Source: Thermomicrobiaceae bacterium | Lineage (GTDB): Bacteria > Chloroflexota > Chloroflexia > Thermomicrobiales > Thermomicrobiaceae | Length of the DNA stretch: 64,000 nucleotides | Reading direction: 5' to 3' | Assembly (NCBI GenBank): GCA_014874455.1 | Contig: JADBJL010000102.1 | Coordinates: 1-64,000 of the forward strand | In this document: piece by piece, positions 1 through 64,000 of the stretch | Layout: every line of letters begins with the position of its first letter | Numbering within the stretch: the stretch's first letter is position 1 | Notes under the pieces: model-generated | Told to the model about the DNA's origin: nothing | Databases searched by the model: none | What the model saw: only the letters and a program-made list of their open reading frames with translations | Position numbers and translations under genes: made by a program

Positions 1-207
1 CCCCGCCCCCGCAGCGGGCGGGAGAGGGGGGCTACCCTCCCCCCCAACCCCCGCGCCCGCACGCGCGGGAGAGGGGTGCCCGAAGGGCGGGGTGAGGGCG
101 GCAGGGTCTCCCCCTCACCCCCAACCCCCTCTCCCGCGGCGAGCGGGAGAGGGGTGCCCGAAGGGCGGGGGGAGGGAGGAGAGGGGTGGCGCAGCCGGGG
201 TGAGGGC
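1..207. repeat. Imperfect GC-rich repeat units (GCGGGAGAGGGGTGCCCGAAGGGCGGGGTGAGGG and reverse complements)
   Basis: Near-identical units at about 64-98 and 141-176, with partial/inverted copies around 1-60 and 111-140. Confidence 0.6.
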
Positions 208-270
208 GGTGTCGGCCGCGCCGACCGGCTGGTATGATGGCCGCGCATTCGAGACTGGCGAACCTGTGCA

Positions 271-1530
271 GTGGAGGAGAGACACCGCATGGAGGACGCG
301 CGCGCCCTGCCGCAGCCACTGGAAGGCTACCGGGTGCTCGAGTTCGGGCAGGCGGTCTCCAGCCCGCTCTGCGCCATGCTCCTCGGTGACCTCGGTGCCG
401 ACGTCGTCAAAATCGAGCCGCCGGGCGGCGACCCGGCCCGCGGCTACGGCCCGCCCTTCGTCGCTGGCGAGAGCCCCTACTTCCTCTCGGTCAACCGCAA
501 CAAGCGCAGCGCGGTGATCGACCTGAAGACGCCCGAAGGGGCGCGGATCGTCCGCCGGCTGGCCGAGCAGGCCGACATCGTCGTCACCAACTTCCGGCCC
601 GGCGTGATGGATCGGCTCGGCCTGGGCGAGGCCTCGCTGCGCGAGGTGAACCCCGGCCTCATCTTCTGCCAGGTGACCGGCTACGGCCCCACCGGCCCCT
701 TCGCCGGCCTGCCGGCCTACGACCAGGTGGCGCAGGGGATGTCGGGCCTGATGAGCGTCACCGGCACCCGGGAGAGCGGGCCGCTGCGCGTCGGCGTCGC
801 CATCGGCGATATCCTGGCCGCGCTGTTCGCCACCTACGGCGTCCTCGCCGCCGTGGTCGAGCGCCAGCGCACCGGGCTCGGCCAGCGGGTCGACACCTCG
901 CTGCTAGGGGCGATCATCGGCATCCTGACCTACCAGACCGGGCGCTACCTGGCCGGCGGTGGCGACCCACAGCCGGAAGGAAACGACCACCCGGTGGCCG
1001 CCCCCTACGGCGCCTTCACCGCCCGGGACGGCATGCTCAACATCGCCATCGCCAGCGAGCAGATGTGGCGGCGGCTGGCCGACGTCGTCGGCCACCCCGA
1101 GTGGGTCGATGACCCACGCTTCGCGACCAATGCCGATCGGGTGGCGAACCGGCCGATCCTCAACGCGCTGCTGAACGAGGCGCTCTCGGCCGGGACGGTG
1201 ACCGAGTGGGTGGAGCGGCTGAGCCAGGCGGGCGTGGCCTGCGGGCCGATCTGGACGATCGGGCAGGCCCTGGAGAGCGAGCAGGTCAAGCACCTGGGCA
1301 TCGTGCGGACGGTGCGCCACGACCGGGCCGGAGACATCCCGCTGATCGGCCCGGCGGTCGATCTCTCGCTCACGCCGCCGGTGATCCGCCGGCCGCCGCC
1401 GCTGCTGGCGCAGCACACGGCTGAGGTGCTGCGCGAGCTGGGCTATGCCGACGAGGAGATCGAGCGGCTCGCCGAGCAGGGAGCGGTGACCCTGGGGCCG
1501 GTCGCGCGCGAGGCCCCAGTCGGGGGCTAG
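271..1530 (+). CDS. CoA transferase family III (CaiB/BaiF-like)
   Basis: VLEFGQAVSSPLCAMLLGDLGADVVKIEPPGGD, NRNKRSAVIDLKTPEGARI, TGYGPTGP motifs. Confidence 0.93.
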   Translation: MEERHRMEDARALPQPLEGYRVLEFGQAVSSPLCAMLLGDLGADVVKIEPPGGDPARGYGPPFVAGESPYFLSVNRNKRSAVIDLKTPEGARIVRRLAEQADIVVTNFRPGVMDRLGLGEASLREVNPGLIFCQVTGYGPTGPFAGLPAYDQVAQGMSGLMSVTGTRESGPLRVGVAIGDILAALFATYGVLAAVVERQRTGLGQRVDTSLLGAIIGILTYQTGRYLAGGGDPQPEGNDHPVAAPYGAFTARDGMLNIAIASEQMWRRLADVVGHPEWVDDPRFATNADRVANRPILNALLNEALSAGTVTEWVERLSQAGVACGPIWTIGQALESEQVKHLGIVRTVRHDRAGDIPLIGPAVDLSLTPPVIRRPPPLLAQHTAEVLRELGYADEEIERLAEQGAVTLGPVAREAPVGG

Positions 1531-1617
1531 GCGTCGCCGCCCTCGACTCGTCTCGGCCGGTGGGGCCGGGATGCTATACTCCACGGGCTATGGGCGAGTC
1601 CGTTGCCGGGGGCGGCG

Positions 1618-1851
1618 ATGAGCGACGAGGTGCGTGTCGACGACGTGGTACGCCTGCGCAAGCCTCACCCGTGCGGTTCCACCGACTGGGTCGTCGTCCG
1701 CATCGGGGCGGATATCGGCCTGCGGTGCCTCGGCTGCGGCCGTCGCGTCCTGATCCCGCGCCCGGTCTTCCGCAAGCGGTTGAAGGCGGTGGTCGGCCGG
1801 CATGGGCCTTCCGCTGCGCCAGCGCCTTCGACCGATGCCTCCGCAGACTGA
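1618..1851 (+). CDS. DUF951-like small zinc-binding protein
   Basis: VRLRKPHPCGSTDWVVVRIGADIGLRCLGCGRRV. Confidence 0.75.
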   Translation: MSDEVRVDDVVRLRKPHPCGSTDWVVVRIGADIGLRCLGCGRRVLIPRPVFRKRLKAVVGRHGPSAAPAPSTDASAD

Positions 1852-3175
1852 GATGCAGGCCGTCGAGCAGCGGCGGGAACTCGAAGGCCCGCCAGGCAAC
1901 CCGCTCGACCTGCTCCGCCACCGGCCCTTTCTCCTGCTCTGGCTGGTGCAGACGCTCTCGCAGACCGGCCAGAACATGGTGAACTTCTCGCTGCTGATCC
2001 TGGTACGGGGCATCGTCGAGCGGCACGGGATCGGGCAGGTGAACACCGCCATCGGGCTGGCGGTGCTGAGCTTCACGCTCCCCGCTGTGCTCGTCAGCCC
2101 GCTGGCCGGCGTCGTCGCCGACCGGTTCAACCGGCGGACGATCCTGGTGCTGACCAACGCCCTGCGCGGCCTGGCAGTGGTGGGGCTCTTGCTCATCGAG
2201 GCACGCTGGTCAGCCTACCTCGCCCTCGCAGTGCTCTATGGGCTTACCGCGCTGTCCGGTACCGTCGGCCAGTTCTTCGGCCCGGCGCTGGCGTCTGCGC
2301 TGCCGGACGTGGCGCCGCGCCGGCAGATCATCCAGGCGAACGCCTTCTTCAACCTCACGTTCACCGCTTCGCAGATCGTCGGGTTCGCCGCGGTCGGGCC
2401 GCTCCTGGTCAAGCTCGTCGGCCTCCACGCTGTCCTGACCGGCATCATCGCGGTCTTCGTCCTCTGTGCGGCGGTCAGTCTGGCGCTGCCGCCGAGCTGC
2501 CCCCCGGCCCGCGTCCTCCCCGATGCCCGGCACCTACTCGGACAGGTGCTCGGTGAGATCCGTGAAGGCGTCCACATCATCCGGACGTCATCGCACCTGG
2601 CCAAAGCGATCGCGTACCTGACGATCGCGACCGCGACCTACTTGATGGTGGCGGTGCTGGGCCCGGGCTACGTGACCGTGGTGCTGGGGCTGCCGGCCGA
2701 GGATATCGCGTACCTGGTGGTTCCGGCCGGCATCGGCGTGGCGCTGGGCACGCTCCTGGTGCCGCACATCGCCGGCCGGCTCGGCAGCGTGCGGACGATC
2801 GACAGCGGGCTTGCGCTCGGCGGGGCGTTGCTCCTCTGCCTCGCCCTCGCAGGCTGGCAGGCGCAGGACACCCCCGGCGACGCGAGCTCGGCCACGGTCT
2901 GGCTGGCGGCCGGGCTGGCCGGGCTGCTGGGCATCGTCAACGGGATGGTGCTGGCGCCGAGCCAGTCGCTCTTGCAGGCCGACTCCCCCGAGCACGTCCG
3001 GGGCCGTGTCTATGCCGCCTTCTTCACCGTCTCCAACACGGTCGCCTTCGTCCCCGTCTTTTTCTCGGGCGCTCTGGCCGATCTCTTCGGCATCAGCGAG
3101 GTGCTGGGCGGGATCGGCCTGCTGTTGTCCGGCGTCGGCTGCTGGCAGCTCCTGACCGGGTTGCGCCGGCACTGA
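1802..3175 (+). CDS. MFS transporter
   Basis: Multiple hydrophobic TM segments, DRFNRRTILV loop typical of MFS; start may be further downstream. Confidence 0.85.
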   Translation: MGLPLRQRLRPMPPQTEMQAVEQRRELEGPPGNPLDLLRHRPFLLLWLVQTLSQTGQNMVNFSLLILVRGIVERHGIGQVNTAIGLAVLSFTLPAVLVSPLAGVVADRFNRRTILVLTNALRGLAVVGLLLIEARWSAYLALAVLYGLTALSGTVGQFFGPALASALPDVAPRRQIIQANAFFNLTFTASQIVGFAAVGPLLVKLVGLHAVLTGIIAVFVLCAAVSLALPPSCPPARVLPDARHLLGQVLGEIREGVHIIRTSSHLAKAIAYLTIATATYLMVAVLGPGYVTVVLGLPAEDIAYLVVPAGIGVALGTLLVPHIAGRLGSVRTIDSGLALGGALLLCLALAGWQAQDTPGDASSATVWLAAGLAGLLGIVNGMVLAPSQSLLQADSPEHVRGRVYAAFFTVSNTVAFVPVFFSGALADLFGISEVLGGIGLLLSGVGCWQLLTGLRRH

Positions 3176-3199
3176 GATCGCCTGGCGGTCGAGCCAGGC

Positions 3200-3523
3200 T
3201 CACGCGGGGCGCTCGCCGAGCCGGGCCCGCAGGCGCTCGGCCAGCGGGGACAGGGAGCGCCAGAGCTGGTAGACGTTGACCGCCCAGCCGACGCCCCAGA
3301 CGTGCGGCGTGAAGATCCGCGGGTCGTCCGGGTTCCAGAGCCGCTCCTTCAGGCGCTCGACCGTCGGCGGGCGAAAGTCGTACGGCACGAAGCCGATCCG
3401 CCCCTGCCAGGTGCGTTCCGCGGCTGGTCGGCGGAGCTGATCGTAGAGCGCGGCCCCGACCAGGAGCAACGCCGCCCAGCGGAGCAGTTTCCCCATCCTG
3501 CGCATCGCCGCCACTCCTCGCAT
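3200..3523 (-). CDS. DUF5808-like membrane-anchored protein
   Basis: N-terminal TM plus WNPDDPRIFTPHVWGVGWAVNVY. Confidence 0.65.
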   Translation of the reverse strand: MRGVAAMRRMGKLLRWAALLLVGAALYDQLRRPAAERTWQGRIGFVPYDFRPPTVERLKERLWNPDDPRIFTPHVWGVGWAVNVYQLWRSLSPLAERLRARLGERPA

Positions 3524-3563
3524 CGACGGCGGGGGCTGCCAGCTTCCGGCACCTGCCCCGCCC

Positions 3564-5207
3564 TCAACTCGCCTCGTAGACCCAGGCCCCGCCGAGCATG
3601 GTACGGAGGACGCGCGTCTCCTTCAACGCCGCCTCGTCGACCGCCAGCGGGTCGCGGTCGACCACGACCAGGTCGGCGAGCTTGCCTGGTTCGATGGAGC
3701 CGCGGGTCGCCTCGTGCCCGAGCGCCACGGCGCCGCCGAGCGTGTAGCTGCGCAGCGCCGCTTCCGGGCTGATCCGCTCACCCGGGTCGAGCTCGCGCCC
3801 CAGCACGGTTCTCCGGCTCACCGCCGCGGCCATGCCGACGAAGGGGTTGAAGTCGGCGATCGGCGAGTCGGAGGTGCTAGCGAGCGGGACGCCGGCCGCC
3901 AGGTAAGTCGCCATCGGCATGGCGCGCGCCGCTCGCTCCAGCCCCAGGCTGGCGATGAAGCTGTCGCCGAGGTGGAGCAGGAAGGGAGTGCTGACCAGGG
4001 CTGGGATGCGGTGCGCGGCCATCAGCCGCACGGCCTGCTGGCTCGGGAAGTAGGCGTGGTGCACGCGGTGCCGAAGCCGGGGGTTCGGCGCCGCTGACTG
4101 CGCGGCGGCGTATGCCCTGACGGCCAGATCCTGCGCCGCCGTCCCGCAGGTATGGGTGTCGATCGACCACCCGAGCTCGTGCACCCAGCGCACCAGCGAC
4201 GGGTACTCCTCCGGATCGACGACCCACTGGCCGAAGTTCTCCGGCTCGTCGAGATACGGCTCGTCGAAGCGGGCCGTCCGGTCGCCGACGCCGCCGTCGA
4301 GCAGGAACTTGACGCCCGCCAGCCGTAGAAGGTCGTCGCCGAAGCCGCCGTAGACCGGTATCCCGGCGATCCAGCGCCTCAGCTCCGGCTCGCGCTCGGC
4401 CGGCGCGTAGCCCCAGGCACCCAGCAGGAGGTCGGCGCGGACGGTCAGCAGGCCATCGTCCCGCAAGCGCTGGTAGGCGCGGATCTCCCGCTCGGCCAGC
4501 CCCGGCTCGGCGACGCCGACCAGGCCGACGGCGTTGTAGGCCCGGCAGCCGTGCCGCAGCGCGTCGGCGAGCTGGGCCTCGGACGGCTCCGGTATGGCGT
4601 CGAGCACCAGTCGCTTGGCGCGATCCCAGAAGAGCCCGGTCGGCTCGCCGGTCTCGGGGTCGCGCTCGAAGCCACCAGCGTAGCGCGCGCCGGCCGGTGG
4701 ATCGGGCGTCGCCCGGGTGACGCCGGCCGCTGCCAGGGCCGCGCTGTTGGCCACCAGTTTGTTCCAAACCCGGTGCACGACCACCGGGTGGTCGGGAGCG
4801 GCACGGTCGAGCTCCCAGCGCGTCGGGTGGCGCCGCTCGAGGAGCAAGGCCTCGTCCCAACCCCGGCCCACGATCCACTGGCCGGGTGGCGTCTGCGCGG
4901 CCCGCTCCCGCACCCGGTCGACGATCTCCTGGATCGACCGGCAGTCGTAGAGCTGGACTTCGTGCAGCACCAGGCTGGTAGAGAGCAGGTGGTTGTGCGC
5001 ATCGATCAGGCCAGGGAGCACGACCGCGCCGCCGAGGTCTTCGACCGGTGTGCCCGCCTCGGCCCATTCCCGCAGCTCGCTCGTGCGACCGACCGCAGCG
5101 ATACGGCCGTCGCGGATCGCCACCGCCTCGGCGACCCGACCGGCGGCGTCGAGCGTGTAGACCCTGGCGTTCAGCAGGATCCGGTCGAACCGTGGTATCC
5201 ACGCCAT
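3564..5207 (-). CDS. Amidohydrolase (YtcJ-like)
   Basis: VVLPGLIDAHNHLL, TSDSPIADFNPFVGM, GSIEPGKLADLVVVDRDP. Confidence 0.9.
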   Translation of the reverse strand: MAWIPRFDRILLNARVYTLDAAGRVAEAVAIRDGRIAAVGRTSELREWAEAGTPVEDLGGAVVLPGLIDAHNHLLSTSLVLHEVQLYDCRSIQEIVDRVRERAAQTPPGQWIVGRGWDEALLLERRHPTRWELDRAAPDHPVVVHRVWNKLVANSAALAAAGVTRATPDPPAGARYAGGFERDPETGEPTGLFWDRAKRLVLDAIPEPSEAQLADALRHGCRAYNAVGLVGVAEPGLAEREIRAYQRLRDDGLLTVRADLLLGAWGYAPAEREPELRRWIAGIPVYGGFGDDLLRLAGVKFLLDGGVGDRTARFDEPYLDEPENFGQWVVDPEEYPSLVRWVHELGWSIDTHTCGTAAQDLAVRAYAAAQSAAPNPRLRHRVHHAYFPSQQAVRLMAAHRIPALVSTPFLLHLGDSFIASLGLERAARAMPMATYLAAGVPLASTSDSPIADFNPFVGMAAAVSRRTVLGRELDPGERISPEAALRSYTLGGAVALGHEATRGSIEPGKLADLVVVDRDPLAVDEAALKETRVLRTMLGGAWVYEAS

Positions 5208-5255
5208 CGCGCTGCTCCCTTCCCCCTCGCTCGCCGCGCACGCTATGGTAGCGGC

Positions 5256-5957
5256 TCAGGGCGCGGGCGGTGAACCCGGAGCGTCGCCCTCCTTGCCGTC
5301 GCCGGGGCTGGCTTCACCCTCCACGAGCGGGACGAAGCGCACCGCCCCCAGGTCAGTCCGCCGGAGCCGGCCACCGCGCCGCTCGAACAGGTAGAGCTGC
5401 TGGTGCTCGCTGTCGCCGATCGGGATGACGAGTCGCGCTCCCTCGGCGGGGCTGAGCTGCTCCAGCAGGGCCGGCGGAACCCGGGTCGCGGCGGCGGTCA
5501 CGATGATCCGGTCGTACGGCGCTCCCGCCGGCCAGCCCTTCGACCCGTCGCCGACGTGCACCTCCACGTTCCGGTAACCCAACCGCCGGAGCCGCTCGGC
5601 GGCGCTGTGGGCCAGGGTAGGGTCACGCTCGATGCTGGTCACCGACGCTGCCAGCTCGGCCAGGATAGCCGCTTGGTAGCCGGAGCCGGTGCCGATCTCG
5701 AGCACGCGCTCGTCTCCGTCGAGCTGGAGTGCCTGCGTCATCAACCCCACGATCAACGGCTGTGAGATCGTCTGCCCGGCCCCGATGGGTAGCGGCCGGT
5801 TCTCCCACGCCCGCTCGCGCAGCTCCGGCGGCACGAACCGCTCCCGCGGCACCTTGGCGATCGCCAGGAGCACCCGCTGATCGCGCACGCCGTGCCGGTG
5901 CAGCTCGCGGAGCAACTCTTTGATGTGCCGGGTTCGAGGCGAGTCGCTGGCTGTCAT
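5256..5957 (-). CDS. pcm: Protein-L-isoaspartate O-methyltransferase
   Basis: VPRERFVPPELRERAWENRPLPIGAGQTISQPLIVGLMTQAL, VLEIGTGSGYQAAILAEL. Confidence 0.93.
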   Translation of the reverse strand: MTASDSPRTRHIKELLRELHRHGVRDQRVLLAIAKVPRERFVPPELRERAWENRPLPIGAGQTISQPLIVGLMTQALQLDGDERVLEIGTGSGYQAAILAELAASVTSIERDPTLAHSAAERLRRLGYRNVEVHVGDGSKGWPAGAPYDRIIVTAAATRVPPALLEQLSPAEGARLVIPIGDSEHQQLYLFERRGGRLRRTDLGAVRFVPLVEGEASPGDGKEGDAPGSPPAP

Positions 5958-6114
5958 CGAGGGATCCCTTCATGGTGCTGCCCGTGCAGCGATCGGCCCG
6001 GGATGGTCGAGGAGCAGCGGGCGCGAGGCGAACACGTGCGTCGACGCCGGTCAGCCGTCTCCGTCGCGCACCGGTCGAGACGTGACCGGAAGTGAGCGTA
6101 CTACGGCGACGCGT

Positions 6115-7020
6115 TCAGCCCCAGCGGCCACGGCGGCGGGGATCGAGCGCGTCGCGCAGGCCGTCGCCCAGGAAGTTGAGCGCCATGACCACGCTGAAGA
6201 TCGCCAGCCCGGGGAAGGTGGCCATCCACCACTGGCTGAAGCGACGCTGACCTTCGCGGATCATCGCGCCCCACTCGGGATCCGGCGGAACGGCTCCGAG
6301 CCCGATGAAAGACAGTCCCGCGGTCAGCACGATGGCGGCGCCCACGTCCAGGGTCGCCTTGACCACGAGAGGGGCCTGGGTGTTGGGCAGGATGTGCCGG
6401 AGCAGCAGCCTGGCCCGCCCGGCGCCCAGCGCTTCCGCGGCGGTCACGTACTCGTTCGCCTTCACCGCCAGCACCTGCCCGCGCATCAGCCGGGCGTACT
6501 CCGGCCAGAGCACGACCACGATCGCGATCAGCGCGTTCTTCAGCCCCGGCCCCAGCGCCGCAGCGATCGCCATCGCCAAAACGATCGACGGGAACGCCAG
6601 CACCATGTCGGCGATCCGCATCAGCAGGTTATCGATCCAGCCACCGAGGTAGCCGGCCACGGCACCAGCGACGGCGCCGATCAGCAGCGCCGCCAGCACG
6701 GTCAGGAAGCCGGCCGGGATCGAGTAGCGCGAGCCGAAGAGCACGCGCTTGAACACGTCGCGTCCCAGGTCGTCGGTGCCGAACCAGTGGCTCGCGCTCG
6801 GCGGCGACAGCCGGTTGGCGACGTCGGTCTTGAGCGGATCGAAAGGTATGATGAAGGACACCGTGAGGGCGACGAGGATCCAGAAGACCAGGATCCCGAG
6901 GCCGGCCATGGCCGCCCGGTTGCGGGCCAGCTCCCGCACGGTTTGCCCCAGCGGTGACTCCCAGAACGGGCGGCGGGCGGCCAGCGGTGTCGTCGAGGCC
7001 CCGGCAGTCGTCACAGTCAT
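6115..7020 (-). CDS. Peptide/nickel-type ABC transporter permease (DppC-like)
   Basis: HWFGTDDLGRDVFKRVLFGSR, EALGAGRARLLLRHILPNTQAPLVV. Confidence 0.92.
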   Translation of the reverse strand: MTVTTAGASTTPLAARRPFWESPLGQTVRELARNRAAMAGLGILVFWILVALTVSFIIPFDPLKTDVANRLSPPSASHWFGTDDLGRDVFKRVLFGSRYSIPAGFLTVLAALLIGAVAGAVAGYLGGWIDNLLMRIADMVLAFPSIVLAMAIAAALGPGLKNALIAIVVVLWPEYARLMRGQVLAVKANEYVTAAEALGAGRARLLLRHILPNTQAPLVVKATLDVGAAIVLTAGLSFIGLGAVPPDPEWGAMIREGQRRFSQWWMATFPGLAIFSVVMALNFLGDGLRDALDPRRRGRWG

Positions 7021-7049
7021 CGGCCGACCCTCACGGTCTACCTTCCCTC

Positions 7050-8066
7050 TCAGCCGACGCGGATCCGTGGGTCGAGGACGCCGTAGAGGATATCGGTGAT
7101 CAGGTTGACGACCACGTAGACCACAGCGATCAGCAGCGTCACGCCCAGGATCGCCGGCAGGTCGAGCTTGGTGGCGGCGTCGACCGCATAGCGGCCGATG
7201 CCGGGCCAGGAGAAAATCGTCTCGGTCAGCACGGCACCGGCGAGCAAGCTCCCGAAGGTGAGCCCGACGACGGTCACGGTGGGGATCAGTGCGTTGCGGA
7301 GCGCATGGCCGACGACGACGCGCCGCTCGGCGAGCCCCTTGGCCCGGGCCGTGCGGATGTAGTCGAGACTCAAGACCTCGAGCAGCGAGGAGCGCGTCAT
7401 GCGGGCGATGATGCCCATGGCGTAGCTGCCGAGAACCATGCCAGGCAAGATCAGGTGGTAGAGCGTGTTGAGGAAGACGTCGGTCTGGCCGGCCAGGAGG
7501 CTGTCGATAGTGTAGAAGCCGGTGCGCGTCGGCGGGGCGACGAGCCGGGTGTCGATCCGCCCCGGCCCGGGCAGCAGGCCCAACTTGGCGTAGAAGAGTT
7601 GCAGGGCCAGTAACCCGAGCCAGAAGACCGGCAGCGAGACGCCGACCAGCGCGATCAGCCGCGCGAGGTGATCAGCCAGCCGGTTGCTCCAGACCGCCGA
7701 GACGACGCCCAAAGCGATCCCGACCGTCACCGCGTAGAGCATCGCGGCGGTCGCGAGCTCGATGGTAGCCGGGAAGAAGAGCCGGAGATCGGTTCCGACC
7801 GGCCGGCGCGTGGTGTACGACTCGCCGAGGTCGCCACGGACGAGGTTGCGAAGGTAGATCAGGTACTGCTCGTGCAACGGCCGGTCGAGCCCCCAGCGCT
7901 CCCGGTACATCCGCACCGTCTCAGGGTTGTTCCAGGCCCGCTCGGGAAGCACGGCGGTCAGTGGATCGGCCGGCACGAGGTGCGACACGACGAACGTGAC
8001 CAGCGTGATGCCGATCAGCAGGGGGATCGAGAGCAGGATGCGCTTGGCGATGAACCTCAGAAGCAT
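7050..8066 (-). CDS. Peptide/nickel-type ABC transporter permease (DppB-like)
   Basis: MLLRFIAKRILLSIPLLIGITLVTFVVSHL, YIRTARAKGLAERRVVVGHALRNALIPTVTVVGL; start trimmed to MLLRF. Confidence 0.92.
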   Translation of the reverse strand: MLLRFIAKRILLSIPLLIGITLVTFVVSHLVPADPLTAVLPERAWNNPETVRMYRERWGLDRPLHEQYLIYLRNLVRGDLGESYTTRRPVGTDLRLFFPATIELATAAMLYAVTVGIALGVVSAVWSNRLADHLARLIALVGVSLPVFWLGLLALQLFYAKLGLLPGPGRIDTRLVAPPTRTGFYTIDSLLAGQTDVFLNTLYHLILPGMVLGSYAMGIIARMTRSSLLEVLSLDYIRTARAKGLAERRVVVGHALRNALIPTVTVVGLTFGSLLAGAVLTETIFSWPGIGRYAVDAATKLDLPAILGVTLLIAVVYVVVNLITDILYGVLDPRIRVG

Positions 8067-8139
8067 CGATACGCTCCCGGTCTGGCGCGGTGACGCGGCC
8101 ACCGGGGGCGAGTCCTTCCTCGCCCCCGGTCGTGCGACG

Positions 8140-9957
8140 TCATGAGGTCTTGCGAACCTGCGCCACGCTGACCTGGATGACTGGATCGAACACATACCCT
8201 TCGACGGACTTCGCCACCGCTACCTGGGCCTTCGGCTGGTAGAGGCAGAGGAAGGGCGCGTCCTCGTTGAGGAGCCGCTGGCCCTCGGCGTACAGCCGGG
8301 CGCGCTCCTTCGGGTCGGCCACGCGCACGGCCTGCTGGAAGAGCTGGGCCACCTGCTGGTTCTCGTAGGCCACCCGGCGAGCCGCGGCCTCGCCCGGCAC
8401 GCCGAAGGGGATGGCCCAGCCGTGAGAATCGAGGAAGTCGGGCGTCCAGCCAGAGATGGTGCACTGGAGCTTGCCGGCCCGGTAGTCGGCCAGGCGCACG
8501 TCGGGCGCCCGCGGGTCGAGCGTGACGCGTACCCCGATCTGGCTCAGGTCATCGGCGATCTTGCTCGCCAGCACCTCGGAGGAGACGCCGCCGACCTCGG
8601 TGCCACCGCTGCTGTAGGTCAAGGTGAGGTCGAAGCCATCGGCCAACCCTGCCTCGGCGAGCAGCGCCTTCGCCTTCTCGACGTCCCGCACGTACTTGTA
8701 CGGCTCTGCCTCAGCCACGCCGACGAGACCGGCGGGGATCACCGACGGTGGGCGCACTGCCGCGCCACGCAAGATCTGCTCGATGATGCCGTCGTAGTCG
8801 ATCGCGTAGGCCAGCGCCTGCCGCACGCGCTTGTCGGCCAGCTCCTTGCCCACCTCCTGGCTGGTGTGCATGGCGAAATACTCGGTATCGAGCGTGTCTC
8901 CCCGGACGATGTTGACGGTGCCGGCCTTCTCTAGCTCGGCGATGATGTCGGCGTCGAGGTTGTGCGCGGCGTCGACGTCGCCGCTTTCCAGGAGCTGCCG
9001 CTGGGTCGTCGGGTCGGCGACATGACGGATGATCACGCGATCCAGCGCGGGGGGCTGGCCCCAGTAGTTGGGGTTGCGCTCCATCACGATCTCCGTCTCC
9101 GGCACCCAGCTCTTGAGGATGAAGGGCCCGCTGCCGGCCGAGTTCTGGTTCAGCCACTCGGTCGCCTTGTCGGACTGGTCGGCGCCCGGCTGGTCGGTGC
9201 CGCCATGCTCCTTGACCACCTGGCTGTCGAGCGCCGAGAAGTTGGGGGACACCAGCATCGCCAGGAAGGCGGCGTTCGGCTCGGTGAGCGTCACCACCAC
9301 GGTGTGGTCGTCCGGTGCCTCCATCTTGGCGATCACCTCTGCCAGCCAGGACGGGTTGTCCTTCAGCTCGCGCAGCCGGTTGAAGCTGAAGATCACGTCA
9401 GCGGCGGTTAGCGGGTTGCCGGAGGCGAAGGTCACGTCGTCGCGGAGCGTGAAGGAGTAGGTCGTGACGTCGTCGCTGATCTCCCACTCGCGCGCGAGCT
9501 GGGGAACGATCGTCTTGATATCCGGGGGCTGGATAGTGACCAGCCGCTCGTAACAGGCGCCGACGACGATCGGTGAGGTCAGCTCGTACTGTCGAGACGG
9601 GTCGAGCGTGATGGTATCGGTCAGCCGAGCGATGACGAACGTGCCGCCGGCTGCCGGCGCGGCCGTCGGAGTCGCCTGGCCGGCCGGTGCGGCAGTGGGC
9701 ATCGGCTGCTCGCCGGCCGGTGCGGTCGTGGGAGTAGCCTCGGCACCGCCGCGGCAGCCGGCCAGCAGGCTACCGGTGGCCAGCAGCCCGCCACCCAGCG
9801 CGCTCAACTGGAGAAAACGACGACGACCCATCCTGGAGCCCAGTGCTGTCGCGACGGTACCAGACATGAGCGAGTGCGCGAACATGACTCCTACCTCCTC
9901 CTCGAGTGGGATCCGTCGCCTGGGGTCGAGCAACGTTCTCTGCAGGAGATATACCAC
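8140..9957 (-). CDS. ABC transporter substrate-binding protein, family 5 (lipoprotein)
   Basis: Tat/lipoprotein-like MGRRRFLQLSALGGGLLATGSLLAGC; FTLRDDVTFASGNPLTAADVIFSFNRL; true start probably near 9885. Confidence 0.9.
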   Translation of the reverse strand: MVYLLQRTLLDPRRRIPLEEEVGVMFAHSLMSGTVATALGSRMGRRRFLQLSALGGGLLATGSLLAGCRGGAEATPTTAPAGEQPMPTAAPAGQATPTAAPAAGGTFVIARLTDTITLDPSRQYELTSPIVVGACYERLVTIQPPDIKTIVPQLAREWEISDDVTTYSFTLRDDVTFASGNPLTAADVIFSFNRLRELKDNPSWLAEVIAKMEAPDDHTVVVTLTEPNAAFLAMLVSPNFSALDSQVVKEHGGTDQPGADQSDKATEWLNQNSAGSGPFILKSWVPETEIVMERNPNYWGQPPALDRVIIRHVADPTTQRQLLESGDVDAAHNLDADIIAELEKAGTVNIVRGDTLDTEYFAMHTSQEVGKELADKRVRQALAYAIDYDGIIEQILRGAAVRPPSVIPAGLVGVAEAEPYKYVRDVEKAKALLAEAGLADGFDLTLTYSSGGTEVGGVSSEVLASKIADDLSQIGVRVTLDPRAPDVRLADYRAGKLQCTISGWTPDFLDSHGWAIPFGVPGEAAARRVAYENQQVAQLFQQAVRVADPKERARLYAEGQRLLNEDAPFLCLYQPKAQVAVAKSVEGYVFDPVIQVSVAQVRKTS

Positions 9958-10192
9958 ACCCCCCAGCGTCGATCTTGACCCACCTGGCAGAGCCGCTCCC
10001 TGCAGCCCGTCTTCGCGTGCCGCGGCGGATCCGCTGGTTTTGGGGCAAAGATTCGCGTTGACCCTGGTGAAGCGCAGCCGGTATCCTTAGAGGGGCCACG
10101 GCTCCTTCTTATCGCCAATGGGCCGCCACAGTCCAGGCGGTGGCGGCTCGTCTGGACCTTACCAACCGACGTGTCCGAGGAGTGACAAGGCT

Positions 10193-11725
10193 ATGGAAAC
10201 CCTCGTTCTTCTTGTCTCGACTGCGGTCGTCGCCGCGGTCGGGGCAGGTGCGGCTACCTACCTGTACTTGCAACGCGCGGCTCGGTCACGGCTCCGCGCG
10301 ACTGCCGACGAAGTGAGACGTCTGATCGAGGACGCCGAGGCGCGCCAGCGGGAGATCCTGCTCGAGGCGAAGGACGCAGCGATCAAGCTCCGTGACGAAC
10401 TCGAGCAGGAATACCAGCAGCGCCGCCGTGAAGTCGAGCGGATCGAGCGCCGCCTCCAAAATAAGGAGGAGCAGCTCGACCGGCGGATCGAGGCGCTCGA
10501 GCGGCGCGAGCGCAAGATCCAGGCGCGCGAAAAGGAGATCGAAGATCAGCTCGAGCAGCTCAATAAGCTGGTGGAAGAGCGCCAGCTCGAGCTCCAGCGT
10601 GTCGCCGCGCTGTCGATGGAAGAAGCGCGCAACCTCGTGATCCAGCAGGCCCTGGAGGAAGCGCGCGAGGTGATCAACCGCCAGGTGCGCGAGATGGAAC
10701 TGCAGGCCCGCGAAGAGGCCCGCCAGCGCGCGCAGATGATCCTGGCGACCACGATCCAGCGCATCGCCTCTGAGTACGTTGCCGAGAACACCGTCTCGGT
10801 CGTCCCGCTGCCGAGCGACGATATGAAGGGTCGGATCATCGGTCGAGAGGGCCGGAACATCCGTGCCCTGGAGCAGGCGACCGGGGTCGACCTCATCGTC
10901 GACGATACACCGGAAGCGGTCACTGTCTCCTCGTTCGATCCGGTACGCCGGGAGATCGCCCGCCGAGCCCTGCTCCGGCTGATCCAGGACGGACGAATCC
11001 ATCCGGCCCGGATCGAGGAGGTGGTTGAGAAGACGCGCCAAGAAGTCGAGCAGATCATCATCGAAGAGGGGGAGCGTGCGGCGCTGGAGGCGAACGTCCA
11101 GGGGCTGCACCCCGACCTGATCAAGCTGCTGGGGCGTCTGCGCTTCCGCACCAGTTACGGGCAAAACGTCCTTCAGCACTCGATCGAGGTCTCCTTGATC
11201 GCCGGTGCGCTGGCCGCTGAGCTCGGTGCCGATGTCAACGTCGCGAAGACAGCCGGTCTGCTGCACGACATCGGTAAGGCCGTCGACCACGAGGTCGAGG
11301 GCCCGCATGCGCTGATCGGCGCTGACATCGCTCGTCGGCTCGGGCGCTCGGCCAAGATCGTGCATGCCATCGCCGCACACCACGGCGAGGAGGAACCCAG
11401 AACCGTCGAGGCGTTCATCGTGGCGGCAGCCGATGCGATCAGTGGCGCCCGGCCTGGGGCGCGCCGCGAGATGCTGGAGGCATACATTAAGCGCCTCGAA
11501 GCGCTGGAAGGCGTGGCCACCTCGTTCAAGGGAGTGCAAAAGGCGTACGCCATCCAGGCTGGTCGCGAGGTGCGCATCCTGGTCAAGCCTGAGGCGATCG
11601 ACGATCTGGGCGCCATCCGGCTGGCGCGCGATGTGGTCAAGAAGATTCAGGAGAGTCTCGACTATCCTGGTCAGATCAAGGTCACCGTTATCCGAGAGAC
11701 GCGAGCCGTCGAGTACGCGCGCTGA
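10193..11725 (+). CDS. rny: Ribonuclease Y
   Basis: N-terminal TM, long coiled coil, KH-type [17 protein letters not shown] motif [12 protein letters not shown]. Confidence 0.97.
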
Positions 11726-11740
11726 GTACCAGACCGGTAA

Positions 11741-11770
11741 CGAGGGGCCGGGCACATGCCCGGCCCCTCG
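11741..11770 (+). terminator. Rho-independent-like terminator of rny
   Basis: cgaggggccgggcacatgcccggcccctcg followed by ttcgttt. Confidence 0.75.
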
Positions 11771-12090
11771 TTCGTTTGGCGCAGGACGCGAGCACTCACG
11801 GTCAGTCTCGAGAGCACGCCGCCGAGCGGTTTTCCTTTCTGCCTGTTGACGCGCTCGTACGTTCTGTGGTACCAGTTCACGCCAGGCGGCGCCAGGCACG
11901 AGCCGTGCCTGGCGATCCCGTGAGCGGCCTGCGGGTCGCGTGCGGGTGCACACGTGCCGCCGCAGGCAGAATCGGTCGATCGTACTGGAGAGGAGTTGGC
12001 CCCGGGAGACTGAGTGAGTCGCACTGCTCGCGCTGAGAGACAGGCTTGTGCGTTTTGCGTGGCAGGATCGATCGTACGTGGAGGGGTAGG

Positions 12091-12486
12091 ATGGATCGCT
12101 TCTTCAGCAAGCTCGACCTGCGGGACATCAAGATCGATCCGGAGGCAAGCTTCCCGCCGGACGAGGACAACTATGCCCCGACGACTCAAGCGCCGGCTCA
12201 AGGACGCCAAACACCCCCTCGCCGCAGTGAAGTGCTGAAGGTCTCCGCTCGCTCACGCCCGAGCGCCGTCGCTGGCGCCATCGCGGGCGTGGTTCGCGAG
12301 TGCGGCCGAGCTGAGGTTCAGGCTATTGGCGCTGGCGCTGCGAACCAAGCAGTCAAGGCGGTCGCGATCGCACGCGACTACTTGGCCGAGACCGGGATCG
12401 ACGCGGTCTGCCTGCCCTCCTTCATCAACGTCACCATCGGTGATGAGGATCGTACGGCGCTGCGGCTGATCGTCGAGCCGCGCTGA
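12091..12486 (+). CDS. spoVS: Stage V sporulation protein S-like
   Basis: EVLKVSARSRPSAVAGAIAGVVRECGRAEVQAIGAGAANQAVKAVAIARDYLAETGID. Confidence 0.92.
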   Translation: MDRFFSKLDLRDIKIDPEASFPPDEDNYAPTTQAPAQGRQTPPRRSEVLKVSARSRPSAVAGAIAGVVRECGRAEVQAIGAGAANQAVKAVAIARDYLAETGIDAVCLPSFINVTIGDEDRTALRLIVEPR

Positions 12487-12496
12487 GCCTATCTGC

Positions 12497-12528
12497 AGCC
12501 GGTACCCCGCCTGCTCGGGGTACCGGCT
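12497..12528 (+). terminator. Rho-independent terminator
   Basis: agccggtaccccgcctgctcggggtaccggct followed by cattctttta. Confidence 0.75.
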
Positions 12529-12551
12529 CATTCTTTTATATACCGCTCGCG

Positions 12552-13409
12552 ATGCGCGCTGCTGCCAGAGGTCGACGCTCCGGCGTCGACCTGCACACCC
12601 ACACAACAGCGTCGGATGGCCAGTTACGCCCCGCTGAGCTGGTGGCCCTGGCTGCACAGCGGGGCGTCGCCGTGCTGGGGGTGACCGACCACGACACCAC
12701 TGCAGGCCTCGAGGAGGCACTCGAGGCCGGCCAGCGGATGGAAGTCGAGGTCGTCCCCGGGATCGAGCTGAGCACGGCGGTGGACGCGGGCGAAGTCCAT
12801 ATCCTCGGGTACTTCATCGACTACCACTCCCAGCCCCTCCAGGAAGCACTGCTCGCCTTTCAGGCTCGTCGGCTCGAACGCGCGCGGGCCATGGTCTCGC
12901 GGTTACGAGCGCTCGGCATCGGGATCACGTTCGACGACGTGCTGGGGCTGGCCGGTGGGGGAACCATCAGCCGGGCTCACCTTGCTCGATTGCTCACTGA
13001 GCGCGGCTATACCTCCTCGGTCGAGGATGCCTTCGCTCGCTACCTCGCGCGCGGCAGGCCAGCGTACATTCCCTACGACCGACCGACGCCGGTCGAAGCC
13101 GTCCAGGTGGTCAGGGGCGCTGGGGGAGCCGCGGTACTAGCTCATCCCTACTCAGTGAGCGGCCTGGAGGGCTTGCTCCCCCGCCTCATCGCGGCCGGGC
13201 TCGTCGGGCTCGAAGTCTGGTACGGAGAGTACACGGTAGAGCAGCGGCAGGCGCTGGCCGAGCTGGCCGACGCGCAGCGGCTGATCCCCACCGGCGGGAG
13301 CGACTATCACGGGGAGGGGTTCCGCGAGGGGCGCGAGCTGGGAAGCGTCGACGTGCCGATGGAGACCGTAGCGCGGCTCCGTCGTGCCGCAGGCCGGGCC
13401 GGTCGTTGA
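12552..13409 (+). CDS. PHP-domain metal-dependent phosphoesterase
   Basis: VDLHTHTTASDGQLRPAELV, VTDHDTT, GGSDYHGE. Confidence 0.92.
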   Translation: MRAAARGRRSGVDLHTHTTASDGQLRPAELVALAAQRGVAVLGVTDHDTTAGLEEALEAGQRMEVEVVPGIELSTAVDAGEVHILGYFIDYHSQPLQEALLAFQARRLERARAMVSRLRALGIGITFDDVLGLAGGGTISRAHLARLLTERGYTSSVEDAFARYLARGRPAYIPYDRPTPVEAVQVVRGAGGAAVLAHPYSVSGLEGLLPRLIAAGLVGLEVWYGEYTVEQRQALAELADAQRLIPTGGSDYHGEGFREGRELGSVDVPMETVARLRRAAGRAGR

Positions 13410-14623
13410 ACAGCGCCCCTCGGCCGTGCTACACTGCCCGATGCCGTCACGCGCCGTACTTCCTGAAGAGGTTCCCGGTGACGCGCTCACGCGAGATCCC
13501 GGTCGAACGGCACGCGATCGATCGACGAGGCAAGCACCAACGACAGGCCCCGGCACTCGACCGCCGGGCACGGGCGGAGCGGGCGAACTCACCCGCCGGT
13601 CGCCTGCTGCGCTATGGCGGCCTCCTGCTCGGCGTGCTGCTCGGCTGGCAGATCGGCCTCTACTTCGCGACAACGAGCCAAGCGGGCCAGGTCTATCCGG
13701 TCTTCGTCGCGGCTTTGATGGGCGCGCTCGGTTTCCTCGTCACCCCCTACGCCGTCTTCGGGCTCATCGACACGCTGCACGTCCAGATCCGTCGGCTCAC
13801 CGTGGAAGACCTGGCGGCACTGACGCTCGGCCTGCTCATCGGCGGCCTTCTCTCCGCTCTGCTCGCCTGGCCGCTCTCCTTTCTGCCGTGGCCGGCCGGG
13901 CAGATCATCCCCGCGGTGACGGCGATACTCCTGACGATGGGCTCAGCGATCGCGATGCTGGCCAAGCGAGACGAACTCTTCGCAGCGCTACGGCGCGGGC
14001 AGAGCGCCGCAGCCACCGCACCGACGGTGCTGGATACCAGCGCAATCATCGATGGCCGCGTCCGGGAGATCACCCGCTCAGGCTTCCTCGAAGGGCAGCT
14101 CGTCGTGCCGCAGCCGGTGCTGCACGAGCTCCAGCACCTCGCTGAGGCGTCCGACCCGGCCAAGCAGGCGCGCGGCCGCCGCGGGCTCGAGCTCTTGCGC
14201 CAGCTTCGCCAGGATCCTCGCGTCGATCTGGTCGTCAGCGACATCGACTCGCCGGGGACAGACGATGTGGATCAAAAGCTGCTGCGGATCGCTCAGGAGC
14301 TGGGTGCCCGGCTGTTCACCTGCGACCAGAACCTGGCGCAGATCGCGACGCTCTCCGGCATCCCCGTCCTGAACCCGAACACGCTGGAGCGCGCGCTGCG
14401 CCCTCCGGTGCATCCTGGCGACGAGTTCCAGATCAAAGTCGTCGGCGAGGGACGCGAGCCGGGGCAGGGTGTCGGGTACCTGGAGGACGGCACGATGGTC
14501 GTCATCGAGGCCGGCCAGCCCTACCTTGGACAGGAGATCAACGTCACGGTCACGCGAACCCTGCAGACCGGCACCGGGCGGATGGTCTTCGCCCAGGCCA
14601 GGCGATCTGGACAAGCGGCATGA
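13406..14623 (+). CDS. PIN/TRAM-domain membrane protein (YacL-like)
   Basis: TM segments, VLDTSAIIDGRVREI PIN motif, C-terminal TRAM-like GQGVGYLEDGTMVVIE. Confidence 0.9.
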   Translation: MNSAPRPCYTARCRHAPYFLKRFPVTRSREIPVERHAIDRRGKHQRQAPALDRRARAERANSPAGRLLRYGGLLLGVLLGWQIGLYFATTSQAGQVYPVFVAALMGALGFLVTPYAVFGLIDTLHVQIRRLTVEDLAALTLGLLIGGLLSALLAWPLSFLPWPAGQIIPAVTAILLTMGSAIAMLAKRDELFAALRRGQSAAATAPTVLDTSAIIDGRVREITRSGFLEGQLVVPQPVLHELQHLAEASDPAKQARGRRGLELLRQLRQDPRVDLVVSDIDSPGTDDVDQKLLRIAQELGARLFTCDQNLAQIATLSGIPVLNPNTLERALRPPVHPGDEFQIKVVGEGREPGQGVGYLEDGTMVVIEAGQPYLGQEINVTVTRTLQTGTGRMVFAQARRSGQAA

Positions 14624-15318
14624 GGTGCGGTGCGGTCATCCCTGCGGCCGGCCGTAGCCAGCGCATGGACGGCCGCGACAAGACGCTGGTTCACCTCGAG
14701 GGGCGGCCGGCGCTCGCCTGGGTGTTAGACGCCTTCGCGGCCGTCCCCGAGATCGTCGAGCTCGTCGTGGTCGTCAGCCCGGCGAACCGCGACGCCGTCG
14801 GTGACCTGATCGAGGCTACCGCGCTGGCGGCTCGAACCCGGGTCTGCCTCGGTGGTGCCACTAGGCAGGAGTCGGTGCGCGCCGGGGTGGCGCGGCTGAG
14901 CCCCGAGGTCGACCTCGTGGTGATCCACGACGCCGCGCGCCCGCTGGTCACTCCGCAGCTCCTGCGTCGCAGCATCGAGGCTGGAGCCGAGTGGGGTGCC
15001 GCGGTCGCGGCGGTTCCGGTGTCCGACACCGTCAAGCAGGTGGACGCGAGCGGGCGCGTGGTCGTGACCCTCGAGCGGAGCAACCTCGTGATGGCTCAGA
15101 CTCCACAGGTCTTCCGGCGCGACTGGCTCGAGGCCGCCTACCGGCGCTGGCCGCCAGGTGCCCCGCCAGCGACCGACGACGCGACGCTGCTCGAGCATGC
15201 CGGCTTCCCTGTCCGCATCGTTCCTGGCAGCCCTGAGAACCTCAAATTGACCACTGAGACCGATCTCGCTGTCGCGGCCACCTTGCTGGCCCAGCGGCGG
15301 CAAGGAGCGCGGGCATGA
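14620..15318 (+). CDS. ispD: 2-C-methyl-D-erythritol 4-phosphate cytidylyltransferase
   Basis: AVIPAAGRSQRMDGRDKTL, VVIHDAARPLVTP; directly upstream of ispF. Confidence 0.93.
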   Translation: MRCGAVIPAAGRSQRMDGRDKTLVHLEGRPALAWVLDAFAAVPEIVELVVVVSPANRDAVGDLIEATALAARTRVCLGGATRQESVRAGVARLSPEVDLVVIHDAARPLVTPQLLRRSIEAGAEWGAAVAAVPVSDTVKQVDASGRVVVTLERSNLVMAQTPQVFRRDWLEAAYRRWPPGAPPATDDATLLEHAGFPVRIVPGSPENLKLTTETDLAVAATLLAQRRQGARA

Positions 15319-15800
15319 TCCGCGTCGGAATCGGCTACGACGTTCACCGCCTCGTCCGCGGCCGCCGGCTCGTGCTGGGCGGCGTGGGAATTCCCGGCGA
15401 GCTCGGGCTGGAAGGGCACTCCGACGCCGATGTGCTCCTGCACGCCATCGGCGACGCGCTGTTGGGCGCCGCTGGCCTCGGTGACCTGGGCCAGCACTTC
15501 CCACCCAGCGACGAGCGCTGGCGTGATGCCCCCAGCACCCTCTTATTGCAGGAGATCGTCCAGCTCCTGGCTGCCAGGGGCTGGCGCGTGGTCAACGTCG
15601 ACGCCACGCTGGTCGCCGAGTGGCCGCGGCTGGAGCGGTTCCGCGAGGCGATGCGGTCACGGACGGCGAGCGCGCTCGGCCTCCCGGTCGAGCGCGTGAG
15701 CCTGAAGGCGACGACCAACGAGCGGCTGGGCTTCGTCGGGCGTGGCGAGGGGATCGCTGCTCTGGCCGTTGCCCTCGTCACCGATGAGCACGCCGGATGA
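15315..15800 (+). CDS. ispF: 2-C-methyl-D-erythritol 2,4-cyclodiphosphate synthase
   Basis: IGYDVHRLVRGRRLVLGGV, LEGHSDADVLLHAIGDALLGA, KATTNERLGFVGRGEGIA. Confidence 0.96.
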   Translation: MIRVGIGYDVHRLVRGRRLVLGGVGIPGELGLEGHSDADVLLHAIGDALLGAAGLGDLGQHFPPSDERWRDAPSTLLLQEIVQLLAARGWRVVNVDATLVAEWPRLERFREAMRSRTASALGLPVERVSLKATTNERLGFVGRGEGIAALAVALVTDEHAG

Positions 15801-15857
15801 GCAGGTGAGAGCCCGGCCGATGCCGGGCCGCGGTGCCACGGTGGGAGAGGATGGCAC

Positions 15858-16319
15858 GTGCGGGCGCTCGTGCAGCGTGTGAGCGAAGCGTCGGTGACAG
15901 TGGACGGCCGGGTGGTCGGCAAGATCGGCCCGGGGCTCCTGGTACTCGTCGGCGTGCGGCACGGTGACGATGCCGAGACGGCGGCGTTGCTGGCGCGGAA
16001 AGTGGCGCACCTCCGCATCTTCGAGGACGAGGCTGGCAAGATGAACCTCTCGGCGGTGGAGCTTGGGCTGGCGGCGCTCGTGGTCTCGCAGTTCACACTC
16101 TATGCCGACGTCCGCAAGGGCCGGCGGCCCAGCTTCATCGATGCTGCCCCGCCCGAGGTCGCGAGCCCGCTCGTCGACCGGTTCGCCGAGGAGCTGCGCA
16201 GTGCCGGGCTGCACGTCGAGACCGGCTGCTTCGGCGCTCATATGCAGGTAGCGCTGGTGAACGACGGCCCGGTCACGATCTGGATCGACACCGACGACCT
16301 GCGGGGATCGCCTCGGTAG
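15858..16319 (+). CDS. dtd: D-aminoacyl-tRNA deacylase
   Basis: [69 protein letters not shown]. Confidence 0.96.
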
Positions 16320-16787
16320 GCCGAGCGCAAGGACGAACCACGTACTTGTTTGGATTCCTGCGGCCGAGTCTCAGACTCAAAGCCCCGGGTTCTGGAGAAG
16401 CCCCGCTCACAGGGCACGGCGGTTTGAGCCGCATGTGCGGGCTTCCTGTCACATCGACGATGCCGTGGCGGTTCCTCGAAGTCGGATCGCGGGTCAGCGG
16501 GTAAGCGCTCCTCGTGGCGAGAGCCTCCAGCCCGAATGAGCGACTTTTCTGCTCAGGCCCGTGCTCGGGCGTCAGGCGAGTGCAGTCACGACCGCGTTGG
16601 CATCGTTTGCACTCTGGAGAAGGCTGGCGGTGCCTGCGGTCGATAGGGAGGGGCATCACGCGTCTAGGACTTCCGGGCCGGTGCGCGTGTCTCACTCCGG
16701 TGCTAAACTGTCGTTCGAGGTAGACCATACGACCTGCCATGGCGCCGGCTCACCCAGCAGCGAGCTGGCCGGATCGGGAGGAGTCTC

Positions 16788-17588
16788 GTGTACTGTCCGC
16801 AGTGCGGTTCCCGCAAGGAGCCCGACGAACTCGCCTGTAGTATCTGCGGCTATGCCGCGCCGAGCCGGCCGGGAGACCAGCGATGCCCAGCCTGCGGGGA
16901 GCCGGTCGGCAGCGAAGACCGATACTGTCACGCCTGTGGCGCGCGGCTTCCGGAGCACCCGGCTGAGACGACGGGGGTTGCGCCCTTCACGATCGAGGGA
17001 GACCTCGAGATCGATCCGCGAGCGTTGCCGGACTGGCTGCGCGAGTTTGCGCAGGAGCAGGAGACGGTATCGCCAGCAGGGGCTCCCCAGGCGTCTGCTC
17101 CCGCCTGGCTCGCGGCGACGCGCGGCGAGCTATCCAGAGGTAAGGACGAGGAGCCAGCGTCCTCATCCGCTGAGCGAAGCGCGCAGGCAGAAGACTCGGA
17201 TCTGCTCCAGCTCATCGACGAGCGCGATCTGCCGGAGTGGTTACGAGAGCTGGACGTCGAGATTCCGGCCGCGACCGAAGCGCGCGCGACGCCCGCAGAG
17301 GAGGGCCGGGCGAGCTTGCCGCCACCGGCCGTCGCCCGAGCGTGGTTCGCGCCGGAGACCATCCAGACGGAGCATGAAACGGCGTCGGCGTTCGAGCATC
17401 TGGCTCCGGCGCTCGCTCACGTTGCGCCCAAGCCGGCAGCAGCCGTTCCGGAGCAGCCCTCCCGACCTGGATCGACCGAAGAGGCTGCGCAGGCTGCGCC
17501 GTCCAACTGGCTGCGCCGTGTCCTGCTCCTGCTGGTGCTCGTCGTGATCGCGCTGCTGGTCGTCTACGTGCTGGTCTTGAGCCGATAA
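16788..17588 (+). CDS. Double zinc-ribbon protein with C-terminal TM
   Basis: MYCPQCGSRKEPDELACSICGYAA...CPACGEPVGSEDRYCHACGARL; C-terminal hydrophobic helix. Confidence 0.8.
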   Translation: MYCPQCGSRKEPDELACSICGYAAPSRPGDQRCPACGEPVGSEDRYCHACGARLPEHPAETTGVAPFTIEGDLEIDPRALPDWLREFAQEQETVSPAGAPQASAPAWLAATRGELSRGKDEEPASSSAERSAQAEDSDLLQLIDERDLPEWLRELDVEIPAATEARATPAEEGRASLPPPAVARAWFAPETIQTEHETASAFEHLAPALAHVAPKPAAAVPEQPSRPGSTEEAAQAAPSNWLRRVLLLLVLVVIALLVVYVLVLSR

Positions 17589-17601
17589 GGGGGCAACGAG
17601 C

Positions 17602-19350
17602 GTGGTACGTGACGTCACCGGAGAAGGCGTTCGAGTGGCGGCGAGGCAGCGGCCACATGGCGTCCACGCCGCTGTCGTCGTGCACGCAGGCCGGACACGA
17701 TGCCGCGCGACGCTCTTCGACCGAGTCGAACAGGCTCCGCGCCTCGTCGCTTCCACGCTTGCCATACCGGAGCCGTCGAGCGGTAGCTTCGAGCTGGAAG
17801 GGATCGCGGCGGCGCTCGAGGAACTGGCTGAGGCGACCGGCCGGACGTTCGAGGACGGGGGCAAGCTGCTGAGCCCTCGCCAGCCCCTGGGAGATGGTGC
17901 AGATCTCTATCTCCTCACCGGGCTTCCACGGCCGCCTCTCCGCGTGGCGCTGATCTCCATCGGATCCGATCGAAGCCTCTCCCACGTGCTCACTGCGGCG
18001 CTCCGGAGCACGCCGGCCCGGCTGACCCAGCTCGGGGTCACAGCGCAGGCCGGTGGCTCTCTGTCGGCCGCCGCCGTCGAGCAGTGGCTGCGCGAGGTCT
18101 CCCCGCGCGTGCTCGTGCTGGCGCATGAAGGCGGTACCGCCGATGAGTGGGCGACCGTCCTCGACGGTGTCAGGGGCGTGGCTGAGGATGCCGATGGCCC
18201 CGAACTCGGCTTGATTGTCGGCCCGGAGACGCACCAGGAGCAGGCTGCCGAGGCCATCGGCGAGCAGATAGAACTCGTCGGTGTCGACCCTCTGGCGCAC
18301 GAGGTCGCCTCTGTCACCCTCGCGCTCACCACTGAACTCCGCGATCGGTACCGGGACACCGTACGCCAATCGCTGCTTGCGCGCCAGCTCGGCTCCCTTC
18401 ACTTCGTCGACCTGGTGGAAGCGATCGGGTCGAGCGTCGCGTTTACCCACCGGCGCACGGGGCAGAGCACGCTGTTCGTCCACATCGACGAAGGGACGCT
18501 CCTCGTCTGGGCACGTGGCGAACAGGCAGTGACGTCCTTCTCTGCGGAGCGTGACCTCGGCCCAGGCGCAGCCGAACTCACTCGTCTTGCCCCTGAACGC
18601 ATCGCCCGGTGGCTTCCCAAGCAGTGCCCTCTGGAATCGCTTACCGAGTGGCTCTTGAACCGTTCCCTGCGGCCGCTCGCCGCTCTCGAGACGGCGGACG
18701 ACGCGCTGATCGCGAGCGCAGTGCTCCGCGAGGTGCTCCTGGACGCTGCCAAGGACATCGGGCTGCAGCCGCCGGCCGATATCCAGCTCATCATCGCGAA
18801 CTCGCGGTTCAGCGAGTTGCCCCCGGCACTGGCTGCGCTCTCGCTCCTCGACGGTCTGCAGCCGCTGCCTTCCGAGGGTCTCGTCACGCTGGCGCTGGAC
18901 GACGTCGATCTTCTGGCGGCTGCCGGCGCGCTGGCGACGGTGCATGCCGGCTACGCGAGCGCTGTCCTGGAGCAGGATGCGCTGATTCCGCTAGCGCACT
19001 GCGTCGTTGTCAGCGGTGCGGGCCCAGAGGGGGCGCTCGCCGTACGGGGCGATCTGCGAATCAACGGGGTGGGCCAGCGGTTCAGCGTGCCATACGGGAG
19101 CGTCCATCTCCTGCGCTTGCCAGAGAGCGGCTCGATCGAACTCAGCCTCGAACTCGAGCCAGGGTTCCGGGTCGGTGCCGGAGAACCGGGGGCGCGCGTG
19201 GAACTCGACCAGGAATCGGGGTTGAGCTGGGCCCGGCTTGGCCTGCTTATCGACGCTCGCGGTCGGCCACTCCCGCTCCCGGAGGCCACCGAGCTGCGGC
19301 TGGCGCGCGCGGCCTCATGGCTGGCCGACCTGGGCTGGCAGGTACGCTAG
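17602..19350 (+). CDS. Glutamate mutase L (MutL)-like ASKHA-fold protein, divergent
   Basis: Repeated MutL-like blocks (LEELAEATGRTFEDGGKLLSPRQPLGDGADLYLLTGLPRPPLRVALISIG); degenerate N-terminal nucleotide-binding motif. Confidence 0.5.
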   Translation: MVRDVTGEGVRVAARQRPHGVHAAVVVHAGRTRCRATLFDRVEQAPRLVASTLAIPEPSSGSFELEGIAAALEELAEATGRTFEDGGKLLSPRQPLGDGADLYLLTGLPRPPLRVALISIGSDRSLSHVLTAALRSTPARLTQLGVTAQAGGSLSAAAVEQWLREVSPRVLVLAHEGGTADEWATVLDGVRGVAEDADGPELGLIVGPETHQEQAAEAIGEQIELVGVDPLAHEVASVTLALTTELRDRYRDTVRQSLLARQLGSLHFVDLVEAIGSSVAFTHRRTGQSTLFVHIDEGTLLVWARGEQAVTSFSAERDLGPGAAELTRLAPERIARWLPKQCPLESLTEWLLNRSLRPLAALETADDALIASAVLREVLLDAAKDIGLQPPADIQLIIANSRFSELPPALAALSLLDGLQPLPSEGLVTLALDDVDLLAAAGALATVHAGYASAVLEQDALIPLAHCVVVSGAGPEGALAVRGDLRINGVGQRFSVPYGSVHLLRLPESGSIELSLELEPGFRVGAGEPGARVELDQESGLSWARLGLLIDARGRPLPLPEATELRLARAASWLADLGWQVR

Positions 19351-19367
19351 TGGACGGTGAAGCGGCG

Positions 19368-20522
19368 ATGGCGAAGCGAGTGGTAAGGTACGTACCCGTG
19401 CTCAGCCGGGATGTCGCGCTGGTCGTCGAGCGGCGTGCCCGCTTGCCCGGCGAGGTACGGGTATCGACCGGCAGCCAGGTCGACCCGGCAACGCCCGTGC
19501 TCTCCGCACCGTCGAGCATGCCCCGCCCGGTGGTGGTACACGTGGCCCGGGAGTTGGGGTTGTCACCAGGGACAGTCCGCCGTCACCTGACGCGGCCGCT
19601 CGGGAGCCAGGTCACGGCTGGGGAGGCGATCGCCTCTGCTCGCCGTGGTCTACGTACCGTGCAGGTAACCGCGCCGGTAACCGGGCAGCTCGCGGAGGTC
19701 GACGCGCAGGCCGGTACGGTCACGATCATGCCGGTCGTCGCCATGATCGACTCTACCGCGCTGGTACACGGGGTGGTCGTCGAGGTCGAGGATGGCCACC
19801 GTGTCGCCATCGCAGTGAGCGGGGATCGCATCGCCGGGGCGGTGCTCCTCGGGAAGGAAGTGAGCGGCCCGCTCCGTGTCCTCACTGACCGCCCGGATCG
19901 CGAGTTGCCACCGGAAGCGATCGACGAGCGGTGTCGAGGCGCCGTGGTCGTGGCCGGCCTTACCGTGAGCAGCGCGGCTCTTCGCCGGATGGCCTCGCTC
20001 GGCGTGGCGGGCGTGATCGTCGGGAGCCTCAGCGCTACGTCGATCCAGGCGCTGCTCGGGCTCAGTGCGGCTGAAGCGCAAACCGACCTGTGGGCGACGC
20101 GGCTCCTGTATGGATCCTGGTCGGGCGGTTTCACCGAGGCGCCGGTCAGTGTCCTGATGACGGAGGGGTTCGGGCGCCGGCCGATGGCGCGGCCACTGTT
20201 CGACGCCCTCGCGGAGCATGAAGGGCACGACGCAGCGTTGCTCTTCCCCACCAGCATCAGAGGGGAGACCCGGCCGGCCTGTCTGATCACGCGGGCCAGC
20301 GCGGCCGGCGGGCGGGAGCCGGTCGCTGTCTCGCTGCAGGACGGCGTGCGCGTCCGGCTCACCGACCCGGCCAGGCTCAGCCAGATCGGCGTCTGCCGGG
20401 GCGAGCCGGTGCTCGATCTGCGGCTCGATGGCCTGCCGCGCTGGGCTATCGGCGTGGAATTCGACGATGGCACGCGGCAGCTCGTCCCGCTCACGAACCT
20501 CGACGTGCTGACCGCGCCGTAG
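19368..20522 (+). CDS. Conserved protein of unknown function (possible barrel-sandwich/KOW-like N-terminus)
   Basis: Long ORF starting 17 nt after the MutL-like gene; no confident family. Confidence 0.75.
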   Translation: MAKRVVRYVPVLSRDVALVVERRARLPGEVRVSTGSQVDPATPVLSAPSSMPRPVVVHVARELGLSPGTVRRHLTRPLGSQVTAGEAIASARRGLRTVQVTAPVTGQLAEVDAQAGTVTIMPVVAMIDSTALVHGVVVEVEDGHRVAIAVSGDRIAGAVLLGKEVSGPLRVLTDRPDRELPPEAIDERCRGAVVVAGLTVSSAALRRMASLGVAGVIVGSLSATSIQALLGLSAAEAQTDLWATRLLYGSWSGGFTEAPVSVLMTEGFGRRPMARPLFDALAEHEGHDAALLFPTSIRGETRPACLITRASAAGGREPVAVSLQDGVRVRLTDPARLSQIGVCRGEPVLDLRLDGLPRWAIGVEFDDGTRQLVPLTNLDVLTAP

Positions 20523-20542
20523 CCAAACAGGGGCGAGAACGG

Positions 20543-20571
20543 CGCTGGGGCGCCTCGGAGGCGCCCCAGCG
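20543..20571. terminator. Strong hairpin between convergent genes
   Basis: cgctggggcgcctcggaggcgccccagcg. Confidence 0.6.
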
Positions 20572-20600
20572 TTCGGCCTGCCAGGCCAGGTGAGCCCACG

Positions 20601-22508
<1,908 letters not shown>

Positions 22509-22550
22509 AGCTCTCCCTCACGACACTACGATGTGTGTTCTACCTGTCGA

Positions 22551-23210
22551 TTATCGCTCTTGCGACTGTTCAGCCGCAGGAGCTTCCTCTTGCCGGGGCC
22601 GACGCCCGACTCGCACCAGAGAGGGGCGGAGTACCCGCCCACCGAGGGTATAACCGCGACGAACCTCCTCGACAACCACCTGCTCCTCACCCTCGCCCTC
22701 TTCGACGGCAACCGCCTCGTGCTCGGCCGGACTGAACGGCGCCCCGACCGCTTCGATCGGCCGCACTCCCTCGGACTCGAGCACATTCCAGAGCTTCCGC
22801 TCGATCAAGAGCAGACCCTGAATCCAAGGGTTCTCCTGCTCCGCCTCCGGAATCCGAGCGATGGCGAGGTGGAAGTCGTCCAATACCGGCAGGATCTTCA
22901 GGATAAGCTGTGCATGGGCATGCGCGCGCAGCTCGTCCATCTCCTGCTGGACGCGGCGCTTGTAGTTCAAAAGCTCGGCGCGTGCCCGCCGCGCCTGGTC
23001 GAGGTACTCCTCCGCCAGGCGTCGCTGCTGCTCGAGCTCGTGCTGGAGCCGCTCGACCTCGCTCGTGTCCGGCGGCGGCACGGGCGGAGCCGTGAGCTCT
23101 TCCGACGTCGCCAGTTCAGCATGGAGCTGTACTGGCTCCTCGGCGTGGTCGGGCTCGGCGTGCGTCTCGTACCCGAGTTCCGTCGCTTCTCCGCGGCGCT
23201 CCTCGTTCAT
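22551..23210 (-). CDS. grpE: Nucleotide exchange factor GrpE
   Basis: Coiled coil then ELLNYKRRVQQEMDELRAHAHAQLILKILPVLDDFHLAI; between hrcA and dnaK. Confidence 0.93.
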   Translation of the reverse strand: MNEERRGEATELGYETHAEPDHAEEPVQLHAELATSEELTAPPVPPPDTSEVERLQHELEQQRRLAEEYLDQARRARAELLNYKRRVQQEMDELRAHAHAQLILKILPVLDDFHLAIARIPEAEQENPWIQGLLLIERKLWNVLESEGVRPIEAVGAPFSPAEHEAVAVEEGEGEEQVVVEEVRRGYTLGGRVLRPSLVRVGRRPRQEEAPAAEQSQER

Positions 23211-24277
23211 CAGTTCAACATCCCTTCCATCGTGTCGTCACGCTCGGTGTCCTCGAACTCGCCGTAGAGCTCTCCCATCAAGCGGGAGACGACGTGGGCG
23301 AGGTAACGAACCATCGCGATCGAGCGCGCGTAGGCCATTCGCTGCGGCCCGAGCACCCCCAGCATCCCGCTGCTCTCCGCACCGGCGCGGTAGCTCGAGA
23401 TCACGACGCTGAACGGTCTCAACTCGCGCAGGCGCAGGTCGGATCCGATCAAGACCTGCACATCGTCGCTCGGCTCGAGCTGCGGCAGGAGCACCGAGAG
23501 GATCATGCCACCTCGCAGCAGCTCCAGGAGCGCGCGCGCCAGGTCGCCCCGGGCAAACTCCGGCTGGCGGATCACGCGATCCAGCCCTTCCGCGTACAAC
23601 TCGCTCCGCTGCTGCCGCTCGATCTGGTAGAGCGCGTCGGCGATGCAGCGCAGCACCAGGGTCGCGAGTGGGCTCGCGCCGCGGGCCCGGCGCTCGATCT
23701 CTTCCCGGTTCAGCCAGCGCAGCTCCGGGTTGAGCTGCTGGCTCAGCGCACTCAAGGTCGCCTGGTCAGCCGGCTCGCTGAACTGAAGCAGCGACTGGTG
23801 AATGGCGCTCGACTGCGTCACCAGCACCAGCAGGGCCAGCCGCCCGCGCAGGTTGATCAGCTCGAAGTGTCGCAGCCGTTCGACGCGGGATCGCGGCGGT
23901 GTGACCAGCCCCAGGTTGCCGCTGGCATCAGCGAGCACGGCTGCCGCGAGCTTGAGCCAGCTCGCCACCTGCTGCTCCACCTGACGGAACTGGTGGCTGA
24001 TCATGATCTGCTCGGCCGGCGGCAACTCGTCGGTCTGCATCAGGTGCTCGACGTAGTAGCGCAAGCCCCGCTCGGTCGGCACGCGCCCGGCCGAGGTATG
24101 CGGCTGCTGCAAGTAGTCGAGCGTCTCCAGCACGCCCATCTCGTTGCGTACTGTCGCCGAGCTGACCCCCAGCGGGAACCGCTCGAGCAACGCCTTCGAG
24201 GCAACGGCTCGGCCCGTCCGGATATATTCCTCGACCACGTACTTCAGGATGGATTGCTGTCGCTCGGTCAGCTCCAC
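23210..24277 (-). CDS. hrcA: Heat-inducible transcription repressor HrcA
   Basis: ELTERQQSILKYVVEEYIRTGRAVASKALLERFPLGVSSATVRNEMGVLE; start trimmed to GTG-GAG-CTG because the CIRCE element overlaps the upstream extension. Confidence 0.94.
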   Translation of the reverse strand: MELTERQQSILKYVVEEYIRTGRAVASKALLERFPLGVSSATVRNEMGVLETLDYLQQPHTSAGRVPTERGLRYYVEHLMQTDELPPAEQIMISHQFRQVEQQVASWLKLAAAVLADASGNLGLVTPPRSRVERLRHFELINLRGRLALLVLVTQSSAIHQSLLQFSEPADQATLSALSQQLNPELRWLNREEIERRARGASPLATLVLRCIADALYQIERQQRSELYAEGLDRVIRQPEFARGDLARALLELLRGGMILSVLLPQLEPSDDVQVLIGSDLRLRELRPFSVVISSYRAGAESSGMLGVLGPQRMAYARSIAMVRYLAHVVSRLMGELYGEFEDTERDDTMEGMLN

Positions 24278-24291
24278 GGCGTCCCATCCGG

Positions 24292-24318
24292 TTAGCACTC
24301 AGCACGCTCGAGTGCTAG
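24292..24318 (-). promoter_or_regulatory. CIRCE operator
   Basis: TTAGCACTC-agcacgctc-GAGTGCTAG, N9 spacing, directly upstream of hrcA. Confidence 0.93.
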
Positions 24319-24525
24319 TCACTGCAAGGATAGAGCTTGATACGGCCGGTGTCAAGGTTTCCCGGCATACCGGCACGGGGGAGAGACCAGCGCGGCCGTC
24401 ACCTGAGGGCCGAGCGCCGAGTAGCACTGCCTGGCAGTTCCGGACGCCTGCGGGCGGCTCTGCTGCCAGCCAGCATGGCCACGGGGTGCACCACGGATCA
24501 CCCAGCGTCTCAGCACCTCAGGTGC

Positions 24526-24554
24526 TTGACAGCACGCGAGCACATCTCTAGAAT
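24526..24554 (+). promoter_or_regulatory. Sigma70-type promoter of tusA/sHdr locus
   Basis: TTGACA - 17 bp - TAGAAT. Confidence 0.75.
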
Positions 24555-24570
24555 GTGAGCAGTTCCGAAT

Positions 24571-24588
24571 GATACTCTACCGGAGTAC
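24571..24588 (+). promoter_or_regulatory. Putative CsoR/CstR-family operator upstream of tusA
   Basis: GATACTCTACCGGAGTAC; 16/18 identity to the reverse complement of 38764-38781; TACTC-N5-GAGTA inverted repeat. Confidence 0.65.
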
Positions 24589-24615
24589 AGTGGTACGCAT
24601 CAAGGGGGTAGATCT

Positions 24616-24858
24616 ATGGCGGACGTGCTCCAGCCGGACCGCGTCCTCGACTGCAGCGGTCTCCTCTGCCCGCTGCCCGTGATCCGCACATCGAAGGCGA
24701 TCAAAGAGATCCTGCCTGGCCAGATGCTCAAGGTGATCGCCACCGATCCGGGTGCCCCGGCCGATATGGAAGCCTGGGCGCGCCAGACCGGGAACGAGCT
24801 GGTCGATTCGCACGAGGAGGACGGGAAGTACGTCTTCTACTTCCGGCGTGTCCGTTGA
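24616..24858 (+). CDS. tusA: Sulfur carrier protein TusA
   Basis: LDCSGLLCPLPVIRTSKAIKEILPGQMLKVIATDPGAPADMEAWARQTGNEL. Confidence 0.95.
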   Translation: MADVLQPDRVLDCSGLLCPLPVIRTSKAIKEILPGQMLKVIATDPGAPADMEAWARQTGNELVDSHEEDGKYVFYFRRVR

Positions 24859-24875
24859 GGAGAGGAGGACTCGGC

Positions 24876-25397
24876 ATGGCTCGCAGCAACCCCGAGGCAC
24901 CCAAGCGCCTTGCGATCATCGCCAGCAAGGGCACGCTCGACTTCGCCTATCCGCCCTTCATTCTCGGCTCGACCGCCGCAGCCATGGGGTGGGAGGTCGG
25001 CATCTTCTTCACCTTCTACGGCCTGCCCCTGCTGCTGCGGGACTATGACCCCAAGGTGAGCCCGCTCGGTAACCCCGCTATGCCGCTGAAGATGCCGTTC
25101 GGCCCTCCCGCGCTGCGCCAGATTAGCTGGCCGATCCCGGCGCTCCTCGAAGCCCTGCCCGGCTTCAGCCTGCTCGCGACCTCGTTGATGGAACAGACCT
25201 TCGAGCAGAAGGGCGTGCCCTCGCTCCGCGAGCTGCGGCAACTGTGCATCGACGCCGACGTGAACCTGATCGCCTGCCAGATGACGATGGATGTCTTCGG
25301 CTTCAAGAGGGAGGACTTCATCCCGGAGTGCACCGTCGGCGGCGCGGCGACCTTCCTCGAGTTCGCCGCTGATGCTGATGTCTCGCTCTTCATCTAA
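24876..25397 (+). CDS. DsrE/DsrF-family (DsrE2-like) sulfurtransferase
   Basis: RLAIIASKGTLDFAYPPFILGSTAAAMGWEVGIFFTFYGLPLL; NLIACQMTMDVFGFKREDF. Confidence 0.9.
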   Translation: MARSNPEAPKRLAIIASKGTLDFAYPPFILGSTAAAMGWEVGIFFTFYGLPLLLRDYDPKVSPLGNPAMPLKMPFGPPALRQISWPIPALLEALPGFSLLATSLMEQTFEQKGVPSLRELRQLCIDADVNLIACQMTMDVFGFKREDFIPECTVGGAATFLEFAADADVSLFI

Positions 25398-25443
25398 GCG
25401 TCGCGGTGCACGGGCGCGCGGCTGAGGCGACTGGGAGGCAGCA

Positions 25444-25827
25444 GTGAGCGTGGAGAACAAAAAGATCCTCTACGTCCAGACCCACGGGGTCGACATGCCG
25501 GAGCGCAGCGCCACGCCCTTCTTCCTGGCCGCGGCCGCTGCGGCGATGGAGATCGAGGCCGCTATCTACTTCACCATGAACGGCCCGACGCTCCTGCGCA
25601 AGGGGGTGCCGGAGACGCTCGTCGTGCCGAAAGCGGGCGGTGGCGGAGCCAAGCTCAAGTACTTCATCGACCAGGCGCTCGACCTCGGGGTGACCCTGTA
25701 CGTCTGCCAGCCCTCGCTCGACTTGCACGGCCTGAAGCTCGAAGACCTGATCGACGGCGTGAGGATGATCGGCGGCGCCGCCTTCAACATGATGGCGCTC
25801 GAAGCGGACGCGGTGGTGGCGTTCTGA
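25444..25827 (+). CDS. DsrE-family sulfurtransferase (second, DsrE3-like)
   Basis: ILYVQTHGVDMPERSATPFFLAAAAAAMEIEAAIYFTMNGPTLLRKG; LYVCQPSLDLHGLK. Confidence 0.9.
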   Translation: MSVENKKILYVQTHGVDMPERSATPFFLAAAAAAMEIEAAIYFTMNGPTLLRKGVPETLVVPKAGGGGAKLKYFIDQALDLGVTLYVCQPSLDLHGLKLEDLIDGVRMIGGAAFNMMALEADAVVAF

Positions 25828-25828
25828 G

Positions 25829-26314
25829 ATGCCCTCCGGGAGCCGGCCGTACGTTCTGGTAAGGAGTTGCGTCTTGCCGCTGGATCTGTACTACCGGGTC
25901 GAGGAGCACGTCTGGGTGCGCCCCGAGCTGGATGGGACGGCCACCTTGGGTTTCTCCGATGTCGCCCAGACCGTCGCCGGGGCGATCCTCCACGTGACGT
26001 TCCGCCCCCTGGGGCGACGGTACGCCGTCGGCGCCCCGGTCGCCGTGCTCGAGAGCGCGAAGTGGCTGGGTGCGCTGCGGACGCCGGTCGCCGGGCAGCT
26101 CGTCGCCGTGAACGAGCGGCTCCTCACCGATGCCGGCCTGGTCAACCGGAGTCCCTACCGCAGCGGCTGGCTGGCGCGCCTGGCGCCCGACGACCTGGCC
26201 CGTGACCTCGCGGCGCTGCTCACGGGGCAGGCCGCGGCCGAGGCCTACGCCGCCTACATGGAGCGTCGCAACCTCGACGAGTGTGTGCACTGCGAAGGGT
26301 ACGAGCTGCCGTGA
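25829..26314 (+). CDS. Lipoate-binding protein LbpA1 (GcvH-like)
   Basis: YYRVEEHVWVRPELDGTATLGFSDVAQTVAGAILHVTFRPLG...VLESAKWLGALRTPVAGQLVAVN (lipoyl-Lys motif ESAKW); exact start uncertain. Confidence 0.88.
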   Translation: MPSGSRPYVLVRSCVLPLDLYYRVEEHVWVRPELDGTATLGFSDVAQTVAGAILHVTFRPLGRRYAVGAPVAVLESAKWLGALRTPVAGQLVAVNERLLTDAGLVNRSPYRSGWLARLAPDDLARDLAALLTGQAAAEAYAAYMERRNLDECVHCEGYELP

Positions 26315-26589
26315 TCCGGATCCTGCTCTTCACCCACCCCATCTGCTCCGGCTGCCAGGAGGCACTGGCGGCAGCGGAACGGCTCAGCGCCGAGAGGCCG
26401 GGCGAGGTCGAGCTCGAGGTGATTAGCCTCGCCAGCGCACGCGGTCGGCAGCGAGCCAGGGAGGCCGGCGTCGTCGTGGTGCCGACGCTCGTCGTCGGGG
26501 AACAGCGCATCGTCGGGGCGCCCACGATCGACGAACTGCAGCGGCTGGTCGACGACGCTCTTGCAGCCACGACGGGAGGTGCGCGGTGA
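26311..26589 (+). CDS. Thioredoxin/glutaredoxin-like protein with CSGC motif
   Basis: IRILLFTHPICSGCQEALAAAERL...VVVVPTLVVGEQRIVGAPT; GTG start. Confidence 0.75.
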   Translation: MIRILLFTHPICSGCQEALAAAERLSAERPGEVELEVISLASARGRQRAREAGVVVVPTLVVGEQRIVGAPTIDELQRLVDDALAATTGGAR

Positions 26590-27287
26590 GCGCGACCTGG
26601 AGCCCGGCCAAGGCCGGGCGCACCTATGCCGAGGTTCCGGAGGAGGAGAAGCGACGGCTCTTCGAGGAGGTCGTCGCCGACCCGCGGTACGAGGACTTCC
26701 TGTACGGGTGCTACGAGTGTGGCATCTGCGTCTCGGTCTGCCCCTCTGCGCGGTTCTACGACTTCAGCCCGCGGGTCATCGCTCAGGCGCTGAGCCGGGA
26801 GGACGTCGACCGGTTCTACGAGATCTTGATGGAGGACATCTGGAACTGCGCCCAGTGCTTCTCGTGCGTCCGCTGCCCGCGCGGCAACAACCCCGGCGGC
26901 CTGGTCACGTTGATCCGCGAGGTGGCGGTGCGGCACGGCCTCGAGCAGGCGCAAGAGGCGCTGCAGGGCTACAGCCGCGTCATCTACAAGATCATGCTGA
27001 AGGGCAACCAGGTCTCTCCCGATATGCTCCAGCCCGACTTCTTCCCCGACTGGGGCCCCTGGGTGCGCGAGTTCAGCCAGCACATGCACACCTGGCGCAA
27101 GGCGATCCCGGTCGACACCCTGCGCAGCGTGACCGACGCCGCCTGGCGCACCGACGACCGCACCCTCCGGGAGCTCTATACCATCTGGTTCGAGACCGGC
27201 AACATGGAGATCATCCGCGAGGTCGACGAGGGGCTGTACGAACTCCTGGTCGAAATCATGGAGGAAGAACTGGAGGCCAGAGCATGA
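26586..27287 (+). CDS. sHdrC1-like heterodisulfide reductase subunit C
   Basis: Two 4Fe-4S motifs CYECGICVSVCPSARF and CAQCFSCVRCPRG. Confidence 0.9.
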   Translation: MSATWSPAKAGRTYAEVPEEEKRRLFEEVVADPRYEDFLYGCYECGICVSVCPSARFYDFSPRVIAQALSREDVDRFYEILMEDIWNCAQCFSCVRCPRGNNPGGLVTLIREVAVRHGLEQAQEALQGYSRVIYKIMLKGNQVSPDMLQPDFFPDWGPWVREFSQHMHTWRKAIPVDTLRSVTDAAWRTDDRTLRELYTIWFETGNMEIIREVDEGLYELLVEIMEEELEARA

Positions 27288-28510
27288 GCGAGCTGAGCGA
27301 GCGCCTCGCCCCAGTGAGCGAGATCCGCGAGAAGAAGGCCTTGCCTGTCCGCCCCGATCCGGAGACGGCCCCGCGGCCAGACCTGCGGGAGGAGCTCTTC
27401 GAGCTCGAGGCGCGCGGCGAGCTGATCGTCCAGCGGGTGCCCGAACCCTATGTCGAGGTGACGACCAAGTTCGGCCGGGTCAAGAAGGTGCCGGTCGATC
27501 ACCTGTGGCACCACAAGTCATGTGGCCAGTGCGGTCACATTCCCGGCTATACGACCTCGATCCTCTGGCTCAACCGCCAGTTCGGGATCGACTACCACGA
27601 TCCGACCGACCAGACCTCCTGCACCGGATGGAACTACTACGCCTCAGCTACCTCCAACGCGGCTGCCCAGATCCTGGTGATGTGCCGGAACTTCGCGGCC
27701 GCCTACGAGACGGGGTACTACCCGCTCATCCACTGCGGCACCAGCTACGGCCACTACAAGGAGCTCCGCGAGCAACTGGTGCACCACGCCGACCTGCGCG
27801 ACCAGGTACGGCGGGTGCTGGACAAGCTCGGCAAGCCGCTGGTCGTCCCCGAGGAGATCGTCCACTACAGCGAGTGGGTGCACGTCATGCGCCACCGCGT
27901 GGCCGAGCGCCAGGTCGTCGACATGTCCAATGTGACTGCCTGTGTCCACCCGGCCTGCCATTACTATAAGATCGTCGCTGAGGACGCCATCTACGACCCG
28001 GATATCTACGGTGGCCAGCGCACGGCCACGGTCACGGCGCTGCTCCAGGCGCTGGGGATCAACGTGGCCGACTACTCCACCTGGTTCGACTGCTGTGGCT
28101 TCGGTTTCCGGCACATCCTGGTGCAGCGCGACTTCACCCGCTCCTTCGCCGTGCTGCGCAAGATCGAGGTCATGCGGGACGAAGTCAACCCCGATATGAC
28201 GGTCACCCACGACACCGGCTGCGTCACCACGCTCGACAAGAGCCAGTTCGCCGCCAAAGCCCACAAGCGGCGAGTGGGAGTGCCAGTCCTGGCCGACTCG
28301 CAGGTGGCTGCCCTGGCGATGGGGGCCCACCCCTTCCGCGTGCTCCAGCTCCACTGGCACTCGACCGACTGGCGGCCGCTGCTCGAGAAGCTGGGGATCG
28401 ATTGGGAACGGCACTGGCAGGAGTTCGAGGAGGATCTGGCGGCGATCGAGCGCGGGGAGAAGCCGGGCCTGACCTGGGAGGATGCCGAGCGCCCGGCCAT
28501 CGCCCGCTGA
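27284..28510 (+). CDS. sHdrB1-like heterodisulfide reductase subunit B
   Basis: CCG-type Cys-rich domains: HKSCGQCGHIPGYTTSILWLNRQ, ACVHPACHYYKI, FDCCGFGFRHI, HDTGCVTTLDKSQF. Confidence 0.9.
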   Translation: MSELSERLAPVSEIREKKALPVRPDPETAPRPDLREELFELEARGELIVQRVPEPYVEVTTKFGRVKKVPVDHLWHHKSCGQCGHIPGYTTSILWLNRQFGIDYHDPTDQTSCTGWNYYASATSNAAAQILVMCRNFAAAYETGYYPLIHCGTSYGHYKELREQLVHHADLRDQVRRVLDKLGKPLVVPEEIVHYSEWVHVMRHRVAERQVVDMSNVTACVHPACHYYKIVAEDAIYDPDIYGGQRTATVTALLQALGINVADYSTWFDCCGFGFRHILVQRDFTRSFAVLRKIEVMRDEVNPDMTVTHDTGCVTTLDKSQFAAKAHKRRVGVPVLADSQVAALAMGAHPFRVLQLHWHSTDWRPLLEKLGIDWERHWQEFEEDLAAIERGEKPGLTWEDAERPAIAR

Positions 28511-28534
28511 CGCCACGACCGAGGGGAGACCGCT

Positions 28535-29602
28535 GTGCTGCAGAATGGGCATCCAGTGCTGATCATCGGCGGCGGCCCGGGCGGGCTCGAAGCGGCGCGC
28601 ACCGTGGCCTCGTTGGGCCAGCCAGCGCTGCTCGTCGAGCGGCGCAACCGGCTCGGCGGAACCCCGGACGCCGAGCACTATGCCAAGCTGACTCACGGCT
28701 TCCGCGATGCTGAGGAGGCGATCGGCGAGCTGGTCGCGGCGGTCACCAGCGACCCGCTGGTCGAGGTGCTGACCGGCACCGAGGTCGTCGCCTGCGACGG
28801 CGAGGCTGGCGCCTTCCACGTCACGCTGCGCCGCGGCCAGGAGACGCACGAGCGCGTGGCCAGCACCATCATCGTCGCGACCGGCTTCCAGCACTTCGAC
28901 CCTGGTCGCGAGACCCAGATGTACAACTACTACTCGTTTCCCGACGTCGTGACGCTCGGTGACATGGAGGCGATGTTGAAGACCCACCAGGTGGTGCGGC
29001 CCTCCAACGGGCAGCCGCCGGAGCGCGTCGCCTTCATCCAGTGTGTCGGTTCGCGCGATCGGCAGATCGGCAACGAGTTCTGCTCCAAGGTCTGCTGTGG
29101 CATCGCCTCCAAGCAGGCCATCGAGATCAAGCAGCAGCTCCCGCACGCCCGGGTGTTCATCTTCTACATCGACATGCGGATGTACGGCTACTGGGAGAAC
29201 GAGCTCTACTGGCCCGCCCAGGAGCAGTACAAGGTCAACTACGTCAAGGGGATCGTGAGCGAGATCCTGCCCAAGGGCGACAAGCTCTTGATTCGCGGTG
29301 AGGACACCACCATGGGCCGGCCGATGGAAGTGACGGTCGACCTGGTGGTGCTCTCGGTCGGCATGGAGCCGAGCAGCGGCACCCGCAAGGTCGCAAAGCT
29401 GCTCGGCCTGGCGCAGAACAAGTACGGCTATATCGAAGCCGGCGGCCCGAGCGGCCTCGATCCGGTGGCAACCTCTCGCCCCGGTGTCTTCGTCGTCGGC
29501 GCGGCCGCTCGGCCGGCCGACCTGGACGACACGTTCGCGACGGCTGGCCTGGCGGCGGCGCGGGCCGTCGCGACGGCGCGGCGGGCTGCTGTGAGCGTGT
29601 AG
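28535..29602 (+). CDS. sHdrA-like FAD/4Fe-4S heterodisulfide reductase subunit A
   Basis: VLIIGGGPGGLEAARTVASLG; FIQCVGSRDRQIGNEFCSKVCCGIASKQAIEIK. Confidence 0.93.
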   Translation: MLQNGHPVLIIGGGPGGLEAARTVASLGQPALLVERRNRLGGTPDAEHYAKLTHGFRDAEEAIGELVAAVTSDPLVEVLTGTEVVACDGEAGAFHVTLRRGQETHERVASTIIVATGFQHFDPGRETQMYNYYSFPDVVTLGDMEAMLKTHQVVRPSNGQPPERVAFIQCVGSRDRQIGNEFCSKVCCGIASKQAIEIKQQLPHARVFIFYIDMRMYGYWENELYWPAQEQYKVNYVKGIVSEILPKGDKLLIRGEDTTMGRPMEVTVDLVVLSVGMEPSSGTRKVAKLLGLAQNKYGYIEAGGPSGLDPVATSRPGVFVVGAAARPADLDDTFATAGLAAARAVATARRAAVSV

Positions 29603-29660
29603 GCTGGCTCCGCACAGCCCGCTGGCGGTACGCTCGACCAGTAATCAGGGAGGAGCAGCG

Positions 29661-29915
29661 ATGGCGCGCCCGCGTGGGTTGGTACAAAGCGGATTGGTTC
29701 AGTTTCTCGCGAGTGGCCCTGGCCGGCTGCTCCGCATCGTCGCCGGGTTGGTGCTGGTGGTCGTCGGCCTGTGGCTGGTGAGGGGTACCTGGGGCTACGT
29801 GCTGGTGGTCATCGGCCTGGTGCCGATCGCGGCTGGGCTCTTCGACTTCTGTTTGCTGACTGCCATCTTCGGTGGCCCCTTCTGGGGGCGAGATGTCCGT
29901 GCCGCCAGGCGCTAG
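29661..29915 (+). CDS. DUF2892-like small membrane protein
   Basis: RLLRIVAGLVLVVVGLWLVRGTWGYVLVVIGLVPIAAGLFDFCLLTAIFG. Confidence 0.75.
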   Translation: MARPRGLVQSGLVQFLASGPGRLLRIVAGLVLVVVGLWLVRGTWGYVLVVIGLVPIAAGLFDFCLLTAIFGGPFWGRDVRAARR

Positions 29916-29932
29916 CGCGGTGGGAGAGCGCG

Positions 29933-30733
29933 ATGACGCAGCAGCCGCGACCGAGTCACCTGATCAAGCCGAAGACCGGCCCAGACGACCCCGAGTTGCT
30001 GGAGACCCTGCAGGAAGGGCTCAGCCAGATCCGGCCGGACGACGTGGAAAGCATCGCCGCCGAGCTCGTCGCGCGTCGGCAGCGCTTGCACGAGGCGGTG
30101 CGAGCGCTGGGCGAGAGCCAGGCTCTTCCCCCGGTGGCGCTCGGCGAGCTGTACCGGGCTGTCACCTGCGCCCGACGCCATGTCGAAGAGCTTGCCGCGG
30201 CGCTGCCGGGTGACCGGCTGCGAGCACCGGCTCGCGCGCTCCTGACCGACAGCGGGCCGGCAAGCGCACGCCTGGCCGCCTTCGTGGCGTCGCTCCCGGG
30301 GCTCGACCGTCGCCTGGCGCTGGAATTGGGCAGCGGGTTGCTCCACCTTGCCTCACCGCGGCGACACTGGCTGTGGACACGCTGGCTGTGGGACGTCCAG
30401 CACCAGACCGGAATCCTGCCGCTGATCGCCTCGAGCGCCCGCTCGCTCCGTGGTGACGACCTGGCTGGGCAGTATCAGAGCTTGAGCGGCCTCATCGCGA
30501 TGGGCACCGAGCTGGGCCAGAACAGCGGCTTGCTTCGGCCTGCCCTGCTCGAAGACCCGGAGATCGGCCCCTTCGCGGCCGATGCGTTCCTGGCGGCCGC
30601 GTACAGCGTGTACGTGTACGGCATCACCAACTGGCGGCTGAGCCGCGAGTTCAACCGCCTGCTCCCGTCACTTCCGGATCTGGCCCGGCGCCTCGTCGGC
30701 CTGCCGCCTGCTCGTGAGCGCCTGGCAGCGTGA
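29933..30733 (+). CDS. Conserved hypothetical protein of the sHdr locus
   Basis: ATG start after GGAGAG, tightly packed between the sHdrA and HdrCB genes; no recognisable domain. Confidence 0.75.
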   Translation: MTQQPRPSHLIKPKTGPDDPELLETLQEGLSQIRPDDVESIAAELVARRQRLHEAVRALGESQALPPVALGELYRAVTCARRHVEELAAALPGDRLRAPARALLTDSGPASARLAAFVASLPGLDRRLALELGSGLLHLASPRRHWLWTRWLWDVQHQTGILPLIASSARSLRGDDLAGQYQSLSGLIAMGTELGQNSGLLRPALLEDPEIGPFAADAFLAAAYSVYVYGITNWRLSREFNRLLPSLPDLARRLVGLPPARERLAA

Positions 30734-30745
30734 GAGGAGCTGCTC

Positions 30746-32053
30746 GTGGACTCGAGCCTGCGCAAAGTCCAGGATGTCTGGGAACAGGACACCGCGATCG
30801 TCGAGGGGGTAGACATCTCCGGCCCCTGGAACCGGATGTTCGGCCAGCGCGTGATCTGGGACTACACCCCCGAGCTGATCGACGAGATCGCCAGCCTCCC
30901 CGGGGCGGAGTCGTTCGCCTGGTGCTACCAGTGCGGCAAGTGCGTCCCGGTCTGCCCGGTCGATGTCGTCGGCGACTACGGGCCGCGCAAGCTGTACCGC
31001 AAGGCGCAGACCGGTATCAGTCTCCTCGACTCCCCCGACCTCTGGCTCTGCACGACCTGTATGAACTGCCTGCGGGTCTGCCCCAAGCAGGTGGACATGG
31101 TGCAGATCATGCCCGCCGCCCGGGAACAGGCGCTGCTCAGCGGGCGGCCGCTGCCCGCCGAGTTGCAAGAGGCGCTCGAGAACACCGCCCGCTACGGTAA
31201 CCCGTTGGGCCAGCCGCCGCGCAAGCGCGAAGCCTGGGTGAAGGATGCCGGCGTGCCGGTTCCGATCCTCCACCAGATCCAGCGGCCGGTCGAATGGCTC
31301 TGGTGGGTGGAGTGTTACCCCTCGTATCACCCCCGCGGCATCGACGCCTCGATCGCGCTGGCGCGCATCTTCCATGCGCTCGGGCTCGACTTCGGGATCC
31401 TCGGCCGGGAGGAGAAGTGCGCTGGCGACTCTCAGCGGCTGGCCGGCGAGCGTGGCCTCTTCGAGATGCTCGCCGAGGAGAATATCCGCACGCTGTCCAA
31501 GTACGAGTTCCACCACATCGTCGTGACCGACCCGCACGCGCTCAACGCGTTTCGCAAGCAGTATCCGAAGTACGGTGGCCAGTACGACGTCTGGCACTAC
31601 ACGACGCTGCTGGCTCGCGAGCTGCCGCGGCTGCGCCCGCTCTTGACGCGCCAGCTCCCCTACCGGCTGACGTTCCACGACCCGTGTTACCTCGGCCGGC
31701 ACAACGGAGAGTACGACGCGCCGCGCCAGCTCATCGAGGCGCTGCCCGGTGTCGAATTCACCGAGATGCCACGCTGCCGACAGAACTCCTATTGCTGTGG
31801 CGGCGGTGGGGGTGGCATGTGGCTCGACAGCTTCGCGGCCGGCCGCCAGCGCCGGCGCCTCTCCGAGGAGCGCGTGCTCGAGGCGGTTGCGACTGGCGCT
31901 GACACGCTGGTGATCTGCTGCCCCTACGAGGTATCGCGCTTCGAGGACGCGGTCAAGTCAACCGGGCACGAAGGGCGGCTGCGCGTCCGCGACATCGCGG
32001 AGCTGCTCGCTGAGGCGATGGGGTTGATCGGAGAGGAGCCGGCAAAGGCATGA
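30746..32053 (+). CDS. HdrC-HdrB fusion (sHdrB3-like iron-sulfur protein)
   Basis: N-terminal CYQCGKCVPVCPVD / CTTCMNCLRVCPKQ ferredoxin domain plus CCG domains (HDPCYLGRHNG, SYCCGGGGGGMW, CCPYEVSRFEDAVKSTG). Confidence 0.9.
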   Translation: MDSSLRKVQDVWEQDTAIVEGVDISGPWNRMFGQRVIWDYTPELIDEIASLPGAESFAWCYQCGKCVPVCPVDVVGDYGPRKLYRKAQTGISLLDSPDLWLCTTCMNCLRVCPKQVDMVQIMPAAREQALLSGRPLPAELQEALENTARYGNPLGQPPRKREAWVKDAGVPVPILHQIQRPVEWLWWVECYPSYHPRGIDASIALARIFHALGLDFGILGREEKCAGDSQRLAGERGLFEMLAEENIRTLSKYEFHHIVVTDPHALNAFRKQYPKYGGQYDVWHYTTLLARELPRLRPLLTRQLPYRLTFHDPCYLGRHNGEYDAPRQLIEALPGVEFTEMPRCRQNSYCCGGGGGGMWLDSFAAGRQRRRLSEERVLEAVATGADTLVICCPYEVSRFEDAVKSTGHEGRLRVRDIAELLAEAMGLIGEEPAKA

Positions 32054-32817
32054 CGCTCGCGGTGATTCTCAAACAGGTACCCGATGTCGTCGAGGAACTG
32101 GCGATCGCCCCGTCGGGTACCGACCTCGATCGCGACAGTGTCTCCTACGTCGTCAACGAGTTCGACGAGCATGCGCTGGAGGAGGCCCTGCTCCTGCGCG
32201 AAGCGACTGGTGAGGACGTGGTCGTGGTCGGCGTGGATACGACGGGCGAACTCGACCAGGCCCTCTATACGGCTCTCGCCAAGGGTGCTCAACGCGCCGT
32301 CAAGCTGGTCGGTGACTTCGAGGGCTCCTGGCTGAGTACCCGCGCGCTGGCGGGGCTCCTGGCACCAGTGATCCGGGAACTGTCGCCGCGTCTCGTCCTG
32401 ACCGGGGTGCAGGCGCCCGACGACCTCGACGGGCAGCTCGCTCCCACGCTCGGTGCGCTGCTCGACTGGCCACACACCGGTGTCGTGGTCGGCACCGAGC
32501 TGGCGGACGGCGTCGTTCGGGTGCGCAAGGAGCTGTGGGGGGGCATCATGCTCGATCTGGAGCTGGCGACACCAGCGGTGCTCGGCATCCAGGCGGCGCG
32601 GGCTACGCCGCGCTATGTCCCCGTGGGGAGAGTGCGGCAGGCCATGCGGGAGAGCACCATCGAGGAAGTGGAAGTGGAGACGCCGGTCGAGAGCGCACCG
32701 AAGCTCTCCAGGTTACGGGCACCGGAGGCTGCCGGCCGGGCGGAGATGCTGACCGGCAGTCCAAGTGACGTGGCCGAGCGCATCCTCGAGATCTTGCGCG
32801 CGCGCGGGCTGTACTGA
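32050..32817 (+). CDS. etfB: Electron transfer flavoprotein beta subunit
   Basis: VNEFDEHALEEALLLRE, LTGVQAPDDLDGQLAPTLGALLDWPHTGVV. Confidence 0.92.
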   Translation: MTLAVILKQVPDVVEELAIAPSGTDLDRDSVSYVVNEFDEHALEEALLLREATGEDVVVVGVDTTGELDQALYTALAKGAQRAVKLVGDFEGSWLSTRALAGLLAPVIRELSPRLVLTGVQAPDDLDGQLAPTLGALLDWPHTGVVVGTELADGVVRVRKELWGGIMLDLELATPAVLGIQAARATPRYVPVGRVRQAMRESTIEEVEVETPVESAPKLSRLRAPEAAGRAEMLTGSPSDVAERILEILRARGLY

Positions 32818-32837
32818 GGGAGAGCGGAGGCAGGCCG

Positions 32838-33803
32838 ATGGCAGAGCACATCCTCGTTCTCGCGGAGCAACTCGAGGGCCAGCTCACCGACGTGACGTTG
32901 GAACTCATCGGCGTTGCCCGGCGGCTCGCCGCCTCGCGCGGCAGCGGTGTCGATGCGCTGGTACTCGGTGACGGGGTGAGCTCGCTCGCGGCGACGGTGC
33001 CGGCTGACCGCACGCTGCTCATGGAACACCCGGCGCTTCGCCTCTTCAACCCGGAGGCGGCCCAGCGAGCGCTGGAGGCCGTGGCCCGGGAGACATCACC
33101 CTGGTTGGTGCTGGTACCGAACACCTCGCTCGGGATGGACGTCGCGGCTGCAGTCGCCACCCGGCTGGGCTGGCCGCTGGTCGCCTATTGCCAGGCGATC
33201 GAGGAGCGCGACGGCCAGCTCGTGGCGACCAGCCAGCTCTTCGGAGGCAAGATCCTAGCCGACTGCCCTGTGGGGACAGACCACGCCGTCCTCTCCGTCC
33301 TGGCGGGCGCGTTCTCCAGCGAAGCCGCTGCTCCCGAGCCGCCGGCTCGGATCGAGCGGCTCACGCCACCGGCTGAACTCGACGCGCTGCGCGTGCGAGC
33401 AACCGGCCTGGAGCGACCCGAGGCTGCCGACGTCGATATCACGCGCGCCGAGAAGATCGTCGCGGTCGGCCGGGGTATCGAGAGCAAGGACAACCTGGAG
33501 CTGGCAGAGGAGCTCGCGGAGGGACTGGGGGCCGTGGTGGCCGCCTCGCGGCCGCTGGTGGATGCCGGCTGGCTCCCGCGCTCGCGGCAGGTCGGCAAGT
33601 CGGGGCTCAAGGTCAAGCCGAGACTCTACCTGGCACTCGGGATCAGCGGGGCGCCTGAACACCTGGAAGGGATGCGAGACGCCGAGCTGATCATCGCGGT
33701 CAACAAGGATCCCAAGGCACCGATCTTCGACGTGGCGCACTACGGCGTAGTCGCTGACCTGTTCGACGTGGCCGAAGCCCTGCAGGAACGGCTCGGAGGG
33801 TGA
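32838..33803 (+). CDS. etfA: Electron transfer flavoprotein alpha subunit
   Basis: AVGRGIESKDNLELAEELAEGLGAVVAASRPLVDAGWLP, GKSGLKVKPRLYLALGISGAPEHLEGM, AVNKDPKAPIFDVAHYGVV. Confidence 0.96.
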   Translation: MAEHILVLAEQLEGQLTDVTLELIGVARRLAASRGSGVDALVLGDGVSSLAATVPADRTLLMEHPALRLFNPEAAQRALEAVARETSPWLVLVPNTSLGMDVAAAVATRLGWPLVAYCQAIEERDGQLVATSQLFGGKILADCPVGTDHAVLSVLAGAFSSEAAAPEPPARIERLTPPAELDALRVRATGLERPEAADVDITRAEKIVAVGRGIESKDNLELAEELAEGLGAVVAASRPLVDAGWLPRSRQVGKSGLKVKPRLYLALGISGAPEHLEGMRDAELIIAVNKDPKAPIFDVAHYGVVADLFDVAEALQERLGG

Positions 33804-33807
33804 CCGG

Positions 33808-35841
33808 GTGCTGACGACACCTGAGCGCATCGCGTTTCTCCTGTTGGCGCTCGCCTCATTGCTGCTGACGCTGCGTGGCGTCCGGCTGATCGTGCGTGCG
33901 ATCGGCCGGGGGTATGGGCGCCCTTCCTGGGGCGTCTTCCTGCGCCGGGTGATCCCCGTCAGCCTGGATATCCTGCTGCAGCGGCCCATCTTCCGTACCC
34001 GGCCGCTGGTGAGCCTGCTGCATGCCGGCGTCTTCTTCGCCTTCGTCTTCTACGGCCTGGTCAACGTCCTCGATCTTCTGGAGGGGTTCAACGGCTACAG
34101 CACGCTTCACGCCAGCGGCGTCGCCTCCGCCTACAACCTCGTTGCCGACCTCCTCAGTGTGGCCGCGCTGCTCGGCATGCTCGGCCTCCTGCTCCGGCGC
34201 TTCGGCCTCCGCCCCTTCCGCTTCAACCGGGCGGTGTTCCTCTTACCCAGCGTCCGCTTCGGCATCTCGCGTGACTCCGCGATCGTCGGTGGCTTCATCC
34301 TGCTGCATGTCGGCTCGCGCTGGGCCGGGCAGGCGGTGCGGATCGCCGAGAGCGGGCGCCCGGACTGGAGCCAGCCGACTGCGAGCCTGCTGGCGGCGCT
34401 GCTCGGCGGGCTCGACGCGGCGACGCTTGCCGTCGCCAGTCACGTGACCTGGTGGCTGGCGCTGGGGCTGATCCTGGCCTTCCTCCCGTACTTCCCGTAC
34501 TCGAAGCATATCCACCTCTTCATGGCACCGCTCAACCTGATCCTCCGCGAGGAGAAGCCCCTGGGGCGGCTCGAGCCCCCGGTAGGCAACGGGCAGGTGG
34601 GCGCCGCCCGGTTGGAGGAGCTGCGCTGGTACCAGATCCTCGACGCCTACGCCTGCATCATGTGCAACCGTTGCCAGGACGTCTGCCCGGCCCACGGCAC
34701 AGGCCGGGCGCTCAGCCCCGCCGCGCTGGAGATCAACAAGCGGTACTACCTCAACCGTAATCTGAACAGCTTCGCCGGGGGCACAGCGTCGCCGCCGCTG
34801 TTGGAGACCGCGACCAGCCGAGCGGCGGTCTGGTCGTGTACGACGTGCGGTGCCTGTGTGCGGATCTGCCCGGTCGGCAACCGTCCGATGCTCGACCTGA
34901 TCGATCTCCGGCGCCACCTCGTCTTCGCTGGCGACGAGATCGATCCCAATCTCCAAACGGCACTCGAGAGCCTGAGCCGGTACGGCAACTCGTTCGGCAA
35001 GTCGGCCCGGCAGCGGGCGCGCTGGGCTAAGGATCTCCCCTTCCCGGTCAAGGACGCGCGCAAGGAGCCGGTCGAGTACCTCTGGTTTGTCGGCGACTTC
35101 GCCTCGTTCGACCCGCGGATGCAGGAGAACACGAAGACGGTCGCGCAGCTCTTTCACCAGGCCGGGCTCGACTTCGGCATCCTGTACGAGGACGAATGGA
35201 ACAGCGGCAACGACGTGCGGCGCGTCGGCGAGGAAGGGCTCTTCGAGCTTCTGGTCGAGCACAACCTGGCAGCCCTGGGCAAGGCACGCTTCCGCGCCAT
35301 CGTCACCACCGACCCGCACAGCTACAACGCCCTGCGCAACGAGTACTCCGCGCTGGGGCTGGACGTTCCGGTCTACCACTACACCGAGCTACTCGCCGAG
35401 TTGCTCGAGCGTGGCCAGCTCCAGCCGTCCAAGCGGCTGCAGGCGGTCGCGACCTACCACGATCCCTGCTACCTCGGGCGGTACAACCGCATCACCGCCG
35501 CGCCGCGTCGTGTCATCCGGGCGCTGGGCCTGGAGCTCCGCGAGATGCCGCGCCACGGCGAGAACACGTACTGCTGCGGCGCCGGTGGCGGGCAGATCTG
35601 GATGGACAGCGGCGGCCAGGAGCGGCCGAGCGAGCAGCGGATCCGCGAGGCGATCGCGCTCGGTGAGGACGTGCGCTACTTCGTCGTGGCGTGCCCCAAG
35701 GACATGGCAATGTACAGCGACGCGGTCAAGACCACTGGCTACGAGCACCGGCTGACGGTGATCGATGTGGCCCGGCTCGTCGCCTGGGCCACCGGCCTGA
35801 TCGAGCTCGAGCGCGAGGCTGCTCCGGTGAGCCAGTCATGA
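33808..35841 (+). CDS. Membrane ETF:(mena)quinone oxidoreductase, cytochrome b + HdrC/HdrD-like (EMO type)
   Basis: N-terminal TM cytochrome b-like region, CIMCNRCQDVCPAHGTG and CTTCGACVRICPVGNRPM ferredoxin motifs, CCG domains (HDPCYLGRYN, TYCCGAGGGQIWMD); follows etfBA. Confidence 0.9.
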   Translation: MLTTPERIAFLLLALASLLLTLRGVRLIVRAIGRGYGRPSWGVFLRRVIPVSLDILLQRPIFRTRPLVSLLHAGVFFAFVFYGLVNVLDLLEGFNGYSTLHASGVASAYNLVADLLSVAALLGMLGLLLRRFGLRPFRFNRAVFLLPSVRFGISRDSAIVGGFILLHVGSRWAGQAVRIAESGRPDWSQPTASLLAALLGGLDAATLAVASHVTWWLALGLILAFLPYFPYSKHIHLFMAPLNLILREEKPLGRLEPPVGNGQVGAARLEELRWYQILDAYACIMCNRCQDVCPAHGTGRALSPAALEINKRYYLNRNLNSFAGGTASPPLLETATSRAAVWSCTTCGACVRICPVGNRPMLDLIDLRRHLVFAGDEIDPNLQTALESLSRYGNSFGKSARQRARWAKDLPFPVKDARKEPVEYLWFVGDFASFDPRMQENTKTVAQLFHQAGLDFGILYEDEWNSGNDVRRVGEEGLFELLVEHNLAALGKARFRAIVTTDPHSYNALRNEYSALGLDVPVYHYTELLAELLERGQLQPSKRLQAVATYHDPCYLGRYNRITAAPRRVIRALGLELREMPRHGENTYCCGAGGGQIWMDSGGQERPSEQRIREAIALGEDVRYFVVACPKDMAMYSDAVKTTGYEHRLTVIDVARLVAWATGLIELEREAAPVSQS

Positions 35842-36314
35842 GCGGGCGGATTGAAGACACCATCGTCGAAGAGCTCGCGGCGCGCTTCTGGAGCCTGGCT
35901 CGTGCCCTCGACCGGCTGGACCGACTCGAGACCGCGCAGGACTTCCGCGGCTGGCTCGACAGCGTGGGCGAGGACGAGCGCCAGCTCGAAGAGCTCTCGC
36001 GCGCGCTCGTCCTGCACGGCCTCGGCGCAGCGCTCGACCCGGTCAACCTCCGCATCCTCGCCCACTTGCGTCCGGAAGAACCGGTCTCGCTGGCTGCGCT
36101 CTCCGCACAGTGTGGCCTGGGACGCGTCCCTTTGCACTTGCGGCTGGGGGTACTGGCGCACGCCGGGCTGGCGATCCTCGAGCTCGATCAGGAGTCAGCA
36201 CGCGCGACGAGGCTCGGCGAGGCGCTGGCAGCCTGGTTGGACGGGCTCGCAGCCGCCCTCCAACGCACGATCGCGGCTCGGCTCGAGCCGATCGAGGGGC
36301 GGGGAAGCGGATGA
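35838..36314 (+). CDS. Winged-helix-like protein of unknown function
   Basis: VNLRILAHLRPEEPVSLAALSAQCGLGRVPLHLRLGVLAHAGLAILELDQES. Confidence 0.7.
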   Translation: MSGRIEDTIVEELAARFWSLARALDRLDRLETAQDFRGWLDSVGEDERQLEELSRALVLHGLGAALDPVNLRILAHLRPEEPVSLAALSAQCGLGRVPLHLRLGVLAHAGLAILELDQESARATRLGEALAAWLDGLAAALQRTIAARLEPIEGRGSG

Positions 36315-36598
36315 TGACGGTTCCCTGCCCGTACTGCGACTACCAGGGCCGGCGCAGCGAGGTGCACGCCCACCTGGCGGAAGCGCACGCGAGCGAGATC
36401 TCCTGGGGAGTCCAGGAGCGCACCGGGCACACCTACGCCACCATCTCGTGCCCCTTGTGCGGGGCGCGCTGGGAGCAGGTGCTGCGCAAGGCCCGCCGCG
36501 ATCCGTCGTTCGTGGACGAGTTCCGCTTCGAAATCAGCTTGGTGGTGTTCGACCTGTTGCTTCACCACCTGCGTGGGGAGTATGGGATCGGGGAGTGA
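36311..36598 (+). CDS. Zinc-finger-like protein (two CxxC pairs) of unknown function
   Basis: CPYCDYQGRRSEVHAHLAEAH ... CPLCGARWEQVL. Confidence 0.7.
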   Translation: MMTVPCPYCDYQGRRSEVHAHLAEAHASEISWGVQERTGHTYATISCPLCGARWEQVLRKARRDPSFVDEFRFEISLVVFDLLLHHLRGEYGIGE

Positions 36599-36610
36599 AG
36601 GGGCGACGCG

Positions 36611-37048
36611 ATGGCCGAGGTGCGTGGTTGTCAGATTCCTGAAGACCTCTACTACTGGCCGGAGAAGCACGTCTGGGCGCGGCCGGAGCCGGACGGTACG
36701 GTCACGATCGGCATCACGGACACGGCGCAGCACCTCGCCAAGACGATCATCAGCGTGACGCCGCGCGGTGTCGGCCGCCAGGTGCAGCGAGGGCGAAGCG
36801 CCGGAACGCTCGAGAGTGGCAAGTGGGTTGGCCCGGTCACCTCGCCGATCAGCGGCGAGATCGTTGCCGTCAACGACGCGGCGGTGGCCAACCCGAAGCT
36901 CTTGAACGAGGATCCGTACGGAGCCGGCTGGTTCGCCCGGATCCGCCCCGATGACTGGGCGAGCGAGTCGCGCGAGCTGGTGACCGGCGCCGAGGCTGTG
37001 GAGGCGTACCGGGCCGTCCTGGAGCGCGAAGGGATCTCGTGCGCGTGA
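36611..37048 (+). CDS. Lipoate-binding protein LbpA2 (GcvH-like)
   Basis: YYWPEKHVWARPEPDGTVTIGITDTAQHLAKTIISVTPRGVG...TLESGKWVGPVTSPISGEIVAVN. Confidence 0.9.
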   Translation: MAEVRGCQIPEDLYYWPEKHVWARPEPDGTVTIGITDTAQHLAKTIISVTPRGVGRQVQRGRSAGTLESGKWVGPVTSPISGEIVAVNDAAVANPKLLNEDPYGAGWFARIRPDDWASESRELVTGAEAVEAYRAVLEREGISCA

Positions 37049-37509
37049 GCGTCGGCGAGGCAGCTCTCGTCTACCGCGGCTGCATCATCCCCGAAGGCCT
37101 GCACTACGATGTCGAGCGCGACGTCTGGGTGCGCTTCGAGGACGAGAGCGCCGTGCTCGGGATGACCGACCCGGCACAGACCCGGGCTGGGAAGCTCGTC
37201 GCGATCCGCTTCAAGCGCGTCGGCGCCACAGTGCCGAAGGGCCGCGCGCTCGCCACCATCGAAAGCGGGAAGTGGGTGGGGCCGTTCCCGGCGCCGTTCA
37301 CCTGCGAGATCCTGGAGACGAACCAGGCTGGCTTCGAGCGCGACATCCTGCTGGCCAACAAAGACCCCTACGGCGAAGGCTGGCTCGTGCGCGTGCGCCC
37401 GCTCGACCGGGCCGAGCTCACCTCGCTGGTGACCGGCGAGGAGGCGCTCCGCCGCTACCGTGCGCGGATCGACGAACTCGATGTCAGTTGCTTCCGCTGC
37501 GCCAAGTGA
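37039..37509 (+). CDS. Lipoate-binding protein LbpA3 (GcvH-like)
   Basis: HYDVERDVWVRFEDESAVLGMTDPAQTRAGKLVAIRFKRVG...TIESGKWVGPFPAPFTCEILETN. Confidence 0.9.
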   Translation: MRVSVGEAALVYRGCIIPEGLHYDVERDVWVRFEDESAVLGMTDPAQTRAGKLVAIRFKRVGATVPKGRALATIESGKWVGPFPAPFTCEILETNQAGFERDILLANKDPYGEGWLVRVRPLDRAELTSLVTGEEALRRYRARIDELDVSCFRCAK

Positions 37510-37531
37510 ACCGAGTGAGAGGAGGGCAGCG

Positions 37532-38605
37532 ATGCTCAGGGTACGGGTCGTCGACCTGGGACTGGTGAGCCCGGTTCGCTCCCAGAGCGTCTACCACGCT
37601 GTCGGCTACGCTTTCCGCTCTGGCGATCCTCCGACGATCCTGCTCGTCTCGACCACCGACCCGTACGTCTCGATCGGCTTTCACCAGGACGCGGAGCGCG
37701 AGGTCGACCTGGAGCACTGCCGCGCCGCCGGGCTACCGGTCATCCGCCGCGAGGTCGGTGGCGGCGCGGTCTACCTCGACCACAACCAGGTCTTCACCCA
37801 GTGGATCTTCCCCCGCGATGCGGTGCCGGTGCGCCTGGAAGACCGGTTCGCGCTCTACGTCCAGCCGCTGGTCGAGACGTACCGCTCGCTGGGTATCGAG
37901 GCCGCCTGGCGACCGGTCAACGACATCCACGTCCGCGGTCGCAAGATCGGGGGCACGGGCGCCGCCAGCCTCGGCGAATCGGAAGTGCTGGTGGGCAGCC
38001 TGATGTTCGATTTCAATCACCAGCAGATGGCCCGGGTGCTGAAGGTCTCATCGGAGAAGATGCGCGACAAGGTCGTCCAGAGCCTGGAGGAGTACGTGAC
38101 CACCATGCGCCGTGAGCTCGGCACGGTACCGCCGCGCGACGAGGTGGTGCGACGCTACCTGGATGCCTGCGCGGCGGCGCTCGGAGCCCAGCTCGTGCCG
38201 GGAGCGTTGACTGCTGAGGAAGAGGAGCTCGCGGCGCAACTCGACGAGCGCTTTCTGTCCGAGGAGTGGCTCTTCCAGAAGGGTGGCTTGCGGCAACGCG
38301 GCATCAAGATCCACGAGGACGTCCGGCTGGTGGAGTCGGCGATCAAAGTGCCTGGAGGATTGATCCGCGTCATCGTGCGCGTGCACGGCGGTCGGATCGA
38401 TGACCTCAGTCTCAGCGGCGACTTCACGCTGCTCCCGGCGCTGGGCCTGGCGGCAATCGAACAGGCCGTGCGCGGGCTGGCGGCACGCCGGGACGAGCTC
38501 AGCAGGCGCATCCAGGACGTCTACCGCGCGCTCGGGGTGCAGTCTCCCGGCGTGACACCGGACGACTTCGCCAGTGCGATCGTCCAGGCGGTGCAGGCAG
38601 CGTGA
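37532..38605 (+). CDS. Lipoate-protein ligase family protein
   Basis: TTDPYVSIGFHQDAEREVDLEHCRAAGLPVIRREVGGGAVYLDHNQVFTQWIF, VNDIHVRGRKIGGTGAASLGES. Confidence 0.92.
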   Translation: MLRVRVVDLGLVSPVRSQSVYHAVGYAFRSGDPPTILLVSTTDPYVSIGFHQDAEREVDLEHCRAAGLPVIRREVGGGAVYLDHNQVFTQWIFPRDAVPVRLEDRFALYVQPLVETYRSLGIEAAWRPVNDIHVRGRKIGGTGAASLGESEVLVGSLMFDFNHQQMARVLKVSSEKMRDKVVQSLEEYVTTMRRELGTVPPRDEVVRRYLDACAAALGAQLVPGALTAEEEELAAQLDERFLSEEWLFQKGGLRQRGIKIHEDVRLVESAIKVPGGLIRVIVRVHGGRIDDLSLSGDFTLLPALGLAAIEQAVRGLAARRDELSRRIQDVYRALGVQSPGVTPDDFASAIVQAVQAA

Positions 38606-38727
38606 GCGCCGGGCGGGCCTCGGCCTCGATGCTCGTGGGAGGCGCTGCCTGCGCGTCCGGGATGCCGGTGGCGCAGGCTGCAGCGAGCCGACCGGCACGG
38701 TACCCGAAGAGTGCGCGTCGGGTGAGC

Positions 38728-38756
38728 TTGACGTCTTGTGGAGTGACCAGTAGAGT
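38728..38756 (+). promoter_or_regulatory. Sigma70-type promoter of the CsoR/CstR-family gene
   Basis: TTGACG - 17 bp - TAGAGT. Confidence 0.65.
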
Positions 38757-38763
38757 CGGGCCG

Positions 38764-38781
38764 GTACCCCAGTAGAGTATC
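38764..38781 (-). promoter_or_regulatory. Putative CsoR/CstR operator (autoregulatory)
   Basis: GTACCCCAGTAGAGTATC; reverse complement GATACTCTACTGGGGTAC matches the tusA-upstream site with 2 mismatches. Confidence 0.65.
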
Positions 38782-38826
38782 GAACGCGATGGAGAGCCTC
38801 GAAAGGGAAAAGGAGACTGAGGTCAG

Positions 38827-39105
38827 ATGACATCGCTGGCACAGCTCGATCCGGCAACGCGACAGGCGCTCGTCGAGCGCCTCAAGCGCATCGAGGGGCA
38901 GGCTCGCGGGATCGCCAGGATGGTCGAAAACGGGCGCGACTGCCTGGAGGTCGTGCAGCAGCTCGCGGCGATGCGTGCGGCCGTCGACAGCCTGAGCGCC
39001 GAACTGGTGCAGGTGATGGTGGAGCAGTGCTGGCAGCGCGACGCCGCAGCGAGCTCCAAGACCCTTTCTCAGGTCATCAGGACGCTCGTGCGGGCCGGTC
39101 GGTGA
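38827..39105 (+). CDS. CsoR/FrmR/CstR-family (DUF156) metal/thiol-sensing repressor
   Basis: LVERLKRIEGQARGIARMVENGRDCLEVVQQLAAMRAAVDSLSAELVQVMVEQC. Confidence 0.92.
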   Translation: MTSLAQLDPATRQALVERLKRIEGQARGIARMVENGRDCLEVVQQLAAMRAAVDSLSAELVQVMVEQCWQRDAAASSKTLSQVIRTLVRAGR

Positions 39106-39122
39106 GCCGTTCGGGGTGTGGC

Positions 39123-40652
39123 ATGCGGTACGGGTTCGTCATCGACCACCGGAAATGCATCGGTTGCCACGCCTGCACCGTGGCGTGCAAGTCGGAGAAC
39201 GAGGTGCCGCTGGGCGTCTACCGTACCTGGGTGAAGTACATCGAAAAGGGGGCATTCCCTCATACCCGCCGGTACTTCACGGTGCTGCGCTGCAACCACT
39301 GCGATGATGCCCCCTGTGTCACGATCTGCCCCACGAAAGCGCTGTTCCGCCGGCCCGACGGGATCGTCGACTTCGATGCGAGCCGGTGCATCGGCTGCAA
39401 GTCGTGCATGCAGGCCTGCCCCTACGATGCGATCTATATCGACCCGATCACACACACGGCGGCCAAGTGCAACTATTGCAGCCACCGGGTCGACCAGGGG
39501 CTGCTGCCGGCCTGCGTGGTCGTCTGTCCAGAAAAGGCGATCATCGCTGGCGACCTGGACGATCCGACCAGCGAGATCCACCAGCTTGTGGCCCGCGAGC
39601 AGGTGAGCGTCCGCAAGCCCGAGCAGGGTACACGGCCGAAGCTGTTCTACATCGGGGCGGACGACGCCAGCCTGACGCCGGAAGTGCAGACCCGGCAGAA
39701 CGGATACCTCTGGGCCCAGCTCCTGCCGGACGGCCGCCCGGCCGAGGCGACGCGCGGCGACGAGCTGCTTCCCGGCCCGGCGGAGGCGCGGGTCGCCTAC
39801 GACGTCTGGCACCCGAAGCCCTGGGGCTGGAAGGTGGCCAGCTACCTCTGGACGAAATCGATCGCCGCCGGGGTGCTGGGCCTCGCGCCTCCGCTCCTGC
39901 TGCTCGGCCAGGTGGCGCACCGCGCCACCTTCGGGGTCGCAGCGCCGCTCCTCGCGCTCCTCTTCGTCCTGCTCACCGCAGCGCTCCTGGTGTGGGATCT
40001 GAAGCGCCCCGAGCGGTTCTGGTTCCTGCTCGTCAAGCCGAACCCCCGCTCGTGGCTCGTCTGGGGCGGGTACATCCTGGTGCTCTTCGGCCTGCTGGCC
40101 TTCCTCTGGTTCGTCGCTGGCGTGCTCACCACAGTGCCAAGCCTGTTGCTCGTCCTCGGGATACCGGTAGCCGTCGCCGCAGCCGGTTATACCGCCTTCC
40201 TCTTCGGCCAGGCCGAAGGGCGGGATTTCTGGCAGAGCCCGCTGCTGCTGCCACAGCTCCTGGCCCAGGCGGCGGTCGCGGGGGCCAGTGTCCTCTTGTT
40301 CGCCGGTGTCGCCCTGGGCGTGCCGAGCCAGGAGCTCCGGGTACTGGGCATGGCGCTGGTGACCGGACTGGTGGTGCTGGCGTTGCTGGTCGCCGGTGAG
40401 CTGTGGCTCCCGCACGTGAACGCCCATGTCCACAAGACGGTGCGCTTGTTGACCCACGGCCCTTACCGCACCGAATTGCTCATCCTCGGGCTGGGGATCG
40501 GCGTGGTGATGCCGCTGGCAGCGCTCGCCCTCGGTTGGGCGAGCGAGGCGGTGGAGGGGTGGAGCGTGGTCGCCGCGCTCGCCGCGCTGGCAGGCCTGTG
40601 GAGCTACGAGCGGATCTGGGTGAGCGCCGGCCAGGACGTACCGTTGAGCTGA
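39123..40652 (+). CDS. 4Fe-4S ferredoxin subunit fused to NrfD-type membrane subunit (SoeBC/PsrBC-like)
   Basis: Four Cys clusters (CIGCHACTVAC, CNHCDDAPCVTIC, CIGCKSCMQAC, CNYCSHRVDQGLLPACVVVC) followed by multiple TM helices. Confidence 0.88.
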   Translation: MRYGFVIDHRKCIGCHACTVACKSENEVPLGVYRTWVKYIEKGAFPHTRRYFTVLRCNHCDDAPCVTICPTKALFRRPDGIVDFDASRCIGCKSCMQACPYDAIYIDPITHTAAKCNYCSHRVDQGLLPACVVVCPEKAIIAGDLDDPTSEIHQLVAREQVSVRKPEQGTRPKLFYIGADDASLTPEVQTRQNGYLWAQLLPDGRPAEATRGDELLPGPAEARVAYDVWHPKPWGWKVASYLWTKSIAAGVLGLAPPLLLLGQVAHRATFGVAAPLLALLFVLLTAALLVWDLKRPERFWFLLVKPNPRSWLVWGGYILVLFGLLAFLWFVAGVLTTVPSLLLVLGIPVAVAAAGYTAFLFGQAEGRDFWQSPLLLPQLLAQAAVAGASVLLFAGVALGVPSQELRVLGMALVTGLVVLALLVAGELWLPHVNAHVHKTVRLLTHGPYRTELLILGLGIGVVMPLAALALGWASEAVEGWSVVAALAALAGLWSYERIWVSAGQDVPLS

Positions 40653-40670
40653 GCGAGGAGGGGACAGCGC

Positions 40671-43586
40671 ATGGAGACGGTGACCCAGACCACGTCGCCG
40701 GCCGCAGCGCAACGAGCGGTGACCGAACCGTTCTCGCCCGAGCGCACCAGCGGCCTGGCCTCTTTCCCCCCACCGGAGCGCTGGAACGACTGGGAAGAGC
40801 GCGGGCCCGACGGCCGCCAGCGCCGCTACATGCTCATCCCGACCGTGTGCTTCAACTGCGAGGCGGCCTGTGGCCTCCTCGCCTACGTCGACCGTGACAC
40901 GCTGGACATCCGCAAGCTGGAGGGCCACCCGCTGCACCCTGGCAGCCGCGGCCGCAACTGCGCCAAGGGGCCGGCCACGATCAACCAGGTGAAGGATCCG
41001 GAGCGAATCCTCTACCCGTTGCGCCGCGTCGGCCCGCGCGGCTCGGGCCAGTGGGAACGGGTGTCCTGGGACGCCGTGCTCGACGATATCGCCGGACGCA
41101 TCAGGCAGGCGCTCCTCGAGGGGCGGCACAACGAGGTGATGTACCACGTTGGGCGTCCCGGCGAGGACGGGTTCATGGAGCGGGTGCTCTGGTCGTGGGG
41201 CGTCGACGGGCACAACTCGCACACCAACGTCTGCTCCTCCGGCGGCCGCTTCGGCTACGCCGTCTGGATGGGGGCCGACCGCCCATCCCCGGATCATGCC
41301 AACGCCCGCTTTATCTTGCTCGTGAGCGCGCACCTGGAGAGCGGGCACTATTTCAACCCCCATGCCCAGCGGATCATCGAAGCCAAGATGCGGGGAGCCA
41401 AGCTGGCCGTGCTCGACCCCCGGCTGTCGAACACGGCCTCGATGGCAGACTACTGGCTCCCGGCAGCCCCGGGCACCGATGCGCTCGTGCTCCTCGCGAT
41501 GGCCAACGTGCTGATCCAGGAAGACCTCTTCGACCGCGAGTTCGTCCGGCGGTGGACGAACTGGGACGAGTACCTGCGCGTGCTCTACCCCGACCGGCCG
41601 CAGACCTTCGAGACGTTCGTGGCGCTGCTCAAGGAGACGTACAGCCGGTATTCGCCGGAACTGGCCGAGCGCGAGAGCGGTGTGCCGGCGAGGACGATTC
41701 GGGAGATCGCGCGGCAGATCGCGGCGGCAGCTCCAGCGGTCTCGACCCACAACTGGCGCGCGGGCGCCGCAGCCCACCTGGGTGGCTGGTCGATCCCGCG
41801 CGCGCTCTTCTTCCTGAACGTCCTCACCGGCAGCGTCGGTACACCGGGAGGCACCCAGCCGAACGTCTGGGACAAGCACGTGCCGCGCCCGTTCAAGGAG
41901 CCTCCGCGCCAGAAGGTGTGGAACGAGCTCACCTGGCCGCGCGAGTACCCGCTCGCCCACCACGAGATGAGCTTCCTGCTCCCTCACTTCCTCAAAGAGG
42001 GGCGCGGCAAGCTCGCCGTCTACTTCACCCGCGTCTACAACCCCGTCTGGACAAACCCGGATGGGCTTACCTGGATCGAGGTGCTCCAGGACGAATCGCT
42101 CATCGAGCTGCACGCCTGCCTCACCCCGACCTGGAGCGAGACGGCCTGGTACGCCGACTACGTCCTCCCGATGGGGCACGCGCCGGAGCGGCACGACACG
42201 CACTCCTACGAGACGCATGCCGCCCGCTGGCTCGGGTTCCGGCAGCCGGTGCTGCGGGTGGCGCGGGAGAAGCTGGGGCAGCCGGTCGAGCGTACCTACG
42301 AGGCGAACCCCGGCGAAGTCTGGGAAGAAAACGAGTTCTGGATCGAGCTGTCCTGGCGCGTGGATCCGGACGGCGCGCTCGGAATCAAGCCGTACTATGA
42401 GTCGCCCTACCGCCCGGGGGAACGAGTGACGGTCGACGAGTACTACCGCTGGATCTTCGAGCATTCGGTGCCCGGCTTGCCGGAAGCAGCGGCGCGGGAG
42501 GGGCTCACACCGCTCGAGTACATGCGCACCTACGGCGCGTTCGAACTGGAGAAGCAGCGCTACCGGCAGTACGAAGACCCCGTGCCGCCGGAGGAGATGG
42601 CCCAGGCCTGGATCGATCCGGAGAGCGGGCGCATCTGGACGACGGCGCCAGCACCGCACAGCCCCAACATCGTCCCGGTACCGGGTGAACCGCCGGGGCC
42701 GCGTGGCCGCTGGGCGGGCGTGCTGGTCGACGGTGAGCCGAAGCGAGGGTTCCCGACCCCTTCCGGGAAGCTGGAGTTCTTCTCGCGCACGCTCTACGAA
42801 TGGGGCTGGCCTGAGTACGCCATCCCCTGCACCATTGAGAGCCATGTCGATCCCGCGCGGATCGATCGCGCCAGGGGAGAGATGGTGCTCCTGCCCAACT
42901 TCCGCGTGCCGACACTGATCCACACCCGCTCGAACAACGCCAAGTGGCTCAACGAGTTGACCCACTCGAATCCCCTCTGGCTCCACCCTAGCGATGCTGA
43001 GCGCATCGGCGTGCGCACCGGCGACCTGGTACGGGTCGAGACCGAGATCGGCTACTTCGTCGACCGCGTGTGGGTGACCGAGGCGATCCGGCCGGGGGTG
43101 GCCGCCTGCTCGCACCACCTCGGCCGCTGGCGACTGGCCGAGGGGCAGGGGAACGAGCGCTGGTCGTCGGCACTGGTGGAGTTCGAGCGGCTGCCAGATG
43201 GGCGCTACCGCCTGCGCCAGAAGCACGGTGTGGCGCCGTTCGAGAGCAGCGATCCCGACTCGCGGCTGGTGTTCTGGAGCGATGCCGGGGTGCACCAGAA
43301 CCTCACCTTCCCGGTACAGCCGGATCCAGTCAGCGGGCAGCACTGCTGGCACCAGAAGGTGCGGGTCGTGAAGGCGGAACCAGGCGACCGCTACGGAGAC
43401 GTCGTGGTCGACCCCCAGCGCTCGATGGAGGTCTATCGCCGCTGGCTGAGGCTGACGCGACCGGCTCCCGGCCCTGGAGGGTTGCGGCGCCCGCGCTGGC
43501 TGCTTCGTCCCTACAAGCCCGACCCGAGCGCCTACGCGATCGATAGCCCGACCGGCCGAGGCGAGCAGCGCGCACGGAGCGGCTGA
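40671..43586 (+). CDS. Molybdopterin oxidoreductase catalytic subunit (SoeA/PsrA-like, no evident Tat signal)
   Basis: CFNCEAACGLLAYVD...GRNCAKG 4Fe-4S motif, NVCSSGGRFGYAVWMGADRP, MoCo-binding C-terminal region. Confidence 0.9.
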   Translation: METVTQTTSPAAAQRAVTEPFSPERTSGLASFPPPERWNDWEERGPDGRQRRYMLIPTVCFNCEAACGLLAYVDRDTLDIRKLEGHPLHPGSRGRNCAKGPATINQVKDPERILYPLRRVGPRGSGQWERVSWDAVLDDIAGRIRQALLEGRHNEVMYHVGRPGEDGFMERVLWSWGVDGHNSHTNVCSSGGRFGYAVWMGADRPSPDHANARFILLVSAHLESGHYFNPHAQRIIEAKMRGAKLAVLDPRLSNTASMADYWLPAAPGTDALVLLAMANVLIQEDLFDREFVRRWTNWDEYLRVLYPDRPQTFETFVALLKETYSRYSPELAERESGVPARTIREIARQIAAAAPAVSTHNWRAGAAAHLGGWSIPRALFFLNVLTGSVGTPGGTQPNVWDKHVPRPFKEPPRQKVWNELTWPREYPLAHHEMSFLLPHFLKEGRGKLAVYFTRVYNPVWTNPDGLTWIEVLQDESLIELHACLTPTWSETAWYADYVLPMGHAPERHDTHSYETHAARWLGFRQPVLRVAREKLGQPVERTYEANPGEVWEENEFWIELSWRVDPDGALGIKPYYESPYRPGERVTVDEYYRWIFEHSVPGLPEAAAREGLTPLEYMRTYGAFELEKQRYRQYEDPVPPEEMAQAWIDPESGRIWTTAPAPHSPNIVPVPGEPPGPRGRWAGVLVDGEPKRGFPTPSGKLEFFSRTLYEWGWPEYAIPCTIESHVDPARIDRARGEMVLLPNFRVPTLIHTRSNNAKWLNELTHSNPLWLHPSDAERIGVRTGDLVRVETEIGYFVDRVWVTEAIRPGVAACSHHLGRWRLAEGQGNERWSSALVEFERLPDGRYRLRQKHGVAPFESSDPDSRLVFWSDAGVHQNLTFPVQPDPVSGQHCWHQKVRVVKAEPGDRYGDVVVDPQRSMEVYRRWLRLTRPAPGPGGLRRPRWLLRPYKPDPSAYAIDSPTGRGEQRARSG

Positions 43587-43653
43587 ACGGCCACGTACCC
43601 ATTCCCAGCGGTTGTGCTCCACCGCGCGGCATCAGATAGCCCGTCTGCCGCCG

Positions 43654-43682
43654 TTGACATGCGGCGCGGACGGTCGTAGCGT
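43654..43682 (+). promoter_or_regulatory. Putative sigma70-type promoter of the amidohydrolase gene
   Basis: TTGACA - 17 bp - TAGCGT. Confidence 0.45.
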
Positions 43683-43724
43683 GCTGGTGGGAAGCGCACC
43701 GCGCGAATAAGAGGGGGACGGGCT

Positions 43725-45314
43725 GTGAGTGGAGCCGATCTCGCGCTGGTCAACGGCCGGCTGCTGACGATGGATCCGCAGCGGCCACGGGCGGAGGCAG
43801 CGCTGGTGCGCCACGGGCGGATCGTGCTGGTCGGCTCGACGCAAGACGTGCTCGAGGCGCGCGGCGACGCGCCGGCCTTCGACTGTGGCGGCCGGACGGT
43901 CGTCCCCGGCTTCATCGACGGCCACGCGCACTTCGAGATGACCTGCTGCGCGCTCACCCACTGCCTCTCGCTCACGACCCCACCCTACACCAGCCTGGCG
44001 GCGCTCGCCGACGCCATCTTCGAGCGCGCCAGCGCCACCCCGCCAGGCGAGTGGATCATCGTGCGCTGCTCGTTCAACCTCTACACCCGCGTGGCGGAGC
44101 GGCGGCTGCTCACGCGCCAGGAACTCGACGCGATCTCGGATCAGCACCCGATCGCAGTGCTCTCCTCGCTCCACGTCGCCATGCTGAACACCCGCGCGCT
44201 GCGGGAGCTGGGGCTGTGGGACAGCCCGCCGCCGAAGGGAGTGGTACTTCACCGGGCCGAAGACGGCACGCCGACCGGCGTCGTGACCGAGGTCTGGGAT
44301 CGGCTGCCGCCGTTCACAGTCGAGCAGGTCAAGACGGCCATTCGGCGGAAGGGTACCGAGCTCTTCCTAGCCAACGGCGTGACGACGATCCACGACCTGC
44401 CGTTCTCCGCCGAGGACGTGCGTGCGATACAAGAGCTCCAGGCCTCGGGGGAGCTCCCGCTCCGGTTGCGGCTGTACTACCACGTCCCGCACCAGATCGA
44501 GCTCGAGAGCGTGCTGGCGCTGGGCCTTGCACCCGGCTTCGGGAACGATCAACTGCGCTATGGCGGGGTGAAGATCTTCGTGGACGGGGTCGGCCACGAC
44601 GGCTACGGCAACCGCCTCTATGACCTGAAGTGGGAGCCGGAGGAGCTGGTCGAGTTCATCTGCCGGGCGCATGCTGGTGGGCAGCAGCTCTGGATGCATG
44701 TCTGCTCGCAGCCCGCGATCCGGCTCGTGGCCGAGGCAGTGGCGGAGGCCCTGCGCCGCCATCCGGCGCCGCACCGCCACCGGATCGAGCATGCAGCCGA
44801 CTACCTGGAGGCAGACGACGATATCGAGCGGCTGCGTGAGCTGGGCGTGCTGGTCGTGACCACGCCGGCCTTCATCTACGCGCAGGGTGATGTGCTGGGG
44901 CAGCCCGGCTCCCAGCGCTGGCCGCGACCGTTCCGGCTGCGCACGCTGGTCGAGCGTGGCTTCAAGGTCGTCGGCTCCAGCGACTCGACCGGCTCGATTC
45001 CGGACGGCATCGCGCCGCTGTTCAACATCGCCTGCGCCGTCACGCGCCGGACACTGGCAGGCCGGCGGTACGGGCCGGAGGAGGCACTCAGCGTGGAAGA
45101 CGCGCTGCGGCTGTTTACAGTCTGGCCGGCCTACGGTGCCTTCGAGGAGCAGGACAAAGGCTCTATTGCGCCGGGCAAGCTCGGCGACTTCGCCGTGCTC
45201 TCGGGCGACCCGACGACTGTCGAGCCGGAGGCGCTGTTCGAGCTGCGCGTCGAGGCGACGGTGATCGGCGGCGAGGTCGTCTGGACTCGCTCGTTCTCTG
45301 ACACCGGCGGGTAG
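43725..45314 (+). CDS. Amidohydrolase (YtcJ-like)
   Basis: VVPGFIDGHAHFEMT, HRHRIEHAADYLE, GSIAPGKLGDFAVLSGDP. Confidence 0.9.
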   Translation: MSGADLALVNGRLLTMDPQRPRAEAALVRHGRIVLVGSTQDVLEARGDAPAFDCGGRTVVPGFIDGHAHFEMTCCALTHCLSLTTPPYTSLAALADAIFERASATPPGEWIIVRCSFNLYTRVAERRLLTRQELDAISDQHPIAVLSSLHVAMLNTRALRELGLWDSPPPKGVVLHRAEDGTPTGVVTEVWDRLPPFTVEQVKTAIRRKGTELFLANGVTTIHDLPFSAEDVRAIQELQASGELPLRLRLYYHVPHQIELESVLALGLAPGFGNDQLRYGGVKIFVDGVGHDGYGNRLYDLKWEPEELVEFICRAHAGGQQLWMHVCSQPAIRLVAEAVAEALRRHPAPHRHRIEHAADYLEADDDIERLRELGVLVVTTPAFIYAQGDVLGQPGSQRWPRPFRLRTLVERGFKVVGSSDSTGSIPDGIAPLFNIACAVTRRTLAGRRYGPEEALSVEDALRLFTVWPAYGAFEEQDKGSIAPGKLGDFAVLSGDPTTVEPEALFELRVEATVIGGEVVWTRSFSDTGG

Positions 45315-45507
45315 CAGTTCGACCCGGCTCAAGGCTGTCCGCTGCCGCTCGTCGTCGAGGTGCGCATCCACCTGGCTGGCGCTTCCCTCGGCGCAGGACG
45401 GATGAGGGCGCCCGTAAGCCTGACCGCCGTTCGGCCCTCGATCTGTGCGGATCGGCACCCTGTGGTAGAAATGACGCGGACTGCGGCAGCGCGGAGGAGG
45501 GACGAGG

Positions 45508-45726
45508 ATGGGGTACTGTCCACGCTGCGGCGAGAATCCTCCCTGGGGCACCAGGGCCGCAGCGACTGCCGCCCGCCAGCGGCGGCCGGTGCGCATCCCG
45601 CTGGATTCGCGGATCGTGACGTTGCCGCCGGGTCTCCAGGACGGCGACCGGGTGCGCTACGCGGGCGTGGTGTTCGAAGTGCGCCGCGCCGGAGAGGTCA
45701 TCGAGCTCCACCTCGTCGGGCGGTGA
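45508..45726 (+). CDS. Small zinc-ribbon protein
   Basis: MGYCPRCGENPPWG...RIPLDSRIVTLPPGLQDGDRVRYAG (DnaJ-C-like turn). Confidence 0.65.
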   Translation: MGYCPRCGENPPWGTRAAATAARQRRPVRIPLDSRIVTLPPGLQDGDRVRYAGVVFEVRRAGEVIELHLVGR

Positions 45727-45745
45727 CCCGGCCAGAGCGCGAACG

Positions 45746-45779
45746 AAAACCGCCCCGGTCTCGATGGGCCGGGGCGGTT
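45746..45779 (-). terminator. Rho-independent terminator of ssrA
   Basis: Minus strand: AACCGCCCCGGCCCATCGAGACCGGGGCGGTTTT. Confidence 0.85.
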
Positions 45780-45787
45780 GCTGCTAG

Positions 45788-46141
45788 TGGAGATGGGGGG
45801 AGTCGAACCCCCGTCCAGAGCGTTCGGCCAAGGATCTCCTACAGGCTTAGTCGGTGCTTTGGCTCTCGCTGGCGATCCCCCACCGACAGGGTCTCGCGCG
45901 GCTCAGCCGGATTAGTCTTAGGCCAGCCCGCACCGGCGCTTGGACTAGCTGCACCCTCGGCTGTGCGACGCCCGCTCCGAACCCGCCAGGGAAAGGTTCG
46001 GGCAGACGTGACCGCGTCTTACTTACGCGGCCAGAGCGAGTTCGCGCTCGCCAGTTACTTGGTTGCCCCTTTTAACGAGTCCCGGGGCGACCTCGGCCTG
46101 CAATCCCTGCACCTACGGCCCTGTCGAAACCGGTCATCCCC
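45788..46141 (-). ncRNA. ssrA: tmRNA
   Basis: 5' GGGGATGACCGGTTTCGACAGGGCC; 3' GACGGGGGTTCGACTCCCCCCATCTCCA; tag reading frame GNQVTGERELALAA-stop. Confidence 0.96.
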
Positions 46142-46433
46142 TCGACAGTAGCCCTGGTGAGCGCACAGATCAGTATACACCAGGCGTTCGGACGGCGCAA
46201 GCGTGGCTACCGGCATGCCCAGCGAGCGCTGCGCCGTCCTGGCCAAACCCGTGCCCGGGAATCTGCCGGTTTCGGCCGTCCATGGCCACCCGGCCGTCGC
46301 ACCTGATCCCTCATTGCCCCGAAGAAGGTGACGTGCTGGAAGGCATCACCCCCGAAGTGCCGCACAGCAACGTCGCGGCATCATGAAGCCGATCACGCTG
46401 CTCAGGTCGCGGCGCCGGCCACCTGTCCCGCTG

Positions 46434-46463
46434 TTGACACGCGCACCCGAAAGCTCATATACT
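46434..46463 (+). promoter_or_regulatory. Putative promoter
   Basis: TTGACA - 18 bp - TATACT. Confidence 0.5.
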
Positions 46464-46504
46464 GTCGACAGACGAGCGATCGATGAGCGAATGAGGGGGT
46501 CAGG

Positions 46505-46521
46505 TTAACATTTTCTTAACA
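46505..46521 (+). promoter_or_regulatory. PhoP-box-like direct repeat
   Basis: TTAACA-ttttc-TTAACA (11-bp period), about 20 bp upstream of a CATACT -10 candidate. Confidence 0.5.
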
Positions 46522-46661
46522 ACTGGCTCCCGCGCAATGTGCATACTCGACCGCTATCAACCTGCCGATATTGCGCCCGGCAGCGGGACAGTCCTTGAAC
46601 CAACCATCAGCATCCAGTCGGAGACGAGTGGGGAACCTCGACACACGATCAAGGGAGGCTC

Positions 46662-46895
46662 GTGGTGTTCGAACTCGACGACTATATCGAGGCAGAGACG
46701 GCGGTCGCCGTCGTTGCGACCGCTCTCATGCTCTCACCGCGTGCCCGGCGCGTCGTCCGCCGTGGCCTCGTCTACGGCCTAGCCGGCGTCCTCACCGCCG
46801 TCGAGGCCGGGCGAACCCTGGCTCGGGGTGCCCAGGCGGGCTTCTCCGCGGCCGTCTCGCGTGCCCGTCAGGCGCCGACCGTGGGCGCCAACTGA
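46662..46895 (+). CDS. Small membrane-associated protein (DUF5132/DUF1490-like) next to P-type ATPase
   Basis: GTG start; EAETAVAVVATALMLSPRARRVVRRGLVYGLAGVLTAVEAGRTLARGAQAGF. Confidence 0.6.
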   Translation: MVFELDDYIEAETAVAVVATALMLSPRARRVVRRGLVYGLAGVLTAVEAGRTLARGAQAGFSAAVSRARQAPTVGAN

Positions 46896-46927
46896 CCCTG
46901 GAGGAGGCCGTGCGGGGGAAACACGAC

Positions 46928-47329
46928 ATGCTACCAGAGCAGGCTGCGCACGACGAGCCATCGAACTCGGCTCCACCCGACGCAGGCGGGCACCGCTCAA
47001 GACAGCGCCCGAGCCGAGCGTCGTCGGCAAGCAGCGAGCCTACGGGACACGCTGCGGAATCAGCGGTTGAGACCCGAGAGGCGGCATCGAAGGCAGAGTC
47101 CAACGGCGGATCGGTCACTCCACCTCCAGCCACAGTCCTGCAAGCGGAGCGCCTGCTCGATGAGGCGTTGGTGTGGGGCGCGGCGTTCGGCACGGTACTC
47201 ACCCGGCGGGCTCGCCGGCTCCTGGCCCGGGCTCGCGAAGAAGTAGAAGATCTCTTCGCCGAAGCTGAAGCGACCCGCAGCCGGTGGCGTGGCCAGCTCG
47301 GCCAGCGGCACTCCGAGCAGGAACACTAA
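46928..47329 (+). CDS. Hypothetical protein, P-type ATPase-associated
   Basis: ORF from ATG at 46928 ending 25 nt before the ATPase; amphipathic C-terminus. Confidence 0.6.
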   Translation: MLPEQAAHDEPSNSAPPDAGGHRSRQRPSRASSASSEPTGHAAESAVETREAASKAESNGGSVTPPPATVLQAERLLDEALVWGAAFGTVLTRRARRLLARAREEVEDLFAEAEATRSRWRGQLGQRHSEQEH

Positions 47330-47353
47330 CCCGCAACCGAGGCACGTAGCATC

Positions 47354-50300
47354 ATGACGACCGTGTCGATGGACACGCCGGTGGTTCGCGTGGTCCACCG
47401 GTTACCGGGACGTGTCCGCTTTCGAGTCCAGATCGACGACCAGGCGAAGCTGAGCGGGCTCCCGCGCACGCTGCCGCATGCCGGGATCCAGGATATCCGC
47501 GCCGATCCCCTGACCGGCAGCGTGCTCGTCCACTATGACCCCAAGGTGACGACCGAGGACGCAGTCCGGCAACACCTCGAGCAGATCCTGCAACGCTCGA
47601 TCGCACCGCCGGCCAGGACGACCGCTGCTGAGCATCCCCGGGTGCGCCGCGCCGCCGTCGATCACCGCACCGTCCGCGTCGATAGCCGCGGGCACCGCTG
47701 GCAGCGGGTACGCCTCCGGGTGGCCGGGCTTGAGGGCAATCAGGCGCTCGCGCGCGAGCTCGAGTCGTTACTCGAACAGCTCGGCGTCCGTGTCGCGCGG
47801 GCGAGCGTGGCCACCGGTCGCCTGCTCCTCGAGCACGAAGTGGAGACGGTGACACTCGATGCGATTCTTGAGGCAGTCAGTGGCCTTCCCTTACCGGAGG
47901 AGCCACCGACGCTCCGTCGCACGGTTACCCCGACTGACCAGGGCCCGCTCCTCTACGCGAGCTGGCGAGCCGCTGCGACCGCCGGTGCCCTCGGCCTCAC
48001 CGCTGCCCGGCAGCTCTTCAGGGCCACCGGCCCCCTCACGACCAGCCCACTGCCCGCGCTCGCCGCCGACATCGTCGCCGTTCTCCGCGGCTTTCCCACC
48101 TTTCGCGAGGGACTCCGCCGCGCGCTCGGCCCGGCAGCCGCCGACATTACGACCAGTTCAATTGGCATTACCGCTCAGACAGTGAGCAACCAGCAACTCG
48201 GCCTTCTCGTCAGCCTCACCGAAGCTCTCCGCCTCTTATCGGCTCTCCTTCCTTGGCGACGCGCCTGGCAGCGCTACGAGGCCGGGTTTCTCCACAGCAA
48301 TGTTGCCCGGCCCGGCCAGCGCGTCACACTCCGTGCCGGCGACCGCGTGCCGTTCGATAGCCGCATCGAGCGCGGGAGCGCAGAGGTGCTGCGCCCTGAT
48401 GGGCGGATCGAACGGGCCCGACCTTTCCGCCGGCTTGCAGCCGGTTCGCTCCTCCTCGGGGGTGAGCTGACCGTCTTTCTCGCGGCCCCCTCTCCATCCG
48501 GCCCCTTCGCGACGAGTGAGCCCCGGCCGGCACTCTTGCACTGGTACCTGCGCTTCATCACACCGGTCGCGTTCGCCTATGCCGGCGTCGCTGGCCTCGT
48601 CTCCCGCTCGCTCGCTGCCGCGGCTCGCGCGCTCGTTCTCGTCAATGCCCGCACAGCGCTCATCGGAGCAGAGGCAGCAGACCAAGGCGCAGTCGCCCGG
48701 GCCCTCCGCGGTGGCGCGCTCGTCACCGCCTTGCGCCCCGGCCGGCGCCTTACCCGCCCGACGGTCATCGTCCTCGACCATCCAGGACTGCTCGTCGAGG
48801 GTCTGGAACTGGATCGCTGCCTCGTCCTGGCTGATGGCCTCACGTACGGGGACGCCCTCGCCCTCGCCGCCCAACTGGCCCGTGCAACGCCGTGGCGTAC
48901 GGCACTGCCACCTGCTCGCAGCACGCCGAATGGACTCGACCCCGCGTCCTTCCGTCTGCGCCCCATTGACCCAGCGACGCTCGAGCAGCTACCCGACGAG
49001 CAGCGACAGGGGCTCCAGGGGGCGGCGGTCGTCCTGGCCGTCTCAGCGCGGCGTACCGACCAGCCGGTTGCCCTGCTCTCCTTGCGGCCAAAACTCCGCC
49101 CGCACTTGGAATCCTTCCTCGACGTCTGTACCCGAGTCGGCACTCGCGTCCTCGTGCGGCTCCCTCAGGAGCCCGCATCCGCCTACCTCGAGACGATCGA
49201 CATCGCTCCGATCACGGCTGCTGACGCGGCCACGCTTGTCCGTGACCTGCGGGCGCGCGGGGAGGTTGTCCTCTACGTCGCAGATCACGGTCGAGCCGGC
49301 CTGGCGTTCGCTGCTGCCCACTACTCCGCACTGCTGACCTCCATCCGTCAGCCAGTCGATGTGCCGGTCGACGCTCTCCTGCCCGACTTGGGTGCGCTCG
49401 CCGCGCTGGTCGAGGCCAGCCACCGTCGAGACCTCGCTGTCCGCGATAGCGTCGTCCTCTCGCTCACCGCGAACACGCTCGCCCTCGGCATTGGGTTGGG
49501 CGCCACCCCGTCGCCAGTGCTCGTTAGCCTGGTTCTAGGCGGTGCCGCTTTTCTGGCGCTCGTCGCTGGCTGGGCCCGTCTGTGGGGTGGTGAGCGGCAG
49601 GCCACGCTGCCCTTCGTCGATCCAGAACCCGAGCGCTGGGGAGTTCGGCCATCCACCGAGGTTCTTCAGTTACTGAACAGCCACCCGGACGGGCTCACGA
49701 GCGCAGAGGTTCGCCAGCGGCGCTCCGCCCCATCCTTCGAGGCGGACGAAGGGCCATGGATCCGCGCCCTCATCAGCCAACTGAGCTCACCGCTCCTCGC
49801 CATTATGGCCGCAGGCGCTGGCCTTTCGCTCGCCGTCGGCGCCTCTATCGACGTCGCCATCATTACCGCGACGCTGCTCTTCAACGTCGCCATCGGTGCC
49901 TGGCAGGAGCAGCGGGTATCGCGCGCGGCCGTCCAATTGGCAGAACTTTCGGCACCCCCTGCCCGGGTGCTCCGTGACGGCGCCGAAGTCACCGTCCCCG
50001 CTACTGAACTCGTGCCGGGTGACGTGATCCGCCTCGAGTTCGGTGACCGTGTGCCGGCCGACGGCCGCCTCTTGAACGCGGAGAACCTCCTGGTGGACGA
50101 ATCCGCGCTCACTGGCGAATCACTTCCTGTCGCCAAGGATCCCGCCGCCCGTGATGAGCGGGCAGTCGTCCTCGCTGGAACCGACGTGCTCAGTGGTACA
50201 GCAACGGCCGTGGTCGTGGCGACCGGCGAGGGCACCCGCCTGGGCGCCGCCCAGCGCGCGCTCCGCCAGACCGACTCCTCTGGCGAGCACCTTGCCCGAC

Positions 50301-52183
50301 GTCTCGCGCAGTACACGCGTCTCAGCCTCCCTGTCTCGCTGGCTGCCGGAGCGCTGGTCACGCTCGTCGGCATCCTGCGCGGCGCGCCAATCGCCAGCCA
50401 GCTCGCCCTCGGCGCGAGCCTCACCATCGCGGCGGTGCCGGAGGGACTCCCGCTCCTCAGCCGGCTCAGCGAAGCGGCGACCGCGCGCCGACTCGCTCAG
50501 CGCGGGATTCTCGTGCGACAGCTTTCGGCAGTCGAGGCACTCGGTCGTGTCAATGTCGTCTGTGTCGACAAGACCGGGACGCTCACGTACGGCCGGATGA
50601 GCGTGCAGCGCATCGTCAGCGACGGCCACGACGAAGAGCTGGCGCCGAACTGCTCCCCAGCAGCGCGTCGCGTTGTCGCCGCAGCCGTGCTGGCCTCCCC
50701 GGCACTCGACCGCAAGGACGCGCTGGCCCACGCGACCGATGCCGCCATCGTCGAGGCCGCGCGCTCGCTTGGGCTCTCTGAGGTCAACGGGGAGAGGGAG
50801 CGGCTCGAAGAGCTACCGTTCGACTCGCTTCGCCCCTATCACGCGGTTCGCTTGCACGACCGGATCGTCATGAAGGGCAGCCACGAGTTTCTCCTCCCGC
50901 GCTGTGTCGCCCTCCGCACGGACGGCGAGAACACGGTAGCCCTGTCCTCCGATCGCGTCGACGCGCTCCACGCGGCAGCCCTCCGCCTCGCCCGCGACGG
51001 CCTGCGGGTACTCCTCGTCGCTGAAGGGCCTCCGGAGGCGCGACTCGACGACCCGCAGCAGCTCGTTGTCCTCGGTCTGCTCGGTATCGCTGATGCCCTC
51101 CGTCCGGGGGTGCCGGGGGCTATCCGCCGCTGTCACGAGGCCGGGGTGCGCGTCCTGATGATCACCGGCGACCACCCAGCGACTGCCGAGGCGATCGCCC
51201 GCCAGGCTGGCCTGCCGGTCGGCCCCAACCGGATCCTCAACGCTTCTCTCCTGCGGGAACTCGACGACCCTGCGCTCGTCGACCAGCTCGCCCAAGCCAG
51301 CGTCGTCGCCCGAGCCACCCCCCTCGACAAGCTTCGGATCGTCCAGTTGCTCCGCGCTCACGGCGACGTCGTTGCCATGACCGGCGACGGAGTCAACGAT
51401 GCGCCCGCTCAGCGGCTCGCCGATGTCGGCATCGCCATGGGCTGGGGCACAGCCGTCGCCCGCGAGGCCGCTGACCTCGTCCTCGTCGAGGACGACTTCG
51501 CGGTCATCGTCGACGCCCTGGTGCAAGGCCGCAGTTTCTGGCGGAACATGCGCCGGTCCGTGGCCCTGCTCCTCGGCGGAAACTTAGGTGAGATCGGGAT
51601 GATCGCGATCCCTACCCTGCTCACCGCCACTGCGCCCCTCAATACGCGTCAGGTGCTGATGGTCAACCTGATCACCGACGTGCCGCCCGCGCTGGCGATC
51701 GCGCTGCAGCAGCCCCGCTACCGCCGGCTGACCGACCTGGCCCGCGAGGGCGAGCAGGCACTCGACCGCACGCTCCGCGTCGATGTCCTCCGCCGGGCTG
51801 CGACGACGGCGATTCCAGCCGGTCTGGTTACCCTGTGGGCCAGTCGGGCGATTCCAGCCGAGGCAAGCTCCATCGGTTTCGCTGCGCTCGTGGCCTCGCA
51901 GCTCGCCCAGGCACTGGAACTGGGTCTCACAGGCAGCGGGCTCACCCCGAGCCTCCTCACTGGCATCGCCGCATCCGCCGCCGCACTCGCTGCCTCCCTT
52001 GCCCTCCCTCCGGCTCGGGCGCTCCTCGGCCTGGCCCCACTCAGCCCGACCGGCCTGGTTCTCACCGGCCTGGCTGTCGGCGCAACGGTGATCAGCAGCC
52101 GGTTGACCACGGTGCTGATCCGCGAACTCCCGGCTCTCCCGGCACCGTATCCGTTGCCCTCTCCGGTTCCCTCCGCGGCGTGA
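47354..52183 (+). CDS. Large P-type ATPase (CtpI/CtpH-like), degenerate P-type half fused to a complete P-type ATPase
   Basis: Two HMA-like N-terminal segments without CxxC; degenerate VIVLDHPGLLVEG; intact DESALTGES, PEGLP, VCVDKTGTLT, MTGDGVNDAPA. Confidence 0.92.
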   Translation: MTTVSMDTPVVRVVHRLPGRVRFRVQIDDQAKLSGLPRTLPHAGIQDIRADPLTGSVLVHYDPKVTTEDAVRQHLEQILQRSIAPPARTTAAEHPRVRRAAVDHRTVRVDSRGHRWQRVRLRVAGLEGNQALARELESLLEQLGVRVARASVATGRLLLEHEVETVTLDAILEAVSGLPLPEEPPTLRRTVTPTDQGPLLYASWRAAATAGALGLTAARQLFRATGPLTTSPLPALAADIVAVLRGFPTFREGLRRALGPAAADITTSSIGITAQTVSNQQLGLLVSLTEALRLLSALLPWRRAWQRYEAGFLHSNVARPGQRVTLRAGDRVPFDSRIERGSAEVLRPDGRIERARPFRRLAAGSLLLGGELTVFLAAPSPSGPFATSEPRPALLHWYLRFITPVAFAYAGVAGLVSRSLAAAARALVLVNARTALIGAEAADQGAVARALRGGALVTALRPGRRLTRPTVIVLDHPGLLVEGLELDRCLVLADGLTYGDALALAAQLARATPWRTALPPARSTPNGLDPASFRLRPIDPATLEQLPDEQRQGLQGAAVVLAVSARRTDQPVALLSLRPKLRPHLESFLDVCTRVGTRVLVRLPQEPASAYLETIDIAPITAADAATLVRDLRARGEVVLYVADHGRAGLAFAAAHYSALLTSIRQPVDVPVDALLPDLGALAALVEASHRRDLAVRDSVVLSLTANTLALGIGLGATPSPVLVSLVLGGAAFLALVAGWARLWGGERQATLPFVDPEPERWGVRPSTEVLQLLNSHPDGLTSAEVRQRRSAPSFEADEGPWIRALISQLSSPLLAIMAAGAGLSLAVGASIDVAIITATLLFNVAIGAWQEQRVSRAAVQLAELSAPPARVLRDGAEVTVPATELVPGDVIRLEFGDRVPADGRLLNAENLLVDESALTGESLPVAKDPAARDERAVVLAGTDVLSGTATAVVVATGEGTRLGAAQRALRQTDSSGEHLARRLAQYTRLSLPVSLAAGALVTLVGILRGAPIASQLALGASLTIAAVPEGLPLLSRLSEAATARRLAQRGILVRQLSAVEALGRVNVVCVDKTGTLTYGRMSVQRIVSDGHDEELAPNCSPAARRVVAAAVLASPALDRKDALAHATDAAIVEAARSLGLSEVNGERERLEELPFDSLRPYHAVRLHDRIVMKGSHEFLLPRCVALRTDGENTVALSSDRVDALHAAALRLARDGLRVLLVAEGPPEARLDDPQQLVVLGLLGIADALRPGVPGAIRRCHEAGVRVLMITGDHPATAEAIARQAGLPVGPNRILNASLLRELDDPALVDQLAQASVVARATPLDKLRIVQLLRAHGDVVAMTGDGVNDAPAQRLADVGIAMGWGTAVAREAADLVLVEDDFAVIVDALVQGRSFWRNMRRSVALLLGGNLGEIGMIAIPTLLTATAPLNTRQVLMVNLITDVPPALAIALQQPRYRRLTDLAREGEQALDRTLRVDVLRRAATTAIPAGLVTLWASRAIPAEASSIGFAALVASQLAQALELGLTGSGLTPSLLTGIAASAAALAASLALPPARALLGLAPLSPTGLVLTGLAVGATVISSRLTTVLIRELPALPAPYPLPSPVPSAA

Positions 52184-52401
52184 CGACCGGAGCACGGGCC
52201 CCGCGCTCTGGCGCGCGTTCCGCTGTTTCGGTGCATATGGGCGCCAGCGCTTCCGACCCTCGTTAGGGTACGCGCACACCGGCGCGCGATCTCATCCCCT
52301 TCGTCGCGCGTCGTCCCGAAATGTCACGCACATCATCTGATCCAACTGGATCCCGTCCAAGGCACGGCATTCCCCTCCAACTGGCACCGGGTTCCCCGAT
52401 T

Positions 52402-52418
52402 TTAACGAACGCTTTACA
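52402..52418 (+). promoter_or_regulatory. PhoP-box-like direct repeat
   Basis: TTAACG-aacgc-TTTACA, about 20 bp upstream of TATCTT -10 candidate. Confidence 0.45.
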
Positions 52419-52490
52419 ACCATAGACACCGATCTAGCTATCTTCTAGTGGAAGGAAATCGATGAGCGGAGGTATGAGTGGGCAACGGCG

Positions 52491-53045
52491 ATGGCGGTAC
52501 TGACACGAGTCGCTGAACGCCGATCACGCTTCGTCACGCGTGAACTGGAAACGGACACGGCATACGCCTGCGGGTTCCGCATCGGCTACGCTATCGGAAA
52601 CCTCTGCGCTCGCTTCGGACTGGCCCGCGCACCGCAGCCCTCGTTGCATGAAACCACGCCGCTCCGCCCCCACGCACCCCACCCCGATCGCCCTGTCCCA
52701 GTGCATCCGCGCGTCCTCCAGCCCTACCGCCTGCCGACCTCCGAAGGGCTCGACCGTCAGGCGCTTCACCGGGCTGTCGCGTGCGCCTGCTCGCTGCCGG
52801 TCACCAAGCGGGCGCTTACACGCGTGCTCGGCCTGAGCCTCCTCGCCGAGCTAGCACTCGCCGCCGCGCCCCTTCTGGCGCTTCTAGCCCTGGGCTCACC
52901 TGTCACAGCCGAGGACATCCTGCAGCAGCTCGGCGGACTCGCGACGCTCGCCCTGGAGTTCCTGCTGATCGCACTCGTCGGTGCAGCCGCAGCAGAAATC
53001 GTGCTCTCTGCCCTCGCGGTCGTGCAGGCGGCACTGAGCCAGTAA
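52491..53045 (+). CDS. Hypothetical membrane protein
   Basis: C-terminal hydrophobic segments (LSLLAELALAAAPLLALLAL; LATLALEFLLIALVGAAAAEIVLSAL). Confidence 0.6.
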   Translation: MAVLTRVAERRSRFVTRELETDTAYACGFRIGYAIGNLCARFGLARAPQPSLHETTPLRPHAPHPDRPVPVHPRVLQPYRLPTSEGLDRQALHRAVACACSLPVTKRALTRVLGLSLLAELALAAAPLLALLALGSPVTAEDILQQLGGLATLALEFLLIALVGAAAAEIVLSALAVVQAALSQ

Positions 53046-53177
53046 GACGACCGCGCTTTTACCCACAAGCTGTCACACCACCGGTCAGCAACCTCCCCGA
53101 GGGCACTCCCGAGCTGGCGCCCGTCGCTTGACGGGTCTCGTGACGGCTGCTAGAGTGGGGAGGACAACACAACAGCC

Positions 53178-53273
53178 ACTCGTCCCGGGAGCTTGGGGAA
53201 CCAGGCTGAGAGGGCGGCTACCGATCCCGCCGCCGACCGGTGAACCTGACCTGGGTAATGCCAGCGGAGGGAG
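53178..53273 (+). promoter_or_regulatory. TPP (THI-box) riboswitch
   Basis: ggggaaCCAGGCTGAGAgggcggc...gccgaccggtGAACCTGAcctGGGTAATgCCAGCGgAGGGAG; upstream of thiamine genes. Confidence 0.95.
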
Positions 53274-53278
53274 CACTC

Positions 53279-53374
53279 ATGAGACGCGCAGAGCACCTTG
53301 GGCGAAACGACCGGCTGCCCATGGTGCTTTTCTCGTCGATCGGCAGGCGGCAGCCGGTGGAGCTGGCGCGATGA
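53279..53374 (+). CDS. Putative 31-aa leader ORF after TPP riboswitch
   Basis: ATG preceded by GGAGGGAG; MRRAEHLGRNDRLPMVLFSSIGRRQPVELAR-stop; stop overlaps tenA start as ATGA. Confidence 0.4.
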   Translation: MRRAEHLGRNDRLPMVLFSSIGRRQPVELAR

Positions 53375-54027
53375 GCGAGTCTCGCAGCTTTCTCGCCAGC
53401 CTCCTTTCGGAGGCCCGGCCGATCTGGGAGGCCATGGTCCGTCACCCCTTCGTCCAGGAGCTGGCAGCCGGAACGCTCGCGCCCGAGCGGTTCGCCTTCT
53501 GGGTCCAGCAGGACTACCTCTTCGTGCGGGAGGCGCTCAAGCTCCGCGGGCTTTCGATCGCCCGCGCGCCCGACGAGGCGATCCGGCGCGCCCTAATCGA
53601 CAACGCCGTCGCGCTCAGGAGGGAACTCGATTTGTTCGAGGCATACGCTCGGGAGCATGGCCTCAGCCTGGAGGTCGAGCCGAGCCCGGTCTGCCTCGGC
53701 TATGCCGCCTACCGGCAGAGCGCTGCGGCGCTGGGGACGTTCCCGGAGTTCCTCGCCGGAACCTGGGCGGCCGAGAAAGCGTACCTCGATACCTGGTCAG
53801 CGGTGAGGAGCGCCGGGTCGGATGGCACCTACCAGCAGTGGATCGCGAACTGGACGAGCCCGAACTTCGTCGCCTGGGTCGAGTGGCTGGAGGCGACGCT
53901 GGCTCGCCTGCTAGAAGGCCAGCCGCAGGACGAGCTCCAGCGCGTGCGGCGCGCATTCCTCACCACCGCCCGCTTCGAGTATCTCTTCTGGGAGATGGTT
54001 TATCGCCGCGAGACCTGGCCGGTCTGA
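53371..54027 (+). CDS. tenA: TenA-family protein (TenA_E-like, lacks catalytic Cys)
   Basis: IWEAMVRHPFVQELAAGTLAPERFAFWVQQDYLFVREALKL; YLFWEMVYRRETWPV. Confidence 0.9.
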   Translation: MSESRSFLASLLSEARPIWEAMVRHPFVQELAAGTLAPERFAFWVQQDYLFVREALKLRGLSIARAPDEAIRRALIDNAVALRRELDLFEAYAREHGLSLEVEPSPVCLGYAAYRQSAAALGTFPEFLAGTWAAEKAYLDTWSAVRSAGSDGTYQQWIANWTSPNFVAWVEWLEATLARLLEGQPQDELQRVRRAFLTTARFEYLFWEMVYRRETWPV

Positions 54028-54051
54028 GCGAATGGCCTCGGAGGGAGCGCA

Positions 54052-54636
54052 ATGCGACGGCTTCTACAACCGTGGACGACAACCGAGATCCTCGTCGTCG
54101 CGACCATGGGAATCGCGATCGGTCTGATCTGGGTGCCCTGGACCTGGTTCTACCAGGCGACCGCGGCCGTACTCGGCCCGTGGGCCGCTCACTTCGTGGG
54201 CGGCTTTTGGCTGATCGGCGGCGTGATCACACCATACATCGTGCGCAAGCCTGGCTCGGCGCTGCTCGGCGAGATGATCGCCGCCCTGGCCGAGATGCCG
54301 CTCACGCCCTGGGGGGCGATCGTCCTCCTGGCCGGGCTGATCGAGGGCGGCGCCTGCGAGCTCTTCTTCCTGGCTACCGGCTACCGGCGCTTCAGCCTAC
54401 CCTGGCTTATGGGCGCGGCCGCGTTCGGCGGGTTGGCGTTCTCCCTCCTGTATCTCTATCCCATCCAGGGATGGGGACGCCTGGCGATCGAGATACAGAT
54501 CCTCTACACGGTGATGCGCATGGCCGGTGCGGCGATCCTGGCCGGCGGCGGAGCCAAGCTCATCGCCGACGCCCTGGTGCCGACGGGGGTGCTCGATGCT
54601 TTCCCCATCGCTCGCGAGCGCCGGCCCGAGATCTAG
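54052..54636 (+). CDS. Thiamine-precursor ECF transporter S component (YkoE-like)
   Basis: MGIAIGLIWVPWTWFYQATAAVLGPWAAHFVGGFWLIGGVITPYIVRKPGSALLGEMIAAL. Confidence 0.9.
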   Translation: MRRLLQPWTTTEILVVATMGIAIGLIWVPWTWFYQATAAVLGPWAAHFVGGFWLIGGVITPYIVRKPGSALLGEMIAALAEMPLTPWGAIVLLAGLIEGGACELFFLATGYRRFSLPWLMGAAAFGGLAFSLLYLYPIQGWGRLAIEIQILYTVMRMAGAAILAGGGAKLIADALVPTGVLDAFPIARERRPEI

Positions 54637-56353
54637 CTGCGAGCCGGCTATCCGGGTCGAGGGCCTCACCGTCAAGTATCCCGGCCGCAAGCGCCCGGCA
54701 CTGGTGCGGGTCTCCTTCTCCGTTCAGCCTGGGGAACTCGTGCTCGTCCTCGGGCCGTCCGGCTGCGGCAAGAGCACGCTGGCGCTGTGCCTGAACGGCG
54801 TGATCCCGCACGCGATCGCGGCGACGATGGAGGGGCGCGTCCGCGTCGTCGGGCTCGATACCCGCCAGGTGCCCCTCAGCCGGCTGAGCGAGAAGGTCGG
54901 CGTGGTCTTCCAGGATCCGGAGGCGCAGTTCTGCCTGCTGACGGTCGAGGAGGAGGTCGCCTTCGGGCTGGAGAACCTCGGCGTCCCCCCGGACGAGATG
55001 CCTGGACGCATCGCGGCCGCGCTGGAGCTGATCGGGCTGGCCGAGTTGCGCGAGCGGCGGATCGACCGGCTCTCCGGCGGCCAGAAGCAGCGGCTGGCCC
55101 TGGCCTGTGTACTCGCGATGGGCCCCGAGATCCTGGTACTCGATGAGCCGACCGCGCACCTCGACCCGCAGGCGGCTGCCGAACTCTTCGCCACGCTGGC
55201 CCGCCTGAAGGCGGCCGGCCGCCACACGATCGTCGTGATCGAGCACCGGCTCGACGACCTGATGCCGCTGGTCGACCGCGTCCTGCTGTTCGGCCCCGAG
55301 GGCAGGCTGCTGGCCGAGGGGGCGCCGCGCGAGCTGTTCGCCGCCTACCGGCAGGAACTCGACCGCTTCGGGATCTGGATCCCGCAGGTGACCGAGCTGG
55401 CCTTCCGGCTGGCGGAGGCCGGCGTTGAAATCGACCGTTTGCCGCTGACCGTTGAGGAGGCGGCCGAGACATTGGCGCCGCGCCTGGGGCGGGCGCGCCG
55501 GCACTGGCCGCACATGGTAGACCCGCCGGAGCGACAGCCAGCGGTCGAGGTTCGACGCCTCTCCTACCGCTACCCGTCCGGCCCGCAGGCGCTCCGCGAG
55601 GTGTCCCTCCTGATCCCCGAGGGCAGCTTCTTCGCCCTGGTCGGCCCCAATGGCGCGGGTAAGAGCACGCTGGCGCTCCACCTCGTCGGTGTGCTGGAGC
55701 CGCCGCCGGAGGCGGTCTGGCTGCTCGGCCGGCCGCTGCGGGCGTACGGGCGACAGGAACTGCCGCGTGTCGCGAGCTATGTCTTTCAGAACCCCGAGCA
55801 CCAGTTCCTGACCAGCACCGTCCACGACGAAGTCGCCTTCGGCCTTCGGGCCCAGGGGATCGCCGACCGGGAAGTCGAGACCCGCGTGCGCGCGGCACTC
55901 GAGGAGTTTGGCCTGGCGGCGCTGGCGCTCGCCCACCCGTTCACGCTGAGCCAGGGCGAGAAGCGCCGGCTCTCGGTGGCGACCGCGCTGGTGTTGCGTC
56001 CCCGCCTGCTCATCCTCGACGAGCCGACCTTCGGCCAGGACCGGCGAACCACCGCGCTGATCATGACTCGCCTCCGCGAGCTGGTCCGTAGCGGGGGCAC
56101 GGTGGTGGCGATCACGCATGACCTGCGGCTGGTGGCCGAGGAGGCCAGCGCGGCCAGCGTGCTGGTCGCCGGGCGGGTCGCGTTCGCCGGGCCGGTGGCC
56201 GAGTTGCTGGGCAGCGCGCCACTCCTGAGGCAGGCCGGGCTGGTTCCCCCGCCGCTGGTGCGGCTCGGCCGGCGACTGGCCGAGTGGGCAGACGGGCTGC
56301 CGCCGCTGAGCACGGTCGAGCACTATCTCGTCGCGCTGGGAGCGGAGCGATGA
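54596..56353 (+). CDS. ECF/ABC transporter double ATPase (YkoD-like)
   Basis: Two Walker A motifs (GPSGCGKST, GPNGAGKST), two LSGGQK/LSQGEKRR signatures. Confidence 0.95.
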   Translation: MLSPSLASAGPRSSCEPAIRVEGLTVKYPGRKRPALVRVSFSVQPGELVLVLGPSGCGKSTLALCLNGVIPHAIAATMEGRVRVVGLDTRQVPLSRLSEKVGVVFQDPEAQFCLLTVEEEVAFGLENLGVPPDEMPGRIAAALELIGLAELRERRIDRLSGGQKQRLALACVLAMGPEILVLDEPTAHLDPQAAAELFATLARLKAAGRHTIVVIEHRLDDLMPLVDRVLLFGPEGRLLAEGAPRELFAAYRQELDRFGIWIPQVTELAFRLAEAGVEIDRLPLTVEEAAETLAPRLGRARRHWPHMVDPPERQPAVEVRRLSYRYPSGPQALREVSLLIPEGSFFALVGPNGAGKSTLALHLVGVLEPPPEAVWLLGRPLRAYGRQELPRVASYVFQNPEHQFLTSTVHDEVAFGLRAQGIADREVETRVRAALEEFGLAALALAHPFTLSQGEKRRLSVATALVLRPRLLILDEPTFGQDRRTTALIMTRLRELVRSGGTVVAITHDLRLVAEEASAASVLVAGRVAFAGPVAELLGSAPLLRQAGLVPPPLVRLGRRLAEWADGLPPLSTVEHYLVALGAER

Positions 56354-57183
56354 GCCAGGGCGTCTACGTGGAGACCGGCTCTTCTCTGCACCGGCTGAAC
56401 CCGCTGACCAAGTTCGTCCTGGTCATTCCGACGACGCTCATCCTCACGCTGGTCGTGGATATCGCTGTGCCGGCCCTCTTCAGCCTGTTCTTCCTGCTCG
56501 CGCTCCTGACGCTCGGGCGCGTCCCGGCGTCGCGGCTGGGCCGGGCGCTGCTGCCCTTCCTGCCGGTCGGCATCGGTCTCCTCTGGACCACGGCCGCCTT
56601 CTACCAGACTCGGATGGCCGAGACGCCTACGGTCGCGCTCGAGCTGGGGCCGTTCCAGCTTACCTGGCCCGGCATCGTCTATGCCGTGAGCATCGTCCTG
56701 CGCGTGCTGGCCATCTACGCATCCTCGCTCCTCTTCCTGCTCACCACGCACCCGACCGATTTCGTCCTGGCGCTGGTGCAGCAGTGCCGGCTGCCGGTCC
56801 GGCTCGGTTACGGCGTGATGGCGGCCTACCGGTTCGTACCGCTGCTGAGCGCGGAGCTGGCGCAGATCCGCGCGGCGCACCGGGTGCGCGGGGTGCCGGA
56901 GGGCGGCGGGCTGCTGGCGGCGCCCCGTCGGCTGCTCGGCTACGCGATCCCGCTCCTGGCGAGCGGCATCCGCCGTGCCCAGCAGGTCGCCGTGGCGATG
57001 GACGCGCGGGCGCTGGGCGCCCAGCCGCGGCGGACGTTCTACCGGCGCCTGCGCTTCTCCCGGAGCGACCTCGCGTTCCTGCTGGCGTACGCGAGCTTCA
57101 CGGTCATTGTTCTGACCCTGCTCGTCTGGATGGGGTTACCGGCTCGGCTCGATGTCTTCAGCGGGCCGACGATGCGGCGGTGA
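56350..57183 (+). CDS. ECF transporter T component (YkoC-like)
   Basis: LHRLNPLTKFVLVIPTTLILTLVV; MDARALGAQPRRTFYRRLRFSRSD. Confidence 0.92.
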   Translation: MSQGVYVETGSSLHRLNPLTKFVLVIPTTLILTLVVDIAVPALFSLFFLLALLTLGRVPASRLGRALLPFLPVGIGLLWTTAAFYQTRMAETPTVALELGPFQLTWPGIVYAVSIVLRVLAIYASSLLFLLTTHPTDFVLALVQQCRLPVRLGYGVMAAYRFVPLLSAELAQIRAAHRVRGVPEGGGLLAAPRRLLGYAIPLLASGIRRAQQVAVAMDARALGAQPRRTFYRRLRFSRSDLAFLLAYASFTVIVLTLLVWMGLPARLDVFSGPTMRR

Positions 57184-57193
57184 GGAGGTGGCG

Positions 57194-57301
57194 ATGGGGC
57201 GGGTACTGCGCACCTGGACGATGGTTCTGCTGGTGATGATCGCGATCTGGCTCGTCCTCTTCCTCGGGGTGACGCTCGGCGGCTGGCGCTTGTTGCCGTA
57301 G
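57194..57301 (+). CDS. 35-aa single-TM small protein
   Basis: SD gaggaggtggcg then ATG; MGRVLRTWTMVLLVMIAIWLVLFLGVTLGGWRLLP; between ykoC and second tenA. Confidence 0.6.
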   Translation: MGRVLRTWTMVLLVMIAIWLVLFLGVTLGGWRLLP

Positions 57302-57372
57302 TGAAGCACGGGCGATGAGCAGGTCGAGACCGGAACGGAGTGAGGCACTGTGCAGCTAGAGGGAGGAACGCC

Positions 57373-58041
57373 GTGAGCAGGCAGTTTACGGGGGAGCTGT
57401 GGCAGTCGATCGAAGGGATCTACCAGGCGATCCTGGCGCATCCGTTCATCCGGGGGTTGACCGATGGCTCGCTGCCGGAGCCGGCCTTCCGGTACTACGT
57501 GGTGCAGGACGCCCTGTACCTGCAGGACTATGCCCGCTGCCTGGCGCTGGCCGGGGCGAAAGCGCCGCTGGACGCCTGGTGCGAGATGTTCGCCGAGCAC
57601 GCCAAGACGGCGCTGGTCGTCGAGCGGTCACTGCACGAGGGGTTCTTCCAGGGCTGGGGCCTGAGCGCGGAGACGGTCTCCCGGACGCCGAAAGCGCCGA
57701 CCAACCTGGCCTATACCTCGTACCTGTTGCGGGTGGCCCATGACCGGCCCTTCGAGGAGGTCGTGGGCGCGGTGCTGCCCTGCTACTGGATCTACTGGGA
57801 GGTGGGGAAGCACCTGGAGCGCGAGGGCTCGCCGCACCCGCTCTACCGGCGCTGGATCGACACCTACGCCTCTGAGGAGTTCGGGACGGTAGTCCAGCAG
57901 GTGCTGGACGTCATGGATCAGGCAGCGGGAGACCTGCCGCAGAGCCGCCGAGCGCGAGTCCAGGAGCACTTCGTCACGACCAGCCGCTACGAGTGGATGT
58001 TCTGGGACGCCGCCTACCGGCAGGAGGCCTGGCCGGTCTGA
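57373..58041 (+). CDS. tenA: Aminopyrimidine aminohydrolase / thiaminase II (TenA_C-like)
   Basis: PAFRYYVVQDALYLQDYARCLALAGAKAP; VLPCYWIYWEVGKHL with conserved Cys. Confidence 0.93.
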   Translation: MSRQFTGELWQSIEGIYQAILAHPFIRGLTDGSLPEPAFRYYVVQDALYLQDYARCLALAGAKAPLDAWCEMFAEHAKTALVVERSLHEGFFQGWGLSAETVSRTPKAPTNLAYTSYLLRVAHDRPFEEVVGAVLPCYWIYWEVGKHLEREGSPHPLYRRWIDTYASEEFGTVVQQVLDVMDQAAGDLPQSRRARVQEHFVTTSRYEWMFWDAAYRQEAWPV

Positions 58042-58189
58042 GCAGCGTCGGCGGGCGGTACCGGCTTGCAGTGGTCACCCAGGTTTCGCATACCCGCATC
58101 CGGAGGATGGCCTTCTGCCTAGAGGCAAGTCATCCGGCAGCCTGGTATATAGCCGGAAGGTCAGGTTCCGAACCTGCCACGACCATTTT

Positions 58190-58217
58190 GTAGGGGCGAC
58201 CGGCCGGTCGCCCCTAC
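58190..58217. repeat. Perfect 28-bp palindrome (possible REP-like element/terminator)
   Basis: gtaggggcgaccggccggtcgcccctac flanked by ttttg and gtttt. Confidence 0.6.
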
Positions 58218-58288
58218 GTTTTGACTAGCACCGATATGAACGTCTGGAAACGGTCGCCGGCCGACATCGCAGCGTGCGGCGCGGCCGA

Positions 58289-58678
58289 TCAGGGCTGAGT
58301 GGGCCGGAGCGGCCGACGGGCGACGGCGAGCCAGTACGGCAGGAAAGCCAGCACATTGAGGAAGGCCAGGGCCATCAGCCAGGCCAGCCGAGAGCTGTCC
58401 GAGAGCTGATCGGAGGGTCGGCTCGTGGCGTCGACCAGTGCCACCACGAGGGCAACCCAGGTGATCAGCAGCGAGGGCACACTAGGGAGCAGGAGCACCC
58501 AGAGCGGGAGGTCATACACGATGCCGCCGGCAAAAGCGCCGGCGACATAGAACACGAAGACGCTCGTCGCGACTGGAAGCACCCAGGTGAGACCAGCGAT
58601 TGCCTGCGTTAGCGTGTCCTTCCGCTGTCGACCAGGTGGAGAAGCTACCATCAGCCCGTACCCGGTACCTGCAGGCAA
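58289..58678 (-). CDS. Hypothetical multi-TM membrane protein
   Basis: Several hydrophobic stretches (WVLPVATSVFVFYVAGAF, LPLWVLLLPSVPSLLITWVALVVAL); start uncertain. Confidence 0.6.
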   Translation of the reverse strand: MPAGTGYGLMVASPPGRQRKDTLTQAIAGLTWVLPVATSVFVFYVAGAFAGGIVYDLPLWVLLLPSVPSLLITWVALVVALVDATSRPSDQLSDSSRLAWLMALAFLNVLAFLPYWLAVARRPLRPTQP

Positions 58679-58697
58679 GGAGCCTGCGCGGCGCCGT

Positions 58698-58922
58698 TCA
58701 GAGCAGCCCCTGGCCCTTCTTCGCCAGCTTCGCCAGCTTGCGCCGTCGCCGGTGCTCCGCCTTGCGCATCTTGGCGCGGCGCTGCTCGCTCTTGCTCACG
58801 AAGTGCCGCTTCGCGCGATAGTCGCGCAGCACGCCGGACTTCTGGAGTTCCTTCGTAAAGCGCTTGAGCAGCGCCTCGAAGCTCTCGTTATCGCGCAGCT
58901 CGACACGTACAGACTTCGCCAC
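58698..58922 (-). CDS. rpsU: 30S ribosomal protein S21
   Basis: VRVELRDNESFEALLKRFTKELQKSGVLRDYRAKRHFVSKSEQRRAKMRKAEHRRRRK. Confidence 0.96.
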   Translation of the reverse strand: MAKSVRVELRDNESFEALLKRFTKELQKSGVLRDYRAKRHFVSKSEQRRAKMRKAEHRRRRKLAKLAKKGQGLL

Positions 58923-59102
58923 TGATGATCACTCTCCCATGAGGTATGATTCGAACCGATCCCAGGTAGCCAGACACTGGCCCGCTGGTCACACCATTCC
59001 AGTATACCATGGAATCAGCCGATCCGCTGCTGTACGTTCAGCGTAGTCGCGGGCGGGCAAGGCCAGACCCGGCCCGCCCGCCCGCGAATCGGCGCAGCGC
59101 CG

Positions 59103-60257
59103 CTATCCTCGCTGGTCGAGCGGGACGAAGCGGCGTTCGCGCTCACCGACGTAACGCGCCTGCGGCCGGATCAACCGGTTGCCGGCCAGTTGCTCGAGCG
59201 TGTGCGCCACCCAGCCCGCTACCCGGCTGATGGCGAAGGCGCCCGGCATCAGGTCGGGCGCGAGGCCCAACCCATAGAGCAGCGGCGCCGAGTAGAACTC
59301 GACATTGGGATAGAGCTTCCGCTCCACGTAGTACGGGTGGTTCGCCGTCACTTCTTCGAGCCGCTCGGCGATCGCATGCCAGGTCGTCTCGCCGGACTCC
59401 TCGGCAACTGCCTTCGACCATCCCATAAGGTGCACTGCCCGCGGGTCGCGTGTGCGGTAGACCCGATGACCGATCCCCATCAGCCGACGCTTGATGCGCA
59501 ACGACTCCTCGACGTACTCGACCACCTTGTCCGGCGACCCGATGGCGAGCAGCATCTCCATCGCGCGCTGGTTCGCCCCGCCGTGCGCGTCACCCTTCAG
59601 TGCCGCCAGCGCCGTCGAGACCGCGGCGTAGAGATCGCCCAGCGCCGAGACGGTTACCCTGAGCGCGAAGGTCGAGGCATTGAAGCTGTGCTCGGCCAGC
59701 AGCACCAGGTAGCAGTTGAACGCGGCTTCCTGGGTCGCAGTCGGCCGCCGGCCATGGAGCATGGACAGGAAGTTGCCGGCCTGGCCCAGCTCCGGATCGG
59801 GCTCGACCGGCTGCTCACTGCGGCGCAACCGGTCGTAGGCGGCCAGCATCGTCGGCATCATCGCGACCAGGCGGAGCCCGCGCCGCAGGATCCCGTCCGG
59901 GCTCAGATCGCGGATCGCCGGGTCAGTCATCCCCAGCGCGGTCACTCCGGCCCGCAGCGCATCGATCGGTTCGCCCGACCTGGGCAGCGCCTCGATGACG
60001 CGTCGCACCTCCTCCGGCATGACGCGATTGGCGGCCAGCTCGCGCTGCAGTGCGGCCAGCTCGTCCCGCGTCGGCAGGTTCCCATGCCAGAGCAGGTAGA
60101 GCACCTCCTCGTAGGTGGCATGACGCGCCAGATCGTCGATACTGTACCCGCGGTAGGAAAGACGGCCGTTGAGCCCGTCGACTTCGCTCAGCGCTGTCTC
60201 GTCGACCACTACCCCCTCGAGCCCTGGCGCAACAACGATAGAACTCAACTGGCTCAT
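59103..60257 (-). CDS. Citrate synthase family protein
   Basis: GRLSYRGYSIDDLARHATYEEVLYLLWHG, HGGANQRAMEML, MGIGHRVYRTRDPRA, GLAPDLMPGAFAISRVAGW. Confidence 0.95.
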   Translation of the reverse strand: MSQLSSIVVAPGLEGVVVDETALSEVDGLNGRLSYRGYSIDDLARHATYEEVLYLLWHGNLPTRDELAALQRELAANRVMPEEVRRVIEALPRSGEPIDALRAGVTALGMTDPAIRDLSPDGILRRGLRLVAMMPTMLAAYDRLRRSEQPVEPDPELGQAGNFLSMLHGRRPTATQEAAFNCYLVLLAEHSFNASTFALRVTVSALGDLYAAVSTALAALKGDAHGGANQRAMEMLLAIGSPDKVVEYVEESLRIKRRLMGIGHRVYRTRDPRAVHLMGWSKAVAEESGETTWHAIAERLEEVTANHPYYVERKLYPNVEFYSAPLLYGLGLAPDLMPGAFAISRVAGWVAHTLEQLAGNRLIRPQARYVGERERRFVPLDQRG

Positions 60258-60412
60258 CGTCTTGCCCCTCTCACTGGTGCCTCTCGCGCACCCTCTCTCG
60301 CGCTCATGCTAACACGACGATACGCGATTGTCATTGATGGAGGTTGATTCAGCTCTGGACGCCTGTCCGGCACATCCGTATACTGTCGTTGCCAGGCCGG
60401 GAGCGCAGGGAG

Positions 60413-60661
60413 ATGATCGAGATCGACGGTGTCGAATATCTCACCGCCCGTGAGGCCGCACACCTGTTGGGCGTCAAGCTGGCGACTCTCTACGCCTACG
60501 CCAGCCGGGGGCGGATCCAGAGCTACCGGCGCGGAGTACGCCGCGAGCGCTTCTACCGGCGCTCGGAGATCGAGGCGCTGCTCCGCCTGCAGCCGGCCGA
60601 GCGCGAGCGCGCCAGCGACGAGCGGCTGCCACCGGCCGAGTCCTGGATCCCGTTCACCTAG
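60413..60661 (+). CDS. MerR/excisionase-type helix-turn-helix protein
   Basis: EYLTAREAAHLLGVKLATLYAYASRGRIQSYRRGVRRERFYRRSEIEALL. Confidence 0.8.
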   Translation: MIEIDGVEYLTAREAAHLLGVKLATLYAYASRGRIQSYRRGVRRERFYRRSEIEALLRLQPAERERASDERLPPAESWIPFT

Positions 60662-61033
60662 ATGCCCGAGCGCAAGCTGTACATCTGGCTCGACAGCGAC
60701 CCGCTGGTACACCCGCCGGATCGGGCAATCGAGGACGTGCCCGGTCGGGCCGACCTCGACCTGCTAGCCGAGGCGATCGCCGCTGGCCGGCTGGGGAAGC
60801 TCCTGCCGCCGAAGCTGGCCATCTCGCCTCACCGGCGCCCGGAGACGCCGGCTGGTTATCGCTCGGTCGATCTCAGCAAACTCCTGCGCGACTACCAGAT
60901 ACCGTACCGGATACGCGTCGAGCTGACCGGCCGGCCACCTCTTGGCAGCCCCGACGAGACCGCGGATAATCAGCCGTCGAAGCGCCGGAGACGAGGGCGA
61001 GCAGCCGATGCACCTGACGCAGAAAGAGCTTGA
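60662..61033 (+). CDS. Hypothetical protein in urease operon
   Basis: ATG immediately after the HTH stop codon; overlaps ureA by 26 nt. Confidence 0.65.
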   Translation: MPERKLYIWLDSDPLVHPPDRAIEDVPGRADLDLLAEAIAAGRLGKLLPPKLAISPHRRPETPAGYRSVDLSKLLRDYQIPYRIRVELTGRPPLGSPDETADNQPSKRRRRGRAADAPDAERA

Positions 61034-61310
61034 CCGGTTGACCATCTTCACCCTGGCCGAACTGGCCCGGCGACGACGCGCCCGCGGGCTCAAGCTCAAC
61101 TACCCGGAGAGCGTGGCCATCATCTGCGACGAGGTCTTCGAGGAGGCACGCGCCGGCCGGCCGTACGACGAGGTGGTGGCGCACGCCTGCTCGGTGCTCA
61201 CCCGCGAGGACGTGCTGCCCGGCGTGCCGGAGATGATCCCCGTGCTCCAGATCGACGCCCTCTTCCCCGACGGCACCCGGCTGGTGACGCTGAGGAACCC
61301 GATCCGATGA
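61008..61310 (+). CDS. ureA: Urease gamma subunit
   Basis: MHLTQKELDRLTIFTLAELARRRRARGLKLNYPESVAIICDEVFEEAR...VLPGVPEMIPVLQIDALFPDGTRLVTLRNPI. Confidence 0.95.
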   Translation: MHLTQKELDRLTIFTLAELARRRRARGLKLNYPESVAIICDEVFEEARAGRPYDEVVAHACSVLTREDVLPGVPEMIPVLQIDALFPDGTRLVTLRNPIR

Positions 61311-61705
61311 GGCTGGACGACCTGCCGCCCGGCGCGATCCTGCCAGCTCCCAGCCCGGTCGAAATCAACGCCGGGCTGCCGGTGACCTGGGTGCGGATCA
61401 CCAACGAGGGCGACGTCCCCGTCCACCTGACGGCGCATTTCCACGTCTTCGAAGCCAATCCCTGGCTCCGCTTCGACCGGCGCAAGGCCTTCGGCATGCG
61501 CCCCGACGTGCCGTCGGGCGGGGCGATCCGGATCGAGCCGGGGCAGACGGTCGACGTGCCCCTCGTGCCGATCGGCGGGCAGCGGGTCGTGCGGGGCTTC
61601 CACGGGCTGGTCGATGGCCCGCTCGATCGGGTCGATGTCGATGCCCTGCTGGAGCGCATGGTCGCCCAGGGGTTCCGGCACGAGCCCGAGGAGCCAGCGG
61701 GGTAG
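61307..61705 (+). CDS. ureB: Urease beta subunit
   Basis: VEINAGLPVTWVRITNEGDVPVHLTAHFHVFEANPWLRFDRRKAFGMRPDVPSGGAIRIEPGQTVDVPLVPIGG. Confidence 0.93.
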   Translation: MRLDDLPPGAILPAPSPVEINAGLPVTWVRITNEGDVPVHLTAHFHVFEANPWLRFDRRKAFGMRPDVPSGGAIRIEPGQTVDVPLVPIGGQRVVRGFHGLVDGPLDRVDVDALLERMVAQGFRHEPEEPAG

Positions 61706-61760
61706 GCGCGGGCCAAGCGCCGCCGGGCGATGGCGAGCCCGGGCTCGCAGGAGGACGACG

Positions 61761-63461
<1,701 letters not shown>

Positions 63462-63527
63462 GTCGGGTTCCAGACAGATGCGTGCATCCAAGGTCGAGCG
63501 CCTGAAGGCGCACGACAGCCGATGCGG

Positions 63528-63764
63528 CTACGGCGCCATGCCCTCGTCCACCCAGCGCCGGAAGAGCTCGACCTGCTCCGGCGGCCAGGGGCCATCACAG
63601 GGCATGGCGCCCTCTTCGAGTTCCTCCAAGATCTTCTTGGCATGGGCCGACACATCCTCGTAGCTGTAGAGGTCGAACAGGAAGCGCATGCTTTGCTGGT
63701 CTTTGTCGCGGAAGAGCGGCCGGATATCGCGGGCGAAGCTGAGGAAGCGGGGTGCGGCGGTCAC
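63528..63764 (-). CDS. Hypothetical protein
   Basis: FARDIRPLFRDKDQQSMRFLFDLYSYEDVSAHAKKILEELEEGAMPCDGPWPPEQVELFRRWVDEGM. Confidence 0.6.
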   Translation of the reverse strand: MTAAPRFLSFARDIRPLFRDKDQQSMRFLFDLYSYEDVSAHAKKILEELEEGAMPCDGPWPPEQVELFRRWVDEGMAP

Positions 63765-63792
63765 TAGGCCCCTCCTTTCGGAGCGATCGAGC

Positions 63793-64000
63793 TCAGTCGT
63801 AGACGCGGATCAGGATATCAGTCGGGTTGAAGGCGTTGCAGGCGTTCTGATCCTGAGGACAGGCGGAGACTGCCACGATCAGATCCATCACCGCCTTGAG
63901 CAAAACGTAGTCGTTCCGTTCCGACAACGGCTCACGGATCTCGAACTCGCCGCGCGCCTTCAGCCCCACGTTCATGAACCAGTTCACCGGGTCGGGGATA
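63793..64000 (-). CDS. C-terminal part of a DUF1989/urea carboxylase-associated-like protein (truncated by window end)
   Basis: NWFMNVGLKARGEFEIREPLSERNDYVLLKAVMDLIVAVSACPQDQNACNAFNPTDILIRVYD. Confidence 0.7.
   Translation of the reverse strand, partial: IPDPVNWFMNVGLKARGEFEIREPLSERNDYVLLKAVMDLIVAVSACPQDQNACNAFNPTDILIRVYD

Follow-up and report, generated by a model that had tools for sequence, protein, structure and literature searches.

A CstR-like repressor encoded at 38827–39105 very probably controls both the sHdr operon and its own operon through two matching operators (O1 and O2), from which sulfane sulfur is predicted to release it. Both operators lie within the window, the whole stretch of 64,000 nucleotides that was analysed. 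The initial annotation had proposed that this repressor controls the sHdr locus and itself, and the proposal gains support at the sequence level from conservation of the sites, their co-distribution with the repressor orthologue, and their match to the operator of TTHA1953. The latter, a CsoR-family protein of Thermus thermophilus HB8, represses the Sox pathway, and the 20-bp consensus TACNNTACNNNNGTANNGTA was selected for it in vitro (Barrows & Van Dyke 2023, PMC10318464). The elements of the predicted circuit are as follows.

24526..24554, + strand: tusA/sHdr operon promoter, sigma-70-type, TTGACA-N17-TAGAAT (11/12 matches; 0.1 expected)
24573..24592, + strand: predicted operator O1, TACTCTACCGGAGTACAGTG (11/12 to the TTHA1953 consensus)
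24616..24858, + strand: tusA, which opens the sHdr operon (PF01206, E=4.7e-23)
24876–25397 and 25444–25827, + strand: two DsrE-family sulfur carriers (PF13686/PF02635)
25829..38605, + strand: remaining sHdr operon genes (gaps ≤58 bp throughout)
38728..38756, + strand: csoR-like operon promoter, sigma-70-type, TTGACG-N17-TAGAGT (9/12 matches; 0.0 expected)
38760..38779, − strand: predicted operator O2, TACTCTACTGGGGTACCGGC (10/12 to the TTHA1953 consensus)
38827..39105, + strand: CsoR/RcnR-family (PF02583) repressor, CstR-like (Cys39, Met64, Cys68)
39123..40652, + strand: fused 4Fe-4S/NrfD membrane subunit, csoR operon (PF13247, PF03916)
40671..43586, + strand: molybdopterin oxidoreductase, csoR operon (PF00384/PF01568/PF04879)

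Organization of the two operons

The genes between 25829 and 38605 encode, in order, an LbpA-like protein, a thioredoxin-like protein, HdrC1, HdrB1, HdrA, a YgaP-like transmembrane protein and an unknown ORF, followed by HdrC2, EtfB, EtfA, an HdrB2 fusion, an HTH-like ORF and a zinc-finger-like ORF, and then by LbpA2, LbpA3 and a lipoate ligase; EtfA and EtfB are named by likeness of position and sequence. The presence of hdrC1B1A-hdrC2B2 together with lbpA, tusA/dsrE and lipoate ligase genes identifies this as an sHdr locus.

The second site had been assigned to the regulator itself. It does precede the csoR-like gene, and its reach can be extended to a three-gene operon of csoR, FeS/NrfD and molybdopterin oxidoreductase genes. 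The nearest solved structure to the oxidoreductase is 2vpw, and the protein is a candidate polysulfide/thiosulfate reductase or SoeA-like enzyme. By its domain content, a Mo subunit with a fused FeS/NrfD subunit, the pair may correspond to a SoeABC-type sulfite dehydrogenase. The molybdoenzyme is present in 10 of the 11 sHdr-positive genomes and also in 19 sHdr-negative genomes. An in-frame TAG considered in the molybdoenzyme of two genomes (G109 and G111) is absent from the alignment and was dropped.

Promoters and operators

The two 18-mers reported initially, GATACTCTACCGGAGTAC at 24571–24588 (forward strand) and GATACTCTACTGGGGTAC at 38764–38781 (reverse strand), are present and share the claimed 16/18 identity. 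With up to three mismatches to the 18-mer there are exactly two matches in the window (mean 0.04 in shuffled sequences), and a scan of the whole 3.37-Mb genome reveals no copies with two or fewer mismatches beyond these two, a third match appearing at three mismatches; the motif is thus not scattered through the genome. The 18-mer with TACTC/GAGTA (or GGGTA) arms marks a real site, but the conserved unit runs past it, and the site appears better described as a 20-mer with the symmetry TACNNTAC-N4-GTANNGTA. An alignment of 13 sites gives TACT.tACc.G.GTA..G. The earlier 15-bp palindrome and the 20-bp palindrome of TTHA1953 have columns in common and so are not fully separable, although the longer one is favoured by a conserved G beyond GTA and by full 20-bp palindromes in relatives.

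Allowing one mismatch, TACNNTACNNNNGTANNGTA has just three matches in the genome, with O1 among them. An 11/12 match at 39219–39238 falls within the FeS coding sequence and was rejected as an operator. A one-mismatch site, TACTATACCCGGGTAGCG, common to contig C20 of this genome and contig C20 of G117, was considered as a third regulon member but is likely a chance match; the genes downstream of it, as read by eye, are of the fakA/degV kinase type and rpmB-like rather than sulfur genes, and its conservation is limited to two close species.

Both promoters are as originally described and have equivalents in six relatives. The suggestion that the operator overlaps the transcription start holds for csoR, where the 20-mer lies 3 bp past the -10, but not for tusA, where it lies 18 bp past the -10 and O1 is placed at about +12 to +31 (position from the predicted -10); in the sister genus the tusA operator begins 40–43 bp after the -10. 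Across seven genomes the spacing at tusA is steadier to the start codon (20–23 bp) than to the -10 (18–43 bp), as might be expected if the tusA leader carried an element acting in RNA. That the repeated sequence is such an element, or a chance match, is nonetheless extremely improbable, as the 3.37-Mb genome has just two copies, each at a promoter of functionally linked genes and conserved in two genera, and the csoR operator keeps a constant spacing from the -10 (it begins 2–3 bp after it in seven genomes) while its distance to the start codon ranges from 16 to 47, as with a DNA operator.

Conservation in relatives

The motif upstream of tusA is conserved in relatives: in two genera the promoters of both the tusA and the csoR orthologues have sites. 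A site precedes tusA in all seven assembled tusA promoters of sHdr-positive Thermomicrobiaceae (this genome, G117, G118, G119, G120, G122 and G123), and the orthologous csoR-like gene is preceded by one in 7/7 (this genome, G117, G118, G120, G122, G123 and Thermomicrobium roseum, in which csoR is TRD_RS12040 on the megaplasmid, the csoR, FeS/NrfD and molybdoenzyme genes together being TRD_RS12040-12030). The tusA and csoR loci are on different contigs in G118 and G120, and sites are still present at both. Among 158 genomes of the class the pattern TACTSWACYSGRGTANNG has 16 matches, 13 of them at tusA or csoR and three elsewhere, and its reversed control has two. The other exact matches (in G063, G132 and G154) seem to be coding sequence, as judged from inspection of the bases only, and were set aside. 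The motif was not found in the sHdr-positive genomes that have no repressor orthologue (G020, G034 and G035), and no site was found at the FeS-molybdoenzyme genes of G109 and G111, which have neither the orthologue nor sHdr. Homologues in other Thermomicrobiales families and in Ktedonobacterales have 9–12/12 sites located 44–102 bp before their own gene, and the three such distant homologues examined adjoin MBL/rhodanese (persulfide dioxygenase/rhodanese), DsrE and TusA genes.

This distribution bears on whether the tusA operator is bound by another regulator, such as the HTH-like protein encoded at 35835–36314 within the sHdr operon, with the csoR site as its second target. Such an arrangement would be analogous to that in Hyphomicrobium denitrificans, where sHdr is under an ArsR-family repressor, sHdrR (PMC12423496), and the ORF has a weak HTH_20 match (25.1 vs 27 bits, under the curated cut-off). 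It is very unlikely, however: G034 has a homologue of the ORF yet lacks the motif, conservation of the ORF's sole Cys does not extend to the sister genus, and the motif fits a CsoR-family operator and, in every genome with the repressor, stands at the promoter of the repressor gene.

The repressor protein

The 38827–39105 product matches PF02583 over residues 12–87 (80.3 bits; cut-off 22.8). It had been called CsoR/CstR-like; membership of the CsoR family stands, and the assignment is refined to the CstR kind, with two cysteines and no His, rather than a copper CsoR. Cys39 and Cys68 are 29 residues apart, a spacing equal to that of SpCstR (7mq1; C-N-C), and structures 7mq1–7mq3 are the best phmmer matches of the window protein. 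A tree of 48 sequences contains a Chloroflexota C-x-C clade (95/76), with the Streptococcus CstR outside it on a long branch. The genetic linkage is also of the CstR type, with an operator on the tusA-dsrE operon and clade members near MBL-rhodanese, DsrE2 and TusA genes.

A copper-responsive CsoR, in a circuit coupling copper to sulfur oxidation, would belong to the same PF02583 family, and the operators of CsoR proteins are likewise pseudo-palindromic, with comparable TAC/GTA termini. This is highly improbable given that all seven orthologues have the fingerprint C-M-C, with Met64 standing where copper sensors have the Cu(I)-ligand His, and that the genome has a separate CsoR (C-H-C; contig C25) next to the gene for an HMA P-type ATPase, the sites of this second CsoR (GATACCCCTCCGGGGTAT and TATACCCTGCCCGGGTAT) differing in sequence. 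No copper efflux gene was found beside the csoR-like gene, whose neighbours are sulfur and molybdoenzyme genes. By its residues and setting the protein is CstR-like and not copper-sensing.

Proposed regulatory circuit

In the proposed circuit the reduced (thiol) repressor would bind at O2, which adjoins the -10 of its own operon, and at O1, within the early transcribed stretch of tusA, silencing both the sHdr operon (tusA to lplA) and the csoR-FeS/NrfD-molybdopterin oxidoreductase operon. The inducing signal would be cytoplasmic sulfane sulfur (persulfides, probably carried on TusA/DsrE), which would bridge Cys39 and Cys68 of neighbouring subunits such that the repressor comes off the DNA and joint induction of the two operons follows. 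Sulfane sulfur would be oxidised to sulfite by the sHdr module; the molybdoenzyme would supply quinone with electrons taken from a sulfur compound, most probably sulfite; and autoregulation of the repressor would reset the system. The sites, their genome-wide uniqueness, conservation at two promoters, co-distribution, the TTHA1953-operator match, the two-cysteine fingerprint and the operon layout are computed; from them we infer that the protein binds and represses, that persulfide is the inducer, and which substrate the molybdoenzyme uses.

The same repressor could control both operons in response to general thiol oxidation (disulfide) or starvation signalling instead of persulfide, although we consider this unlikely. 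In vitro, TTHA1953 loses DNA binding when Cu(II) or H2O2 drives disulfide formation and keeps it with NaHS (PMC10318464), such that even this closest characterised protein has no established persulfide inducer. In T. roseum no locus is more strongly regulated than the 19-gene sHdr cluster, which rises ~45-fold in stationary phase (PMC6776052); this rise indicates that the operon is tightly switched, and it came from nutrient limitation, not a sulfur compound. However, NaHS does not itself donate sulfane sulfur, and the persulfide dioxygenase/rhodanese, DsrE and TusA genes near clade members are the usual setting of a persulfide-sensing CstR.

With sulfane sulfur as the preferred inducer, we moderately favour the broader view that in the Thermomicrobiaceae a repressor of persulfide detoxification has been rewired as a master switch of lithotrophy, co-inducing sHdr and a quinone-linked molybdoenzyme through the pathway's own sulfane-sulfur intermediates, and acting across two replicons in Thermomicrobium. 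The regulator type is already known and the predicted target pathway is new. The conserved operators predict how the most strongly induced locus of T. roseum (PMC6776052) is switched, and they provide a predicted regulator for an sHdr system outside the Proteobacteria, joining the literatures on CstR persulfide sensing and sHdr lithotrophy. Extension of the TTHA1953 operator to another phylum supplies a consensus with which such regulons can be sought, and the uncharacterised FeS/NrfD-molybdoenzyme pair becomes tied to sHdr, so that its suspected part in oxidising sulfite can be put to the test.

Comparison with known systems

The sHdr operon resembles the T. roseum trd_0160-0142 cluster, which contains hdrABC, etfAB, tusA, two dsrE and three lbpA genes, and for which the available part of PMC6776052 proposes no regulator or operator. 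The repressor is like TTHA1953 in having Cys39/Cys68 and a small size (~10 kDa), the proteins being compared by cysteines and approximate mass only. The operators also match (11/12 for tusA sites, 9–10/12 for csoR sites and 9–12/12 in relatives), sulfur oxidation is the controlled process (here predicted), and a separate copper CsoR is present in the same genome. TTHA1953, however, acts on sox and cytochrome genes located far from its own gene, whose promoter does not figure among the validated targets (PMC10318464), whereas the predicted targets here are sHdr and the molybdoenzyme operon containing the regulator.

The persulfide-sensing CsoR-family repressors of Staphylococcus aureus (CstR) and Bacillus licheniformis (YrkD) similarly carry a conserved pair of cysteines and lack the His that serves as copper ligand, with tusA/dsrE-type sulfur carriers and persulfide-handling genes as targets (PMC5480029, PMC9918477), but they serve sulfide/persulfide detoxification (CstB/PDO, SQR) rather than an energy-conserving sHdr operon. 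Functional parallels are sHdrR and SoxR of H. denitrificans, which repress sHdr and sox genes and respond to sulfane sulfur, as is predicted for the present protein; sHdrR binds upstream of its own gene (PMC12423496, PMC10451225), again as predicted here. Those proteins belong to the ArsR family and have an unrelated fold, and the circuit, if true, would be a CsoR-family counterpart to sHdrR of the Proteobacteria and a convergent answer to the same task.

Organization of the sHdr locus and its candidate operators

The sulfur-oxidation (sHdr) genes form an operon with gaps of at most 58 bp. A 221-bp gap carrying its own promoter separates it from a second unit, whose internal gaps are 17 and 18 bp.

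24616-38605, sHdr operon
38827-39105, PF02583 (CsoR-family) regulator
39123-40652, fused FeS/NrfD protein
40671-43586, molybdopterin oxidoreductase

The sHdr operon begins with tusA, two dsrE genes, lbpA, a thioredoxin-like gene, hdrC1, hdrB1, hdrA and a YgaP-like transmembrane protein gene, and continues with an unknown ORF, hdrC2, etfB/A, an hdrB2 fusion, two small ORFs, two further lbpA genes and a lipoate ligase gene. Small conserved ORFs within it weakly match HTH_20 (35835-36314) and the Di19 zinc finger (36311-36598). The 273-residue product of 29912-30733 yielded no Pfam match and is conserved, at 31-96% identity, across the sHdr loci found in the class. Further right, a 1609-residue ORF (47354-52183) reads by eye as P-type ATPase-like with a long N-terminal extension.

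The initial annotation had described matching 18-mers, each downstream of a near-consensus promoter, at tusA and at the regulator gene. Re-checking the sequence located both 18-mers (24571-24588 and, on the minus strand, 38764-38781) and both promoters (TTGACA-N17-TAGAAT, 24526-24554; TTGACG-N17-TAGAGT, 38728-38756) exactly as reported. With up to three mismatches the pattern matches only this pair in the window (0.04 expected), and the genome scan that had been proposed shows the motif not to be scattered, the same two copies being the only ones at up to two mismatches in the whole assembly (3,365,287 bases, 114 contigs). Because the regulator, FeS/NrfD and molybdoenzyme genes are so closely spaced, the site before the regulator is predicted to govern the oxidoreductase operon besides the regulator, an addition to the earlier account.

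The operators resemble TACNNTACNNNNGTANNGTA, the in-vitro-selected consensus for TTHA1953, a CsoR-family Sox-pathway repressor of Thermus thermophilus (PMC10318464). With one mismatch allowed, this consensus occurs at three places in the genome, the tusA site among them. An 11/12 match at 39219-39238, within FeS/NrfD coding sequence and identical in the sister species, is probably a coding coincidence. The intergenic region of the tusA promoter also contains, within 24290-24360, a divergent hrcA-grpE-dnaK promoter (TTGACA-17-TATCCT, minus strand) and an AGCAC/GTGCT inverted repeat.

Conservation across the class

The hdrB1 protein is encoded by 11 of 158 genomes of the class, and genes and motif were mapped in all 11. 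Close regulator orthologues (~60% identity or more) occur in six of the 158, all with sHdr. A site lies 20-23 bp before tusA in the genome under study (G000) and in its relatives G117, G118, G119 (62% complete), G120, G122 and G123; all of these except G119 also have a site before the regulator gene, as does Thermomicrobium roseum DSM 5159 (TRD_RS12040, megaplasmid NC_011961). Contig ends cut both promoters in G124. The tusA and regulator loci are on separate contigs in G118 and G120, so the pair is not explained by shared ancestry of one locus. No site precedes tusA in G020, G034 and G035, which belong to another family and have sHdr without the orthologue, or the FeS-molybdoenzyme operons of G109 and G111, which have neither. 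Of the 16 exact matches to the degenerate pattern TACTSWACYSGRGTANNG across the 158 genomes, 13 fall at tusA or regulator promoters (reversed control: 2 matches in all); the pattern was built from these very sites, and the informative part is its near absence elsewhere.

The molybdoenzyme is present in 10 of the 11 sHdr genomes and in 19 without sHdr (Fisher p ~1e-7), and a relative on a Rhodococcus plasmid lies within a DsrE-TusA-FeS/NrfD-Mo operon. Its substrate is likely a sulfur compound; since sHdr yields sulfite, a Soe-like sulfite oxidiser is an attractive guess. The flagellar megaplasmid of T. roseum carries csoR-FeS/NrfD-molybdoenzyme (L176:20001-24752). We take the trd_ tags of the published T. 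roseum sHdr cluster to be chromosomal, in which case the regulon would span two replicons.

Relationships of the regulator

The copper-ligand His position is Met in 7/7 orthologues. The best solved relatives (phmmer) are 7mq1-7mq3, entries labelled CsoR, which we take to be the persulfide sensor CstR of Streptococcus. All Chloroflexota homologues placed in the tree with the window protein have C-x-C with a residue other than His at x; they group in a single clade (95/76), which SpCstR, on a long branch, does not join. In Thermomicrobiales families besides this one, and in one member of Ktedonobacterales, homologues have 9-12/12 consensus sites before their own genes, and more distant homologues in the class score 6-8/12 against the TTHA1953 consensus, which is background. 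Among the homologues with 9-12/12 sites, the three whose neighbours were inspected lie in csoR-(DsrE2-TusA)-MBL/rhodanese or csoR-MBL/rhodanese neighbourhoods, the classical CstR setting. The Ktedonobacterales operon (L101:9899-12769, DAIDJF010000035.1), csoR-DsrE2-TusA-MBL/rhodanese, is a clean CstR-type unit outside Thermomicrobia; its TTHA1953-type operator fits the consensus without mismatch (12/12) and lies 102 bp upstream of the regulator.

A second PF02583 protein of the same genome (contig C25, 24449-24769; L090:4449-4769) is of the C-H-C copper type and adjoins an HMA P-type ATPase; its two upstream CsoR-type palindromes, GATACCCCTCCGGGGTAT and TATACCCTGCCCGGGTAT, are unlike the sulfur operators. 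Most genomes of the family Thermomicrobiaceae have persulfide dioxygenase-like genes elsewhere, and in G000 the contigs bearing them contain no pattern match at 0-1 mismatch. The simplest reading of these sequences is that a CstR-type clade with the TACNNTAC operator came to control sHdr in Thermomicrobiaceae.

Operator position and proposed mechanism

Both operators had been proposed to overlap the transcription start. This holds at csoR, where the operator starts 2-3 bp after the -10 in 7/7 genomes, a position that fits promoter occlusion, and not at tusA, where one genus has the operator start 18 bp past the -10 and its sister genus 40-43 bp past it, which fits a block of early elongation or of the initial complex. 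At csoR the distance to the -10 is fixed and that to the start codon variable, which argues for a DNA operator and not an RNA element. By precedent of CstR, YrkD (PMC5480029, PMC9918477) and TTHA1953, the thiol form of the regulator would repress and sulfur bridging would release it. TTHA1953 binding is lowered by disulfide formation and not by NaHS (PMC10318464), so persulfide is a candidate inducer only.

Comparison with known systems

Sox is already known to be controlled by a CsoR-family protein (2023), tusA/dsrE/PDO genes by CstR and sHdr by the ArsR family; a link of a CsoR-family protein to sHdr was not found in the literature searched. The 19-gene sHdr cluster of T. roseum, whose content, as far as described in the text consulted, matches the operon here, is the most strongly regulated locus there and rises ~45-fold in stationary phase (PMC6776052), which indicates that tight control of sHdr exists; the same portion of that text proposes no regulator. 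The consensus of 13 aligned sites, TACT.tACc.G.GTA..G, equals that of TTHA1953, which the tusA sites match at 11/12 positions, the csoR sites at 10/12 and the T. roseum csoR site at 9/12, and the sensing residues of TTHA1953, Cys39 and Cys68 (PMC10318464), are likewise present in the window protein.
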